From positions 5,445,826-5,509,825 of the forward strand of contig OU696578.1 in NCBI GenBank assembly GCA_916048095.2: 64,000 nucleotides of DNA, in the 5' to 3' direction. The stretch comes from Sacculina carcini (taxonomy: Eukaryota > Arthropoda > Thecostraca > Sacculinidae). Positions 1 through 64,000 of this stretch are shown in pieces. Both the position numbers and the translations under genes were made by a program. Every line of letters starts with the position of its first letter. The first letter of the stretch is position 1. The notes beneath the pieces are model-generated. The model was given only the letters and a program-made list of their open reading frames with translations, searched no databases and was not told where the DNA came from.

Positions 1-549
1 CTGAAGTTTATTTCTCGAGGTACCTTTCGGCTATCACTAGCCATCGTCAGGAGAAGTAGATATAACACAATACAATACACAGCAAAATACACAATATCAA
101 ACAGTACAGGATAAACGGTGTTTATAAACGAGGTGGACAATATATCACTCATGTGCCAATGTGACACCTACATAATGAAACCTATGCGGCAAACGGTTGT
201 TACAAAATTAGCACCTATGTGCCAAGGTCGATTGGTGTCGCATGGATGGGAGAGCGACATCTGGCTGTTGCTGAATGTTAATTTCACATTTATATTAATT
301 AATAAATACAGCTTCAATTATTTTGAGCCTACGGATGTCATTTTCCCTGTAAATGATTTCGGTTTTCTCATCATAGTCTTTCGGTCCAATTTCATTTGAT
401 GCTGCTGGCGGTAGTGCCTGGCAATGGCTCCGTCTTGAAGCTGTACTGTTTGATATTGTGTATTTTGCTGTGTATTGTATTGTGTTATATCTACTTCTCC
501 TGACGATGGCTAGTGATAGCCGAAAAGTACCTCGAGGAATAAACTTCAG
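1..549. repeat. Inverted-repeat unit, 107-nt arms, hammerhead-like core in each arm
   Basis: Positions 1-107 are the near-perfect, ungapped reverse complement of 443-549 (paired coordinates sum to 550), separated by about 335 nt. Each arm holds a CTGACGA box, a perfect 5-bp stem (GGCTA/TAGCC, loop GTGA) and a GAAA box, at 500-525 on plus and 25-50 on minus. This resembles the core of a hammerhead ribozyme, as known in Penelope-like retroelement pseudo-LTRs. Stems I and III were not convincingly found and no reverse transcriptase sits between the arms, so the ribozyme reading is only a hypothesis. The unit may continue left of the window. Confidence 0.5.
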
Positions 550-689
550 TGAACAACTGAGTGTGTTGTCTCCTGAACACAGAAAAATCGTACGAAGCAT
601 AGAGAAGCTATCGTACCAGCACAACAGTGTCCAGATTGCTGTTGTTGATTGCTGAAAAAGAATGATCGATGAGTGAATGTTGGAAAACA

Positions 690-935
690 CGTGAAGGATT
701 AAAATGAATATGATTTGACGGCGGCAAGGAATCACAAGATGAATCAGAAGTGGATGAGGATATCGTTTTGAAGGGATAATAGTAAGGTTTCCATGGAATG
801 CCGAACAATAAATCTGGACTGGAGAGTGTCAAGAGCCGAAAATGGGCGGAGTTTCTTAAGAATGGCTGTTTCCAGAAGTTTAGAGGATAGACATAAGCGA
901 AATAGGACGGTAACTGCCCGGTAAATCAGGAACAT
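690..935 (-). pseudogene. LINE reverse-transcriptase fragment, degenerate
   Basis: On the minus strand a short stretch reads like the N-terminal RT region of the CR1/L2-like LINEs elsewhere in this window. It has a SSKLLE motif, then LDTLQS and a HSMETLLLSL motif that corresponds to HQSGFRPGHSTES in the full copies. Frameshifts and stops break it on both sides. It is a short dead fragment with no endonuclease or 3' end visible. Confidence 0.5.
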
Positions 936-950
936 TTGAACACTTACACG

Positions 951-1517
951 TTTGAGTTTGATTTCAGCTTTTTTATTCTCCCGGTGAAATTTTAATTGAC
1001 CTAAGCTGGTGTTATAGGCTTACATTAGTGGAGTCGGGACATTTTTTGACTGGAATCTACTAAACACTCCAGTATTTTATCAACAAATAATACTAAATAT
1101 CAACAACAACAACAACAACAACAACAACAAATATCAAAGAATTAACCGGTAATACCACCTTCGCTAAGCACTTAGCAAGCAGAATATAGATGCGTATTAT
1201 TAGTAGTACACAAAGTAAAACGTTTGCACACACAAGCGATTAGAGAAGTACACAGAAATGCGAACAGACAATCACATAGAAAAGCAATTTACATTGTGCA
1301 TTGCTTACATATTTGGCGCGTAAATCACGTGAAATACTTTCAAGGCTGTACAACTCCAATTATTTTATATATTGAAACATTCTCATGAGACGGGATCTGA
1401 AATATATTTCCGCAAAAGCATATCAAAAGATTCATAGAAATCAATCTTGCGGCATTGCATAACTTTGCTTCGATCATGGTTCAGTTATTGTTATATTTCC
1501 ACAATTAACACTAGAAG
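951..1517. other. Unassigned AT-rich DNA with (CAA)n microsatellite
   Basis: No coding signal was recognised. A ten-unit CAA run lies at about 1101-1130. CAA/GTT runs are the usual 3' tail of LINEs in this window, but the LINE 3'-end motif (the gcgctatac-like box) is not seen next to it. Confidence 0.5.
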
Positions 1518-1521
1518 GACC

Positions 1522-1711
1522 TGTAGCCGATGCGCCACACTCAGTGCATTTTATCTTTATTTTATTGTCATTGCTATTATTATGTATTCATTTGATCATC
1601 ACATTATATCGCATTATCATGTTATATATAATTATGTATGTGCTCGATCTGCTACATGTTAAAATGTTTATTATGCATCGGTGGCGCAAGCAATACACAC
1701 ACGAGTCTTAC
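1522..1711 (+). repeat. 5' LTR of Ty3/gypsy element 1, first piece
   Basis: It matches 12818-13007 base for base apart from about three substitutions. The copy stops at the TTAC where the LINE inserted and resumes at 8728. Confidence 0.95.
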
Positions 1712-1741
1712 GATGTGTTACACGAGTGTGTAACACATCGT
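1710..1741. repeat. Perfect 14-bp hairpin at the 5' junction of LINE A
   Basis: 1710-1723 is the exact reverse complement of 1728-1741, with the 4-nt loop GAGT. It sits at the boundary between the interrupted LTR and LINE ORF1, where homology to LINE B starts. It may be a snap-back product made when reverse transcription ended and the 5' end was joined. Confidence 0.85.
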
Positions 1742-2826
1742 CCGGCGACTCGGCCAGGTGGATTGTATGTTCGCTTTGTTCCACCTGGGCGCACATCAAA
1801 TGCGCATCCTTGAGTGGCGTTAAAGCGGACCACATACGGCAGGTCAATTGGGTCTGCACACCGTGCCTATCCAAGGCTAAGCTGGCGCTTCAGATCCAGG
1901 AGGATGTGTCTCGCATGCGGGAGCGGCTTGATGCCGTTGAGTCGACGCTCTGCTCGATTGGTGGGAAGCAACAGCAGTTGACTTCTGATGTTGTGGCTGC
2001 TCCGGCAAAGAGGCCCACTTATGCTGTCGTCCTACAATCTCGAGGCAAATCACCGCTGCGTCCCAAGATGATCGCGCCGTTGCTTCGCGATGTCCCAGTT
2101 GAGTCGTCCAGACAATCTGCGAAGGGTGGGCTAATCATCAGATGCGCCTCTTCCCACGATGCCGAGCGAGCGCTGAACTGTGTGCGGTCAGCTGATCCCC
2201 AGATTGATGCTCACTGTACCAAAGCGGCATCTCTCAGACCTAAGGTCACACTCGCCAACGTGCCACTGGATCTCGAGCCGGACTCGTTCATTGAGCTTAT
2301 TCGCCGAAAAAACCCTGTTCTGGGCGCTCTACATGATAGCGCTGTGAAACTGCTCTTTTTCACCCGAATTCGGAACGACACTCGCCATGCTGTCCTTTCG
2401 ATAACACCCTCCGCCAGAGCGGCCATCCGGTCTGTGGGTGACCGGCTTTTCGTGGAACTGCGTACTTGCCCAGTTTACGACCGCTACTGGGTCTCCCGCT
2501 GCGCACGTTGTGCGGGGCTTGGCCACAGTGAAGCGAGGTGCTTGCGGGCCGAAACGTGTGGCAACTGTGCAGGACCCCATCGTTCCTCTCAATGTGACCG
2601 TTCACTCCCGGATAAGTGCAACAACTGTGCTTCCTCCTCTCGCCCACACGCTCATTCTGCTTTCCTATCTTCATGCCCTTCGTTCATCTCAGTTCGCAAC
2701 TCAATTCGTCATCGCACTGCTACATCTGATGATCTTTTGCCTCAACCCTCTTCCCTCTCCTCTCCTGCCGCTCCAGCCTCATCGTCTCTTCCGTCTTCCT
2801 CTCAACATCTCTCTTCTCGGGCCTGA
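1739..2826 (+). CDS. LINE A ORF1, PHD finger plus zinc knuckles (5'-truncated)
   Basis: Encodes the nucleic-acid-binding ORF1 protein of a CR1/L2-like LINE, which packages element RNA into the retrotransposition particle (family knowledge). The N-terminus carries most of a PHD-like Cys/His finger: C-x2-C before WAHIKC, then CTPC. A helical stretch with RERLDAVEST follows, then a central domain, then CCHC-type knuckles (CARCAGLGHSEARC, CGNCAGPHRSSQC, CNNCASSSRPH) and a Ser/Pro-rich tail ending at TGA 2824-2826. The first Cys pair of the PHD finger seen in the 24.6-25.7 kb copy is altered at the truncated 5' end, so the native start is missing. ORF2 follows immediately in another frame. Confidence 0.85.
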
Positions 2827-2829
2827 CTA

Positions 2830-4182
2830 CTTCCTCCAACATCATCCTTCTCTGATTCTCTCCCCTGTGATAACTCTTCCTCAGCTCTCCCTCCGCCCCC
2901 AGTTCTAGTACAATCCAATCAACACTCTCCAGCATCTCTCTCTGTCGGACTCCTCAATATTCGATCCTGCCGCCACAAAACAACTTATCTGTCCCATCTG
3001 GTCTCCTTCCATCTCTTATCCATTATATGCCTTGTCGAAACTTGGTTGCTGGACACCGATCTTCCATCCTTTCTATCTAACATACCCTCCGATTTTTCCT
3101 TCATCCATAAGGCCAGAACTGATCCTAAATCCCCTGGAGGTGGAGTGGGCTGTATGTTTTCTAAGTCTCTTCCTATTTCTCTTCTACCTGATCCTATTCC
3201 TCCCCCTTCTTCCTTTGAGTTCATTTCTCTTTGCCTTTCGTCGTACCTATCCTATCCTAAATTTTGTATTCTTATTGTTTATCGACATAATCATCCTTGC
3301 ACTACTTCATCTTTTTTCTCTGAATTCTCCTCTCTTATTGAAGCTATTGAATCTTCCTTCTCTAGTTGTTATCTTGTCCTCGGCGATTTTAATTTCTGGG
3401 TCGAATGTCCTGCTATTTCCTCATATTCCTCGAATTTTATCTCTCTTTTTGATTCTCATGGTCTTGTATCTCCTGTTTCTTCTCCCACACACATTTCGGG
3501 CCACACTCTTGATTTAGTTCTTTTCCCTTCTCCTGTTCTCTCTACTGATTCTCCTCCTTCCGAAGTTTTTGTTCTTCCCCCCGACTCTTCCTTCTCTGAC
3601 CATAGTCTCATTCTTACATCACTTCCTGCCTCCGGACCTCCTAATTCAATGCCTTCCCCTACCTTTTCTCGCAACTACAAATTTTTTTACCCTTCTCTCT
3701 TTCAGACCCTTCTTGCAAATTCCTTTCCTCTACATATTCTTTACTCTCTTCCTCCCTCCGATATTTATCCTCTCCTCTTTTCTACTCTATCCCTCACTAA
3801 CAACCATTTGTTCCCTCTGACTCTCCGTTCTTCTCGTCCTCGTTCGTCTCCTTGGAATAATCCTAACCTTGATCGTCTGAAACGTCGTTCTAGGGCGTTG
3901 GAGCGTACCTGGCGACGCACTCGCCTCTCTTGTGACTGGTCTACTTTTTGCTCTGCTCGCTCATTATATATTTCTTCTCTAGCATCCTCCAAGCAAGCTT
4001 ATTACTTGTCTCGACTTTCTTCTCTTTCTCGATCTCCTAAAGCTCTCTGGAACACACTCAACTCCCTTTCTGGCCTTCGCTCGCCCTCAGCTGTTTCCTC
4101 TCTAACCGCCAACGAGCTTTCCTCCTATTTCACAAGCAAAATCATTTCCGCCCAATCTAGAATTCCTTCTTCTGCTTTCCTC
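2830..4182 (+). CDS. LINE A ORF2, N-terminal part: APE-type endonuclease
   Basis: First half of the ORF2 polyprotein that nicks target DNA and primes reverse transcription. Motifs in order are LLNIRS, ETWLLD, IVYRHNHP, GDFNFW and SDHSLIL, the hallmark residues of apurinic-type LINE endonucleases. The frame is open from just after the ORF1 stop with no clear ATG before the endonuclease, so the translation start is unknown and the left coordinate is approximate. The frame is broken at 4182 by the TTAGG palindrome and resumes at 6921; joining across one TCCTC copy keeps the frame and matches the homologous region of LINE B. The linker before the RT is rich in Ser, Leu and Pro. Confidence 0.88.
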
Positions 4183-4213
4183 AGTAGAAGAGTTCACCAC
4201 TTTGTCACATTTT

Positions 4214-4520
4214 AACCTAACTTTTTTGTGTATACCTAACCTAACCTAACCTAACCTAACCTAACCTAACCTAACTTTTTTTAGTTTTTTTTAACCTAAC
4301 CTAACTTTTTTAGTTTTTTTTTTTAACCTAACCTAACCTAACCTAACCTAACTTTTTTTTTTAACCTAACCTAACTTTTTTTTTTAACCTAACCTAACTT
4401 TTTTTAGTTTTTTTTTTAACCTAACCTAACTTTTTTATAGTTTTTTTTAACCTAACCTAACCTAACTTTTTTTTTAACCTAACCTAACTTTTTTTTTTTA
4501 ACCTAACCCAACTTTTTTTT
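4214..4520. repeat. Telomere-type (CCTAA)n array, left arm
   Basis: Runs of CCTAA (TTAGG on the other strand) occur in blocks of two to eight units separated by T-rich spacers; the longest uninterrupted run is at about 4226-4256. TTAGG is the canonical arthropod telomere repeat. It degrades inward into CCCAACCC-like variants. Confidence 0.92.
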
Positions 4521-4559
4521 CTTTATTCTATTCCTAACCCGACCCAACCCAACTTTTAG

Positions 4560-4960
4560 TTTTATTTCTTATTCTTCCTTTCTTATTATATTTATTCTTT
4601 ATTCTATGCTCAACCTAACTTTTTTTTCTTTATTCTATACCCAGCCCGACCCAATCCAACTTTTATTTTCATTTCTTATTCTTCCTTTCTTATTATATTT
4701 ATTCTTTATTCTATGCTCAACCTAACTTTTTTTCTTTATTCTATACCCAGCCCGACCCAATCCAACTTTTATTTTCATTTCTTATTCTTCCTTTCTTATT
4801 ATATTTACTCTTTATTCTATGCCCAACTTTTATTTTTTATTTCCTATTCTTCCTTTCTTATTATATTTATTCTTTATTCTATGCTCAACTTTTATTTTTT
4901 ATTTCCTATTCTTCCTTTCTTATTATATTTATTCTTTATTCTATGCCCAACTTTTATTTT
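4560..4960. repeat. Degenerate tandem array (about 60-100-bp units), left arm
   Basis: Repeated blocks combine a TTCTTATTCTTCC-like stretch, a TATATTTATTCTTTATTCTATG stretch split by variants, and a CCAACTTTTATT stretch, at least five times. The mirror copy lies at about 6138-6538. Reading frames over this array are hydrophobic low-complexity and are not genes. Confidence 0.8.
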
Positions 4961-6574
4961 TTTCCTTTATTTCTATTTTATGTCACGATACTCATTATAT
5001 CGGGATCGCCAAGTCGATGTTTGGCAGAGACGTGAATATAATAATTTTCAATCATACTTGAAATATATATAAAAAACGGTTTGACTAAATCGGTCGCAAA
5101 CACAATGTTCCAATATGACGATGAATCACTCGCCACGTTTATATAAAGTGTCTGGTTTATGTCAAATACTGCGGTAAGGATTAAAATGCCAGATGAATTC
5201 ATTGGCGTCAAGCCAAGGATGAATATTTTGAATATATTTACCTGATACACAGGTATGGGATTAAAACATTTGCCGGTAACAAAGACCAAATTTACACACA
5301 ATTTATGTAAATGTAGCCGAAACGAATGCTTGTGAATCACTAGCTACGTTTATATAACGTGTCTGGTTTATGTCAAACACTGACTAAATCGGATTAAAAC
5401 GCTATTCGACTGTGTCGGAATTGATACAAAAATGACTTGCAACGAAATGACCTTTGTGTATTTTCACTTGATACACAATTATGGCAAATATACAAGTGGA
5501 AATCATGTAGAATCATATTGACGACACGATTCAACAAACATTTGTGTTCACGATGTGTTCGTTGAATCGTGTCGTCAATATGATTCTACATGATTTCCAC
5601 TTGTATATTTGCCATAATTGTGTATCAAGTGAAAATACACAAAGGTCATTTCGTTGCAAGTCATTTTTGTATCAATTCCGACACAGTCGAATAGCGTTTT
5701 AATCCGATTTAGTCAGTGTTTGACATAAACCAGACACGTTATATAAACGTAGCTAGTGATTCACAAGCATTCGTTTCGGCTACATTTACATAAATTGTGT
5801 GTAAATTTGGTCTTTGTTACCGGCAAATGTTTTAATCCCATACCTGTGTATCAGGTAAATATATTCAAAATATTCATCCTTGGCTTGACGCCAATGAATT
5901 CATCTGGCATTTTAATCCTTACCGCAGTATTTGACATAAACCAGACACTTTATATAAACGTGGCGAGTGATTCATCGTCATATTGGAACATTGTGTTTGC
6001 GACCGATTTAGTCAAACCGTTTTTTATATATATTTCAAGTATGATTGAAAATTATTATATTCACGTCTCTGCCAAACATCGACTTGGCGATCCCGATATA
6101 ATGAGTATCGTGACATAAAATAGAAATAAAGGAAAAAAATAAAAGTTGGGCATAGAATAAAGAATAAATATAATAAGAAAGGAAGAATAGGAAATAAAAA
6201 ATAAAAGTTGAGCATAGAATAAAGAATAAATATAATAAGAAAGGAAGAATAGGAAATAAAAAATAAAAGTTGGGCATAGAATAAAGAGTAAATATAATAA
6301 GAAAGGAAGAATAAGAAATGAAAATAAAAGTTGGATTGGGTCGGGCTGGGTATAGAATAAAGAAAAAAAGTTAGGTTGAGCATAGAATAAAGAATAAATA
6401 TAATAAGAAAGGAAGAATAAGAAATGAAAATAAAAGTTGGATTGGGTCGGGCTGGGTATAGAATAAAGAAAAAAAAGTTAGGTTGAGCATAGAATAAAGA
6501 ATAAATATAATAAGAAAGGAAGAATAAGAAATAAAACTAAAAGTTGGGTTGGGTCGGGTTAGGAATAGAATAAA

Positions 6575-6885
6575 GAAAAAAAAGTTGGGTTAGGTTAAAA
6601 AAAAAAAGTTAGGTTAGGTTAAAAAAAAAGTTAGGTTAGGTTAGGTTAAAAAAAAACTATAAAAAAGTTAGGTTAGGTTAAAAAAAAAACTAAAAAAAGT
6701 TAGGTTAGGTTAAAAAAAGAAGTTAGGTTAGGTTAAAAAAAAAAAGTTAGGTTAGGTTAGGTTAGGTTAGGTTAAAAAAAAAAACTAAAAAAGTTAGGTT
6801 AGGTTAAAAAAAACTAAAAAAAGTTAGGTTAGGTTAGGTTAGGTTAGGTTAGGTTAGGTTAGGTATACACAAAAAAGTTAGGTTA
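6575..6885. repeat. Telomere-type (TTAGG)n array, right arm
   Basis: Mirror image of the left-arm array: blocks of TTAGG separated by A-rich spacers, the longest run at about 6825-6862. Poly-A/T spacer lengths differ slightly from the left arm, which explains a 2-nt offset between inner and outer pairing registers. Confidence 0.92.
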
Positions 6886-6920
6886 AAATGTGACAAAGTG
6901 GTGAACTCTTCTACTTCCTC

Positions 6921-8507
6921 GTCACACATACCACCTCCCTATGCAAATTCTCATCCTTTTCTCATCTTGAAATTTCTGACTTCTTATCTCTTCTCTTCTC
7001 CCGTAAATTTCTCTCGTCTCCTCCTGATCCGATTAACTTCAGTATAATTGCTCCTGCTATCGACACCCTGACTCCTTATTTACTCCATCTTATTAACTCC
7101 TCCTTCTTACATGGAAATTTTCTTGCTGATAAGCACGCCTATGTTCGCCCTATCCTCAAGAAACCCTCGCTTGAACCTTCCTTATGCTGTAACTACCGTC
7201 CTATATCCCTCCTTAGTTTTTCCTCCAAACTCCTGGAATCTGCCATCTTTTCTCAGTTATCTCCTTTCATTTGTAACGTCCTTGACATTCACCAATCCGG
7301 ATTTCGTCCTTCTCATAGTACTGAATCTGTCCTCATCTCGGTCACTGAAGGTATTTTGTCGTCATTCTCCTTTCGAAAATCCATTATCCTTGTCCTTCTT
7401 GACTTAAGCTCAGCATTTGATCTTGTAGATCATGAAATTATCATTAAAGACCTTTCTCACATTGGTGTTTCTGATTCCGCGCTCTCCTTGCTTCGCTCCT
7501 ATTTGCATAATCGATCTTACTCTGTCCAGTTCAACTCTTCCGTCTCTAATTCGATCCCACTTACCTCTGGTGTACCTCAAGGGTCTATCCTTGGTCCTCT
7601 TCTTTTCAATCTTTATATGTCCTCTCTCTGCCCTATATTTCGACGCTGGTCTATCCCTTTTCACATATATGCTGATGACATCCAATTCTATATACCTTGT
7701 CCCTTTTCTGACCCTGCTCTTCTGTCTGGTATACTTTCTGATATATCTTCTTGGACCTCCTCCCGTCGACTTCTTCTGAATACTGATAAATCAGAATTTC
7801 TTGCTCTTGACACTCCTCGTTTGTCGCCTCCTCTTTTGCCTATATCTCTCTCTTCGTCTGTTAGAAACCTTGGCATTATCTTTGATTCCTCACTTTCCTT
7901 CTCTGCCAATATTCTTGCTACTGCTCGCATCTGTCGCCTTATACTCCGCTCTCTCTATCCTATCCGTTCATGCCTCGACCAGCCCTCTTCTATCAAGCTT
8001 GTTCAATCACTCATCTTTTCTAGACTGGATTACTGCAGCTCGCTCCACTTCAAGTGTCCTAAATCTTCCTTGAAAATTCTCCAGCGTGTGATGAACCAAT
8101 CCTGCCGTTTTGTTTTATATCCTGCCTTCTGCCGCCATACTTCTCCTTATCTCTTCAAGTTCCGCTGGCTTCCCATCAAATCTAGAATTCACTTCAAAAT
8201 TTGCTCCATAATCTTCAAACTGTTGCACTGTCCCACTAAACCTACGTATCTCTATGCCTTACTTTCTCTCTCTGAAACCCCCTCTTCTCGACATCCTGCC
8301 CCTTTAGCCTGCCCTCGCGCTTTAAATGAGTCCGCGTGGTCTTCCAAATCCTTCTCCTTTTTCGGTCCGCGTCTTTACAACTCTCTCCCCTCTCACATCA
8401 CGTCATCGTTTTCATATCGCTCATTTGCTGCTTCTCTTCGTAAATATCTTTTTTATCTATCCTTTGATCCCACCACTCACGCCTTGACTCCTTTCGCCTC
8501 CCTCTGA
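6921..8507 (+). CDS. LINE A ORF2, C-terminal part: reverse transcriptase
   Basis: Continuation of ORF2 after the palindrome. The frame is open from 6921. RT motifs in order are KKPSLEP, NYRPISLLSFSSKLLE, HQSGFRPSHSTES, LDLSSAFDLVDH, GVPQGSILGPLLFNLYMSSL and the catalytic YADDIQFY. SSVRNLGIIFDSSLSF, SRLDYCSSLHF and a C-terminal basic domain with SRIHFK follow, all typical of CR1/L2-type LINEs. It ends at TGA 8505-8507, followed by a 3' UTR of about 215 bp and a GTT tail. No frameshift or stop was seen in the RT, so apart from the palindrome and the 5' truncation the protein looks competent. Confidence 0.93.
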   Translation, partial: VTHTTSLCKFSSFSHLEISDFLSLLFSRKFLSSPPDPINFSIIAPAIDTLTPYLLHLINSSFLHGNFLADKHAYVRPILKKPSLEPSLCCNYRPISLLSFSSKLLESAIFSQLSPFICNVLDIHQSGFRPSHSTESVLISVTEGILSSFSFRKSIILVLLDLSSAFDLVDHEIIIKDLSHIGVSDSALSLLRSYLHNRSYSVQFNSSVSNSIPLTSGVPQGSILGPLLFNLYMSSLCPIFRRWSIPFHIYADDIQFYIPCPFSDPALLSGILSDISSWTSSRRLLLNTDKSEFLALDTPRLSPPLLPISLSSSVRNLGIIFDSSLSFSANILATARICRLILRSLYPIRSCLDQPSSIKLVQSLIFSRLDYCSSLHFKCPKSSLKILQRVMNQSCRFVLYPAFCRHTSPYLFKFRWLPIKSRIHFKICSIIFKLLHCPTKPTYLYALLSLSETPSSRHPAPLACPRALNESAWSSKSFSFFGPRLYNSLPSHITSSFSYRSFAASLRKYLFYLSFDPTTHALTPFASL

Positions 8508-8723
8508 TCTCTCTTATATGTAGTTGTTTGTTTGATTCTGCGTTTTCTCCTTGATTTAATCCGCGTTTTATTTTGTTGTTTTGTGATCGAGCTCTATATT
8601 ATTATCGTATGATCCCATGCTCGCATTGCCAGTTTATATTTCATGTTTATCTGTATAAGTACTCGTCTGCGCGCCTATGATGATGGGCGCTATACCAAAT
8701 ACACACTGTTGTTGTTGTTGTTG
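8508..8723 (+). other. LINE A 3' UTR and (GTT)5 tail
   Basis: It contains the box gatgggcgctataccaaata, which recurs in variant form at the 3' ends of other LINEs here (about 14860, 19290, 21160, 21375, 41500), followed by GTT repeats at 8709-8723. Such a box is probably the RT recognition site for target-primed reverse transcription (inference). Confidence 0.8.
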
Positions 8724-8727
8724 TTAC

Positions 8728-8792
8728 CGTACGCACGGGTTTTGATCGCTGAGGCCGTTTGCCATTATTTTACTTTTGTAGGCGTCCCTACA
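8728..8792 (+). repeat. 5' LTR of Ty3/gypsy element 1, second piece
   Basis: Identical by eye to 13008-13072, ending CCCTACA. Together with 1522-1711 it restores a 255-bp LTR. Confidence 0.95.
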
Positions 8793-8794
8793 AG

Positions 8795-8806
8795 TGGTGA
8801 CCCCGG
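8795..8806 (+). promoter_or_regulatory. Primer-binding site of Ty3/gypsy element 1
   Basis: Two bases after the 5' LTR the sequence TGGTGACCCCGG begins with the TGG expected of a site that pairs with a tRNA 3'-CCA end. Which tRNA is used cannot be told from here. Confidence 0.65.
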
Positions 8807-8860
8807 TATATTTCTTTTTTTGCCAATACTTTTCAGTCGTATTGCGGATTCGTATATAGT

Positions 8861-9595
8861 ATGCCTCGTAGTAATCACTCTCATTCCATGGGTTCGGTGA
8901 AGGTCGACCTCCCGGTTTTCGACCCACTGGATGTGGACACCTGGATCGCAATGTGCGATAATTTGATGGCCGATAGTGGCATAAAATGTCAGACCACCAT
9001 GTTTCGCAAAGTTTTGGCGATGCTACCGAGAACCAATTTCAGGATGGTCAAAGATCTTGCAACCCAGAACCCACTCGCTAGCAACTGCTACGATTTGCTC
9101 AAAGCCAGACTGCGAAAGCGACTAGAGCTCACTCCGGCTGAGAAACTACAGCGTCTGGAGAATCTTCCGCGACAACTGGGCTCTCGGAAACCGTCGGAAT
9201 TGTACGGCGACCTCGCGGCACTGTACCCCAACGACACAGAACACGAAATCATCCAAGAGGTGTTTCTGTGTCGAATGCCGTCAGACCTCCGACTGCTCTG
9301 TCGCGAGTGGCTGGTCTCCAACAATTTGCGGGACACTGCACTGCGCGCAGACGCTCACTACCAGCCAGCGGCGACCGTTTCGCTTGCGGCACAGGTGACC
9401 GGCGACGCATACACAGCCACAGAGACAGACGAGGAGCCTCTAGTGGCGGCCACGAGAAGTTTTCGCTCGCGCGCTCAGTCGACACCCAGACGACAACAGC
9501 AACCGAAAGACGAGCAGCCGGCAGCGCGGCGTTGTCTCGGCTCGTGCTCATTTACGTCCGACATGGCGGGAAACGGGCACTGCAGCCGGCGGTAA
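8861..9595 (+). CDS. Gag of Ty3/gypsy element 1
   Basis: Starts at ATG 8861, 69 nt after the LTR, and runs 244 codons. It opens with a short basic segment, then a retrotransposon-gag-like domain (FDPLDVDTW, MLPRTNF, LKARLRKRLELTPAEKLQRL, LGSRKPSELY, LFLCRMPSDLR-like), then an Arg/Gln-rich RNA-binding tail. Family members usually finish with a zinc knuckle; here only a Cys/His-poor remnant is seen after residue 230 and the frame ends early. The protease follows in another frame. Because a second shift in pol returns to the gag frame, the original element was probably one continuous gag-pol ORF damaged by two indels. Confidence 0.85.
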   Translation: MPRSNHSHSMGSVKVDLPVFDPLDVDTWIAMCDNLMADSGIKCQTTMFRKVLAMLPRTNFRMVKDLATQNPLASNCYDLLKARLRKRLELTPAEKLQRLENLPRQLGSRKPSELYGDLAALYPNDTEHEIIQEVFLCRMPSDLRLLCREWLVSNNLRDTALRADAHYQPAATVSLAAQVTGDAYTATETDEEPLVAATRSFRSRAQSTPRRQQQPKDEQPAARRCLGSCSFTSDMAGNGHCSRR

Positions 9596-9599
9596 TGGC

Positions 9600-10505
9600 C
9601 ACGTCCGGCTGCCGTGAAAATCACCGCCTATTATTCGTCACAGACATGTCCGGCCGCAAATTCATGGTTGACAGCGGTTCCGAGGTTTCTCTGCTGCCAG
9701 CTCGTTCAACGGCATCAGCGGCGGCCCTCGACGAGCCGAAGTTACGTGCCGCCAACGGTACATCCATCCAAGTCTTTGAGGTCAACCATCGCTTGACTGT
9801 CGATCTGGGACTCGGGCGCACTTATTCGCTCGGATTTATTTCAGCAGCAGTTCCACACGCAATAATCGGAGCGGATTTCCTCCGCGAATTTGGTCTTGTG
9901 GTGGACATGAAACGGCACAAGCTAATCGACAGCGCCACATTCTTGTCCACCAGCAGCAACGCGTCGATCGTCACAACACACCCTGTGCTGACTCACATCA
10001 GTGCTGTACAGCGACCATGTGACGGACCGGAGTTCGCCGGTGTGCGCGCTTCAGCCGACTTCGCGCAGCTCGTCGCCCCACCTGACGGGTTTCCCGTTGT
10101 GAAGGTGCCTGGTGTCCAGCATCGCATCATCACACGAGGCAATCCAGTGTTCGCCCGCCCACGTCGATTAATGCCAGCCAAACTGTCCGCTGCCAGAAAA
10201 GAGTTATCAGAGTTGGTGGATCTGGGCATTCTGGTTTCCTCGTCATCGTGCTGGTCCAGTCCCATCCACCTCGTTGAAAAGGATGGTGGCACGGCTTTCA
10301 GACTGGTCGGGTGCTACGAGCGACTGAACTCCATCACGGTGCCCGACAGGTATCCCGTTCCCGACATTCAATCATTCGCCGATCAGCTCAGTGGTGCGAA
10401 TTATTTCAGCACAATTGATCTCCCGCGTGCTTTTGCTCAAGTTCCTCTGCAACCAGACGATCAGGAAAAATCTGCGATCACAACTCCATTTGGTCTTTTT
10501 TCAGT
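9600..10505 (+). pseudogene. Protease and start of reverse transcriptase, Ty3/gypsy element 1 (frame-shifted)
   Basis: Open in a frame different from gag. The aspartic protease has VDSGSEVSLLPA (active-site DSG) and the flap/C-terminal HAIIGADFL. After a linker come RT fingers: ARPRRLMPAK, LGILVSSSSCWSSPIHLVEKDGG, the altered RLVGCYERLN (usually R-P-C-x-D-Y-R-x-L-N), DRYPVPDIQSF and FSTIDL. The frame is lost at a T-tract near 10495-10501, and the same domain continues at 10500 in another frame. Confidence 0.85.
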
Positions 10506-12787
10506 ATACGCGTATGCCTTTCGTTTTGTGTAATGCTGCCCAAACTCTCCAGCGCCTCATGGACACAGTGCTGCGGGGCATGCCACGCGTATTTTGCTGC
10601 CTCGACGATGTCCTCGTCTTCTCTCCAGATGTCGAGACTCACCGCCGAGATCTGAGAGAACTCTTTCGCCGTCTCGGAGCGGCCGGCCTGGCCATCAAGC
10701 CAGAAAAGTGCGTCTTTGGCCAGCGTATTGTGCGGTTCGTTGGATTCAAAGTATCTGCACGTGGCATCGAGCCCTTACCAGACAAAATTGCTGATCTCGT
10801 GAGCATGCCGCCGCCCACCAGTTCCACTGAGTGCAGGAGGTACCTAGGCATGATTAACTTTTTCCACCGGTTCATTCCCAGGCTGGCTCAAACTCTCCAG
10901 CCCCTTCATGAGGTGGCGAACAACAAACGAAGTTTCGTGTGGGGACCTCTTCAAGTCTCCGCCTTCGAGAAGACGAAATCAGCGCTGGCTGCCGCTTCAT
11001 GTTTGGCATTTCCACAGGCGGATGCTCCGACGAAGCTAGTGGCAGACGCATCTGACTTGGCTGTGGGAGCTGTTGTGCTACAGTTCCAGAATGGTCATTG
11101 GGTACCGTTGGCGTACCACTCCCGCAAACTCACAGGCGCTGCCTTACGATGGTCCACTGGTGACAAGGAGCTGTATGCATTGTTCAGTGCGGTCAAAAGG
11201 TTCCGGCATCTACTTGAAGGCCGGCCCGCATTGCAGCTGTGGACCGACCATAAGCCATTGGTGCATGCCTTCACCAGCACCACCGAACGTTCGGCTCGTG
11301 TCCAAAGACAGCTCGCTTATCTGAGTGAGTTTTCCACGGACATACGACATATCAAAGGGTCCGAAAACGCTGTCTCGGACTGTCTCAGTAGGCCTCCGTC
11401 AGACGCAACACGAAACGTCTCTCAGCTTGCAGTGGACGCTCAACACTCGCTCGATGTCAGGCGCCTCGCGCTCGCTCAACACAGTGCCGCAGATGTCGCC
11501 GAGCTTGCCTCTTGTCCTTCGCTTCGCGTGGAAGTACGTCCAGTCGAGGGTGTTCCGTCTGGACTGCTGGTGGACGTTTCCACTGGTGTTGATCGGCCGC
11601 TGCTGCCTGAGTCACTGCAGCACGAAGTGTATCGCGCGATACATAATCTGCATCACCCAAGTGCCCGTGTCACAAAGCGCCTCGTCTCTGAACGATACGT
11701 CTTCAAGCGCATTTGGGCCAAGGTGTCATCGTGGGCGAAGACGTGCGTTCGCTGTCAACAATGTAAGATCGCTCGTCACCAACACACTGCCCTGCGTAGA
11801 CCGCCGACACCTAGCGGACGGTTTGAAGCACTCCACGTCGATGTCGTCGGTCCTCTACCAGCTGTCAATGGTTATCAGTACATTTTCACCATCGTCGACC
11901 GCTTCATGAGGTATCCGGAGGCCCTGCCGATGCTTGACGCTACCGCAGCTTCTTGTGCGAGGGTTCTGCTTGACTGGGTAGCGCGATTTGGTTTGTGCCT
12001 CTGTGTGACGTCTGATCGTGGCAGGCAATTCGTTTCGGACCTTTGGCGAGAGTTTTGGTCACTCCTAGGAGTCAGATTGTCCACAACGTGCGCGTACATG
12101 CCGCAACAGAACGGCCTGGTGGAACGTGTACACCGGCAGTTAAAAGCGTCTCTTACCGCCGCATTGATGGACAACAACGACTGGCTCACTGCACTGCCTG
12201 TTGTCTTGATGGGTCTTCGTGCCGCCCACAAGCCTGACATAGACTCCACGCCGGCGGAGATGGTGTTGGGCGAGAAAATGCGGTTGCCTGGTCAGTTCTT
12301 TTCGCAGACCAACGAGGTTCGCCCGGCCTGTGAGGTGGCGTCTCAACTGGCCACTGCCTTCCAGCGACTTCGTCCGACTCCAACGGCGTGGCACCGCCGA
12401 TACGACACCTCCCCGTTCGTGTCACAGTCACTGGCCACCGCTACACACGTCTTTGTACGCGTGGATGCTCATCGGCCGCCATTGACACCGCCGTATCGCG
12501 GTCCGTTCCCTGTGCTGGAGCGCGGTGACAAAGCGTTTGTGCTCGACTACGGTGGCAAGACCGACACTGTCGCCGTAGACCGCCTCAAGCCGGCGTTTCT
12601 GGTGCGCGACAATCAGTCTGGTGCGGACTCTCCCCCGATCTCTACAGATGATCGTGATGCCAGTCAATCAGCCCCTCAAACTGCGCCAGACGCCTCCACC
12701 GACGGCCAGAGTTCGCCTGTCCAGCCGCCGCGTATCGTATGGTCACGCCGCTCTAGACCCGTTCGCCCTCCTGGTCGGTTCTTGTGA
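10500..12787 (+). CDS. RT (rest), RNase H and integrase of Ty3/gypsy element 1
   Basis: A long open frame covers the rest of pol. RT continues with RMPFVLCNAAQTLQRLMD and the catalytic CLDDVLVFS, then SARGIEPLPDKI and the YLGMINFFHRFIP thumb. RNase H has VADASDLAVGAVV, GDKELYALFSAV and TDHKPL. Integrase has an H-x3-H/C-x2-C finger (HNLHH...CVRCQQC) and the DDE core (LHVDVVGPLP, TSDRGRQF, PQQNGLVERVHR). The tail carries a GPFPVLERG/DRLKPAF SH3-like end and a Pro/Ser-rich region. No chromodomain or envelope gene was seen. It stops at 12787, just before the polypurine tract. Catalytic residues look intact, so this part alone is not obviously dead. Confidence 0.93.
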
Positions 12788-12804
12788 ATCAGTACTGTGA
12801 AGTA

Positions 12805-12817
12805 CCTGGGGGAGAGC
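12805..12817 (+). promoter_or_regulatory. Polypurine tract of Ty3/gypsy element 1
   Basis: Purine-rich stretch gggggagag immediately upstream of the 3' LTR, the usual plus-strand primer. Confidence 0.8.
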
Positions 12818-13072
12818 TGTAGCCGATGCGCCACACTCAGTGCATTTTATCTTTATTTTATTGTCATTGATATTATTATGTATTCATTTGATCATCACAT
12901 TATATCGCATTATCATGTTATATATAAATATGTATGTGCTCGATCTGCTACATGTTAAATTGTTTATTATGCATCGGTGGCGCAAGCAATACACACACGA
13001 GTCTTACCGTACGCACGGGTTTTGATCGCTGAGGCCGTTTGCCATTATTTTACTTTTGTAGGCGTCCCTACA
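12818..13072 (+). repeat. 3' LTR of Ty3/gypsy element 1
   Basis: 255 bp, TG...CA ends, followed by the TSD GACC. It serves as the uninterrupted reference for the split 5' LTR. Confidence 0.95.
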
Positions 13073-13076
13073 GACC

Positions 13077-14030
13077 GGAGACGTCAATTGACGGCGGTCA
13101 TTTGGGATGGCTTTTTTCGGCAGTTTTTTCCAGAAATTATACATCAGTATATATATTTCAATAATTTCGAAGACGCTAAATCTAATGGTGCTGGAATTAC
13201 TACAATTCAAATGATTTTAAGGGGCGTAAATTTAAATTGAATAGTACAAGTTTACCGCAGCATTAAACAATTGCACCTTTGTCTCCATTTACATTGTTAG
13301 AGAATTTGCATGGCAATTTAACAAACACCATTCAATAGATCAGTTCAATGTCTTTGTAATGGTATACTATTTGTTATAATTACATAGTACGTAGTACATA
13401 TCTGTGTTATTCGACTAATGCTACATTTTTCATGTGAAATACAATCAAATGTACTGATAACAATTAAGTTCGATATTAAATTTAAAATCAATAACATATA
13501 TTGTGGTTCTAGCTGGGAAATTTTTTATTCCAGCTGTGACAACTTAGATTTCAGTTGGGACAAATGAAATTGTAAAAGGTATAGTTCAGTAGACTCATAC
13601 ACACACGCACACACACACACACACACATGTCATACGTTCGCAAACGTACAAACGTCCAACGAAAAACACTCAATGCAACTCGCACACCTCCACAAGACGA
13701 AACGAGAAAATGTATAGGAGTCAATGAGAAAAACTGCAAAGGATTCATCTGGCAAAGAACGAATATAACCAATTGTCCAACTCCAACTAAGCACCGATTC
13801 GGGATGACCTGTAACAACATACAGAATGTAGCAAACAACAAAAATGAAAGATAAGCAGGCACAAAGAGGTATGTGGAGGCGTGCAAGTTGCGTATGCGCG
13901 TATGCGCAAGTGCAAGTGTATGTTTGCGAACGTGTGTTAGTGTGTCCTGTTGTGTGTGTACGTTTCGCTCGTTTGTATGCGTGCCTGGTGTGTATGTATT
14001 TTAAGTGTATGTCTGTGTGTACTTAGTCTT
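13077..14030. other. Unassigned AT-rich DNA, then a CA/GT-rich block
   Basis: 13077-13560 shows nothing recognisable. 13590-14030 contains a (CA)n run at about 13598-13626 and a GT-rich stretch at 13910-14030. Open frames there come from simple sequence and are not supported as genes. The block resembles other CA- or GT-tailed blocks near 28.4-28.8, 34.6-34.8 and 45.1-45.3 kb. Confidence 0.5.
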
Positions 14031-14036
14031 GGCCCA

Positions 14037-14908
14037 AGACTAGGCTTCCCCGCGAAGGCTTCACCGCGAACTCCCACTTCGGTGCATATCCGGCAGCTCG
14101 GCTGGTTACCTGCTCTTTCTCGTATCCGCTATAAGGTATGTTGTCTGGTCTTCAAGCATATCCACTCTCCCTCTTCTCCTTCATATCTCCGTTCCCTATA
14201 GACTCTCAATAATCGTACTTCTTGTCGCATTCCTGTGCCATTAGTTTGTCCTCCTGCCATTAATCAATCTTCTTGTTCATCCAAATCCTTATAATTATCT
14301 GCTCCTCGTTTCTATAACTCGCTTTCATTTTACCTTCACCATAAGTCTTCATTCCGATCCTTTTCTGCTGATCTTCATGAATATCTGTACATCTGTCACA
14401 TCTGCTCACTCGTTCTTTTGATGATTCAATGTATGCTTTGTCTTTGGATATATGTGTGCTGTTCGTGCTGATCGTCCTGTGTTGTACCCTTGTTGTTCTT
14501 GCTTGATATTTGTCTTTTTAATCAATGTGAATTATCTGCTTTCGCTGTCCCGTTTTTGCATCTCTTGCATTCGTCGTTGTCTGGTCAGGATTCGCCCTAC
14601 TTCTGGTAACAGTGTAATTCCAGTACAACCAGATTCATTGTGGAGCCGTCGGCGACTAAAACGGCTCCACCATTGTTCTGCAGTGAGGAGGGTGGCTAGA
14701 CACCCGACAGGAAAAAAAACAAAACCTTTTTAAAGGGCGGATGAGCTATCTGATAGCCAATCTAGCATTTTACAGTTTGCAAAAGTGTTTTCATTTTTCT
14801 ATTTGTGCCTACTCCCTGCTCGCTGTGATGTTCCTGTCGGTTGTGTCTTTTTCGCGCCTGTGTATAAATATGTGCGCTATATTAGATATATGTTGTTGTT
14901 GTTGTTGT
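14037..14908 (+). pseudogene. 3' end of a LINE ORF2 with (GTT)n tail, degenerate
   Basis: Plus-strand translation gives the C-terminal LINE motif HIRQLGWLPALSRIRYKV, then ICR-like Cys/Pro segments and SAPRFYNSL, matching the ends of the full LINEs (FRWLPIKSRIHFK, GPRLYNSLPSH). It has several stops. The 3' UTR has tgtgcgctatattag and a GTT run at 14891-14908. The element is 5'-truncated to less than 0.9 kb. Confidence 0.75.
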
Positions 14909-14926
14909 GGGATTCAAGTGTTTAAG

Positions 14927-15233
14927 TGTTATGAAAGATTGGCCTCAACGATAGGCTTTATTCATCACAAAACACACATCTCCTGAAACAAAAGAAAGTA
15001 CAAATGGATATGTGAACCATAAAACGTTATATATACAGGATAATTGTAAGTACACAATTAAACAAAATGATTGCCCAAAATGGGCTATTTACAGAATATT
15101 TAATACAGAAATATACCCGGAGATGTGCACGCAAAACACGATGGTGAAAGACAAAATATGTTGTTGTTATACAGAAAATACCCACAGCGCTTTGTGCTGA
15201 TGAGCGCACAAAACTAGCCAAGATTTCATAACA
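14927..15233 (-). repeat. 3' LTR of Ty3/gypsy element 2
   Basis: 307 bp, nearly identical to 18894-19197. It includes the 17-nt segment complementary to the primer-binding site. Confidence 0.95.
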
Positions 15234-15246
15234 ATCTCCCCCTCTA
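15234..15246 (-). promoter_or_regulatory. Polypurine tract of Ty3/gypsy element 2
   Basis: On the minus strand tagagggggagat lies directly upstream of the 3' LTR and overlaps the pol stop codon. Confidence 0.8.
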
Positions 15247-17589
15247 AAAATCGCAAGCATAGTCTCCAAAACGACTGGGCGGTCTACGGACGCGACTCGA
15301 CCTTCGGACAGTCTGAACCTCATCACCAGCTTCGACTCTACTTTCGTCGTTTGCTTCGCCACCAGTCTCACCCGAGTGTCTGGATGCCTGTGGTCCGGAA
15401 GGATCTGAGTTTGAAAAATCAGTATTCGCCGGAGTGGTAGGGCTCGACGCGTCAGCTCGAGTCGCCGGTTCATTCACAGCATCACTGGAGATAACAGTAG
15501 ACTCACGATCAGTAGAAATATGTGATGGTGCCAAATGTCTTGTAGATACGGTAGTTTCGACACCTGCTCGATTTCGAATATGAGCATAATGTGAATTTGC
15601 CTGTATGAGTTCCACTTCTTCAACAAGAGGTTCATTTTTGCTTGCCCGTACGTGGCGCTTCAGAAGAACAGGACCTGGATGACAGAGCCAAGAAGGAACC
15701 GACGCACCTGAAGAAGAACGTCGTGTGAAGTTGAATAATCTTTCATGTGGAGTTGAATTGATAGATGTGCACAACAACGAGCGTATAGAATGCAGAACAT
15801 CCGGCAAAACAGTCTGCCAGTGCTGTGTCTGAAGACCACGAGACTTCAGAGCCATCAAAACACTTTTCCATATGACTCCGTTAAAACGCTCAACCTGACC
15901 ATTTCCTTGTGGATTGTAGCTCGTTATTCTGCTGCACGCTATTCCTTTTCTCATTAAGAAATCTTGAACCTCCCTGCTCATGAAAGACGATCCTCTGTCG
16001 CTGTGTATGTATGCCGGCATACCAAAAATGGAGAATAGATGCGCAAGGCAGTCGATGACAGTAGCGGCAGTCATGTTCGAACATGGATACACAAACGGAA
16101 AACGAGAATACTCGTCTATGATATTCAGAAAATAGCAATTCTTATCTGTGCTTGGTAAAGGTCCCTTGAAGTCTATATTTAAACGTTCAAATGGTTGTGT
16201 TGCTTTAATTAGACTAGTCTTCTCAGGTCGATTAAATCTTGGTTTGACTTCGGCACACACTTTGCATGACCGGATGATCTGTCGAACATCCTCTACAGAA
16301 TATGGCAAATTCTTGATCCTGATGAAATGACACAGGCGAGTGACGCCAGGATGACATAAAGCTTCGTGGAGAGACCTCAACGCATCGGCACCACTGCAGG
16401 CTGCTCCACAATGAGGCCTGGAGATTATGTCAGGAGTCACATTCTCGTGACCTGGTCGGAAAACAATGTCGTAGTCGTAACAGGACAGCTCTAGACGCCA
16501 ACGCAAAATTTTGTCGTTCTTTATCTTACTTCTATGTTGCTTGTCAAACATGAAGCTCACAGATCTCTGATCAGTCCTTATGATGAAACGTCTTCCAGTT
16601 AGATAATGACGCCAGTGACGGACTGCTTCGATGATGGCCTGCGCTTCTTTTTCCACCGATGCGTATAATTTCTCTGGCCCTTGAAATGTTTTTGAAAAGA
16701 ACGCTACAGGGCGTCCATTCTGGGCCAGTACAGCGGCGATCGCCACGTCGGACGCGTCAGTTTCCACGTCAAAAGGAAGTGTCTCATCAATCGCTTGCAC
16801 TACTGAATTTTCTATTTCACCCTTGAGTTTTTCGAAAGCGATCTCAGCTTCCTTGGAGACTGGAAAAGTAGTGGTGCTGCTTAACGGGTGAACCTTCTGA
16901 GAGTAGTTGTGGATCCAATGCAAATAATACGCAAACAAACCCAATGATCGATTCAGTGACTTTCTGTCCTTGGGTAAAGATAATTCGCGTAGAGGACGAA
17001 GTCTCTCTGGATCTGGGCGTTTCTTGCCATCTTCCACCACATAGCCTAGAATACTGAGACACTTCGTCGAGAATGAGCATTTTTCATCGTTGTAGCTGAT
17101 GTTTCTTCTTTTCGCCGCTGCCATGAATTTTTCAAGGTTTGAGTCATGCTCTTCTTGAGTCATACCACATATGGTGACGTCATCCAAGTAGGCAAACGTC
17201 CCAGAGAGCTGTTCTTCCTGAATCAAAGAATCCATGATCCGTTGGAAGCAGGCGACGCCGTTCGTAACTCCGAATGGAATTCGAGTAAACTGATATAAAC
17301 GGCCGCCAGCTTGAAACGCCGTATATGGCTTGTCTTCATTCTGAATCGGGATCTGATGATACGCACTCCTCAAGTCTATCGTGCTAAAAATTCGGTAACG
17401 CGCAATTTTGTCCACGGTATCGACAATTCGTGGTAAAGGGTAGCTGTCGAGAAGCGTGAACTTGTTTACTGTCTGCGAATAATCAACAGCCATGCGCCAT
17501 TTCTTCGTGCCATCTTTGACCACAACAATCTGTGCACGCCAAGGAGAATTTGACGGTTCAATGACTCCTTCCTTCAACAGCCGCTGAGT
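15244..17589 (-). CDS. Pol of Ty3/gypsy element 2 (RT, RNase H, integrase)
   Basis: In the same frame as gag-protease, separated by one stop codon. RT shows KEGVIEPSNSPWRAQ, MAVDYSQTVNKFT, the FSTIDLRSAYHQIPI motif, FTRIPFGVTNG and the catalytic YLDDVTICG. RNase H shows VETDASDVAIAAVLAQ, EKEAQAIIEAV and RTDQRSV. Integrase has the HHCC finger (HEALCHPGVTRLCHF...CKVCAEV) and the DDE core (LNIDFKGPLP, HSDRGSSF, NPQGNGQVERFNG). The C-terminus is Ser/Pro/Asp-rich and ends RVRRPPSRFGDY. All catalytic residues look present. A suppressed stop or a single reversion would give a full-length polyprotein. Confidence 0.95.
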   Translation of the reverse strand, partial: TQRLLKEGVIEPSNSPWRAQIVVVKDGTKKWRMAVDYSQTVNKFTLLDSYPLPRIVDTVDKIARYRIFSTIDLRSAYHQIPIQNEDKPYTAFQAGGRLYQFTRIPFGVTNGVACFQRIMDSLIQEEQLSGTFAYLDDVTICGMTQEEHDSNLEKFMAAAKRRNISYNDEKCSFSTKCLSILGYVVEDGKKRPDPERLRPLRELSLPKDRKSLNRSLGLFAYYLHWIHNYSQKVHPLSSTTTFPVSKEAEIAFEKLKGEIENSVVQAIDETLPFDVETDASDVAIAAVLAQNGRPVAFFSKTFQGPEKLYASVEKEAQAIIEAVRHWRHYLTGRRFIIRTDQRSVSFMFDKQHRSKIKNDKILRWRLELSCYDYDIVFRPGHENVTPDIISRPHCGAACSGADALRSLHEALCHPGVTRLCHFIRIKNLPYSVEDVRQIIRSCKVCAEVKPRFNRPEKTSLIKATQPFERLNIDFKGPLPSTDKNCYFLNIIDEYSRFPFVYPCSNMTAATVIDCLAHLFSIFGMPAYIHSDRGSSFMSREVQDFLMRKGIACSRITSYNPQGNGQVERFNGVIWKSVLMALKSRGLQTQHWQTVLPDVLHSIRSLLCTSINSTPHERLFNFTRRSSSGASVPSWLCHPGPVLLKRHVRASKNEPLVEEVELIQANSHYAHIRNRAGVETTVSTRHLAPSHISTDRESTVISSDAVNEPATRADASSPTTPANTDFSNSDPSGPQASRHSGETGGEANDESRVEAGDEVQTVRRSSRVRRPPSRFGDYACDF

Positions 17590-18864
17590 CTATTTCTCGA
17601 TGAACAACCGATCTTGATGTGAGTACCTCCTGGACTTGGTTGGAATCGGATGACAATCTTCTGTCATGTTTTTGAAAAGTTCAGGTGGGTCCACTTTCAT
17701 GGCACTGAATCCACAGACAACGAGAGGTGGCAGATCTCCTCCGTACTTCAAAACTACATTGTCATGCATCTGCTGAAAATCTTGACCCAGAATAATATCT
17801 GAACACAATTGAGGCAGGACTGTCAAACGCACCCTATCGTATTGTCGACCATTAACTCTGATATTGACCAGACAATGTCCAGACGTTCGCGTGGAGAACG
17901 AAGTTGAAGCCATGGAAACAGTACTGGGTGATGGCTGAACAGTTAGCGAGTGGCGTTTAACGAGACACGGATGAATGAAACTTTCCGAGCTACCACTATC
18001 TACGAGACCGTCAACCTCCTCGTTAGCAATTAAAACCTTCACAGCCGCCTTTGACAATGAGCTCGGAGTGGCTGCCGACGTAGTAGATGCTATCATTTTG
18101 CCGCCAGAATCCACGTCTGTATTTGCAGCAGCTGTTGTCGGCCTTCCACGACACACTTTGGCAAAATGACCAGTTTTCTGACATTTATGACAGACAGCTT
18201 CTCGAGCAGGACACCTTGAGCGAGGGTGTCTTTGTAAACCACAAAAGAAACATTTCGCACTCACAGCACATGTAACAGCAGTGGTGTCATTATTTTCACA
18301 GAGTGAGTCGGCCGGGACACATGCCGCATGAGTTTCACCGTAGACAACAGAGTTATTCCGAGCCGACTCTAGAGCTCGCGCTTGGTCAAATATGGTAGTC
18401 AGTTCCAATGTTGTATTCTCCAGGAGGCGCTGTCGTATAGCTGACGACTGAAGTCCAGCAATGAATGCGTCACGTATAGACTCGTCACAATATTTTGTTG
18501 AAGTGACGGCCTGGAAATTGCACTCTCTGCTGAGAACTTTGAGAGCCTGAAAATACTCGTCAAGAGACTCTCCCACCTGCTGACGCCGAGTGGCCAGTCG
18601 GTGACGGGCAAACACTTCGTTTGATGGTCTGACATACTGCGACTTGAGACACTTGATAGCTTTTTCGTACGTATCACAGTCAGAAATAGTATCGTACACC
18701 TTTGAAGACACAAAATTGACTAGTAGTCCCAACTTGTTGGCGCTTCCTTGAGGAACGACTGTCAGAAAAAGCTCGAAAGTTTTGAACCAGTGTTTCCACT
18801 CTTGTGTCGCTGAAGACGAGGACGGGTCACAGTCCAACCTCTCTGGTTTGAGAAAGCGTTCCAT
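17590..18864 (-). CDS. Gag-protease of Ty3/gypsy element 2
   Basis: Starts at ATG 18864, 30 nt downstream of the 5' LTR, and reads MERFLKPERLD, a conserved opening for this metazoan Ty3/gypsy group as I remember it. The gag domain (KHWFKTFELFL, VRPSNEVFARHRL, DEYFQALKVLSRECNF, IRDAFIAGLQSSAIRQRLLE) is followed by two CCHC-type knuckles (CFFCGLQRHPRSRC, CHKCQKTGHFAKVC), which bind RNA. The aspartic protease follows, with VDGLVDSGSSESF and DIILGQDF. The frame ends at a TAG (17590-17592) just before the RT, where relatives read through in one ORF. Unlike many gypsy elements there is no frameshift between gag and pol. Confidence 0.93.
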   Translation of the reverse strand: MERFLKPERLDCDPSSSSATQEWKHWFKTFELFLTVVPQGSANKLGLLVNFVSSKVYDTISDCDTYEKAIKCLKSQYVRPSNEVFARHRLATRRQQVGESLDEYFQALKVLSRECNFQAVTSTKYCDESIRDAFIAGLQSSAIRQRLLENTTLELTTIFDQARALESARNNSVVYGETHAACVPADSLCENNDTTAVTCAVSAKCFFCGLQRHPRSRCPAREAVCHKCQKTGHFAKVCRGRPTTAAANTDVDSGGKMIASTTSAATPSSLSKAAVKVLIANEEVDGLVDSGSSESFIHPCLVKRHSLTVQPSPSTVSMASTSFSTRTSGHCLVNIRVNGRQYDRVRLTVLPQLCSDIILGQDFQQMHDNVVLKYGGDLPPLVVCGFSAMKVDPPELFKNMTEDCHPIPTKSRRYSHQDRLFIEK

Positions 18865-18875
18865 CTTATCGGATT

Positions 18876-18892
18876 GTTTTGTGATGAATAAA
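18876..18892 (-). promoter_or_regulatory. Putative self-primed primer-binding site of Ty3/gypsy element 2
   Basis: Directly after the 5' LTR (one spacer base) the minus strand reads TTTATTCATCACAAAAC. It is not TGG-led and not tRNA-like. It is perfectly complementary over 17 nt to 18924-18940 within the LTR. If transcription starts near 18940, the RNA's own 5' end can fold back and prime cDNA, as established for Tf1 of fission yeast. Start site and mechanism are inferred. Confidence 0.6.
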
Positions 18893-18893
18893 T

Positions 18894-19197
18894 TGTTATG
18901 AAAGATTGGCCTCAACGATAGGCTTTATTCATCACAAAACACACATCTCCTGAAACAAAAGAAAGTACAAATGGATATGTGAACCATAAAACGTTATATA
19001 TACAGGATAATTGTAAGTACACAATTAAACAAAATGATTGCCCAAAATGAGCTATTTACAGAATATTTAATACAGAAATATACCCGGAGATGTGCACGCA
19101 AAACACGATGGTGAAAGACAAAATATGTTGTTGTTATACAGAAAATACCCACAGCGCTGCCAGATGAGCGCACAAAAATAGCCAAGATTTCATAACA
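18894..19197 (-). repeat. 5' LTR of Ty3/gypsy element 2
   Basis: 304 bp, followed by the TSD TTAAG. It contains the complement of the PBS at 18924-18940, then a GCCTATCGTTGAGGC-type stem toward the PBS. Confidence 0.95.
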
Positions 19198-19397
19198 TTA
19201 AGTAATGAAGAAAATGAACGGAAAAATCTCAAACGTAGTATATGAGCGGAGAGAATTGATTATTATTATTATTATTATTAACGTTTATTTGTATAGCGCA
19301 CATTAAAACACACGCGCGAAAAGACAAATCTTGGTGCAAAAATATAAATAAATAAGTAAGACACGCCGCTTAGGGAAAACAAACATGCGGACAATAC

Positions 19398-19424
19398 ACC
19401 CACCCACAAGCACACACACTCACA

Positions 19425-19471
<47 letters not shown>

Positions 19472-19500
19472 ACACACAAACATACTCATGCACACACACC
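19398..19500. repeat. (CA)n microsatellite
   Basis: Long CA-rich run with TCA interruptions, inside a LINE 3' UTR. Confidence 0.9.
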
Positions 19501-19657
19501 GCAAAATTGAAACATGGCAGTAAGGAAGAGCCAGAAAAACAAAAAACAAAACAAAACAACAACAACAAAAATACTTCTAGTAAATATATCAAGCGAGACG
19601 GGTACGGTATGACGGCTCAGAGCGAAGCGTAAGGAGTAAGAGAGTGAGAGTCATGAT

Positions 19658-20010
19658 CATGGGCGTAAATCCCGGGGGGTATAGGGGGTATATATACCCC
19701 CCGACAAATTGGCTGGGGGGTATGAATATGCAATTATACCCCCCGATAATTATGCTGAGTTCAGTTTATTGGGTATATTATCACCAAAATCAGCATGGAA
19801 GGTAAATGACAATAGGCGAAAAATGTAAGAAGTTATGAATATGTAAATAATTATATTACGCAATACACTTTTCATTGAGGTATGTGTGTTGTAATTGAAT
19901 AGGCTGAAAATAGTTGAGGGTCTCATGCAATTGGCCAACCGAGTCAAGTTTGAACACTAATACATGATGGCTGTCATCCCCCCGAGCCTCGACACAAATT
20001 TACGCCCATG
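19658..20010. mobile_element. hAT-like MITE, 353 bp
   Basis: Terminal inverted repeats CATGGGCGTAAAT / ATTTACGCCCATG are flanked by the 8-bp TSD GTCATGAT (19650-19657 and 20011-20018). Subterminal G- and C-runs (CCCGGGGGG, CCCCCCGAG) are inverted. There is no coding capacity. TSD length and TIR style indicate hAT mobilisation. Confidence 0.9.
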
Positions 20011-20530
20011 GTCATGATCAAAAGATTTATCAAAGAGATGATTGCGCAGAGAAGAGGAAAACGATGATAAGGATGTGGAGGAGATAACATGGGAGGGAAG
20101 AGAGTTGTACAAACGTGGAGCATAGAAAGGGAAGGATTTACTAGACCAGGTAGATTCATTGAGGGCTCGTGGACAGGATAAAGGAAGTGGATGACGGGAA
20201 AGAAAGTTATCAGAGAGTGTAAGAAGCTGCGAGAGGTATGTAGGCTGCCGAGGGTCATGCAAAAGTTTATAAACAAGACAGCAAATTTAAAAGTGGATGC
20301 GAGGGATGATCGGAAGCCATCGAAGATTGTAGAGATAGGGTGAGGTATGACGAAAGTGGGAAGGAGAAAACACGAAACGACAAGATTTATTAATGACATG
20401 TTGCAGGATTTTCAGAGAGGAGCGAGGTACATGGAAATAAATAGAATTGCAGTAGTTGATTCTTGAAAAGATGAAACAATGAATCAGTTTAATAGCTGAG
20501 GAAGTAGAAGTGAATTGAAGTAGATTAGAA

Positions 20531-21134
20531 GATACTTTTACGACTTTTATTAACAGTTACAGCTGCTTAAATTTGTTATAGAGTTATTTTCTTATTCGCC
20601 TTTTCTGCATACATCCAATTTGATTTCATACACGAGAAGCCGCTTGGCGATTTGAACGCAGTTGATACGTTTGTGCCGTGTGGTTTCAAAGGTGGATACG
20701 TGTCTGGTCGTTGTGAACAATGTGGTTTTTATCTATTTTGTGCTTTTTCACCACAATTTTTTATTTTTGTTTTGTCGTCTTGTGCATTGGTAAGATTTTC
20801 ATATATATGTTATGTTTAAAGAATCTTCGGGTACTACCTTTGCTTTTTGTCCACTATGTAGTAAAATAATCATGAATTATATTGTGCGTTCCCATTTATT
20901 TTATATTTATATTTATAAATTAGCTAGTAATCCAACTTGTTGACACATTTCATGCACTGTGTTTTATTTACTGTAGTTTATTCAGGATTGTACGTTTGAG
21001 TTGTGAATATTAGTTTCGTTTAATTGTTTTTCATGTTTTATATGTGTCATTTTGTGTGTTGAATGTGTTATGAGGCTTCTGGAGTGTATATGTGACCAAC
21101 ATTTAGTGCCAAAGCAACAACATTTCATTTATAT
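20531..21134. other. Unassigned AT-rich DNA
   Basis: No coding or repeat signature was recognised between the two LINE fragments. Confidence 0.4.
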
Positions 21135-21341
21135 CAACAACAACATTTATTTGGTATAGCGCATGTGAAAAACACGCGCTAAACAGCAGGATAAGCCAAA
21201 CATATTCAAATTGAAACACAAAACATGAACAAGCACAAGAGTAACTGACAAAAGGGAACATGACTTAATAGTAAGATACATCACAAATAGCAAGTAGATG
21301 AAAAGCTCAGAGCAAGCGTAAGAAATCAGACTGAAACATAC
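21135..21341 (-). repeat. Short LINE 3'-end fragment with (GTT)n tail
   Basis: Plus strand reads aacaacaac, then ttggtatagcgca and cacgcgcta, the reverse complement of the shared LINE 3' box. It is truncated at the tail of the next LINE. Confidence 0.7.
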
Positions 21342-21638
21342 GAATTCAATTCAATTCAATTCAATTCAATGTATTTGTTATAGCGCCTGTCATACACGGG
21401 CGCGCAGCAGCTAAACAGTATGTACAAGCGGACAAAGCTAAACAGTTATTACAGAAACAATAAAAAGAACATGAATGAATAAATATAACACGATTCAAAT
21501 AACACAATGAACACATTTACACAATGAGAAGAACACATTGAAGAGTGATTGAAGGACACAATAACAGAGTACAATGAACATAATTAGACTAAAACATAGA
21601 TAAACACAAACATACATGCATTCCCGCTCACACACATA

Positions 21639-24590
21639 TCAGAGAGAGGCAAAAGGAGTCAAGGAATGAGTCACGGGATCAAAGGAAATTTCGACAAGAT
21701 GTTTACGTAGAGAAGAGGTAAAAGATCGATACGTGAGCGAGGAGGTGATATGAGAAGGGAGCGAGTTATATAATCGAGGACCGTAGAACGAGAACGATTT
21801 AGAAGACCAGGGAGATTCATTGAGGGCGCGAGGACAGCATAGAGGAGCAGAATGACGGGAAGTGGGATTAGAAGAGGGATAGAGCAGATCAGAAAGATAT
21901 AAAGGTTGATTAGGAGCATGTAAGAGTTTGAATATTATGCAGCAGATTTTGAAGTGAATGCGCGATTTAATAGGAAGCCAACGGAATTGAAACAGAAAAG
22001 GAGAAGTATGGCGACAGAAGATAGGATGCAAAACAAAACGACAGGACTGATTCATTACGCGCTGAAGAATTTTTAAAGAATAATTAGGACAGCTGAAGTG
22101 GAGTGAGTTGCAGTAGTCGAGCCTGGAGAAGATAAGAGAATGAATAAGCTTGATTGCAGAGGGCTGATCGAGACAGGGACGGATGGGATAAAGCGAGCGA
22201 AGAATCAAGCGACAAGTGCGAGCTGTAGAAAGGATATTGGTTGAGAAGGAAAGGGAAGAGTCAAAAATAACACCGAGATTTTTAACAGTCACTGAAAGAG
22301 ACAAGGGGAGGAAAGGAGGAGCAATACGAGGAGGATGAAGAGCGATAAATTCAGATTTAGAAGTGTTCAAGAGGAGGCGACGTGAGGAGGTCCAGGTCGA
22401 GATAGCAGAAAGTACGTCAGACAAGGTATTAGGATGCGAGAGAGAGCAAGGGAGATAGAATTGGATATCGTCTGCATAAATATGGAAAGGAATGGAGTAG
22501 CGCCTAAGGATGGGACAAAGAGAGGACATGTAGACATTGAAAAGGAGAGGACCAAGAATAGAGCCTTGAGGAACACCGGACTTAAGAGGGAGCACAGTGG
22601 AAACGGAGGAATTGAACTTAACAGAAAAAGTGCGACCATGCAAGTAAGAACGAAGTAGTGAGAGAGCGGAATGCGAGACACCGAGATGGAGGAGGTCATC
22701 GATGAGAATAGAATGATCAACCAAGTCAAAGGCAGAGCTCATATCAAGTAGAACTAGAAGAACAGAATGACGATAAGAGAAGGAGGAAAGAATACCTTGG
22801 GAGACAGAAATGAGAACGGATTCAGTAGAATGACCAGGGCGGAAACCGGATTGGTGAGAGTCAAGAGCATTGCAGACATAAGGGGATAACTGAGAGAAAA
22901 TTGCAGATTCGAGGAGTTTGGAGGAAAAGCTGAGGAGGGAGATAGGACGATAGTTACTACATAAAGAAGGATCGAGAGAAGGTTTTTTGAGGATAGGATG
23001 TACATGGGCGTGCTTGTCGGCAAGAAAATCACCGTGCAAGAAAGAGGAGTTGACTAAGTGAAGTAGGTAAGGAATCAAGGAGTTGAAGGATGGAACAATA
23101 ACTCGGAAATTAATGGGATCAGCAGGAGAGGAAACGAATTTACATGTGGACAGGAGAGAAAGGAAGTCGGAGAGGACCAGTTGAGAAAAAGACGAGAGCT
23201 GGCAGTGGGATGTAGTACGAGAGAGAGGGACATTCACGAGAGGGATTTTAGATTGCGCAGATTCAATTTTGTTCACGAAGTAGGAAGAGAGTTCGTCAGC
23301 AGTGAGAGAAGAACTAGCAGAGGGAGGACGGAGACCGCAGAGAGAGTTGAGTATATTCCAGAGGGCTTTGGGAGAGCGAGATAGAGAGGAAAGGCGTGAG
23401 GAGTAGTAAGCTTGCCTAGCAGAGGATAGGGAGGAAATATAGTTAGAACGAGCAGAGCAAAAGGCCGACCAGTCATCCGCGAGCCGAGTGCGTCGCCAGA
23501 TACGCTCCAAAGCACGGAGACGGCGCTTAAGACAAGTAAGAGAGGGACAGCTCCAAGGAGAAACACGAGGACGGTGGGAGCGGAACGAGAGAGGAAAAAT
23601 GAGGTTATTGATATCAGACAAAGTGGAGTATAAGAAGGGATAAATTGAAGACGGAGGGAGTGAGTGAAGAACATGCAAAGGGAAATGGTTAGATAGAAGA
23701 TTGTGAAACGTAAGAGGATTAAAATTCCTGAAATTTCTGAAAAGGGTGAATGCTGGTGGAGGATTAGAGGATTTACACGCCGGCAATGACGTAAGGATAA
23801 GACTGTGGTCAGAGAAGAGAGGATCAGGAGGAAGAACAATGACTTCGGATGGCGGTACATCAGAAGAAAGAACTGGAGAAGGGAAAAGGACTAGATCAAG
23901 AGAATGACCCGATGTGTGAGTGGGAGAGGAAACAGGGGAGACTAGACCATGAGAATCAAGAATAGAAATGAAAGTCGATGCGAAGGAGGAGCGAGAGGGA
24001 CAGTCAACCCAAAAGTTAAAGTCACCAAGGATAATGAAACGGCTGGAGAAAGAAAAAACTATAGCGTCAAGGAGCGAGGAGAATTCAGAGAAGAAAAGAG
24101 GAGTAGACCGGGGGTGATTATGCCGGTAGATAACGAGAATACAGAATTTATGAGAGGAGCGACTTGATGACATACAGAGTGGAAGAAATTCGAAAGAAGA
24201 AGGGGGAGGAATGGGATCAGATAAGAGAGATATTGGAAGAGATTTGGAAAAGATGCAGCCCACTCCACCACCAGAGAATTTAGAATCAGAACGAGATTTG
24301 TGAAGAAAAGAAAAGTTAGAAGGAAGGTTAGCCATGAAAGATGGAATATCAGACTCAAATAGCCAGGTTTCGGCTAGGCAGAGAATTGAAAGGACATGAA
24401 AGCAGAGAAGGTGGTTAAGGTAGGTGAATTTGTTTCGACAAGATCTTATGTTAAGGAAACCGATAGAAAAAGATGAAGAAGAGCATGAAGAAGCAGCAGG
24501 TTGAACATCAGGTGAGGAGTTGGAAGAATGGTGAAAGGAAGGCGAGGGGGCAGAGGAACGGGACGACGGCGCGGATGGAAGGGAAGGTAG
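21639..24590 (-). CDS. LINE B ORF2: endonuclease-reverse transcriptase
   Basis: A continuous frame of over 900 codons. The first ATG in frame is at 24335, but the frame is open upstream to the ORF1 stop and that part encodes the endonuclease start (GFLNIRSCRNK, LCLAETWLFES), so initiation is probably upstream or by reinitiation. Motifs in order: GGGVGCIFSK, VIYRHNHPRS, GDFNFWVDCP and SDHSLILTSL (APE-type endonuclease); then KKPSLDPSL, NYRPISLLSFSSKLLE, HQSGFRPGHSTES, LDMSSAFDLVDH, GVPQGSILGPLLFNVYMSSL, the catalytic YADDIQFY, FSRLDYCNSLHF and a C-terminal SRIHFK/GPRLYNSLPSH domain. No stop or frameshift was seen, so it is potentially functional. Confidence 0.95.
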   Translation of the reverse strand, partial: LPSLPSAPSSRSSAPSPSFHHSSNSSPDVQPAASSCSSSSFSIGFLNIRSCRNKFTYLNHLLCFHVLSILCLAETWLFESDIPSFMANLPSNFSFLHKSRSDSKFSGGGVGCIFSKSLPISLLSDPIPPPSSFEFLPLCMSSSRSSHKFCILVIYRHNHPRSTPLFFSEFSSLLDAIVFSFSSRFIILGDFNFWVDCPSRSSFASTFISILDSHGLVSPVSSPTHTSGHSLDLVLFPSPVLSSDVPPSEVIVLPPDPLFSDHSLILTSLPACKSSNPPPAFTLFRNFRNFNPLTFHNLLSNHFPLHVLHSLPPSSIYPFLYSTLSDINNLIFPLSFRSHRPRVSPWSCPSLTCLKRRLRALERIWRRTRLADDWSAFCSARSNYISSLSSARQAYYSSRLSSLSRSPKALWNILNSLCGLRPPSASSSLTADELSSYFVNKIESAQSKIPLVNVPLSRTTSHCQLSSFSQLVLSDFLSLLSTCKFVSSPADPINFRVIVPSFNSLIPYLLHLVNSSFLHGDFLADKHAHVHPILKKPSLDPSLCSNYRPISLLSFSSKLLESAIFSQLSPYVCNALDSHQSGFRPGHSTESVLISVSQGILSSFSYRHSVLLVLLDMSSAFDLVDHSILIDDLLHLGVSHSALSLLRSYLHGRTFSVKFNSSVSTVLPLKSGVPQGSILGPLLFNVYMSSLCPILRRYSIPFHIYADDIQFYLPCSLSHPNTLSDVLSAISTWTSSRRLLLNTSKSEFIALHPPRIAPPFLPLSLSVTVKNLGVIFDSSLSFSTNILSTARTCRLILRSLYPIRPCLDQPSAIKLIHSLIFSRLDYCNSLHFSCPNYSLKILQRVMNQSCRFVLHPIFCRHTSPFLFQFRWLPIKSRIHFKICCIIFKLLHAPNQPLYLSDLLYPSSNPTSRHSAPLCCPRALNESPWSSKSFSFYGPRLYNSLPSHITSSLTYRSFTSSLRKHLVEISFDPVTHSLTPFASL

Positions 24591-25715
24591 TCAGGCGGAC
24601 GATTGAAGCGAGGACGATGAAGAAGGAAGAGAGGAAGGTGGAGAGGACAAAGCCACAGTCGAGGGATGGAACAGGAGGTCATCAGAAGTGGCAGTGCGCA
24701 AACGAATAGATTCGCGAACAGAGACAAACGAAGGACACGACGAGAGAAACGATGAGTGCGAGTGGGGGCGAGACGAGACTGCGCAGTTATTGCACTTCGG
24801 CGGCGCTGTGCGGTCGCAGTTGATAGAGCGATGAGAGCCAGCGCAGTAGCCGCAAATTTCCGCACGCAAACATTTGGCCTCATTGTGGCCTAGTCCAGCA
24901 CAGCGGGCACACCGGGCCACCCAAAAGCGATCATACACGCGACACGAACACAACTCCACGAACAGTCTGTCACCAACGGACGTAAGGGCAGCGCGAGCCG
25001 ACGGAGTCACCGACAGAACCGCATGTTGGGAGTTGTGCCTAACGCCAGTGAAAAAAAGGAGACGCAAATCACTATCAGGTATCCCAGCAAGGGCAGTGTT
25101 TTTACGGCGAAGGTGATCGACAAACGTAGATGGCTCCAACCCCATAGGGATGTTCGCTACCGTAACCTTGGGACGAAGTGGCGCAACCCTGGGCAGATGA
25201 GCGTCGACCTGCGGAATGGCCTCACGTACGCAGTGAACGGCACGCGCCGCATCGCTAGACGAGGAGCAACGAAGGACGAAGCCACCATTGGCCGCACGCC
25301 GGGACGACTTGATCGGAATATCGCACAGAGCGGAGGCAACCTTGCGCGGACAGACCGGCGATTTATCACGGGATTTTAGAACCACGGTGTGAGTGGGTCT
25401 CGCTGGTTGATTTTCTGTCGCTAGTGGTGCAAATGGCCGAGATGATGAGTGAATCGAGTTGAGTGTCGACTCAACTCCCGCAAGACGGTCTCGGATACTG
25501 GACACGCTGTCGGAAAGGTTAAGGGCGAATTTAGCCTTTGTCAGGCATGGCGAGCAGACCCAATTTACCTGTTTGATCATCTCAGCCCGGATGCCCACAA
25601 GGGATGCGCATTTTATGTGGGCCCAGCCGTCGCAAAGGGAACAACCGATCCACTTTGAGGAGTCGCCACTGGAGGACTTGCAGACGTAGCATTTGTCCTG
25701 ATCGCCGCATGACAT
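24591..25715 (-). CDS. LINE B ORF1: PHD finger and triple zinc-knuckle RNA-binding protein
   Basis: Starts at ATG 25715 (MSCGDQDK), 375 codons. The N-terminal PHD-type finger is complete: CYVC, CSLC, H-x2-C (WAHIKC) and CSPC, about residues 9-60. Next comes a short helical segment (SVSSIRDRLAGVEST) that may multimerise. A central RRM-like gag domain (GGFVLRCSSSSDAARAV, RPKVTVANIPMGLE) is followed by three knuckles (CARCAGLGHNEAKC, CGYCAGSHRSINC, CNNCAVSSRPHSHSSFLSSC) and a Ser/Pro-rich tail. PHD fingers in CR1-type ORF1 are known; a chromatin-reading role here would be inference. ORF2 follows at once in another frame. Confidence 0.93.
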   Translation of the reverse strand: MSCGDQDKCYVCKSSSGDSSKWIGCSLCDGWAHIKCASLVGIRAEMIKQVNWVCSPCLTKAKFALNLSDSVSSIRDRLAGVESTLNSIHSSSRPFAPLATENQPARPTHTVVLKSRDKSPVCPRKVASALCDIPIKSSRRAANGGFVLRCSSSSDAARAVHCVREAIPQVDAHLPRVAPLRPKVTVANIPMGLEPSTFVDHLRRKNTALAGIPDSDLRLLFFTGVRHNSQHAVLSVTPSARAALTSVGDRLFVELCSCRVYDRFWVARCARCAGLGHNEAKCLRAEICGYCAGSHRSINCDRTAPPKCNNCAVSSRPHSHSSFLSSCPSFVSVRESIRLRTATSDDLLFHPSTVALSSPPSSLPSSSSSLQSSA

Positions 25716-25850
25716 CGTTCGTATTACTCGAAATGTCCGCAACACCGCACGAATGACGCAATTAAACCGCAACGAGTCCAAGGACGCAAAAAGCAGCAGC
25801 AACGAGCCACAGACCAACGAATAGTAGCACCGATACACTTTTCTTGGTTA

Positions 25851-27235
25851 AGCTCAGAAGTAGGCAAAAGGGTAATTTGGCGTAAGTTCGGATGAATAGA
25901 GCCAAACAAACACGTGCGCCTATTTTGATAGACCGTCGGCTATATTCTAATCTTCACAGCTTTCGATGGAAAAGAATTTAAATTAATATCTAAGCCCCTC
26001 GGTACTGTATATCATGCGATTATACGCCAAAATAAGTGAATGCCTGGAAGACTCATTCCAGACATGGAGTAAGGGTAAGGGTAAGAGAAGTGTAATCAAA
26101 TGATAATTCAAATAAGTATCTAAAGAGCGCCGAACGAAACGAGGAATATGAAGCGCTCGTTATACATACACGAGGCATAACATATAATTAAATATTTTCA
26201 TTGTACCGTAAAGTAGCCTCGTTCGCTATGCCGTGCAGTCGTTGGAGGACTTTTTCATTTTGAGTGTTGCGATAACTTGAAGCCAGTTAAACCACAATTT
26301 CCATATTTTTCTTCAACTGTAGTAGTCTCAATAATGAACCAACCATAATTAGTCAGTATCTACTCTAGCGCCGTGCTCTCCGCAGTGGGAATGGTCACTG
26401 CTCTCCACCGCAGGCAATTTGTTGGTCAACCATTGGTTAGCATGCATCGCGCCTCGTGCTTAGAGGATACACTATGTGTAGACGCAGTTACTAATAGAAA
26501 AACGAGGAAGCACATTGCTTCTCACCACATTCAGCATGTGAGTGGCACATCGGTGAACATTCATTTTTCTACTTAAGGCAGACCCGCGCTCACAGCGTAC
26601 TTTGCGCGTGAAAACAGATACAGTATCACCGGCATTATCATTATCACCGGCATTATCACTGCGCGAGCTGCTATTCTCCTTTTTAGCAGAGGCGGATAAC
26701 ACAGGGAACAAATTGTTTCGAATTTTCTGCTGCATACGATTTTTCACACATTCTTTCGTATTTTGGTCTGCTGAATTCGAATCTGAACTCGGTTTAGCGC
26801 TGCATGCTCCGGTTTTAATGCAATTTGGAGTTTTTCCATTGTTGTCACATCGGCACATTATCTGCGATGCTTATACTGGCTAACCGGCAAGTAATTTGCT
26901 GCTGAAATGTTTTAATATATTGTTGTGTGACGGTATAAGATGAGAGAGAGTGAGATACTGTGTGTCTGTGAGTATGTGAGCATGTTAGTGTGCTTATGTT
27001 TGTACGGGGTTAGGTTAGGTTACGATTGTGTGTACGATTGTGCCTGTACGATTCTGTGTCTGCAAATTGTACATGTCCTGCGACGGTGTGCGTGTGTGTG
27101 TGTGTGTGCGAATTTGCGAGTATGAGTGTGTATGCCCTATGTGATTTATAACTGTGATTGGCTTACTAAAATACCACAAGCAAAACTGAACAATTTGTGT
27201 GAACCTCAAAATAGTCAATTTCCTTCTAGGTCAAC
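25851..27235. other. Mostly unassigned DNA, possible hAT-transposase crumbs and a short TTAGG run
   Basis: No convincing gene. On minus at about 26470-26860 a broken frame contains CRCDNNGKTPNC and HRCATHMLNVV, which weakly recalls hAT-type transposase segments. Three TTAGG-like units lie at 27008-27025 and a (GT)n run at about 27087-27111. Both were read by eye and are low confidence. Confidence 0.3.
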
Positions 27236-28186
27236 TAAAAGGATTCACGAAGTACCCCTGCTATCAGTGCATTTGAGACAGTAGAGCTCAAGACTATAAC
27301 TGGGTCCAGAAGAAATGATCCATATGTGAGACTCTGAAAGCAGATATGCCAAATATTGTCCACAATCCAATTGTCAGTCGATAAAATTATGAAGGTGTTG
27401 AGTCACTTATGAACCATTTATGAAGGCGTTGAATCCTGAATGTGAATGTTTTGAGCACAAATATTCTGTGCTCCCTAGCTTGTGCTTCGATAAGATCAAG
27501 GAAACTGTGCTTGATGAACCACAGATTCGTGAACTTGCATGGTTTACATTTGCATGACCGTGTTAAAGGTTAAATGCCTAAATGACAGTTGCTACACGGG
27601 AAGAAGCCGAAGCTTATGAGCTCAGTTGCGTCCCATGCAGCTCAATGCAACCGCATAACCAGCCCTCTCTACGCTATGGCGCCTTACGACCGGAAGTCAA
27701 ATTAGAGTGGGCCACCTTCCCAGAATGCATGGCACAACACATGGCTGATATCTGGTATCCATGTATTGCTGGTTGGACAGGAGCTGTTGGATTATATAAT
27801 TTGCACAATGAAATTCTTTTACACCGATATTCTTGCCACGGACCTCCCGCTTATTGACAGCAAAGTTTCTCGGTAACAAGAAAGATCTCAGCTATGAAAC
27901 CCTTGTAGCGAGTATGTTTTTAGCTTTTCGTGACCTTGGATATACCCTGAATGACACGCTCCATTACTTGAACAGTCATCTTGATAAATACCTTCATAAT
28001 CTGGCAGCTGTAAGTGACGAGCAAGGTCAGCGCTTCAATGAGGACCTCAAGATCATGGAAGAACGTTACCAAGGGAGATGGGACAAACATATGATGACAG
28101 GTTACTTCTACAGCATCAAACGCGAATTTCCTGAGAATATGTACACACCCAGAAGTTACAGGCGCAAATTCATGCCAGGTAAATAG
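27236..28186 (+). pseudogene. Decayed gene of a conserved uncharacterised arthropod family, split by a SINE
   Basis: Plus-strand pieces form one degenerate coding region. 27236-27300 gives GFTKYPCYQC, then a stop and DSRAQDYNWVQ. 27340-27370 gives PNIVHNPIVSR. 27420-27557 gives a 45-codon open piece with CFEHKYSVLPSL, FDKIKETVLDEPQIREL and AWFTFA. After the SINE, about 27861-28186 gives KFLGNKKDLSYETLV, YLNSHLDKYLHNLAAVSDEQGQRF and MEERYQGRWDKHMMTGYFYSIKRE. The order and the SDEQGxRF...MExRYQGRWD signature match, from memory, a protein family widespread in arthropod genomes and often found in many copies, function unknown. Stops and frameshifts make this a pseudogene. Confidence 0.6.
27564..27857 (-). 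repeat. tRNA-derived SINE, copy 2 (degenerate)
   Basis: The reverse complement aligns along its whole length with 59120-59420: AAGCGGG-GTCCGTGG near the head, the CAGATATCAGCCATG segment, CATTCTGGGAAGGTGGCCC, GGCGCCATAGCGT, AAGCTTCGGCTTCTTCCCG and the 3' end TTAGGCATTTAACCTT. The tRNA head is cut at the anticodon region and its B box is decayed. Possible TSD TGACCG/TGACAG (27555-27560, 27854-27859). It lies inside the pseudogene at 27236-28186, antisense to it. Confidence 0.8.
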
Positions 28187-28541
28187 CCATCGGACTTTGC
28201 CACCTAATAATGGCAAGTGTCATAATATAGAGTATATATAATATAGAGTATATATATTGCCAGTATAATATAGAGTATTACCACTGTTCATTTGGGGAAT
28301 TCCTTCAAATTACGATATTTCAAATACATTTATGCTATCTAGCACTTACTTTGTTTTTGCCCAGCTAAATTAAATAGTTTTATAATTGTGGTGTGATCGT
28401 GTGCAGTGAGAGAGAGTGTGTGTGTGCGTGAACGTGTTAGTGTGTCTATATGTGATCGTGTATGGTTGAATTGTATATTGCGTGTGAGAGTGTGTGAGCG
28501 AGTGTGTATAGCTGTGTCGGTAAGTGTGCGCAGTTGTTTCG

Positions 28542-28572
<31 letters not shown>

Positions 28573-29500
28573 CGTTTGTCGAGTATGCATGTCCCGCGGC
28601 GGCGAGCGATTGACCGGCTCGCCGCTGATTGGTTGTTGCGGCGGGTGAGGACTGTGCGTGTGTGTGTGTGTGTATGCTCCCGTGTGTCACGGTGTTAGCT
28701 TGGAGTCTGGTTCGTGGTGCGGTTGTAGCGTAACGTCTTGTAGGCGCGCGTGGGGCAGTGATGCCCGCGCGCGTCTGTCTGTAATATATTTTAGTCTCTT
28801 TTTGTTTGTTACAATAATATATTTTAAAGCATATCTCTCATAATACACTACAACGTCAACGCTATGATGACAAAGTTGTGTGCTTTTTAAATATGTTTAT
28901 TGCAAAAAAACTAGAGCATTGAGAAAAAACTAACTCCAGATATGTAATCAGCGTGAAAAACTGTACAATATTCACTGTTTGATATAAATGCCGCAAAAAA
29001 TTTGTTCCCCTGTGTAATGGATGAAAGTTAGGTCAGCGCATACAGATACAGCCATGAAAACAATCTACAACATTTTAGGGCAGAAACCTTAATTTCAAAG
29101 ATAAATTAAAAATAAAGCACACGCTGGTTGGAAATAAATCTTTGTTATGGAAAGAAAATATGAAAACAGACGAAGATACATAGCAACAAAGGAAAATGCG
29201 AGGGCCAAGTAGGAGATAAGATACAGTGCGTCAACTAAAAGTAAGCAATACTAATAATAGGAAATTCATGGGTTCGTCGAACACACTAATGACATGAATA
29301 CGGAATTCCCCAGACAAACAGAAACCACTCACACATCAGTATGACAAAAAGTGATCAACTGTATGAAAAACCGAGAACCCTAGAAAACGTCACAAACAGT
29401 AAATATTGACACACATGTAAAACTTTCACACGAAAATAACAAAATGAGGAGAAATGAGAGAAACATAGGAAAATAGGTGCTGAATAGGGTGAAGATGAAT
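28187..29500. other. GT-rich repeat block (28380-28850) and unassigned AT-rich DNA
   Basis: 28220-28280 has tandem tatatagagtata units. 28380-28700 is GT/TG-rich with a (GT)n run at about 28539-28568, followed by a GC-rich segment including ggggcagtgatgcccgcgcg at 28752-28771. A similar ggcatcaatgccccacccgcg lies at about 50617-50637 on the opposite strand, suggesting a shared repeat family. Nothing was recognised from 28850 to 29500. Confidence 0.45.
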
Positions 29501-31160
29501 ATGATTAGGACAGATGAGTGTAAGAGACCGTGGTAAGTATTAAGACAGAATGAAGAGAGAATAATTATGGTAGGAGGCAGATCATTTGGTCACATCAGGA
29601 GAGAGAGAAAAAGAGGGCGGATAATATGATAGTTCATGGAAGTAGTTGTAAAGTACAGTGGAAAACAAGGTAAAATAATAGGAAGATGTGATGGATGAAA
29701 GAAGGGAGTTATCAATGCGATGGTCAAACAACTAAAAAGAGTTAGTGGATTAATTGGTAGCACGAGGACAATATAAAACAGGAGGGGTTCGAGAAGAAAG
29801 GTGAGAGTAAGGAGTGAAGCATAGATATATTATAAGCTGGTTAGAATGTATACGTTTGAAAATGATGTGAGATATTTGAAAGTGGATCCGAGGAATGATA
29901 GGGAGTCATCAAAGCCGGTGAAGGAAACGAGAAACGTGAGAGCAGGGATACGTAAGCGATACGTAATATATAAATGCGAGTGGGATATATACTAAAACGA
30001 CAATTTTGATTGATGATAGGCTGGATAGCGTTCAATGAATAGCGAGGAATATAGAAGTAGACGGAATTACAGTAATCAATTCTTGACAAAATTAAGGCTT
30101 CAGGCGAGTTTCAGGGCAGATGATTTATGAGGATAAGCACGGGTGGGGTATAAAGATCGGAGAATTAGACGACAGGTTCGTGCAACATAAATGATATTCA
30201 CGGAAAAAGAAATAGAGGAATCGATAAGAACAATGAAATCACGGACTGTAGACGACAGCGGGAACGAGAGGAGGGGCGGGGAAAGCCCAGGAGGATGGAA
30301 CAATACAAATTTAGAATTTTAATTATTGATACGAGGACGGCGAGAAGTGGCTCAGGAAGTGATAACATATAATATATCGGAAAGGGAAGAGGGGTGAGGC
30401 GGACAAGCGAAAACAACTGTATGCCATCGTGGTAAATGTGATACGTTATGGAAAATTCATCAAGGATGGGGATAAATGGAAAGATGTGAAGATTAAAAAA
30501 GGGCCTATATTGACTCCTGCGTTTCATGAGAAAGAAGATGGAAATTTTCAGAGGATTAGTTGAATTTGGTAGAGTAAGTGCGATTAGTAACATAGGATTT
30601 GAGAAGTTGAAGAGCTCAACAAGACCATGAGAACTCAAGATAAAAACCAACATGAGAAAGATCATCGATAGAAGTAGAATGACAAGGTGGAAAGCAGATG
30701 GCATATCTGGGAGCACAAGTAGGACAGAGCGGCGGTAAGATAACTGATGGAAGATAAACGTGGATAAGGAAAGCAGGAGGGTTTCAGTAGAGTGACCAGA
30801 GCAGAGGCCAGATTGGCGAGAACGAGCAGAAGAGAATGCAAGCCAATCGGTGTGTGAATGGGAGCGATTCCAGTTACGTTCAAGTCCACGGAGCGAGTGT
30901 CTGAGACAATCAAGATTAGAGTTTAACCACGAGAAGGAGTTAACTCTAGGATAATGATAAGTAGGAAGGAAAATGGTGTTATTAATGACGGACAAGGCTT
31001 TGTAAAAGTGGGAATGCAATTTAGATGGAGGTAGTACGTGATTGAGAGAGTGAGGAAGCAAGAGTACAAGGAATAGACCAATGATATGCCAAACTCTTTA
31101 CAGGAAAAAAAATAACAGAAGGATTAGAATAGGAAGCAGAGGAAGAGATGGAAGTCAAGC
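29500..31160 (-). pseudogene. Heavily decayed LINE with internal deletion
   Basis: Minus-strand fragments in shifting frames show LINE motifs: a PSKLHSHFYKALSVINNTIF linker and an ARSRQSGLCSGHSTETLLLSL junction, where the endonuclease-RT linker is fused straight to the RT HSTE motif by a deletion. Then come LVLPDMPSAFHLV, STVRDFIVLIDSSISF, ARTCRLILRSLYPTRAY, SRIDYCNSVYF and INQNCRF. Relative to LINE B it lacks several hundred bases and contains many stops. It is much older than LINEs A and B. Confidence 0.75.
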
Positions 31161-32228
31161 TCTATCCCTCGATAGAGCTCTATCCTTTGTCTCGAAATAC
31201 TCACCAATGCAGTATTTTGTGTTAAAAATAAGTTGTTGGATGACAATTTAACCGCATTATGTTTAATTTTGCTTGTCTTCTCTACAGCTTTGTTGGCTTG
31301 AGGTTAAATGTCTTATCATGTGGTTCCCATAATTGTAACATCTACGGTATTTCTCGGGCTATAAGGCGCGGTTATAATTCGAAAAGGCATGGGGAAATTG
31401 TAGTTCGGCAACTTCGTTTCGAGAAGTGGAACTCAAATAAGTGCAGAGAATTAAGAATAAAATTCACGAACAATACTGGTTTCAGTTTTTAGGATAATTT
31501 TCTTCATTGGCCTCGCCACTCATTGCTAGCGTTCACTATTCATTATTCGATATTTGTTTGGCTGTATCAGTTTTATTATGGTTTATTGAGCCGTGGGGAG
31601 TTGGTTTTTTACCAGTTTGCAGCTGGTAAAAATGATATGAAGATGTAGGGATTTCACAACATATTATAACTGTTCGTTGCACAACTGTCTGCATGTATGT
31701 GCGTGTGCGCGTATGTGTGTGTTTGTATGCTTATGTGTATAGCGTTATATGTTTCATGAAGATTGTTTTAAGAAGATTTTTACCATGTTTTCGAAGCTGG
31801 GTTTGTCATGTTTTTGAAGCAACAGGTTTCTTCTCATTGGTTTCCATGTTTTCCTTCCTCTCTCTGTATTAACTTCTATCAAGATTGTGAATTGCGTTTT
31901 TCAAATCCCGAATGATTCATCCGGTTAGTGTACAGATGTCTATGTAACCTGCGCTTTTTTATTCGTTTGTTTTTAATCATTCAATTTCAACCAACAAATA
32001 TTGTTCTCATATAAAAATCAATGCCTTTCATATGTACTTTTAGCGAAATCTCTAGGATCTGCATAAAATTTGGTGGCGATGTGTCATTCATAGGTGGCTA
32101 GAAATATTCGATTGTTTTTTATATTTTAATTGCGTTTTCTACAGGAAAAATCAGTATTCTTATGAGCATTGATCTTTGATTTTTGGATGGGATCTTTAAT
32201 TTTTGCTCGAGGATTTGATGTTGATAAA
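31161..32228. other. Unassigned AT-rich DNA
   Basis: A short palindromic tcgatagagctctatc-type motif lies near 31150-31185. No gene was recognised. Confidence 0.4.
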
Positions 32229-32990
32229 ACACGAGAGGCGTTCCAAAAGTAATGCCTCCTATTTTTCAACTCCGCTTCGAATGATCGTAGGAACTTGAAA
32301 TTCGGACCGTATCATAACTTGATCTTTACTCGCATGTCCTAACGTTTTAATTTTTTTATTGTGGATATTTACATCGTGACAAAGATGATAAGCGAAGTTT
32401 TTCATGGATCAGAGATGATATGAGAAGCAGAGATGCGTTAATAAATTCCTTCACAAGAAAGCGGATGCACCCATTTACATTCACCGACGCCTGTAGAAGG
32501 TCCATGAAGCAGACAGGGTGAATGTGATCACAGGAAATGACTTCGTCGGTTTTAGAGCGATGAAAATGATGCCAATAAAGACGATCCCTTAAGACGGTGC
32601 GCATCACTTTGTCCGCTGCTGCCTGCGTCTTCAACGTCTTTTATGCTGGAGACTTGAAGACCGCGTCATCACTGGATGTGATGTCACCACTACGAACCAG
32701 AGTCCAAAAGTCAGTCGCTTGATTGCCATCACTCGAGCGCTCCAGCAGGAAATTCACCGCTATAAAAAAGACGGACCCATCTACTAACTGTGGTCGCATT
32801 TACCGTGTCTGCTTCATGGATCTTCTGCAGGCACTGGTGAATGTCAATGGGTGCACCACTTTCCTTGTGAAAAAACTCTATGACGCACCCATGCTTCTGG
32901 CGAGTCTCCATGACAAACTTCGTCACTCCGTAAATATGTACAATATGGACATAATATTTTTAGGACATGCGGACATGGTTTGCTTCATGA
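32229..32990. mobile_element. Mariner-type derivative: two inverted 5' halves joined head-out
   Basis: 32229-32264 is a mariner-style terminal repeat (cgagaggcgttccaaaagt, aatgcctcctattttt). Following it on plus, a decayed transposase start reads KFF-DQR, HKKADAPIYIH and VHEADRVNV. From about 32986 leftward on minus, the same 5' region reads TKFVMETRQKHGCVIEFFHKE, APIDIHQCLQKIHEADTVN and TTVSRWVRLFYSGEF, the mariner N-terminal helix-turn-helix. The UTRs also match (GTAAATAT...TTAGGACATGCG). So two partial 5' copies face outward around 32640-32700, with no catalytic domain. The right end lacks a recognised terminal repeat. Confidence 0.7.
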
Positions 32991-33963
32991 TCATCGTTGT
33001 TCATCGTTTCTGGTCGTTTGTTGACAGTGTGCTTCCTGTACTACGCTTCGGAACTGGTAGAGGAGCACACAGCTATCGCCAAGAAGGTGCTGCAGTGGTC
33101 CATCTATGTGAGTTTGTCCCACCTGTATACCACATCCATATGCATATTGCTATCTTCATTGTTTTGATAATGTAATGTAGTACAGCGCTGTACTTTGTGA
33201 CGCGTGACCTCACACAGACCCCACTCATTACTGATAGACAATCTACACTGATAAACAAGCTATATATATCCGGTACGGTGTGGTGACGGTTTATAGTGTA
33301 GTTTTTACGCTGACTTCAAATATGACAAGCGTTTTGCTGTTGTACGTAAGATTTTTAATATATTAACATGGTAAATTTTACAGAAACACAATTGAGTGCA
33401 TTTTCACCGTGACGTTATCAACAGTTTTCTACGCAACACCATGCGTTATTATAATCGCCTGCGTGAAGTATATTTTAAATATTATAAATGTACCCTGTGC
33501 GACCAAGAGACGATACAATATATCAGTACCTGCATGTCTTCGTTACTTTTGTGTACCAGAAAGTGACTGCTTCACCTTGATGCTTGATACTATTTTCACA
33601 CGACGACGAGTTTATTTGTGTGTTTATATGATGGCTACTGACAATATTAACAATATATTTGTTATTACATTTACATATATTTGTTATTCCATTTTTTTAT
33701 ACTCGAGGTCGTGTGTCTATCCTGTGGGTCAACAAAGTGAACCACCGAAAAAGGGGTAAAATGGTCTACTTCATGTTCTATTAGAACAAGTTAAAAACTC
33801 CAAAGTTATGATTTAAAATATAATATCATAAGTACAATGTCAAAATATTATAACAAACGAAGTATATTCCTTATATAAAAAAACAATAATGAGAACAAAG
33901 TAGTTGAAATTGGTGATATATTTTTATATCACTGCCGGCTAATGGGTTAATTGGGACACCATG
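32991..33963. other. Unassigned AT-rich DNA
   Basis: No supported feature. Short open frames (33032-33175, 33409-33759) have low-information, membrane-like compositions without recognisable motifs. Confidence 0.4.
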
Positions 33964-34230
33964 CTACGTAGATGCTCCTTCAGTGGTGCCTTGAGTGAAC
34001 TCCACAGGAGTTCGATAGGGTCTCAGGAGGTACGAATACAGTGCCAGCCGCAGAAATATGAGATCCTCGTCTTGACTGATCACATACTCGAGCGATGCAT
34101 GAACTGGCGAGCGATACATGAACTCAATTTTGAATGTGGGCTTGTACACAACATCCGCCATGCACTGGTCGACTAGTTGTCGTAACCAGGCGTCTGCTTG
34201 AGCTCGCTTGAACGATCTTCTGTGTTTCAA
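33964..34230 (-). CDS. Unrecognised small ORF
   Basis: An 88-codon minus-strand frame with balanced composition, unlike its AT-rich surroundings (RRSFKRAQADAWLRQLVDQC, FKIEFMYRSPVHASLEYVISQDEDL, LYSYLLRPYRTPVEF). I do not recognise a family. It could be a fragment of a host exon or of a retroelement gag. Upstream sequence near 34230-34310 contains short inverted TTCCGAAG/CTTCGGAA motifs. Confidence 0.25.
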   Translation of the reverse strand: MKHRRSFKRAQADAWLRQLVDQCMADVVYKPTFKIEFMYRSPVHASLEYVISQDEDLIFLRLALYSYLLRPYRTPVEFTQGTTEGAST

Positions 34231-35400
34231 AGCGAATCACGCGACATTTTCGATTTCAGCTTCGGAATAATTCCGAAGATAATTGCGCAAATCGAACGCT
34301 TCAGAAGTGTGACATACCTGGTATTGCTTCGACATTTGAGACAAAAATGGGAATTGTTCATTTTAGTTTGGTTGGGTTATTTGTTTGGGCGAGTTTCGTT
34401 TGGATATTGTGTGATGAACAGCGAGTTCTTCATTTCAGCAGTCGAAGAGTTGATTTCTTCGTCAGATGGGGAGGATTCAGTTTGGCTTTTGTGAGTATAT
34501 TTATTTGCATTTTACATCAAACTCAACTATTCTTGAAATTGATGAATATCTATTATGCTTATTTAAAATATTGTAACATTGCCGAAATCCAACTCCACAA
34601 CGTACACAGAAACAAGTATTGAAAGACAGGCGGGCATGGGACCACACCACCCAGCGAACACGCCCCAACATGACTTTCGACGCACATCCTTACATCTCAA
34701 CACGACACCCGATCACCGCCACGTTATACCTAGAACGTACCTTGCAGACGCAGCTCTGTGCAAACGCTGCACTTTGCAAACACACGTACTCACACACACT
34801 CGTATACACACAGACATTCTTTCGCTGTATTTTTTTTGTTGAAATTTTTTGAATCGACTGAAAAATGCCTTAAGACATCACAACTCCTTAATTTCCAAAA
34901 TCTTTATAAAGTATATACACTTCTTAGCATTTATAAAAACATGAAACATGGAGATGCTTTGAATTTGTCAATAGCCACCGTCCAACCAGGAGTAATGCTG
35001 TTAATATTAGTTGCCTTGGATTTCGAACAACTCTTTTCAAAAACAGTATACTTTGCAAATGACCTGGAATTTTTAACCATTTTCCTATTGTACTGAAATC
35101 TGATCTCACTAGAACAACATATGCTGCATTTAAAACCAAAATTAAGAAACATTACCTGACTTTGCAAAACCAACGTTGAAGTCACCAAGCACTCGGTACG
35201 GTTTTGTGCTTTTTGTAACTCTTCCTGCAGTTACTGTTCTCGTTGTCGTGTATAACCGTGTTTTCAACTATGAGCTTGCTATATATGAGTGTTTAATTCT
35301 TGTCTTCGTTTTGTATTTTTACCAATCAAATTTGCCATTACTGTTCATAATTTCATGTGAAAATTGTATTTGATATTCGTTCGTCAGGGAGCTGTGACTC
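34231..35400. other. Unassigned DNA with a CA-rich repeat segment (34575-34830)
   Basis: 34575-34830 begins ccaactccacaacgtacac and runs into CA-rich DNA. The opening actccacaacgtaca recurs at about 36371-36387, suggesting a dispersed repeat. Nothing else was recognised. Confidence 0.4.
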
Positions 35401-35479
35401 GACGAATTGATGCCTCTCATCACTGCTATGTTACTGATGTTTGTTGATGATGATGGCAATACATTTGAAATTACAAATT

Positions 35480-36390
35480 ACACATACGTACACAATGCGC
35501 AAAGCACCACGCCAGCAAACACAATAAGCATAAGCCCACACACACACACACACACACAACGAAAACCTCTACACGTCCCCCTGTTTCTTAAGAAACAACT
35601 TAACACGGCAAGACACGAATACCGACACATCAACACAATAACACGCGAATATAAGCACGGAGGTAAACAAACACAACCAAGCAAAATTCAGATCCGGCCC
35701 ATTCTGCTCGACGGCTCCACCAGAAACACGCACTTGGCTGCGGCAAAGCACAACACGTCACACCCCAGCGTCCCCAGCGCTCCGGCCGGGCCCGTGCTCT
35801 TCAGTGCTCCGCCGCAGCCTGTCGTCTTCTGCATCACCGGCCGCCGCGACAGGGTACAACACCTCGGCCCCAGCACCCTCCGTGCTCCCGCCGCCATCTG
35901 TGCTCTTCAGCACCCTGTCGCAGCCGGCCGTGATCCACCGTCCACACAAGCCGCCGTCTTGCCTTCCGGGTCACGACACCTCCTGCGGCTTCAGTAGCTC
36001 CTTGCCTCCTTGATCACCAGCAGCTTCCTCCGACTGTTTCACCAGTTCTGCGACGTAGCCAGCAACAACGGAGGCGGGACGACGAGCACCCTCGGCGCAG
36101 CTACCCGGCTGCCTCCTTGCCGGCACCATGCTCCACTGCCGTCCCCCTGTACTCCCTCCTGCCACCCCGCCGAACACAACCTCTGTCTTCCACTTTGCCA
36201 CTGATGTCCAAGGGTCAGTACCACCGCCGCTGCTGAAGTCATTGGTCGATTCATCCCATTCAATAACCAAAACTACACTAATCCGAAGCAAAATCAAACG
36301 CCTACCATAAAAACCTCAATAAAACAAATCAACTATAAAAGCCGAAATGGCTTGAAAATTGCGGACGTTTAACTCCACAACGTACATCAA
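35480..36390. repeat. GC-rich dispersed repeat, copy 1
   Basis: A CA-tract (35537-35560) leads into a GC-rich, Pro/Ala/Ser-coding-like segment. 35990-36190 shares long blocks with 50255-50445: ggcttcag-agctcctt, accagcag, ggcgggacgacgagca, ctgcctcct, gcaccat-ctc-actgccg and tccccctgta. The open frames here (for example 35407-35997) follow composition, not a known protein. The element type is unknown. Confidence 0.6.
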
Positions 36391-36716
36391 TATATTGTAA
36401 AATGAGAATCAAATAATGAGTGGAATAAGCAAAAATTTGGGTCTTGAACAAAGAGGCAGTTTGTAATGTGTTCATACGTTTGTAATGTGTAATGTGTTCA
36501 TACGCATGTGTTCATACGCATGCCTGTGTTTGATTTAGGTTACAATTTTTGAGCTGTACATAAGACGAATAATAAAAAGTTCAAAACAACTTTCTTACCA
36601 TTTTATTACATAAAACACATTGAATACTTACAAAGCACAGTTTTTACATAATAACACAATATGAAACACATAAAAACACATTGAATACATACAAAGCACA
36701 GTTTGTACATAATAAC
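36391..36716. repeat. Short tandem duplications before the hAT-like element
   Basis: 36465-36520 repeats gtgttcatacg-type units. About 36608-36655 and 36668-36716 are two direct copies of a roughly 48-bp unit (acataaaa-cacattgaata, then acaaagcacagtttttacat), period about 60 bp. The second copy ends in the TSD of the next element. Confidence 0.75.
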
Positions 36717-38005
36717 TAGGGCTGTCAAAAAAGTAACCTAAAAATCAGAAAAAAGTAACTTTATTTTCGAGAAATAGTAACCTAAAAAGTAACCTAAAAT
36801 AACCTATGCGTTTTAATGTTATTATCACTTTTGTATGGCTTTATCGCATGTTTATCATGCCTTTGCTGATTAGTGCGCTATATCAACTACACGATTTGCT
36901 TGTTTTTTGTTTTTGAATATAAAAAGTAACCTAACAACCTATAAAAAGTAACCTAAATATAACCTAACCTTCGTAAAAATAACCTCCTTCAAAAATCGTC
37001 AATTTCTGTTTGCAGCTCTGAAGGAAGAAAATATACCAGTCCTTCTTTTGTTGTTACTATTTTTCCACCCTCTCTCCGATCTGGTACCATTTTTATAACA
37101 AACCACCAAAAGTGACCATAACCACCAAACCACCAAAAGTATTATTTGGCTAGCGTCGCAAACAGGAGCATAACCATCAAAATGTAATTTAAAGTGGAAA
37201 GCTAATACAAAAGTGAAGTACACTAATTGCAAATGTAAATATTTCATATTAATTTTCGCAATAATGTTCTTTATATTGTTTCAATGGAACTGTTTATCAA
37301 ATAGCACGTACTACAGCTTGTATATTAGTGTGAGCTTAAACACTGCATGTGTGAATGCCCCCATCCTCCTATATGTAGCACCCTGTGCTCACAGTCTTAT
37401 CAATGTCAAACGTGGGAAAATGACGCTATCTCACGCCCTGAAAATCGCGTACTAATTCCCGTTCAAGTAAATGCGTACTGTCAAGTACTACATTGCAGTA
37501 CCTGGTATAGAGAGCTCACACATCGTACTATACCACGCTCCAAACATCTCACGACACCCTCCGGTTCGTGGACATTTTCTAAAATGGAATGACACTATGC
37601 GTACCCAAAAACGTATAAATATCGAGTAGCACAGATATTAAGGTGAATACCAATTGCTAAATCCTAACAGCCAAAAGCTTGACATTTCTTGATCTTCAGA
37701 CCTAATATTCCATCTCTTTTCCTATTTTATCCTCATATATACCGTTTTTGTGCCTCTTATCTGCAAAAAGTCACCAAACTTTGTGGTAAAGTGATCTAAT
37801 AACAAGAAAAATAACAAAAGCTAACCTGACGATAAAAAAGTAACCTAAAAGCAAAAAAAGTAACCCAACGATGAAAAAGTAACTTTTGGTAACCTAATAA
37901 CTTTTTTAATAATTATCGTGCAATTTTTTTAATGCAGTTCTAGGTAGCTTATGAAAAAGTGACCTTTAGGTGAAAAAGTAACTTTATTAACTTTTGGCAG
38001 CCCTA
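36717..38005. mobile_element. hAT-like non-autonomous element, 1.29 kb
   Basis: Ends TAGGGCTGTCAAAA and the complement of TAGGGCTGCCAAAA, flanked by a perfect 8-bp TSD ATAATAAC (36709-36716, 38006-38013). Both ends carry many short aaaagtaacctaa motifs in inverted orientation, likely transposase-binding subterminal repeats. There is no transposase frame. The interior is AT-rich and unrecognised. Confidence 0.9.
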
Positions 38006-38029
38006 ATAATAACTAGATAATTTTTGTCC

Positions 38030-38765
38030 TGGTTGCTCATCACTCGATTTTGATTCTCAATGATTTTGTCGTACCCGGCTAAATTTTTTTCGAGCTTCTC
38101 CATTCTCTCGTTGTGTCTCCGTTCACGGTTCTTCACTTCCTCCATGAAAGCGGTCGATGATTGTCAGTTGAGCCCTCGTTTTGGGGTGGTTGCTTTGCTG
38201 GACTCTGGACTTCCCTTTGCTGCTTTCCCATCAGCTACGGAGTGTGCTGCTGCTTCGACAGGCGATGGGCTCTTATATTCGTGTTGGCTGCTTCCTCTAG
38301 TGGAAGACCTCACGTACACTGACTCCACTGTGGGCCTTTTGCTCTATAGCGAACGAACGCTTCCATATGCTTGAATTGCAGTCTTCCCCTGTCTGAAAGG
38401 GAATTGTCCTTCACCTATAACCAACACACAACACAAAAGTCAATTACATGCAGGAAAATATGTACAAACTACTTTTAATACACGAACTTGAGCGCAAAAT
38501 ACGGATGAAATACTTGAAATATAACAACCATGATGTAATCGAGTGTGGCGCTAATATATTTTTTTTTCACTACAACCTTTCGATATTGCTGCAGCATCGT
38601 CTTCCATTTGTATTCGACCTTTTCTGCAGTAGCACCGGGAGCGTTCTCGGACAGATCATTCGCTATATCTGCGCACATTTTTTTTGAAACATTCCCACTC
38701 TGCTGATAATTCCTGAGGAGCTCGTTGAGGGCCTTCTCGGACGCGTAAGTTCACTCTGAAAAATG
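38030..38765 (-). pseudogene. Myb/SANT-like DNA-binding protein relic with an intron
   Basis: The minus-strand 5' part (about 38750-38550) reads SEKALNELLRNYQQSGN, CADIANDLSENAPGATAEKV and EYKWKTMLQQYRKVV, the tryptophan-bearing helices of a Myb/SANT-like (trihelix/MSANTD type) domain. A pyrimidine-rich acceptor ending ttatag precedes 38414, after which VKDNSLSDRGRLQFKHMEAF fits the next helix of the same domain. The C-terminal part (ERRHNERMEKLEKNLAGYDKII) is charged and coiled-coil-like. Frames change and stops occur in the C-terminal exon, so it is probably a pseudogene. Such domains occur in host factors and as the second protein of PIF/Harbinger transposons; context does not decide. Confidence 0.55.
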
Positions 38766-38835
38766 GTTACGTCGAGTCATAAGAGTCAACGATTGTAAAA
38801 AATAGTAGACACTAAAATTATATATGATACATGAG

Positions 38836-40384
38836 TAGTGATGCAAAAAAACGTTTTTTGGTTGCGTTTTTGTGTGCAAAAAACATGTTTTTTAGTTGTT
38901 TTTTTATTTATTTCAGAATGAGCACCAATTGTCATCGAATGTTGGATTTTAATACATAGAAATGAGTTCAATTGATGTTTTGTACATCTTTACGTGTCTT
39001 ATTTCAAAGATAATTTGATTATAGTATAAAAAACAAAAATATTTATCAATAAATATCCCAGGAGACTATTTGAAAGTGCATCCGGGTCCGGTGGTATAGG
39101 TTTTTTCCATTGAGAAAACCCATGTTTTTAAAGACGATTTTAATGATGTGGATTTTTGAAATATTTTGTCAGCAGAACAAAACAAATTCATTGAGTAACC
39201 ATGTGTTTTTTTAATGAAACCATGTTTTTTATGAAAAAATGCAATGATGTTGTTCAAACTGGTTTTAAATTCGTTTTATAAATGTACACGTTCAGAAAAT
39301 GTTGACAGCAGAACAAGACAAGTTAATTGGTTGGTCAAATGTTTTTTTGACAAACGTATATTTAAAATAACCCTTTTTAATGAAACAATGCTTTCTAAAA
39401 CAGTCTCTATGGAAGATAGATTTGATTGGTGTAGGTTCAAATGCCTTTTGTATAGCAAGTAGTCTGCTGGTATAGGCGGCTGCTCAAACCAATTGATTTA
39501 AACTGTTTTTAACCATGTTTTTTTCAAAATATATTTTTGTGAAAAACGGTTTTCGTAGATGTAGAGATTTTGAAAAAGTATTGGCGGCAGATCAAGGAAA
39601 GTATTTAGTAAAGTAGTTAGTTAATAAGTAAAGTAAAGTAGTTAGTAAAGTAGTAGCTAGTTAGGAAAGTATGTAGTTATTTGTGTTCAAATAACGTTTT
39701 GTACATTAAATATATTTGCTCAGTCATTTTTTTCCTACACGAAAATATTGTCCGTTGTTCTGGTCAGGATTGCCACTCTGAATAATGCAACCCGCTTTTT
39801 TTCGTAGCTCATCAGGGACACTAAGTGTGTGTGTGTATATTTGTAGTCTTTGTGTAAATATTTACAGTGTTTGTACATTTATACGTATTGCAAATGATTG
39901 ATCTGTTGAATGAAATGATGAAAGTGATTGTAATCAACGTAGTTAATTTATGGTAGGAAAAGGGTAATATGTTAAAAAGAAAAAAATTTATGGAACCTGT
40001 TGTTTTTTTAAAACAGTTTCGGTTTTAGCAGAAAAAACGGTTCTCAAACCCTGTTTTCTTACACAATGATTAACTCAATCATTGAATGCAAAACTGTACT
40101 GTACATAGGAGTGCCGCACAGTATCGTGCAAACAATGATATTAGGGCTTTCAGACACATTATTACCATTTTATTGTACATATTTAATGATAATTAAATCT
40201 GATAGGGCCACTAATAGCATGAATAACTCATGTGCTGATAAAAATAATTCATTTAACATACCAAATATATCATTTCCATAATTTTAATTATTGACATGAC
40301 TTCAAAAAAACGTGTTTTTGGTCGATGGTTTTTGGCAAAAAAAACGTTTTTTAAAAAGACATCGTTTTTTAGGTCGCATCTCTA
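38836..40384. mobile_element. hAT-like non-autonomous element, 1.55 kb
   Basis: Left end TAGTGATGCAAAAAAACG and right end (reverse complement) TAGAGATGCGACC then TAAAAAACG. Flanks TACATGAG (38828-38835) and TACTTGAG (40385-40392) agree at 7 of 8 bases, an aged 8-bp TSD. The body is rich in GTTTTTT/AAAAAAC motifs. No coding frame. A related end lies at about 52433. Confidence 0.78.
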
Positions 40385-40392
40385 TACTTGAG

Positions 40393-41053
40393 TGGTAACG
40401 AACAAAAACGAAACTAACAGAGTAAACGCACTCCAAATTTTCGGCAGATAGTCGCCTCTGCTTGGTCGGCCATCATTGCCAACAACTTGGCAACTACTCA
40501 TATGGTTCAAACATTCAAAAACACTATTATATAATTTATTTCAGATTTCACATGTATGAAACGTTGCTTGGGACTCCATGTCTACACCAAATAAACGCAA
40601 TTCAACCACAGAAAAGCGCACAGTAACCCAACACAACACAATGAACTAAAACAAGTCAATGTACGCTAAAATCCGCGTGTAAACAACGTGTGCGCCTCAA
40701 ATGCTAACATCTGAAATATTCGGGGTTTCCACAAGAGTGTGTTCGAAGCACTTCCGATGATTTCCGAAGATTAAATCGAACGCTTGGAAGTACCTCGGAT
40801 GACTTCTGATGTACTTCAGATGGTGAAATCGAAAAGGCCAACGATGTTATTACTTATTGCTCCGATACAGTGAACATTGCTTCCTCTGCAAAAAGTTTTA
40901 ACAACCTCAGCTCTTGTACTAATTTTGGATCGGCCCTTTGCATCGATAAATATATTGAAATTCGTTTAATAAAAATGTATTAGAGTTTTCATCTCTGAAC
41001 GCTGCTGAAAAAGTTTGTCCATGTACACCTTTCCTTCTGCCTTGATCTCAGGG
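40393..41053. other. Unassigned DNA between two hAT-like elements
   Basis: No gene was recognised. 40720-40830 contains repeated short cttccga/ttcagatg-type motifs. Confidence 0.4.
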
Positions 41054-41478
41054 CAGGGTTTGAAAAAAACCGGGGTTTAAAAAAATCCTTAAACCATGTT
41101 TTTTGATAGAAAACACCAAAAAAAACATTGTTTTTTTTGGTTTATTTGGTTTTGTACACTTTGCACACACACATCAAAAAAGGATTGTACCATGCTATTT
41201 GGTATATAGTTTAACATATTTTAGTACCACTTACCAAGAGTTTTGTAAATGTTTAAAGAAGATATAAATAAAATCTTAAAAATGTACTCACAGGAGGATA
41301 TGGACCCGTTAGCGGCAGTGTCATTTTGAGGCCTAATTCTCATACTCTCTCTTTGCCGTCCTAGTCCGGCAGGCAGCATAGGCGCACACAAGTTTAACTA
41401 GTGCTGGTGCTAAAATTTGAAATTCTAGACAAAATCCTACAGAGGGCGCTGAAACTTGGCGTTGTATTGGCTTGGATT

Positions 41479-43630
41479 ACAACAACAACAACAACATGTA
41501 TTTGATTTAGCGCACATAGCAACAATGGCGCGATTACAAAAGAACAAAAATAGCACAGAAAAAAAACAAAAGCTACACGTCGACGCAATATGAAACAAAC
41601 ATTGAGCGCAATAAATAATCATCAGAATGAAACATACACACACAGTAAGAATAAGAAATCCACACACATTTTCAGTACAAAGATAATCAGGTAGAGATAG
41701 GAGATAGAAAAATTGCTTACAGGACACAAAAAAACACGTGAATGCAAAAAAACAAAGGCAAGCAAAAGATGAGGGTGCACTTTGAGCAGCTAAATCTTGG
41801 CATATGGTGTAAGGCAATGAGATGAGCGATAAAAAGATTTAGAGAATAAGTATGTGCGCAGAGATGAAGTGAAAGAAGAGAAAGAGGGAGATAGAAGGAC
41901 ATGAGATGGAAGTGAGTTATAGAAACGAGGGGCAAAAAAGGTAAATGATTTTGCTGACCAGGGAGATTCACACAACGCTCTAGGATATTGTAGAGGACGT
42001 GAAATACGGGTGATGGGATTTGAGACACGAGATAACAAACGTACAAGATATTCAGGCTGATTGATGCCGTTCAGCAGTTTGAAAATAATACAGGAGAGAC
42101 GGAAATGAATTCGCGGAATAATAGGTAGCCAACGAAGATTGTACAAATGATGAGATGTATGAACACGAACAACGGGTGAGGGGACAAATCTACAACATTG
42201 ATTGATCACCGTCTGAAATGGTTTCAAATAGCATCGCGGAGTGTTGAAATATAAAACAATACAATAATCTATACGAGGAAAAACCAGTGTTTTGATGAGC
42301 TTGATGGCAGACGCTTGGTCGAGGAATGGACGTATGGGATACAGCGCGCGTAGAATAAGACGGCATGTACGTGTGACAGAACTAATATTATTGCTAAAGA
42401 TGAGAGAGGAATCCATAATTACACCCAAGTTTCGCACTGACGAACGTAAAGGAAATGGAAGAGTAGGTGGAGTTAGACGAGGAGGGTGAAAAACCATGAA
42501 TTCAGTTTTAGTAGAATTTATGAGAAGACGACGAGAAGCAGCCCATGATGAAATATCCGATAGAAGTTCAGACATATAGGATGAGCAGTGAAACGGAAGT
42601 GGACATAGCAGTTGAATGTCGTCGGCATAGATATGAAAAGCCACATAATAACGTTTTAGAATAGGACACAGTGAGGACATATACAGGTTGAAAAGAGTGG
42701 GACCGAGAATTGAGCCTTGAGGAACTCCTGAATTTAAAGGAACACGATCGGAAACAACATAATTAAATTTAACGGAGTAAGAACGGCCTGAAAGATAAGA
42801 GCGCATGAGGGAAAATGCCTTGGAAGAGAGACCAAGATGCGATAAATCATCAAGCATGATTTTGTGGTTTACTAAATCAAACGCTGATGACATATCCAAC
42901 ATAACAATTAGGACAGAATGGCGGAAGGAGAAATGAGATAACACAACGTCAACAACAGATGTGAGAACAGACTCAGTTGAATGGAAGGGTCGGAAGTCAG
43001 ACTGGTAAGGATCTAAAACATCGTTAATAAGAGGAGAAAGTTGGGTGAAAATAACGGATTCTAACAACTTGGAGGTGAGATTGATAATTGAAACAGGACG
43101 ATAATTTTTGATGATGGAAGAATCAAGTGTTGGTTTTTTCAAAATTGGGTAGACAATAGCATGTTTTTCAGGTATAAAAGAACCATGAAGTAATGAGAGA
43201 TTTACTATATACAAAAAATAGGGAGCGAATAGAGTAATCGAGTGAGAGAAGGCCTTAAAATTAATAGGATCGGCGGGAGAGGCAGATATTTTTATTGATG
43301 AAAGTAAGGATAGGATATCAGAGAGGACGACATGAGTAAAGGAAGAGAGAGTAGTTGATGAAGTAGAGTGTGTGATTTTGTGATGTGTAGCTGGAATGCT
43401 GTCATCTGTAGTTTTCACTTTATTCCAGAAGAACGTTGCAAATTCAGAAGCAGTGGTTGAACAGGTTGTAGATGTGGAACGACGGCCAGAAATAGTGTTT
43501 AGAGTCGACCAGAGCAGTTTCTGTGAGACCGAAAGTGAGGTCAGTTTAGATTTGTAGAAAGAGCACTTAGCATCAGAGAGAGCGGCCAGATAAGCTGCAC
43601 GAGACGAGCAGTAGGCGGACCATGCTGCTG
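41479..43630 (-). mobile_element. CR1/L2-like LINE D, 5'-truncated, (GTT)n tail
   Basis: On minus, the 3' UTR carries the tgcgctaaatcaaata form of the LINE 3' box and a GTT tail (41479-41496 on plus as AAC). The left end in ORF2 lies between endonuclease and RT; no ORF1 or endonuclease is present. It lies within the hAT-like element 41054-44484. Confidence 0.88.
41790..43625 (-). CDS. LINE D ORF2 fragment: reverse transcriptase
   Basis: Open minus-strand frame; ATG-type starts are irrelevant because the 5' end is truncated (frame open to about 43625). The linker reads SAYCSSRAAYLAALSDAKC and LWSTLNTISGRRS. RT motifs: KKPTLDSSI, NYRPVSIINLTSKLLE, YQSDFRPFHSTES (G to D in the usual QSGFR), LDMSSAFDLVNH, GVPQGSILGPTLFNLYMSSL and the catalytic YADDIQLL. 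SSVRNLGVIMDSSLIF, PRIDYCIVLYF and APRFYNSLPSH follow. It diverges from LINEs A and B, so it is another subfamily. No stop was seen in over 600 codons, so the insertion is fairly young. Confidence 0.9.
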   Translation of the reverse strand, partial: AWSAYCSSRAAYLAALSDAKCSFYKSKLTSLSVSQKLLWSTLNTISGRRSTSTTCSTTASEFATFFWNKVKTTDDSIPATHHKITHSTSSTTLSSFTHVVLSDILSLLSSIKISASPADPINFKAFSHSITLFAPYFLYIVNLSLLHGSFIPEKHAIVYPILKKPTLDSSIIKNYRPVSIINLTSKLLESVIFTQLSPLINDVLDPYQSDFRPFHSTESVLTSVVDVVLSHFSFRHSVLIVMLDMSSAFDLVNHKIMLDDLSHLGLSSKAFSLMRSYLSGRSYSVKFNYVVSDRVPLNSGVPQGSILGPTLFNLYMSSLCPILKRYYVAFHIYADDIQLLCPLPFHCSSYMSELLSDISSWAASRRLLINSTKTEFMVFHPPRLTPPTLPFPLRSSVRNLGVIMDSSLIFSNNISSVTRTCRLILRALYPIRPFLDQASAIKLIKTLVFPRIDYCIVLYFNTPRCYLKPFQTVINQCCRFVPSPVVRVHTSHHLYNLRWLPIIPRIHFRLSCIIFKLLNGINQPEYLVRLLSRVSNPITRISRPLQYPRALCESPWSAKSFTFFAPRFYNSLPSHVLLSPSFSSFTSSLRTYLFSKSFYRSSHCLTPYAKI

Positions 43631-43652
43631 GCGGAACATGCTGTATTTGTCA

Positions 43653-43714
43653 CCTAACCTAACCTAACCAAACCTAAGCAACCTACCTAACCTAACCTTA
43701 CCAAACCTAACCTA
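43653..43714. repeat. Interstitial telomere-like (CCTAA)n
   Basis: About eight CCTAA units with variants (CCAAA, CCTTA) just beyond the truncated 5' end of LINE D. Confidence 0.85.
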
Positions 43715-43775
43715 CGGTAATCGCGAGGAACGGCTTATTATCACAGGCTCTGCTTAGAACTTTCCCCGCGCTCTC

Positions 43776-43829
43776 GTTTTATGTCTCAAACGGCCAGTTT
43801 CAGTTTTATGTCTCAAACGGCCAGTTTCA
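43776..43829. repeat. 27-bp perfect tandem duplication
   Basis: The unit starting gttttatgtctcaaacggcc occurs at 43776-43802 and 43803-43829. Part of it (ctcaaacgg) recurs near 43849. Confidence 0.9.
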
Positions 43830-44599
43830 GCGGCCTCTAGCGGATTGTCTCAAACGGACATTATTAGCTCCGGTATGGTCTTGGCGCGCCCATGGCACGG
43901 GTCGGATTATGTAGAGTGGCTAGTCTCCCTCACATGATCTTGAATCTCACCTTGTAGCATCTATAGGCAACGAAAGTTTTAAACCGCGTCCAATTGCGAA
44001 AGCAGTCGATTTTAAACACCCACATATGTTTGCAAAGTCCAAACCAAATACCCAGTGGCCTTATTTATGAAAACCTAGTGACTAAAAATCGTTTTGTCCA
44101 TGGAGGTTAATTCATGTTTGTTTTCAGAGTAAACACAGTTTTTTTAAACTCAGAGGTTTCTCAAAATAGTGTTTTTTCATAGAAACTCAAATGTTTTGTC
44201 GTAAATATTTAGGATTTCTCATAAATACCAACTACAATGTTTCCCTAGCAAAAACCAAAAATGTTAATAAAAAAATTCCCATATCGTGCAAACCCATAAA
44301 ATCATGCCAAAAGTAATATGTATGAAGATTTAAAACTCTATTAATGAACTCATTTACTAATTCTGAAAATATTTCATCATTCCTATATGAGAAAAATAAT
44401 TTCTGTCAAAAAACAATTTAAAAAACATGTTTTTTATAAAAAAAACACTTGGTTTAAACCATGGTTTAAACCAAACAAACTCTGTCTCAGGGTAATTCAT
44501 ATTATCGACGTGTTGTCTGACGCTTTTAGGGTTATTTGCTCCACATCGAGCCAATTTTTCCTGTGTTCACACACATACACACATTTACTTGAAATTTCT

Positions 44600-44840
44600 C
44601 AATCTCATGTAACAAGCTCTCTCAGTGTGATGGAAGTATTTTTTCTAGACTCACAAGAAGAAATTCTAATATCTCAGGAGTCTTGCGACACGTTGAATCT
44701 CCTTTTGGTTTCGGCGTAATCTGATGAATTTGCAGCCATTTGGATGCGGTATTCAACTTGATTCCCAATGCCAGAGTTACGTCTCGCCAATTGCTGCCGT
44801 GTGCATTAACGACGCGATCTCTGTCAGCATATTTCTATTG
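44600..44840 (-). pseudogene. Helix-turn-helix start of an IS630/Tc1-type transposase, relic
   Basis: Minus-strand translation reads DRDRVVNAHGSNWRDVTLALGI, then TASKWLQIHQITPKPKGDS and, after small shifts, ILEFLLVSLEK and ITLRELVT. That order (HTH with W, PKPKG linker, ITLxE) is the N-terminus of DDE_3-type transposases. The catalytic part is absent here. The family seems to be that of 56366-57118, which keeps the complementary part. Confidence 0.5.
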
Positions 44841-45009
44841 ATTGGAATAACACGATTTATAAGAATAATTATTGATGGTGCTTGTGTGCACTTCAACGCC
44901 CATTTCAACGAACAATGCGGGCTCAAATATGTATGTGGACGTAATCATGGCGTGTGTATTGCACGTTTGAACTCACTCAATAGACTTCTCACACTGACTA
45001 ACTAACTGT

Positions 45010-45785
45010 TTCAAGTACGAACCGCAAGTGACAAACACAAGTGGCGTCAGTCCACCAAACAGCCAATCAGCGATTAACAGGTCAAGAACGCACCGCCGCA
45101 AGCTAAAACCAATTCAGCAAGCATACATGCGGGGCACACATACATACACTCACACACTGAAGCAAACCTGCCTAACACATACACGTGCACTCATAGACAT
45201 AGCCAATCATACACACTTAGCACTCATAGACACTCATAGCACTTATATACTCATAACACTGATAGACATGCCCTAACACATACACATGCAGGCACAGAGG
45301 CACACAGACAAACATACACTTACACTCAAATATACCCACAGACGCTCATCAATCATGAATAAGGCTGAAAGCCGTAACAGTGCTTAGTACTGTTCAATAA
45401 GGCTGCCAACTATAACCAGAATTAAAATGAAATTTTTAAATTAAACATGAAGCTGAAATTCCTAGGATATTGAATATCATATGACTTCTTCAAATGATTT
45501 CATATTAATAATAAAATACATTTTTTTATTTATATTTCAACACGAAATTCATAATTCGCAAACTAAACTTTCACTTTTGTTAAATTGATATTTTTATTAA
45601 ATTCATTCTTGTTAAATTCCTGTAAAATATATTTTTGTAAAATTGTTAAATACCTGTAAAATATACTTTTGTAAAATTGATTTTCAGTTTTGTAAATTTG
45701 ATTTGTAAATGGTATAGATTTGAGAAGAGTTCTGGTTCACTCAATTTGATTTCACAATCATGTATGCGTGGTGTGACGTAGTTAT
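45010..45785. other. CA-rich block (45100-45350), then unassigned AT-rich DNA
   Basis: Degenerate CACA/CTCATA-type tandem repeats, similar in style to 34.6-34.8 kb. No gene was recognised. Confidence 0.4.
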
Positions 45786-47320
45786 TATTTTTTAAATTGA
45801 GCTTATTGCTCTGTAGTCACTTGTTAATCACCAGGCGCCGGATTCCTTGACAACCGTGTGTACTGGTAACGACCAAGCATAGTCTGACGGTTTTATCACA
45901 CCGGTTTTCAACAGAGAATCTTTTTCGGCCTTGATTGCCCTCTGTTTCTTAGTCTAACGTCTACGTGTAGTCTTCACTGGAGGCGCGCTGCCAGTATCAA
46001 TCTTGTGCACCACAGAATTTTTGCTACCAGTACAGATCTGTTTGGGTGCAATCAGCTCCGGAAACTCATCAAATAGCTGGCGGACAAGTTTTGCTACCCA
46101 TTTTGTATCGTTGATGACGGGACAAGTGAAGGAAGAAGGGCTTATTTGCGTTTGGACACGCATGAGTGTTGTAGAATCCCGTATACATCTGGATCCACAA
46201 GAACCACAACTTTGAAGGATCACCAAAAACGTTACCCAGTAGTGGCTGAGTTACATCCGCAATAACAAAATTCCTTGGGCAATTGTGTCTGAGGCTATTC
46301 ATGACAACGTCTATGCGGACTTCAAGTACAGTAATGTCTTATGTAGAGTTTCAAATGGTCAACACTCCACAACGCAAGAATATTGGCGAATACTAATCGA
46401 ATAACAACCTCAAAAACCCAAAAGCCAAGGCAAGCAGGCAGCAGCCAAGTCAGCAGTCCACTAAGCGAGTACAATAGTAATGCAGAATGTCAAACACTGA
46501 ACATACAGACACTCTGCGCGCAATACAACACCCGAATCAACAGAACAGGCGCTACAACACAACCGCCGCGTTGCCATGCTAACGGTCACTGAGTACAATT
46601 GTAGTTACGTACAACGCGCACAATACAACACACGCTACAAGGTTTGCCGGTGTAGCAAACACCATACGATCCGGCGCAAACCTCCTCAAGCAAAACGCAT
46701 TGTCCACACAATATTATTTCTAACAATATTGAATGATGGCGGCACCGCTTGCCGATAACTGCGTGTTTGTGGTCTGCAGTCCCCTGTTGATTATCCGCGG
46801 TGGTAATACTGAAATGTCTACTTCCTTGTCTACTATAAAACCACTATATCAAGATCCACCCCGGGTACGACCTTGAGGAGTGGTTGACCCGATGTCGTTT
46901 GGATCGAGTTGAATCATACATAAATCATATATGAATCTACGCGCTCGACTTCCGCCTATCCGAGAAACGGAGTTTAGGTGGCAAAGTTTCCCACTCAGTG
47001 TTGCTTGTCAACCACCTGGACGACGGCATCTTCGGTGCGTATTTTGCAGTCTGCACGTGGACAGGCGTGGTAATCTGCGCGTGGGCAGGCGTGGTAATCT
47101 GCACGTGGGCAGGAGTCTGCGCGGGGGCAGGCGTTTCGGTCAGTTTTGGAGTAGGCATTGCCGTCTGCATGGAAACAGACCCGGACGCCCGCGCGGTAGC
47201 AGACCCTGACACCCCCCCAGGCTGCAGACCCTGACGCCTGTTCGGATGGAACAGATTTTACATCCTGCTTGGTTGCATGCTCTTCAGCCTGCTTAGTCGT
47301 CAATTTCCTTACCTGCGTGA
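45786..47320 (-). pseudogene. Ty3/gypsy relic: gag tail, protease, start of RT
   Basis: Reading minus from the right: a basic gag-like C-terminus (WLTSNTEWETLPPKLRF, DRRKS), then a protease near 46790-46850 reading FIVDKEVDISVLPP (usual VDTGADxSVxPP, catalytic residues mutated) and NTQLSASGAA. The linker at 46010-46080 reads LFDEFPELIAPK and VVHKIDTGSAPPVKTTRRR, and after a stop RT starts with TKKQRAIKAEKDSLLKTGVI, KPSDYAWSLPVHTVVK and a broken SDYRAIS. The rest of pol is missing. Many stops indicate an old copy. No LTRs were identified. Confidence 0.65.
47055..47135. repeat. Minisatellite inside the gypsy relic
   Basis: About four imperfect copies of an ~24-bp unit (gtggtaatctgcgcgtgggc and variants), in frame on minus as TTPAHAQI-like repeats. 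Confidence 0.8.
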
Positions 47321-47759
47321 TAAGAAGCTCAGATCGGTGACTCTCAGGGTCTGAGTTCTATCCAACAACAGACGTGGGCATATGCCGAGCTACATATGTC
47401 GAGGCATTCAGGCGTACACTTTGATTTATGGATTCCGTCGTAGCAACAAAATTCATGCTCATGCGCTTGGTCAGACTTATATGGCGAGACAGTGTCAATT
47501 TAGACAAAAATGATTGGACAGTGACATACTGACATGTAGGTTTATTGCATTTGAAAGAGCAGCTTGCCACTTGCAGCTACGAGGAGACGAACTGCAAACA
47601 ACAGCTAAGCGTTCCTTTTCATTCCTATCCCCCTTCGTAATGCTGGGCGATTTCAATTCACATAGTTTTTACTGGGGCAGTCATAATTAATTTAGTCATA
47701 ATTAATTGTGTTGTATTGAATTTCACGTCCTTCCACGTAGTGGGTCTTATGGACAAGAA
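47321..47759. other. Unassigned DNA
   Basis: No supported feature was recognised between the gypsy relic and the next LINE relic. Confidence 0.4.
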
Positions 47760-47959
47760 ACATTCATACATGTATGGTTATACAGACATAAGCATAAGTA
47801 CGTTAATAATAGATAATTGCCATCAAAACAGTCAGGAAAATAAATGGATGAAACATAAAACCAATAAATTATGGGGCAACCTCTGGTAAGACTGGGTAAT
47901 ATCAACGATTCAAGGAAAAACCAAATATGAATTAGAAACAGGTGCCGCCCGTATGCGCG

Positions 47960-48510
47960 AGCTGCTCTGCGGGCAAAATTGCCGTACGCAACTGAGTTTT
48001 GTCGCCGGCACTTCCAGAGGGAACGTAGATTTAATGGTGCACAAGGATTGTTCAGCGACGCCCCGGTCAGCATAAAATCGCTTCGCCCCACCATCTCACA
48101 GATACTGTGCCAGCCAAGGCCATACAACGCTGAAGAGACACTGTCATGCTTTTGCCTCGCGAATATCAGCTGAGTCCCAATCTCATCACATCCTCTGGTT
48201 ACACCCAGTTGCCGGCGATTGATGCTCCTCCCCAAACTGACACTCAATATCTGAGTGTCGGTAAGACCAGCGACTCTACGAGCCTTTTGGACAGTATTGA
48301 AGTCGGAATTTTGCGCAGCTTGGATGGAGTAGATATGAAGGCATTGCAGCATTTTACAACGTGATCAACGTGAATTTCTTTGGCTAGAGTCTGGTCGAAT
48401 GTTACGCCCAGTAGTTTTATTGAATGTTGAGACTGAATTTTGACGATATAAATGGTCAAGCTAAAATTGTCCGCTTTTCTGAGAAGCTCTCTTTTACTGA
48501 CGATAACCAA
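47960..48510 (-). pseudogene. RT C-terminal relic of a second non-LTR family
   Basis: Minus strand gives KRELLRKADNFSLTIY, IKLLGVTFDQTL, HVDHVVKCCNAFISTPSKLRKI and LVESLVLPTLRY, then in another frame FNTVQKARRVAGLTD and LGWHSICEMV. This is the post-YADD region of a LINE reverse transcriptase (LGVTFD...HV...LR...LVES...LRY...Q...A). It differs from the CR1/L2-like copies here (they read LGVIFDSSLSF...RLDYC), so it is a separate family. Frameshifted and truncated. Confidence 0.6.
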
Positions 48511-48540
48511 TCGGGTTTTTTATTCACAGTTAAACGTTTT

Positions 48541-49640
48541 TGGACGTACCACCCATAGATGGACTCCAGGCAGACTTCGGCGTTGGATCGCGACAATATT
48601 TTGAGCGGTTTTTAACTGATTATGCTATTTCAATTGAAAGCGGTCGCTAGACGTCCAATACTATTGTGCAATGTGTATTACACAATGCTTTTACGTTGGC
48701 CTCTAGGCGGTCCGTATTATTGCACAATATTTTGGTTTGTCAAAATATTTTGCCATTTGGAAGCGATATTGAAGGTTTTACAGTAAATTTGACAATCCTG
48801 AGCAAAGACGTACACATTTATTGTGCAAATAGCCAGTCTCTGCCAGATAACGAACTTCGAAGCATGATGCCACCACGTGGTGCGCTCAGTGAGCACCATA
48901 TAACCGAACAAGCCACCCACATTCAAACGCACGCTCATGCACTCACGCCACACCCCCACTCTCATTCATACAAATAACTAAACATATTTGTTAAAAAACT
49001 AAAATGGGGAAAAATAGACCACCGCGCTAGTTTCAGCTGTATCGCAATCAAATACCTCCATCGCGTTGATTGAAGTCGTTGACGAGCTGGACTGTCGACG
49101 TCGATATCATGGCAGTGACCACTACCCCAATTGGATGAGCTCACTGACACACCAGGTTTGGCTGTCCGCCCCCTCTCGCCGGTATGGAATCTGCCACAAG
49201 TCTCACCTTTAAGTGCCTGGGCATGCGCAAGTCACGTGGAGACCAACTCAGTGGTCACAGACTGCAGTTTTTGCTGCACAACGACTCTTATTCGTTACCG
49301 GTCTACTGTAGTGCGTACAGCTAACAGCCCAGTATCTATCATACACTTGGTAACATCATAGGTACACATACAGACGGTCGACAGCAGTTCTGATTCCTTG
49401 GCGCTCTTCCGGTGAGACTGCATGGGAACATACCTGTGTCGGCTTAGTTATATATATTAGCTTCAAATCCGCGTCGGTCACGGGAGCAATACTTTCATTT
49501 TTCACTCGATTTATTATTTTTTTATTTTTAGCTCCGGGAGAAGGATAGGACAGAAGACAGATGCCGTTACAGGGGGCACCAAATCTGCTGAATAATCTCC
49601 ATCGCCCTCGTGCTGACAGTAGTTCCTCGAAGGGAAGAAA
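48541..49640. other. Unassigned DNA
   Basis: Several short non-coding-looking frames and a CA-rich end near 48915-48970. No supported feature. Confidence 0.4.
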
Positions 49641-49654
49641 GAGAGGGTCCGCTT

Positions 49655-50080
49655 TTAGTCGCCTCTCACGACACGCAGCGGGTACGGCGGCAGTATTATT
49701 ATCCCCTGACCGCAGGGGCGAAGTGAGAAAGTCTTCACTCGAAATGAGACAGCTAGGTATTCCATAGGAGGTTTCGCAACGTTGACCAGTTTTTTTGGTG
49801 TCGGCATTTGCATTTTGGGTTTGCTCACAACTGACACCTCAATATCAGGGCTTCCGTCCAATGCTCTTGCTACCTTTGTTACCGAGTCCGTGGTGGCACA
49901 TTTTACCATCATTCCGCCGGATTTGGTGGCACGTACCTGCGTCAATGGGGCCGCAGATAGTGCCGTCGCCAACTACTCTGCCCTTATTGGCTCTGCTTTT
50001 GCTTTTCAGCACAATTACACTGAACCTGACTTTTGACTGGTTGCGATCAGAAACAGAGTTTGAAAGCGCTCTACAAAGTG
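49655..50080 (-). pseudogene. Non-LTR retrotransposon ORF1 (gag) fragment, frameshifted
   Basis: Two minus-strand frames join into a gag-like core: KVRFSVIVLKSK in one frame, then TQVRATKSGGMMVKCATTDS, VTKVARALDGSPDIEVSV and PKKLVNV in the other. The pattern FSVxV...V...RxxGxxxxC...V..A...I.V is that of Jockey/I/R1-type ORF1 RRM-like domains. Knuckles and ORF2 are not found next to it. Confidence 0.5.
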
Positions 50081-50214
50081 AAGGCTTGCTGTTTATATTT
50101 TTCAGCAGCGAAGTGCGAAATTTGACCAACCAGTTGTCAATGACCGAGGACACTGCCGTCATTGAATAGATGGCTACGAAACTCGAAACTGCCTTGCACA
50201 TTTGACAGCTGTTA

Positions 50215-50740
50215 ATCGGATTGGCCACGCCGTCGTCGTCGATCGTTTCCTACTCTGGCTTCAGCAGCTCCTTTCTTTCACCTGCCCTCCAGCACCAGCA
50301 GCCTCTACCAGCGATCTTACAGCTGCCCGACGACGAGTCCAATACAAGTGCAGGCGGGACGACGAGCAACCCTCGGCTGCAGCTCCTCTGCTGCCTCCTG
50401 TTAGCACCATCCTCTACTGCCGTCCCCCTGTACACGGTAACCTGACACGCTGCCGACCACCTCCATCACGTCTTCCAGGTTGTTGCTGATACCGGAGGGC
50501 ACTGTCTCCGCTGATAAAGCCGAGTCGCAGACAAAAATAATTTCAAAACAAAAAGATCCGAAATAGCTTGAAGAAGAACATAAAACTAAAACTGTATTAA
50601 CAGATAGGCTCGCGTGGGCATCAATGCCCCACCCGCGCCACATTTTGTCACAACCCGACAACACTTTCAACACGACTCAAACGCGCTCACACACTCTTTC
50701 TCTCTCTCACACACAACACAGTCAAACCACACCTAACTTG
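50215..50740. repeat. GC-rich dispersed repeat, copy 2
   Basis: Shares blocks with 35990-36190 (see that entry), then ends with gatccgaaatagcttgaag (compare aagccgaaatggcttgaa at 36342-36359) and a CACA-type tail at 50690-50730. Low-complexity open frames only. Confidence 0.6.
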
Positions 50741-51282
50741 TATATTATGGGTGGATAATGATACAATCCAATAGCCACATATATTGCGTAAGTTGCTAGC
50801 TGCCTATTATACACAAACTCATGCGTTGTGTTGAAAATAACTGAAATTTCGCTATGGTGAAATGTGAACATATTGGCCACAAGCCGCAGTCGCATTCACC
50901 ACCGTTGCTACGCCTTTGACACTACGATGGCCGAGGTGAACTATTGCAGAGTATGATAATATACTGGTGTTTGTGACTAATATGTTCATTGGGCAAAGTC
51001 AGTTGTAGTACCCCGCGGTATCTAACAGTCTTGTGTAGTACGACTAATACGACCGGCCAAATGAGGTTTACCACGGAAGATGAGCAATGTCATCTTCAGG
51101 TGGCAGCGGATCAAATAGTTCAAAATAGCACACTCCATTGATGTTATCCTCGTCGTTGGACCGCAGTTGACCATCGTTGGACCCATCATTTAGGTTGGAC
51201 TCAGTCGGGCAAATGTATTGTGTGAGTTCATTACTAGTCGGCGAAGCACAAACGGTTGAGGAAAGAAAAAGAGTTATCATTT
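50741..51282. other. Unassigned DNA
   Basis: No supported feature. A 70-codon acidic minus frame (51068-51280) has no recognisable motif. Confidence 0.4.
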
Positions 51283-51990
51283 TCAGGTGGAGACGTTCTG
51301 GACCGTCTGGAAGTCACGAGGGCTCACTTCATGAAGGTCATCCTCGCTGATGTGTAGCAGAGATAACGTAGCATTCTGCTGAGATTCCATGTGAACATTC
51401 CATGTGATGCCTTCTTGGCGATTATGAGCGCTATGAGGACCGCCTGCATCTCGCCGAGATAAATGTTGTGGACTGCCGCGCGCAGGTTCACCGTGAATGT
51501 CTGCCGTGGTGTGACAATACATGTGGCCTTGGTGGACGCGTCGGTGGCGATGGTGATCAGTGCGTGGTGGCCGAGTGAGCGGCGCCCCTGCGGCGTTGTA
51601 GGCTGCTGTTTCCGCCGCCCTGCTTAGAGTGTAGAAAGTGCCCGTCACCAAGGGCGACGGCTGGCGCAGGGTGCGGAGTACGAATGCCAAATACCCCGCC
51701 AGTCGTTGTCACCATTCGAAGGACGTTGCACCGCCGGCAGAAAAGTCGTACTCAGGTGTGCTCCCAACGACAGCTGAAAACTCAGAAAGGAAAGGCGTTG
51801 CTGGGGCTGCCACCGACATTTGGATGGTTTGGTCTGGACGCCCGGGTCCCTCACGATGGCCTGTCGCAGTTGATGGGGTTCTCCCAGTACCTGAAAATCA
51901 TCAATTTATGGATAAACCCGCTTGTCTGGCAGGGATTTGCTGCCGCAATCGATCGGCTCACCGCTTGCATCAAATGTCACCTAGGTTTTC
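51283..51990 (-). pseudogene. RT-RNase H relic, probably DIRS/Ngaro-type
   Basis: Three minus-strand frames line up. Residues from 51854 read DPGVQTKPSKCRWQPQQRLSF, LSFQLSLGAHLSTTFLPAVQ; then YLAFVLRTLRQPSPL and LVTGTFYTLSRA; then a third frame, ATDASTKATCIVTPRQTF and HNIYLGEMQAVLIAL. The pattern P-x-K-C...P-Q-Q...FL-F-x-L after the RT palm, then an RNase H TDAS and an E-M-x-A-V-L-x-A-L helix, is typical of tyrosine-recombinase retrotransposons. The catalytic palm and the recombinase are not visible, so the class is tentative. Two frameshifts. Confidence 0.45.
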
Positions 51991-52432
51991 AGTAGTACGG
52001 CCCAATACACAAATTTGTATTAGGTAGGTCCACCAAAAATTTGAACTTTTTCCGATAGTATTTTTCAGACGCTCTGTTTGCTCCAAATATACGATATATT
52101 AAAAATATCCTTCCCTTTCTATTATTTACGTGTTAATTTATGGTTTTCATCAAACTATTGTACATATTTGGACTTTAACATTAACATTGATATAATTCAA
52201 ATTATGATAAATCTTGTTCTTTTGGATAAGTAAAAATTTGGCCGAGTTTTGTACCCATAGATAGCTCTGGCCATTAAGTCCACCATAGAATATATGGAAT
52301 ATAATTTTCGATGATAATATGGGATTAATAGCCGGAATCTACGATAACTGGCAAGCATTGTATATTAATGCTTCAAATGTAATTAACACTTAGACGTCAA
52401 TACTTTCTCAACCTCGTGTTGCATTGCACCTA
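51991..52432. other. Unassigned AT-rich DNA
   Basis: No supported feature. Confidence 0.4.
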
Positions 52433-52676
52433 GGGATGCATAAAACGTTTTTTTGGTCGAGTTTTTTTCGCAAACTTATTTTTTAGTTTTTTGTTACTTT
52501 GATTTTTAGGTCTCCACCCAATTTTCTTCGGATAATGGATTTCAATATATACAAAAAAGAGTGTATGAATTAAATATGAATTCAATTAAATTGAATTGAA
52601 TTCAATTTAATTCAATATGAATATTTGTCCCTTCACGTATCTTATTTCTAGGGTTATTTAAAAATTATACAATTAA
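52433..52676. repeat. Partial copy of the 38836-40384 hAT-like family
   Basis: TAGGGATGCATAAAACG followed by gtttttt-rich DNA and a caattgaattcaatt-type stretch resembles the left end at 38836. No matching right end was found, so it is truncated, possibly by the next MITE. Confidence 0.5.
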
Positions 52677-52678
52677 TA

Positions 52679-53462
52679 CAGTGGACCCTCCAAATAGCGT
52701 ACATCCAAATAGTGGACTTCCAAATAGCGGAATACTTCCTTGGTCCCGGTCAAAGCCTATCAAATACATGTTAATCACACCTCCAAGTAGCGGAATTCAA
52801 ACCTCGGAATAGCTGATACCTCCAAATAGTGGAGTGTTCTATCGGTCCCCTCTCATATAGCACACCTCCAACTAGCGGAAAACTGTGTGATTTTTACATT
52901 TAGGATGAGTGGAATATATTGACTCCAGCTTGTTGACTGACAACAGTTGACTGTTGCAGGTTGATTGGTACGAACGAATGACTTATTTAATCCGGCTATA
53001 GTCATATACATATGCACAGGCTTATTATTAGGCATAGGCAAACTAGGCGGCCCCCTTAGGACCCATATTGGTGAGACTCTCGCATAGGATTCGTGCAGGA
53101 ATTTGACATTCCTGTAACATTGTCAATTCCAACTACGGTTGCATCGGATACTAGTTCAAAATTTTGAAACGGTTGAAAAGTTCTGATTTGTTCAAATTGA
53201 TGAAACGGGTCTCTTGCAAACTGCAGCATACCAAATCCATGCCGTCCAGAGAAACACGCCGCACAGCTGAATGATTTTCTGGGGTAATGAAAAATGTTGG
53301 TTGAAATATATGATAAAGATGCTAAATGGTAAATAATAAGGGAATAGTTTGTGTAAAATGATTGATAACTGATTGCTGCAGAGAACCCCTCCAAATAGCG
53401 GAAACCTCCAGATAGCGGATTCTTTTCGGTCCCAACGAGTCTGCTATTTGAAGGGCCGACTG
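52679..53462. mobile_element. pogo/Tigger-like MITE, 784 bp
   Basis: Ends CAGTGGACCCTCCAAATAGC and (reverse complement of the right end) CAGTCGGCCCTTCAAATAGC, flanked by TA (52677-52678 and 53463-53464). Many subterminal ctccaaatagcgga motifs sit near both ends. No transposase. A 112-codon minus frame at 53056-53394 is not recognised. Confidence 0.85.
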
Positions 53463-53464
53463 TA

Positions 53465-55664
53465 CTTGCGAATTAAGTGGCCGTCATGGTATATGAATAT
53501 TTTAATGAAGAAGTATCACGCTGACCTTTAGTGTTATGCTACATGGTTTGGCACTGCATAAGAAGTTTATACGTACATTGTATGAATATCGCGTAAAATT
53601 TATTCCTCTTATATATTTGCATGCTACATATATTATTTTGACGTTAGTAACATGGACTCGTTTAGTTTTATTTCAATCAACCATAAACATAAAACACATG
53701 CGCAAACAATATTTACAGACAATAGTATGCACACTGATACAACAGTGGACGCTCGCACGCTCGGAGGATCGGACGAATGTTTTACTGGACGGTGGTGTCG
53801 GTGAAACATTTGCTAGTCCTCTTCAAAATCTGTTGAACTCTAATAATCATTTGACTCTAAGGGGGACTTAAGTATGAAATGAGGGGCAATGCGTGATGTT
53901 GAGTATACTGTGGTTTAAGCTCGGGATGATTAATGTCGTCGGTGTCACCCAGTGCCAGACATCGCCCGATAAACTCCAATTTGGCAGCTTTGTCGGTTGT
54001 TAAGCGATTCCTTCTAGCAGAATGAACTAATGCATGTCTGCTGAAGGATCGCTTACCAGACGTGCTGTATGGATGCAGCTGCAGATGAGCGGATTCAGTG
54101 CATGAGAGCTGAATAGTGCTGCAGAAGCCGTTGTACTAGAAGCCATTATCCGGCGAGGTTTTGTTGATAGTAATCCGGATTAATTATTTAGCGAATCGTT
54201 TCGCTTTCGATTTAAACTCGGCCAGCTCAGTAACAATTTGAGGTGAAACTGCACCTTGTCGCTGAGTGGTAATCTTGTGAATTTCTTTCATCGCAAAAAT
54301 CTGAAAAACTGTGTGGATAAAGCAAACAATGAGATATCAGTGTTCCAGACTTGATTTAGGTAAACTAGAATATTAAAAATGCAGTGAAACAATAGTGGAA
54401 CCATAAACTTGGATTGTAGATACAATTTTTGAAAAACCCAAACAAAAATAATTGCGATAGGTACTTACTAATTTCTCTGGTGTAAGGTTAAGCTCGACAA
54501 TATCTAGCATCGAGCAAATATGCTGTCATGTGCATGCTTTTCACCAGAAAGAAGGACTGTTTTTTATACACACCTTTTCACTTTTTGAGAGTGCCGATTA
54601 GGGGAAACTTTGCTCCACAAAGGCATCCACGTCTTTGTAGAGTATCCACGTCTTTGTGGAGTATCCACATCTACGTCTTTGTCATGTATTTTAATTCAGG
54701 ATAGATGGGGAAAAGTGGCGGTTGGCAGACTATTTTTAAATGTTCATCTGACATTTGTTCAAATTCCACACAGTATACTAGCAGTACTGCAACGCTAGCA
54801 GCAGATATAACTATGTATTTGGCAGTGACAAACACTCTGCGTGGATCCTTTACAGCGGACTGTTTGATAGGGCAACCCGGGTCGGTGTTTTGTATGATTT
54901 TTGAGTGTTGTAAAGAATTGCGCCCAAAGGTTGTTGTCCATGAGGTTCAGTGGACAACTGCATGCCTCGGGCTAATTATATCTGACATTTATTTTCTAAA
55001 ATCTAATTTACATGTATAAATATGTAAAATTTCTGGTCAATCATATGTGGACAAAAATGGTATTTGAGTTATTGAAGATGTTACATACATAAAAATTATA
55101 CATTTACTCATTACTGAATTTAGTCATTACTAGAAATATCAGGTCAGTAGACCTAATTATTGTACTTAACAGAGCGATTTTCAGCTGGGAAGATTTGGCT
55201 GGAGCAGATGTGAAAGCTGCTGAACTATACCATTTCAACTTCAAAATGTGACTAATCAACTTCAAAATGAGAATAATAAACTTCAAAATGAGAATAGTCA
55301 ACTTCAAAATGAGACCGTTTTTTCCCTTTACTTACATTATGTTAATGAATTAAGAAAAATATATGTATTAACACATAAAAGCTAATAAATACAATTAGCA
55401 TGACAAACCTGTGTATTACTTTTGTACATTTAGCAATGAAATTGCAGTAATTTGAATTAGCTAATTTAGCTCCAGTAGAAAATCCTTAAGTGTTCAGTAT
55501 TAAGTATCTGGATTTAAAATTAAGCGCACTTATTAGCAAACGATTGTTTTGTATAGTATAGGAATATTCTATATGCTTCAAAAATTCATCCAAATAGTAA
55601 TAACTGCATAAGAATAAATCATATTATAAGAGTAAACAAAAGTATAAGAATAAATCACCCATAA
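53465..55664. other. Unassigned DNA
   Basis: No gene was recognised in 2.2 kb. 54622-54680 has three imperfect tandem copies of a ~20-bp unit (gtatccacgtctttgtgga). About 55247-55310 has four tandem (caacttcaaaatgagaat)-like units. Confidence 0.5.
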
Positions 55665-55897
55665 CCAGAGCCGTTGCGAGGAATTATGGGGCCCCCATTA
55701 TAAATATAGCACCAAATAATTAATCTATTTATTAGACATAATCACATAATACAAGCTCAGGTGAAAACATTTGGGCAAAAAGGTAAAGGCTATACATGAT
55801 AAATATGATAAATTATAATATACGTGAAGCAATTGGGGCCCCTCAACATTCGGGGCCCCCCGGTCGGGGGGTACGGGGGGTGGTTGCTACGGCTCTG
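55665..55897. mobile_element. hAT-like MITE, 233 bp
   Basis: Ends CAGAGCCGTTGCGAGG and (reverse complement of the right end) CAGAGCCGTAGCAACC, with perfect 8-bp TSD CCCATAAC (55657-55664 and 55898-55905). Internal G- and C-runs resemble those of the 19658-20010 MITE. Confidence 0.92.
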
Positions 55898-56365
55898 CCC
55901 ATAACACTTCAAGTATACGGATATTTGTTGACAAAACAATTATAACTTTAACTATATACTTAACTATGAGCATGTAACGTTGAAATTTCCTCTCTTTTGC
56001 GATCTAACTCCATGTTGAATGATATATGAAATGGAACAAATTAGGAATATGCGAGTTCAAATTATTTGCCATTGCATTGCATTGCCATTGCATTAAAAAA
56101 TTTAGACTTTGCAGTTGCAGCTCTGACTAATACTGCGATTGTTTTCTGTAAATCATTACGAGAGGCAAATTATGATACATTTTTTCATTTATTCAAAGAA
56201 ACAAATAACAAACACATATTTGTTTTTTTTGAAACAAACTTCAGTCTATCTATGTACACGGTGACAATAAAAGAACACATTTCTCATCTCCAGTACAGAC
56301 GAGAGATGTTGAACGTGTGCAATACAACGGGGGCTATTATGTGCGCTCACATCTCCTAAACCTTC

Positions 56366-57118
56366 CTAAATTGTTGCCTCCAATGCCGATAATCTTTGTT
56401 CTGCTTGCGAAGTGGCATCATATCTGCTATTCAAAATAGTTGGCAATTGGTCTGCTAGTTTTATTTTCACCTCGCTCTTCAATTGAGACCACACCATCTC
56501 GATGACATTCATCATCGGACTGTATGGAGCCAGACGTAACAGATGATGAGGTTTGTACTCGTCCTCGGCGAACACAGGCTCAATTTGATTGTGACATGGT
56601 GCATTGTCAACCACAAGCACCACGGGCCCACCAAAAGTCATTTTTGCTGCCTGGAGACATTGGCGCACAAACTCCTTCACATCGTTGATTTTGTGCGAAT
56701 CTCGGCGGATTTGATGATGTAGAAGTCCTTGATTGGCTATGCAACCGATAACATGTACGTTTGCTCCACGACTACCAGCTGCGACGGTCGTGCATCGTGA
56801 CCCGGTTCTTGATCGATCGTAATTGCGCGAAATAAACATATTGAAATTGGTTTCGTCCATATATATGACGGGAGCATGTTGGATTGCAGTTCCAACAATC
56901 TTCTTGCATGTTCTGCTTGTTTCTGCTTGTTGTGTATTGAGTTTGCCCTTTTAGGGTCTAACCGTCTTTGTTTGATTGTGAAAAGCATCTTTTCAAGCTG
57001 ACGGCGAACACACTCCTTGGAAACCTGTACGTTGAATTGCTGACGAAGTGTCTCCGTTATTTCTTTCAGCGTAATACGCGGGTTTTCCTCAACACACTCT
57101 TCCACACACTTTATGTGG
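56366..57118 (-). pseudogene. IS630/Tc1-superfamily DDE transposase, frameshifted and 5'-truncated
   Basis: The N-terminal half (from about 57105) reads CVEENPRITLKEITETLRQQ, VQVSKECVRRQLEKMLFTIK and QAEHARRLLE, a second HTH with linker. After a frameshift near 56870 the catalytic core follows: MDETNFNMF (first D), SRGANVHVIGCI, PVVLVVDNAPCHNQIE (second D) and LLRLAPYSPMMNVIEMVWSQ (final E), then a short C-terminus to the TAA at 56366. All three catalytic acids are present; only the frameshift and the missing first HTH kill it. It abuts a Ty3/gypsy relic at about 57105-57120. No terminal repeats were found. Confidence 0.8.
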
Positions 57119-58330
57119 TCCTTCGTGTCGCTTCATCATACCACATACTACACGCAGCCAGCGTGCACAAGGAAAGTGACCAAACCATTTGCCACACAAT
57201 GAGAACAGAGCACGTTTGGTCAACTCGCTTGGTAGAGCGGGCAACACGCCGTCTCTCATCCACTGGATACCACATGGGATTTCTTCAACATGAATTCCTA
57301 ACACTCGTGATCCACTGAGGTCAGTAGGTTCTCTTGTATGTAGGCAAAATTTGAGCAAATTCTCAATGACTTCCATGACTGACACTTTCGATGTATCAAC
57401 AATAATGCCATCCACATAATGATCGACCGCGTCATAAAGTTTTCCACTTTCTGCAAATACTCTATCTAATATTACAGTCATAACCTTTGGTCCGATATTT
57501 AAATCGAACCCGAATCATGTCATAACGAATCTTTTTCCCTGGTGTTCTACAATCTGGAAAAGATATAGCTCTTCCTCAACAAATACTTGTAAATAAACTC
57601 GCTTCAAGTCGACCATTGACACGTTTGCTCCCAACAAACGCCACACACGTAATGTCTCTTCACATACAGCCGTGTCAAGCCCAGGTGCGCTCACAATATA
57701 ATCATTAAGTCTCCTATAATCCAACACAGACCTCACTTTGTTTTTCAACTCTTGCCCAACGGCAAACAATGGTATCACTGCCCCCACCGGCGTGGACCGT
57801 GTTTATGCTCCTCGTAAGGCATCACAATTCCTTCGTCTATCCAGGATTGAATTTCGACATTGAGCGCTTCTTTGTCTTCATCCTTGACTCGATAATTATG
57901 ATCCGCAAGCTTGAGCATTGGCGCTTCATTTTTCCATTTACACCTAACGATCCACTTTGTACCGTCAAACCTAGCTGCAAATTTTGGTCATTCACTGATA
58001 TTTGACTCCGCATGTCATCCACCACGTTGTAACAAGTAGGATTTTTGAGATTTTCAGTTAAAGATGCTTCCGCGTACATCACGCTACCGTTTTCATTACC
58101 CAATTTGACGGATCCATACGTGCCTACATTCATTCCACCTGCTAATTTAATGGCGTCCATGCCAATAATAACATCATACGACGAACACTGGTCATCATCA
58201 ATCCACATGTTTAATGATGTTAGTACCACAGAACCGTCCACCGCCCTCAACTCGGAACACTTGGCGTAATTCTGCAGACTCATCTCTTTGCCATTCATTA
58301 TTCTCAGTCTCTAATATCCACGATATTTAA
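57119..58330 (-). pseudogene. Ty3/gypsy relic: protease and reverse transcriptase
   Basis: From the right on minus: a protease C-terminal part with SSYDVIIGMDAIKLAGG, then a linker, then RT at 57787 reading VIPLFAVGQELKNKV, RSVLDYRRLNDYI, GANVSMVDLKRVYLQVFVEE and VEHQGKRFVMT. A frameshift and deletion follow near 57490-57515 and remove the GFG region, then VILDRVFAES and VDHYVDGIIVDTS, where the catalytic YVDD has become YVDG. SGSRVLGIHVEEIPCG and WFGHFPCARWLRVVCG follow. The catalytic Asp change and the gaps show it is dead. RNase H and integrase are missing beyond the transposase relic. Confidence 0.85.
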
Positions 58331-58426
58331 TCAAACCACTAGTCAGCGAACGGTTTAACACAATTGAATAAATACACGCCGTATCAACCAGAGCTGTAAT
58401 ATGTTTGGATTACCAATGCATCTCAA

Positions 58427-59480
58427 TCACTGGTCCTGCTCGTTTTTCGGGGGAACGGCTGGAGATGACACTGAACATGACACCGTCCCCCCTTGGGCGT
58501 TTCCCGAAAATGTGCAGTTTCGTGAGATGTGGCCGCTACGACCACAAGAGTAGCAGGTCAACTCACGCCGGTCTTCTGACTTTGTCTTCTGGCGACAGAA
58601 GCGAGCAATATGTCCAATCTTGCCGCAATTAAAGCACCGCTTTCCACTAGCACGGACCACAAAGGCATTTTCGACAATGCGAGGTTCAGTGCGCACTCCA
58701 GCCGATACCTGTTTGGCATAATTGGGCAATACATCAAGCTGCAAGTCTTTTCCATGCAGCGCTCTCACTGAATCCTGCACGTGCACAGGCGGATCCGACA
58801 GAAACTGACACGCAACAAAACGATCACCACCATCATCACCTACAATGCAAGTAGCCAGCCGACGCAGATCAGTCAAATAGTCGTCCAGTGATTCGTCTTC
58901 TGTCAGAAAACGTGCTGTGAACCGAGCATAAGAGGCGCACTCTGTGAGTCCAAACGACTGGCGAAGTGCGTTCACTACAACAGCCTCCTTATGCTTGTCT
59001 TCATTGTCAACTTGTTGATAGTAATGACACGCACTACCTTCAAGAAATAGCGGAATCAAACCGCCAATATCAGAAACTCCTTTCAAATTTGTGGACTCCG
59101 TGGTGGAATGGTTAGCACACCCTCCTCACAAGCGGGAAGTCCGTGGTTCGAAACCCGGTGGAGCAGAATTTCATTGGGCGGATTCTATAATCCTACAGCC
59201 CCTGTCCACCCAGTAGAAAATGATGGTACCAGATATCAGTCATGAGTTGTGACATGCATTCTGGGGAGGTGGCCCTCTCTAATACGTCTTACGTCCTTGT
59301 GGCGCCATAGCGTGGAGAGGGTCGGTTCTGCGGTGGCAGCGAGCTGCACGGGGCACGCCTGTATTTTCATAAGCTTCGGCTTCTTCCCGTGCAGCAGGTG
59401 CCACTTAGGCATTTAACCTTAAATGCGCCGCAAGCGTCAATTTTTCCAGTCATGTATCCAACTCTCCACTTCCGTCAAAT
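58427..59480 (-). pseudogene. Gag of the Ty3/gypsy relic, split by a SINE
   Basis: 58427-59090 encodes KGVSDIGGLIPLFLEGSAC, YYQQVDNEDK, LTECASYARFTARFL and DESLDDYLTDLRRLATCIVG, then two CCHC knuckles (CFNCGKIGHIARFC, CYSCGRSGHISRNC), and stops at 58427 before the protease. Beyond the SINE, about 59425-59480 reads VESWIHDWKKLTLAAHL after allowing one base, which fits directly upstream of KGVSDIGG. So the SINE landed in gag codons, and gag is complete at least to there. RNA-binding structural protein by family knowledge. Confidence 0.78.
59091..59420 (+). repeat. tRNA-derived SINE, copy 1 (full-length head)
   Basis: The 5' part looks like a tRNA: A box TGGTGGAATGG (59101-59111) and perfect B box GGTTCGAAACC (59145-59155), 33 nt apart, with an anticodon loop CTCACAA that would put CAC (valine type) at the anticodon. 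The acceptor stem pairs poorly, so it is not a functional tRNA. A non-tRNA body of about 250 bp follows and matches copy 2 at 27564-27857. AAAT flanks both sides (59086-59089 region and 59421-59424), a likely short TSD. Transcription would be by RNA polymerase III from the internal boxes (inference). Confidence 0.85.
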
Positions 59481-59869
59481 TTTCCAACAATATAAATCAA
59501 CCTGAGGCCTTCCACTTCCGTAGCCGAAATAGCTTGTCGGTTGATTATATAAACATTGTTACAAGAAACAATAAACAAGGTTTAACAGTACAAATTACAA
59601 CTCCACTTCACAGTCATCACGTTTTACCAAAACAACTAATTCCGGTCTCTCAGATTATTTGCTATTGCGTTGCCATGACAACGCAATACTATTTACCATT
59701 ACGCTAATAAGAAATATTGAATTGGCACACGCATAATACTAAATTATATACACTGACATATATACAAGACAATAAGTACATAACAAATATTAGTTGTTGC
59801 TGGCTAATTAATTGTTCACTCAGCAAACAGTATTCAGCAGTTAATTTCCTGCTTTAGGCATTACGTAAT
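59481..59869. other. Unassigned DNA
   Basis: Probably the remaining 5' part of the gypsy relic and flank. No LTR or gene was recognised. Confidence 0.4.
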
Positions 59870-60327
59870 ATTCTCTGACATGTTGGTAATTTGTCTTCCG
59901 GTGTACATAGCTCGCCAGAGGCTCTACGCAGTAGTTGATCTCTTATCATATATTTGCCTGGGGATTATTTGATACGTCCCCAGAGGCTACTCGAGTCTGC
60001 TGTAGTACTGTTGTTGTTCACTTGGCCGCGGTTCGAAACTCGTCTGAGGTTGTGAGCTGTTTGGAACTGTTCATCTGTTTGAGGCTGAGCATAGTCAGGC
60101 TGATTCTTCACGTAGCAGTGTACTTGTTGTGCATAATGAGCTTGTGCAGGCTGATATCCCTGCAGGGGATACACGTAGTAGCTGAACTGCTGGTAGCCAG
60201 CTTGTGGCGGTTCATATCCCGCCAGAGACTGTGAGTTGTAGTAATACTATTCCTTTGCATGACACGGAACATAGCCTGTTTATCACTGTTGAAATTTGTT
60301 AAATTGCTGTTGGACGCTGGGTTGAAG
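59870..60327 (-). pseudogene. Tyr/Gln/Pro-rich repetitive protein, decayed segment 1
   Basis: The minus-strand frame at 60240-59965 reads YYNSQSLAGYEPPQAGYQQF, SYYVYPLQGYQPAQAHYAQQ, VKNQPDYAQPQTDEQFQ and ends at a stop. Upstream FNKFQQ and GYVPCHAKE are followed by stops. The repeated theme is Y-V-x-P-L-x-G-Y-x-P-P-Q-A-x-Y-x-Q-Q. The same theme recurs at 61262-61960 and 63690-64000, and a mariner separates this piece from the next. I do not recognise the protein; composition suggests a structural or secreted repeat protein. Confidence 0.5.
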
Positions 60328-60329
60328 TA

Positions 60330-61259
60330 CGAGGTACGTTCAATAAGTAATGAGAAAACCTCAACATAAATATTATTTATTTTCATAAGCTTACAAAACT
60401 CTGTCTGCTTCAAAATAATGGCCTCTCACATCTACACACTTTTGCATGCGTCTCTACCATTCCTGGAAGACCCCCTCAAAGTCCTTGTTCTCAAGTCCCT
60501 TCCGGTAACTTTCCGGTGCATCTTTCAGCTCCTCTGTTGACTGAAATCTAGCTCCCCTGAAACTGTCTTTCATACGTGTGAACATGAAGAAGTCGCAAGG
60601 AGCTAGGTCAGGGTTGTAGGGTGGGTGTTGTATCACTTTCATTCCCCTGTCGGCCATCCAAGTGGTCACCAGGGTTGACTTGTGGCATGGGGCATTGTCC
60701 TTTTGGAACCACCACTGACCTCTCCTCCACTGCTGAGGCCTCTTATTCCTCATCTTCTCCTTGAGCCTTTTCACAACAGTAAGCTAGTATTCCTTATTGC
60801 CAGACTGACATTGAGTAACCCATTAAATGTGACTGAGTCCCTGGAAGTCAAAGAAAGAAATGACCATGACCTTCCTTGTGACTTGCTCATCTCTGCCTTT
60901 TTAGGCCTGTTAAACCACCGCTAGAAACTTGCTTGGCTCAACCTTTCATCCCCATCCTTTCACCCCCTTCAAACAATCCATAAGCTTCTTGTTTTGCTTT
61001 CTTAAGTTTAACACATAATTATTATGGCGCAACGTTGTTTCATTTTTCCTTGCATCGTGACGCGTGCTCGGAGATCGGCGAACCGGATCAGATTGGCTTC
61101 ACCACGATCACCACAGCGCTCAGACCAGCTAACATAGGAAGTTGCTAGTTAGTAATTTTGTAGAGTATATGCATGCGTACTTCTCCATTTAAAATGATTT
61201 TGATCATAACAAATTGAATGTCTCCTGACATTTTCTCATTACTTATTGAACGTTCCTCG
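60330..61259 (-). mobile_element. Mariner element, internally decayed, 930 bp
   Basis: The left end CGAGGTACGTTCAATAAGTA and the reverse-complemented right end CGAGGAACGTTCAATAAGTA form terminal inverted repeats of at least 25 bp with one mismatch, flanked by TA (60328-60329, 61260-61261). The repeats are those of the mariner lineage whose ends read GTTCAAxAAGTAATG. The transposase C-terminal half is present on minus; the N-terminal half is damaged or deleted. Confidence 0.92.
60454..60774 (-). pseudogene. Mariner transposase, C-terminal half
   Basis: 106 codons including WWFQKDNAPCHKS (second catalytic D, in DNAPCH), HPPYNPDLAPCDFFMFTRMK (third catalytic D, in LAPCDFF, the mariner D34D signature) and FRGARFQSTEELKDAPES. 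The stretch upstream toward 61259 has lost the HTH and the first catalytic D. It could not act alone; the terminal repeats might still be usable in trans. Confidence 0.85.
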
Positions 61260-61261
61260 TA

Positions 61262-61960
61262 GTCTATAGCTAGGAACACGTTGTTGTACGTAGTTCACCT
61301 GTTTTGTGTCTTACGTTTTTGGCGAAACATGTCCCGCCAGAGACTCGACCTTGTACTTGAGTTGTACATATTTTTGATACTTTTTAATTTACTGTTTAGG
61401 CCCTACAAGATGGTTCTCTGGGTCAATATCATTTTCCTGTGGCGGTCGGAAATTCGCCAGAAGTTGTGATTAGTTGTACAACTGTTGTTCACTTGCCTCT
61501 TGCAGAGCGCAGCTTGTCATTGACTAATCAAAGGGGTTCAGCTGTGGCTGGTCGTTGTTTGGAAGGATTTCATCACTATACTGGCTGCTGTACGCAGTTT
61601 ACCAGGTCTTGGTCGTTTGTCTGTCTACATATCCCACCAGAGGCTCGACTTGGTAGATGGTTTGTTGTTGTACGTTGGCACGTCGTGGAGCGTTTATCTC
61701 TAGGGAATATACGTATCAGTGGAACTGCTGTTCTTAACGTGCCTATGGCGGAGCATGACCATTGAGAGACTGCACGTAATAATCTGTTGGTAATTTGCCT
61801 TTGGCAAATGCTGACTTGTCAGATGCTATAGGTAGTAGTACAACGTTTATTGGTAACTTGCCATTGACAGGTATTAATCTACCATTAGCTCGGAGTTGCA
61901 TAATATTTCATGGCGAATATTGGCGTTGACAGATGCAGAACAACTTGTGAAACAACAAAG
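61262..61960 (-). pseudogene. Tyr/Gln/Pro-rich repetitive protein, decayed segment 2
   Basis: The minus strand shows several degenerate units, for example YYVQSLNGHAPP then ARYEQQFH, YVYSLEINAPRRANVQQQTI, YQVEPLVGYVDRQTTKTW, QYSDEILPNNDQPQLNPF and YKVESLAGHVSPKT, with stops between. The theme and order (YVQxL...PP.A.YEQQF...YVYxLE...YQVEPL.GY) match segment 3 at 63690-64000. Several tandem units of a few dozen codons must have existed. Confidence 0.5.
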
Positions 61961-62479
61961 CTGTCACTTCAGTCCAATCTACAACACAATTGATTCTATA
62001 TGAATCCACAATACAATTCAACAATACATAATATACATTTATAAGAAAGGAAGTATAAAACAGGGAAAACATAACTAACTTGAGCAGAAAAATATAGGTG
62101 TTAATTACGCGGATGGACCAAGCGATGTGGTGTGAGACTTGAGGATATTACTCTCTTGGTGCGCCTACGCGTCCTGTACTCGTCCTTCCCTCGTTCATTC
62201 AAACCAAATACGAGGATCATGTGTTACATTTTTTGGAACTTTGTCCCTTCATTAGGAAAATATATTAAGACATATATTCGCACACTCGCAAAAATATATG
62301 GTATACGAGGTATACTATATATGTTTTCCTGTATAGTCGTAGGTAGAACATATATATTCTTTAGTTTTTCACATGAATCATCTCATTCTTTGGGAACTAG
62401 GCTTGTCTTGGGTGTGCATACATCAACGGTCAAGGAACCCTGCCTTAGGGTAAAATTTTGAAGATCTAGGTGCAGATAT
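61961..62479. other. Unassigned AT-rich DNA
   Basis: No supported feature. A 109-codon plus frame (62132-62461) has no recognisable motif. Confidence 0.4.
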
Positions 62480-63470
62480 ATGGAATTCGATAAGGCTGTG
62501 GGCAGATAGGAGGGATTTTTGGTGTGGGTGAGAATGTCAGGGAAAATGGGTTTTGAAGGAGTAGGGGTGGAAATAATGAGATCGGGCGGTTATCGGAAGT
62601 ATGAGTAGGACATGAATTTAAGATGACTATATCTCACGAGTCGAACATGGAAAGCAAATCACGGATAGACGTTTGAGACTTATGACGATTAACACAGATG
62701 TTGAAGTCGCCTATAAGTATGAAGTTGTCAGAAAAAAATTCTCTTCGTGTTGATATACCAGTTTTATACCAAGGGCGGGTAGTGCTGGGAGTGGCCAAGT
62801 TGAAAAGGAGGCTGCGATGTCTACAATCGTGTTTGGGTTGCGAAATAAACTAAAAAGATATGTTTACCAACATGAAAATAGTAGAGGATGAGCAGCATAC
62901 TAAAATCATGATGATGGAGTGAACAAATCATGATGATGGAGTGTTGGAGTTAATTTAGACGTTTGGTGGTTGAAGGGGTAGAGTGAATTGAGGGTAGTCA
63001 TGCAGGGAACATGGGGAAAGAGGAAACCAGGGGTTAGGAGTCGCAATGGTTCGTCGTTGGATCAAATTCTTGACGGTAAGGACGGAGTGACACTCAGGCG
63101 AAAATGATTAATGGCCGGCGGGGCGATCATGCTTTGGATAATTGGCGCAGTGTTTTTGTCTTGTTCGGTCATTTGGAAAAATGGTGTGCCCCAGCACATT
63201 GTCGTTATATAGGGGCATTGGGGGGGTGCAGCTGTTTTTCTTATGGCCGAGGCCACTGCAGTGGGAGCAGTGCGCATCCCAGAATCGATTTTAGACAACG
63301 CAGCTGCACGCCATCCTCAGCTCAGCGAAGTCGACCTGCATTGCTATGGTGAGGAGAGGGCATTGTGTTTTGTGGTAATATTATTGAACCACATTCCAGC
63401 AAAGGAGATCAGATGCAAAGGAGAGCAGCAAAGGAGAGAGATGATGGACATTTCAGTATTGACGATGCCA
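62480..63470 (-). pseudogene. LINE 5' fragment: ORF1 zinc knuckles and ORF2 endonuclease start
   Basis: On minus, about 63470-63060 gives degenerate ORF1: HKTQCPLLTIAMQVDF aligned to the HAVLSVTPSARAA region of LINE B, NRFWDAHCSHCSGLGHKKNSC (first knuckle), then KHCANYPKHDRPAGH and SPECHSVLTVKNLIQRRTI in place of the third knuckle and SFVSVRESIRLRTA. From about 62770, ORF2 gives FILIGDFNICVNRH (endonuclease GDFN). Position and order match LINEs A and B, but divergence is large and stops are many. RT is absent. Confidence 0.6.
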
Positions 63471-63474
63471 CTGA

Positions 63475-63685
63475 AGTGATCTTCGACTTGGTTGCAGCCT
63501 CCGATAGTGTTTTCCACGTTCAAGTGTGATGTACGCTCGCTCTTTTGCTTCGAGCAAAAGATACACTGCCATGCTGCTGCACTCCTTCCACTCTTTCTGT
63601 GTCGCTGCATTTCGCTGACCACACTGTCAATGAGTTCTTCGTCGTCGCTCGTACACTTCGTGGATAGAGTTTGTGTGGGGGACTA
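63475..63685 (-). pseudogene. Unrecognised coding-like stretch with a Cys pair
   Basis: Minus-strand frame reading DDEELIDSVVSEMQRHRK, SGRSAAAWQCIFCSKQKSER and TSHLNVENTIGG. The C-x2-C followed by a His recalls a zinc finger but the second His is missing. It could be the far N-terminal part of the adjacent LINE ORF1 or a host fragment. No function can be assigned. Confidence 0.25.
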
Positions 63686-63689
63686 AACC

Positions 63690-64000
63690 TTGTTTGGAAC
63701 GATGTGAAATTTTCCTGGTCGTTGTCTGGGAGGAGTTTATGGCTATATTCTGGCTGCTGTACATAGTTGACCTGCTCTGGGTCATTTGTCTGTGGCGTAA
63801 CATATCCCGCCTGACGCTCTATTTGGTAGTTTGAATGTTGTGTGTTGGCACGATGTGCAGGTTATATTCTCTAGGGGATATACGTAGAATTGCTGCTCGT
63901 AGCTTGCTTTTGGCGGGTAATATCGCGCAAGAGGCTGCACGTAATATTCTGTTATCAGTTTGTAATTTGCCTCTGACAATGTGTAACTTGCCAGAGGTTG
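63690..64000 (-). pseudogene. Tyr/Gln/Pro-rich repetitive protein, decayed segment 3 (runs off the window)
   Basis: A minus-strand open piece (63979-63782) reads YYVQPLARYYPPKASYEQQF, YVYPLENITCTSC, then NRASGGICYATDK; further left QVNYVQQPEYSHKLLP and NDQENF appear. It is the best preserved unit of the three and continues past the right edge. Confidence 0.5.

Follow-up and report, generated by a model that had tools for sequence, protein, structure and literature searches.

The view that Polintons replicate as free, linear, protein-primed DNA comes mostly by inference from the genes they carry. The hallmarks of Polinton/Maverick elements have been set out in several accounts (PMC8097293, PMC12220804, PMC5718144). 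Target duplications of 6 bp are given for vertebrate Mavericks, whose virions, by the same account, had not been observed (PMC8097293), and duplications of 5-6 bp are cited for related viruses and elements (PMC12220804). Among the papers listed in searches of the Polinton and adintovirus literature, none concerns palindromic or snap-back Polintons by its title or the start of its abstract; the search covers subscription literature thinly and is weak evidence of absence.

Molecules of this shape are described from other linear DNAs. Adenovirus has linear DNA replicated by protein priming, and some of its defective genomes are inverted duplications of a single end, explained by strand snap-back; these palindromic genomes are known from passaged virus and not as integrated copies. 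Snapback genomes (SBG) of AAV are self-complementary, contain the left or the right moiety around a symmetric or asymmetric loop, and are described as a class of defective interfering genome and a major category of defective particle (PMC8235507). For pAL2-1 of Podospora, an invertron-type mitochondrial plasmid with terminal-protein-primed linear DNA and long TIRs, one account proposes panhandle intermediates and a snap-back mechanism (PMC1864894).

The window, a stretch of 64,000 nucleotides from Sacculina carcini, holds a palindrome that resembles these molecules. With a probability of roughly 0.8, the comparisons below indicate that it is an integrated snap-back genome, that is, a defective, DI-like genome, of a Polinton/Maverick.

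Structure of the window palindrome

Positions 4183-6915 form a near-perfect 2.7-kb palindrome with arms at 4183-5540 and 5556-6915 and a 15-nt core at 5541-5555. A preliminary description had proposed arms of ~1.36 kb, a 5-bp target-site duplication and arthropod-type telomere motifs in the arms, and all of these are present. In a global alignment of the left half with the right half, 1360 of 1369 columns are identical. Leaving the core aside, the arms differ by two substitutions, one in the outer arm and the other an A versus G in the 10-nt stem adjoining the core, and by two single-base poly-T indels. The termini read AGTAGAAGAG...CTCTTCTACT with TCCTC on each side, and the left arm contains 31 CCTAA units while the right arm contains 31 TTAGG units. 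The parts of the locus are the following.

3046-4182, plus strand: part of LINE ORF2 before the insertion, with an endonuclease domain (E 5.8e-06, slightly below the Pfam cut-off)
4178-4182, no strand: left target-site duplication TCCTC (sequence and half alignment)
4183-5540, plus strand: left arm, putative fold-back copy of the right end of a Polinton, terminus AGTAGAAGAG (arm comparison)
4213-4520, plus strand, mirrored at 6577-6886: outer part of the TIR, CCTAA arrays with T runs between them (motif counts)
4489-4962, plus strand: AT-rich part of the arm, imperfect direct repeats at spacings of 107, 106, 62 and 62 nt
5287-5540, plus strand: 254 nt present only at the right end of full-length copies, past the 1,104-nt TIR (genome matches)
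5531-5540, plus strand: stem TCAACAAACA of a pre-existing short inverted repeat, putative fold-back site of the strand (fold-point scoring)
5541-5555, no strand: loop of 15 nt, TTTGTGTTCACGATG, collinear with full-length copies (comparison with copies)
5556-5565, plus strand: second half of the stem, TGTTCGTTGA (fold-point scoring)
5556-6915, plus strand: right arm, whose inner part is collinear with other Polinton copies, as are the loop and the adjoining 10 nt of the left arm
6916-6920, no strand: right target-site duplication TCCTC (sequence and half alignment)
6921-8507, plus strand: part of LINE ORF2 after the insertion, with a reverse transcriptase domain, frame unchanged

The palindrome interrupts a LINE, and the earlier suggestions that ORF2 continues in frame past it and that the unit inserted as a DNA element both hold. 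Removal in silico of the insert and one TCCTC restores 907 codons with no internal stop, and the rejoined product aligns with that of a second LINE in the window (21639-24335, minus strand) over 898 residues at 74% identity without a gap; the 5-bp duplication lies inside the LINE, whose flanks are not mirrored. In both LINE copies of the window (1681-8507, and 21639-25838 on the minus strand), the ORF for endonuclease and reverse transcriptase is preceded by one with a PHD finger. Two regions that resemble LTR retrotransposons, at 9268-12787 and 15244-18915 (minus strand), contain reverse transcriptase, RNase H and integrase domains, and the second additionally encodes gag and a protease.

The arms reach beyond the terminal repeat of the parent. 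Two copies on contig C6 (C6a and C6b) have a left TIR that corresponds to arm positions 1-1104 and no further, and a right end that corresponds to positions 1-1358; both window arms hold all 1358 positions, made up of the 1,104-nt TIR and 254 nt of right-end-only sequence. Because a deletion between two TIRs cannot mirror right-end-only sequence, an origin by internal TIR-TIR deletion is ruled out. The inner arm, thought at first to be unique AT-rich DNA, is indeed AT-rich in part, and the same DNA occurs in many Polinton copies: the 254-nt segment has at least 84 matching pieces, 41 of which span 253-254 of its 254 nt (40 of 266 candidates scored).

The parent element

Across the 264-Mb assembly, at least 67 pieces match the window arm, with 40 out of 513 first-look candidates scored. 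In the genome search, the exact terminus AGTAGAAGAGTTCACCAC bounds elements on contigs C20, C6 (two copies), C3, C16 and C35, with the 5-bp duplications ACCGT on C20, ATAGT and GCATC for the C6 copies, CACAC for C3a, GTAAT on C16 and ATTTG on C35; the duplication on C9 is ACACA. Both termini were seen in 10 copies, the window copy with its TCCTC among them, and 8 of these have a 5-bp duplication, the exceptions being C4a and C11. The duplication of C3a lies within an AC repeat and is weak, and that of C9 adjoins such a repeat.

A longer, coding relative with the same ends is present on C35. This 16.5-kb copy (L019, L020) and a 17.1-kb copy on C6 (C6b; L013, L014) are full length, have near-identical ORF maps and carry TIRs of about 1.1 kb beginning AG (AGTAGAAGAG). 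The domain scan covered the C35 ORFs, C6b being judged by its ORF map. It detected a family B DNA polymerase in a 1,032-aa ORF (DNA_pol_B_2 PF03175, E 3.2e-47), an rve integrase (PF00665, E 2.8e-12), an A32-like ATPase (Pox_A32 PF04665, E 5.8e-08) and an adenovirus-type protease (Peptidase_C5 PF00770, E 3.8e-08). The best 120 of 154 matches of the polymerase include proteins from two wasps, Venturia canescens and Diachasmimorpha longicaudata, and from tilapia (Oreochromis), with which it shares 32-35% identity. A capsid search with the 621-aa and 458-aa ORFs of C35 gave no Pfam or PHROGs match at E up to 0.1; against PDB sequences the 621-aa ORF had no match and the 458-aa ORF one weak match (E 0.062), and none of the 36 relatives of the 458-aa ORF has an informative name. 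An IMG/VR scan with one protein did not find relatives of the element.

By its genes and ends, the parent of the window palindrome is a Polinton/Maverick with a 5-bp duplication, and it is filed as such despite the 5 bp because 5-6 bp are cited for related elements (PMC12220804). The window copy itself has no protein genes, each arm consisting of the TIR and the 254 nt of right-end sequence, and is a non-autonomous Polinton derivative. Of three options raised in the preliminary description, the non-autonomous Polinton-like one is correct. That description knew of no described family with this make-up, but the family is not a new one, since longer coding relatives with the same ends exist in the same genome.

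A 10.5-kb copy with its own 5-bp duplication (C6:6577427-6587949; L011/L012) lies 155 kb from the 17-kb copy and is more than 99.9% identical to it over the 8.7 kb compared. For an apparently full-length copy on C21 (7050745-7067762), termini were searched and not found. A polymerase-region probe has at least 41 matches (C37, C36, C18, C15, C9, C10 and others). Those listed are 99-100% identical throughout, a sign of very recent amplification that probably concerned a sub-family with a different TIR, AGTAGAAGGC. At C4:2569566-2587176 (L021-L023), sister-family ends, among them those of C4a, are clustered, and their flanks CCGTC/GACGG pair crosswise, as they might after inversion between elements.

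Telomere motifs in the ends

The telomere repeats belong to the ends of these elements. TIR segments with telomere arrays were compared in the window (4213-4520 and its mirror 6577-6886) and in L013, L014, L021, L037, L040 and L043. All seven segments, which represent four terminus types, carry TTAGG arrays in chromosome-end polarity. Read inward, CCTAA to TTAGG counts are 29:0 in the outer 378 nt of the window copy, 31:0 and 30:0 at the left and right ends of C6b, 40:0 in C4a, 32:0 in C9, 24:0 in C3b and 13:1 in C6c. Runs of at least two units number 16 within the window element versus three in the 61 kb of window outside it. Telomere repeats are a standing part of the Polinton TIRs examined.

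An integrated telomeric hairpin, another of the early options, is thereby set aside: with the motif in 7 of 7 Polinton TIR segments examined, derivation from a chromosome telomere is ruled out. Among 14 contig ends sampled, two consist almost entirely of (TTAGG)n (77 and 78 units per 400 nt). Another two have a longer satellite that includes a related motif, and three are N in the parts read; TTAGG as the host telomere thus rests on two ends. Why Polinton ends bear a telomere motif is a separate question that these elements raise.

Fold points and further palindromes

Around the centre of the window copy, a run that takes in the last 10 nt of the left arm, the loop and a portion of the right arm is identical at 278 of 278 nt to other copies (L012, L014, L020, L025), from which the left arm diverges at ATTCAAC[A/G]AACA. 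In the parent the order is TCAACGAACA, a 15-nt loop and TGTTTGTTGA, the two outer segments pairing at 9 of 10 positions by Watson-Crick bases and at the tenth as G.T. The left arm looks like the product of extension from a 3' end that had folded back on its own strand, the 5' end of that strand being the right terminus. The stem still holds the A/G difference, an indication that the two sides of the hairpin were each copied later. Fold points of the window copy and of C4a lie 13 nt apart, at 1330 and 1343 nt from the right terminus of the parent, just inside the TIR boundary, and this neighbourhood is perhaps a pause site.

Eight palindromes, the window copy included, were counted in the genome, and the seven others originate from either Polinton end. 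Their sizes, stem pairs and stem scores are listed below.

Window (C10): 2.7 kb; stem pairs 9/10, score 8
C20: 15.0 kb, right half; halves of 7,467 columns with 6 mismatches and 2 gaps; stem pairs 6/7, score 5
C3a: 10.8 kb, left half; halves of 5,275 columns with 1 mismatch and 1 gap; stem pairs 12/13, score 11
C16: 13.2 kb, left half; two aligned blocks with 40 and 13 mismatches; stem pairs 7/7, score 7
C4a: 2.3 kb, sister sub-family; stem pairs 12/14, score 10
C3b: right arm cut, right end lost; stem pairs 8/10, score 6
C9: 17.7 kb; stem pairs 5/5, score 5
C11: 5.4 kb; stem pairs 5/5, score 5

The palindromes on C20, C3a and C16 were found through paired arm hits, mirrored ORF maps (C20 and C16) and piece-versus-piece comparison; those on C9, C3b and C11 were found by probes matching twice in opposite directions, and their centres and ends were read. 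A 5-bp duplication bounds five of the seven palindromes with both ends seen (window, C20, C3a, C16 and C9; none in C4a or C11), and where duplications and both termini are present the flanking DNA is not mirrored. Genes for integrase and polymerase are missing from the window element and from C20, and the folds of C3a, C3b and C16 fall inside the polymerase gene. Two candidates, C6c (4704085) and C2 10216702-10226438, whose centres or ends were not placed, stand outside the count of eight, and C4 3.90/3.91 Mb and C2 6.082/6.085 Mb were left out of it. Pairs at C35 2.38/2.42 Mb and C4 11.58/11.60 Mb were rejected, as inverted copy pairs can mimic symmetry over several probes.

All eight centres can be placed on a copy that is non-palindromic at that spot, and all lie at pre-existing imperfect inverted repeats of 5-14 nt in the parent, with loops of 11 to 153 nt; the stems of C20, C9 and C11 are short. 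A stem score of at least 5 is reached by 8 of 8 palindromes versus 0.55% of 400,000 random fold points (0.56% without the TIR). The random points sample both halves of C35. Other copies served for the scoring of C9 and C11, and C35 served for that of C20, from which it differs near the fold; the fold points themselves were read from overlapping alignments, which the null leaves unmodelled. The features of snap-back were found together: one end is duplicated in inverted orientation, the centre falls on a short inverted repeat already present in the parent, and the loop is collinear. They are least clean in C11, where the centre is collinear with the parent over 24 nt before one arm skips about 0.7 kb. 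As in the snapback genomes of AAV, this pattern of eight centres is the signature that snap-back priming would leave on a strand that has the terminus as its 5' end.

The right-end probe has 43 placements over more than half its length, six in three palindromes (window, C20 and C4a) and 37 elsewhere (40 of 266 candidates scored); the integrase probe has 40 placements, six in three palindromes (C3a, C16 and C11) and 34 elsewhere (40 of 329 candidates scored). Among the matches listed, this corresponds to three of about 40 right-end loci and three of about 37 integrase loci, so that the counted palindromes amount to roughly one locus in 12-13.

Origin of the palindrome

Under the snap-back reading, a linear Polinton would be copied from its right end, and the new strand, with the right terminus as its 5' end, would halt about 1.33 kb in. 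Its 3' end TGTTTGTTGA would anneal to TCAACGAACA, 15 nt upstream on the same strand, through nine Watson-Crick pairs and one G.T, and extension from the fold would copy the strand back to its own terminus. Replication of the hairpin would then give a double-stranded palindrome with the right terminus at each end, which an integrase supplied in trans by another Polinton could insert into the LINE with a 5-bp duplication. We infer terminal-protein priming, the nascent state of the folded strand, the identity of the polymerase and the trans action of the integrase, with folding during strand-displacement synthesis; a second round of copying that turned the hairpin into a duplex would fit the A/G difference in the stem.

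The main alternative is that the folded strand came from a break. A break in an extrachromosomal or excised Polinton, followed by 5' resection, would let the 3' strand fold at an inverted repeat and be filled in by a host polymerase before replication and integration. The geometry is equal, as resection also produces a strand that has the terminus as its 5' end and an unpaired 3' end in the interior, and judged by sequence alone a nascent strand and a broken, resected one would fit the palindrome equally. No sequence feature names the polymerase, and Pol delta is described as acting in foldback priming at breaks (PMC10622511). Strand-displacement synthesis, however, yields such 3' ends without any break, and three palindromes among about 40 right-end loci and three among about 37 integrase loci, within the matches listed, seem frequent for breaks; both points lean slightly against this origin, which we consider unlikely.

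Rearrangement after insertion is a much poorer candidate. It would have a normal Polinton in the LINE made palindromic by chromosomal template switching (origin-dependent inverted repeat amplification) or by TIR recombination. Host routes to inverted copies through hairpin-capped DNA are described (PMC10766183, PMC4689423), and the C4 cluster looks rearranged. Inverted amplification within a chromosome should nonetheless mirror the flanks or retain the other end, whereas the window copy, C20, C3a, C16 and C9 have both termini, 5-bp duplications and unmirrored flanks. TIR recombination, for its part, is unable to put 254 nt of one-end-only sequence on both arms. Such an event is very improbable here.

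An assembly or library artefact, a hairpin read or chimera, is more improbable still. Palindromes are a known artefact, yet the LINE is unmirrored, a TCCTC stands at either end of the insert, the LINE reads in frame once the insert is taken out, the asymmetric core is collinear with that of other copies, and other palindromes have duplications of their own; the preliminary description had likewise thought a read chimera unlikely. A self-standing foldback-type transposon family multiplying as a palindrome, also among the early options, would explain the structure of a long-TIR element almost free of spacer and is nevertheless scarcely credible and was ruled out, as the eight resolved centres all differ, the termini and duplication length are those of Polintons, and no second copy sharing the window's centre was seen among the arm and 254-nt-probe matches listed; the fold-back is how the molecule would have been made.

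Implications

The eight palindromes of this one genome read as a fossil record of Polinton replication, made before integration: the fold of each lies at a short inverted repeat, and a 5-bp duplication bounds five of the seven two-ended ones. They would provide a simple marker of free replication that can be searched for in any long-read genome, and they suggest a defective-genome biology in transposons. Common filters can hide them: a survey of protist polinton-like viruses, for instance, kept only elements with 6-80 kb between TIRs (PMC12220804).

A wider scenario can be put forward as speculation that is improbable as a whole. Polintons would exist partly as free linear molecules with telomere-like ends, their replication would regularly shed snap-back genomes, and the integrase would fix these in the germline. 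Transcription of such copies from host or LINE promoters might then yield long hairpin RNA and small-RNA silencing of the parent, which would so supply its own brake.

Comparison with known systems

Among the systems described, pAL2-1 differs in that the inverted repeats there are of flanking mitochondrial DNA, whereas the flanks of the Sacculina palindromes are unmirrored. The snapback genomes of AAV are similar in being self-complementary molecules derived from either end, but AAV is a parvovirus, and here the source is a linear element with long TIRs whose palindromes are germline insertions with target duplications. Adenovirus shares with the window copy the inverted duplication of one end, with the difference that the copies here are integrated. 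The parent agrees with Polintons/Mavericks in its protein-primed-type family B polymerase, rve integrase, A32-like ATPase and adenovirus-type protease, as read in C35, and in its length of 16.5-17.1 kb, TIRs beginning AG and short target duplication. It departs from them in duplications of 5 bp instead of the usual 6 and in TIRs with telomere motifs, and the window copy departs further in being gene-free and a palindrome of one end.
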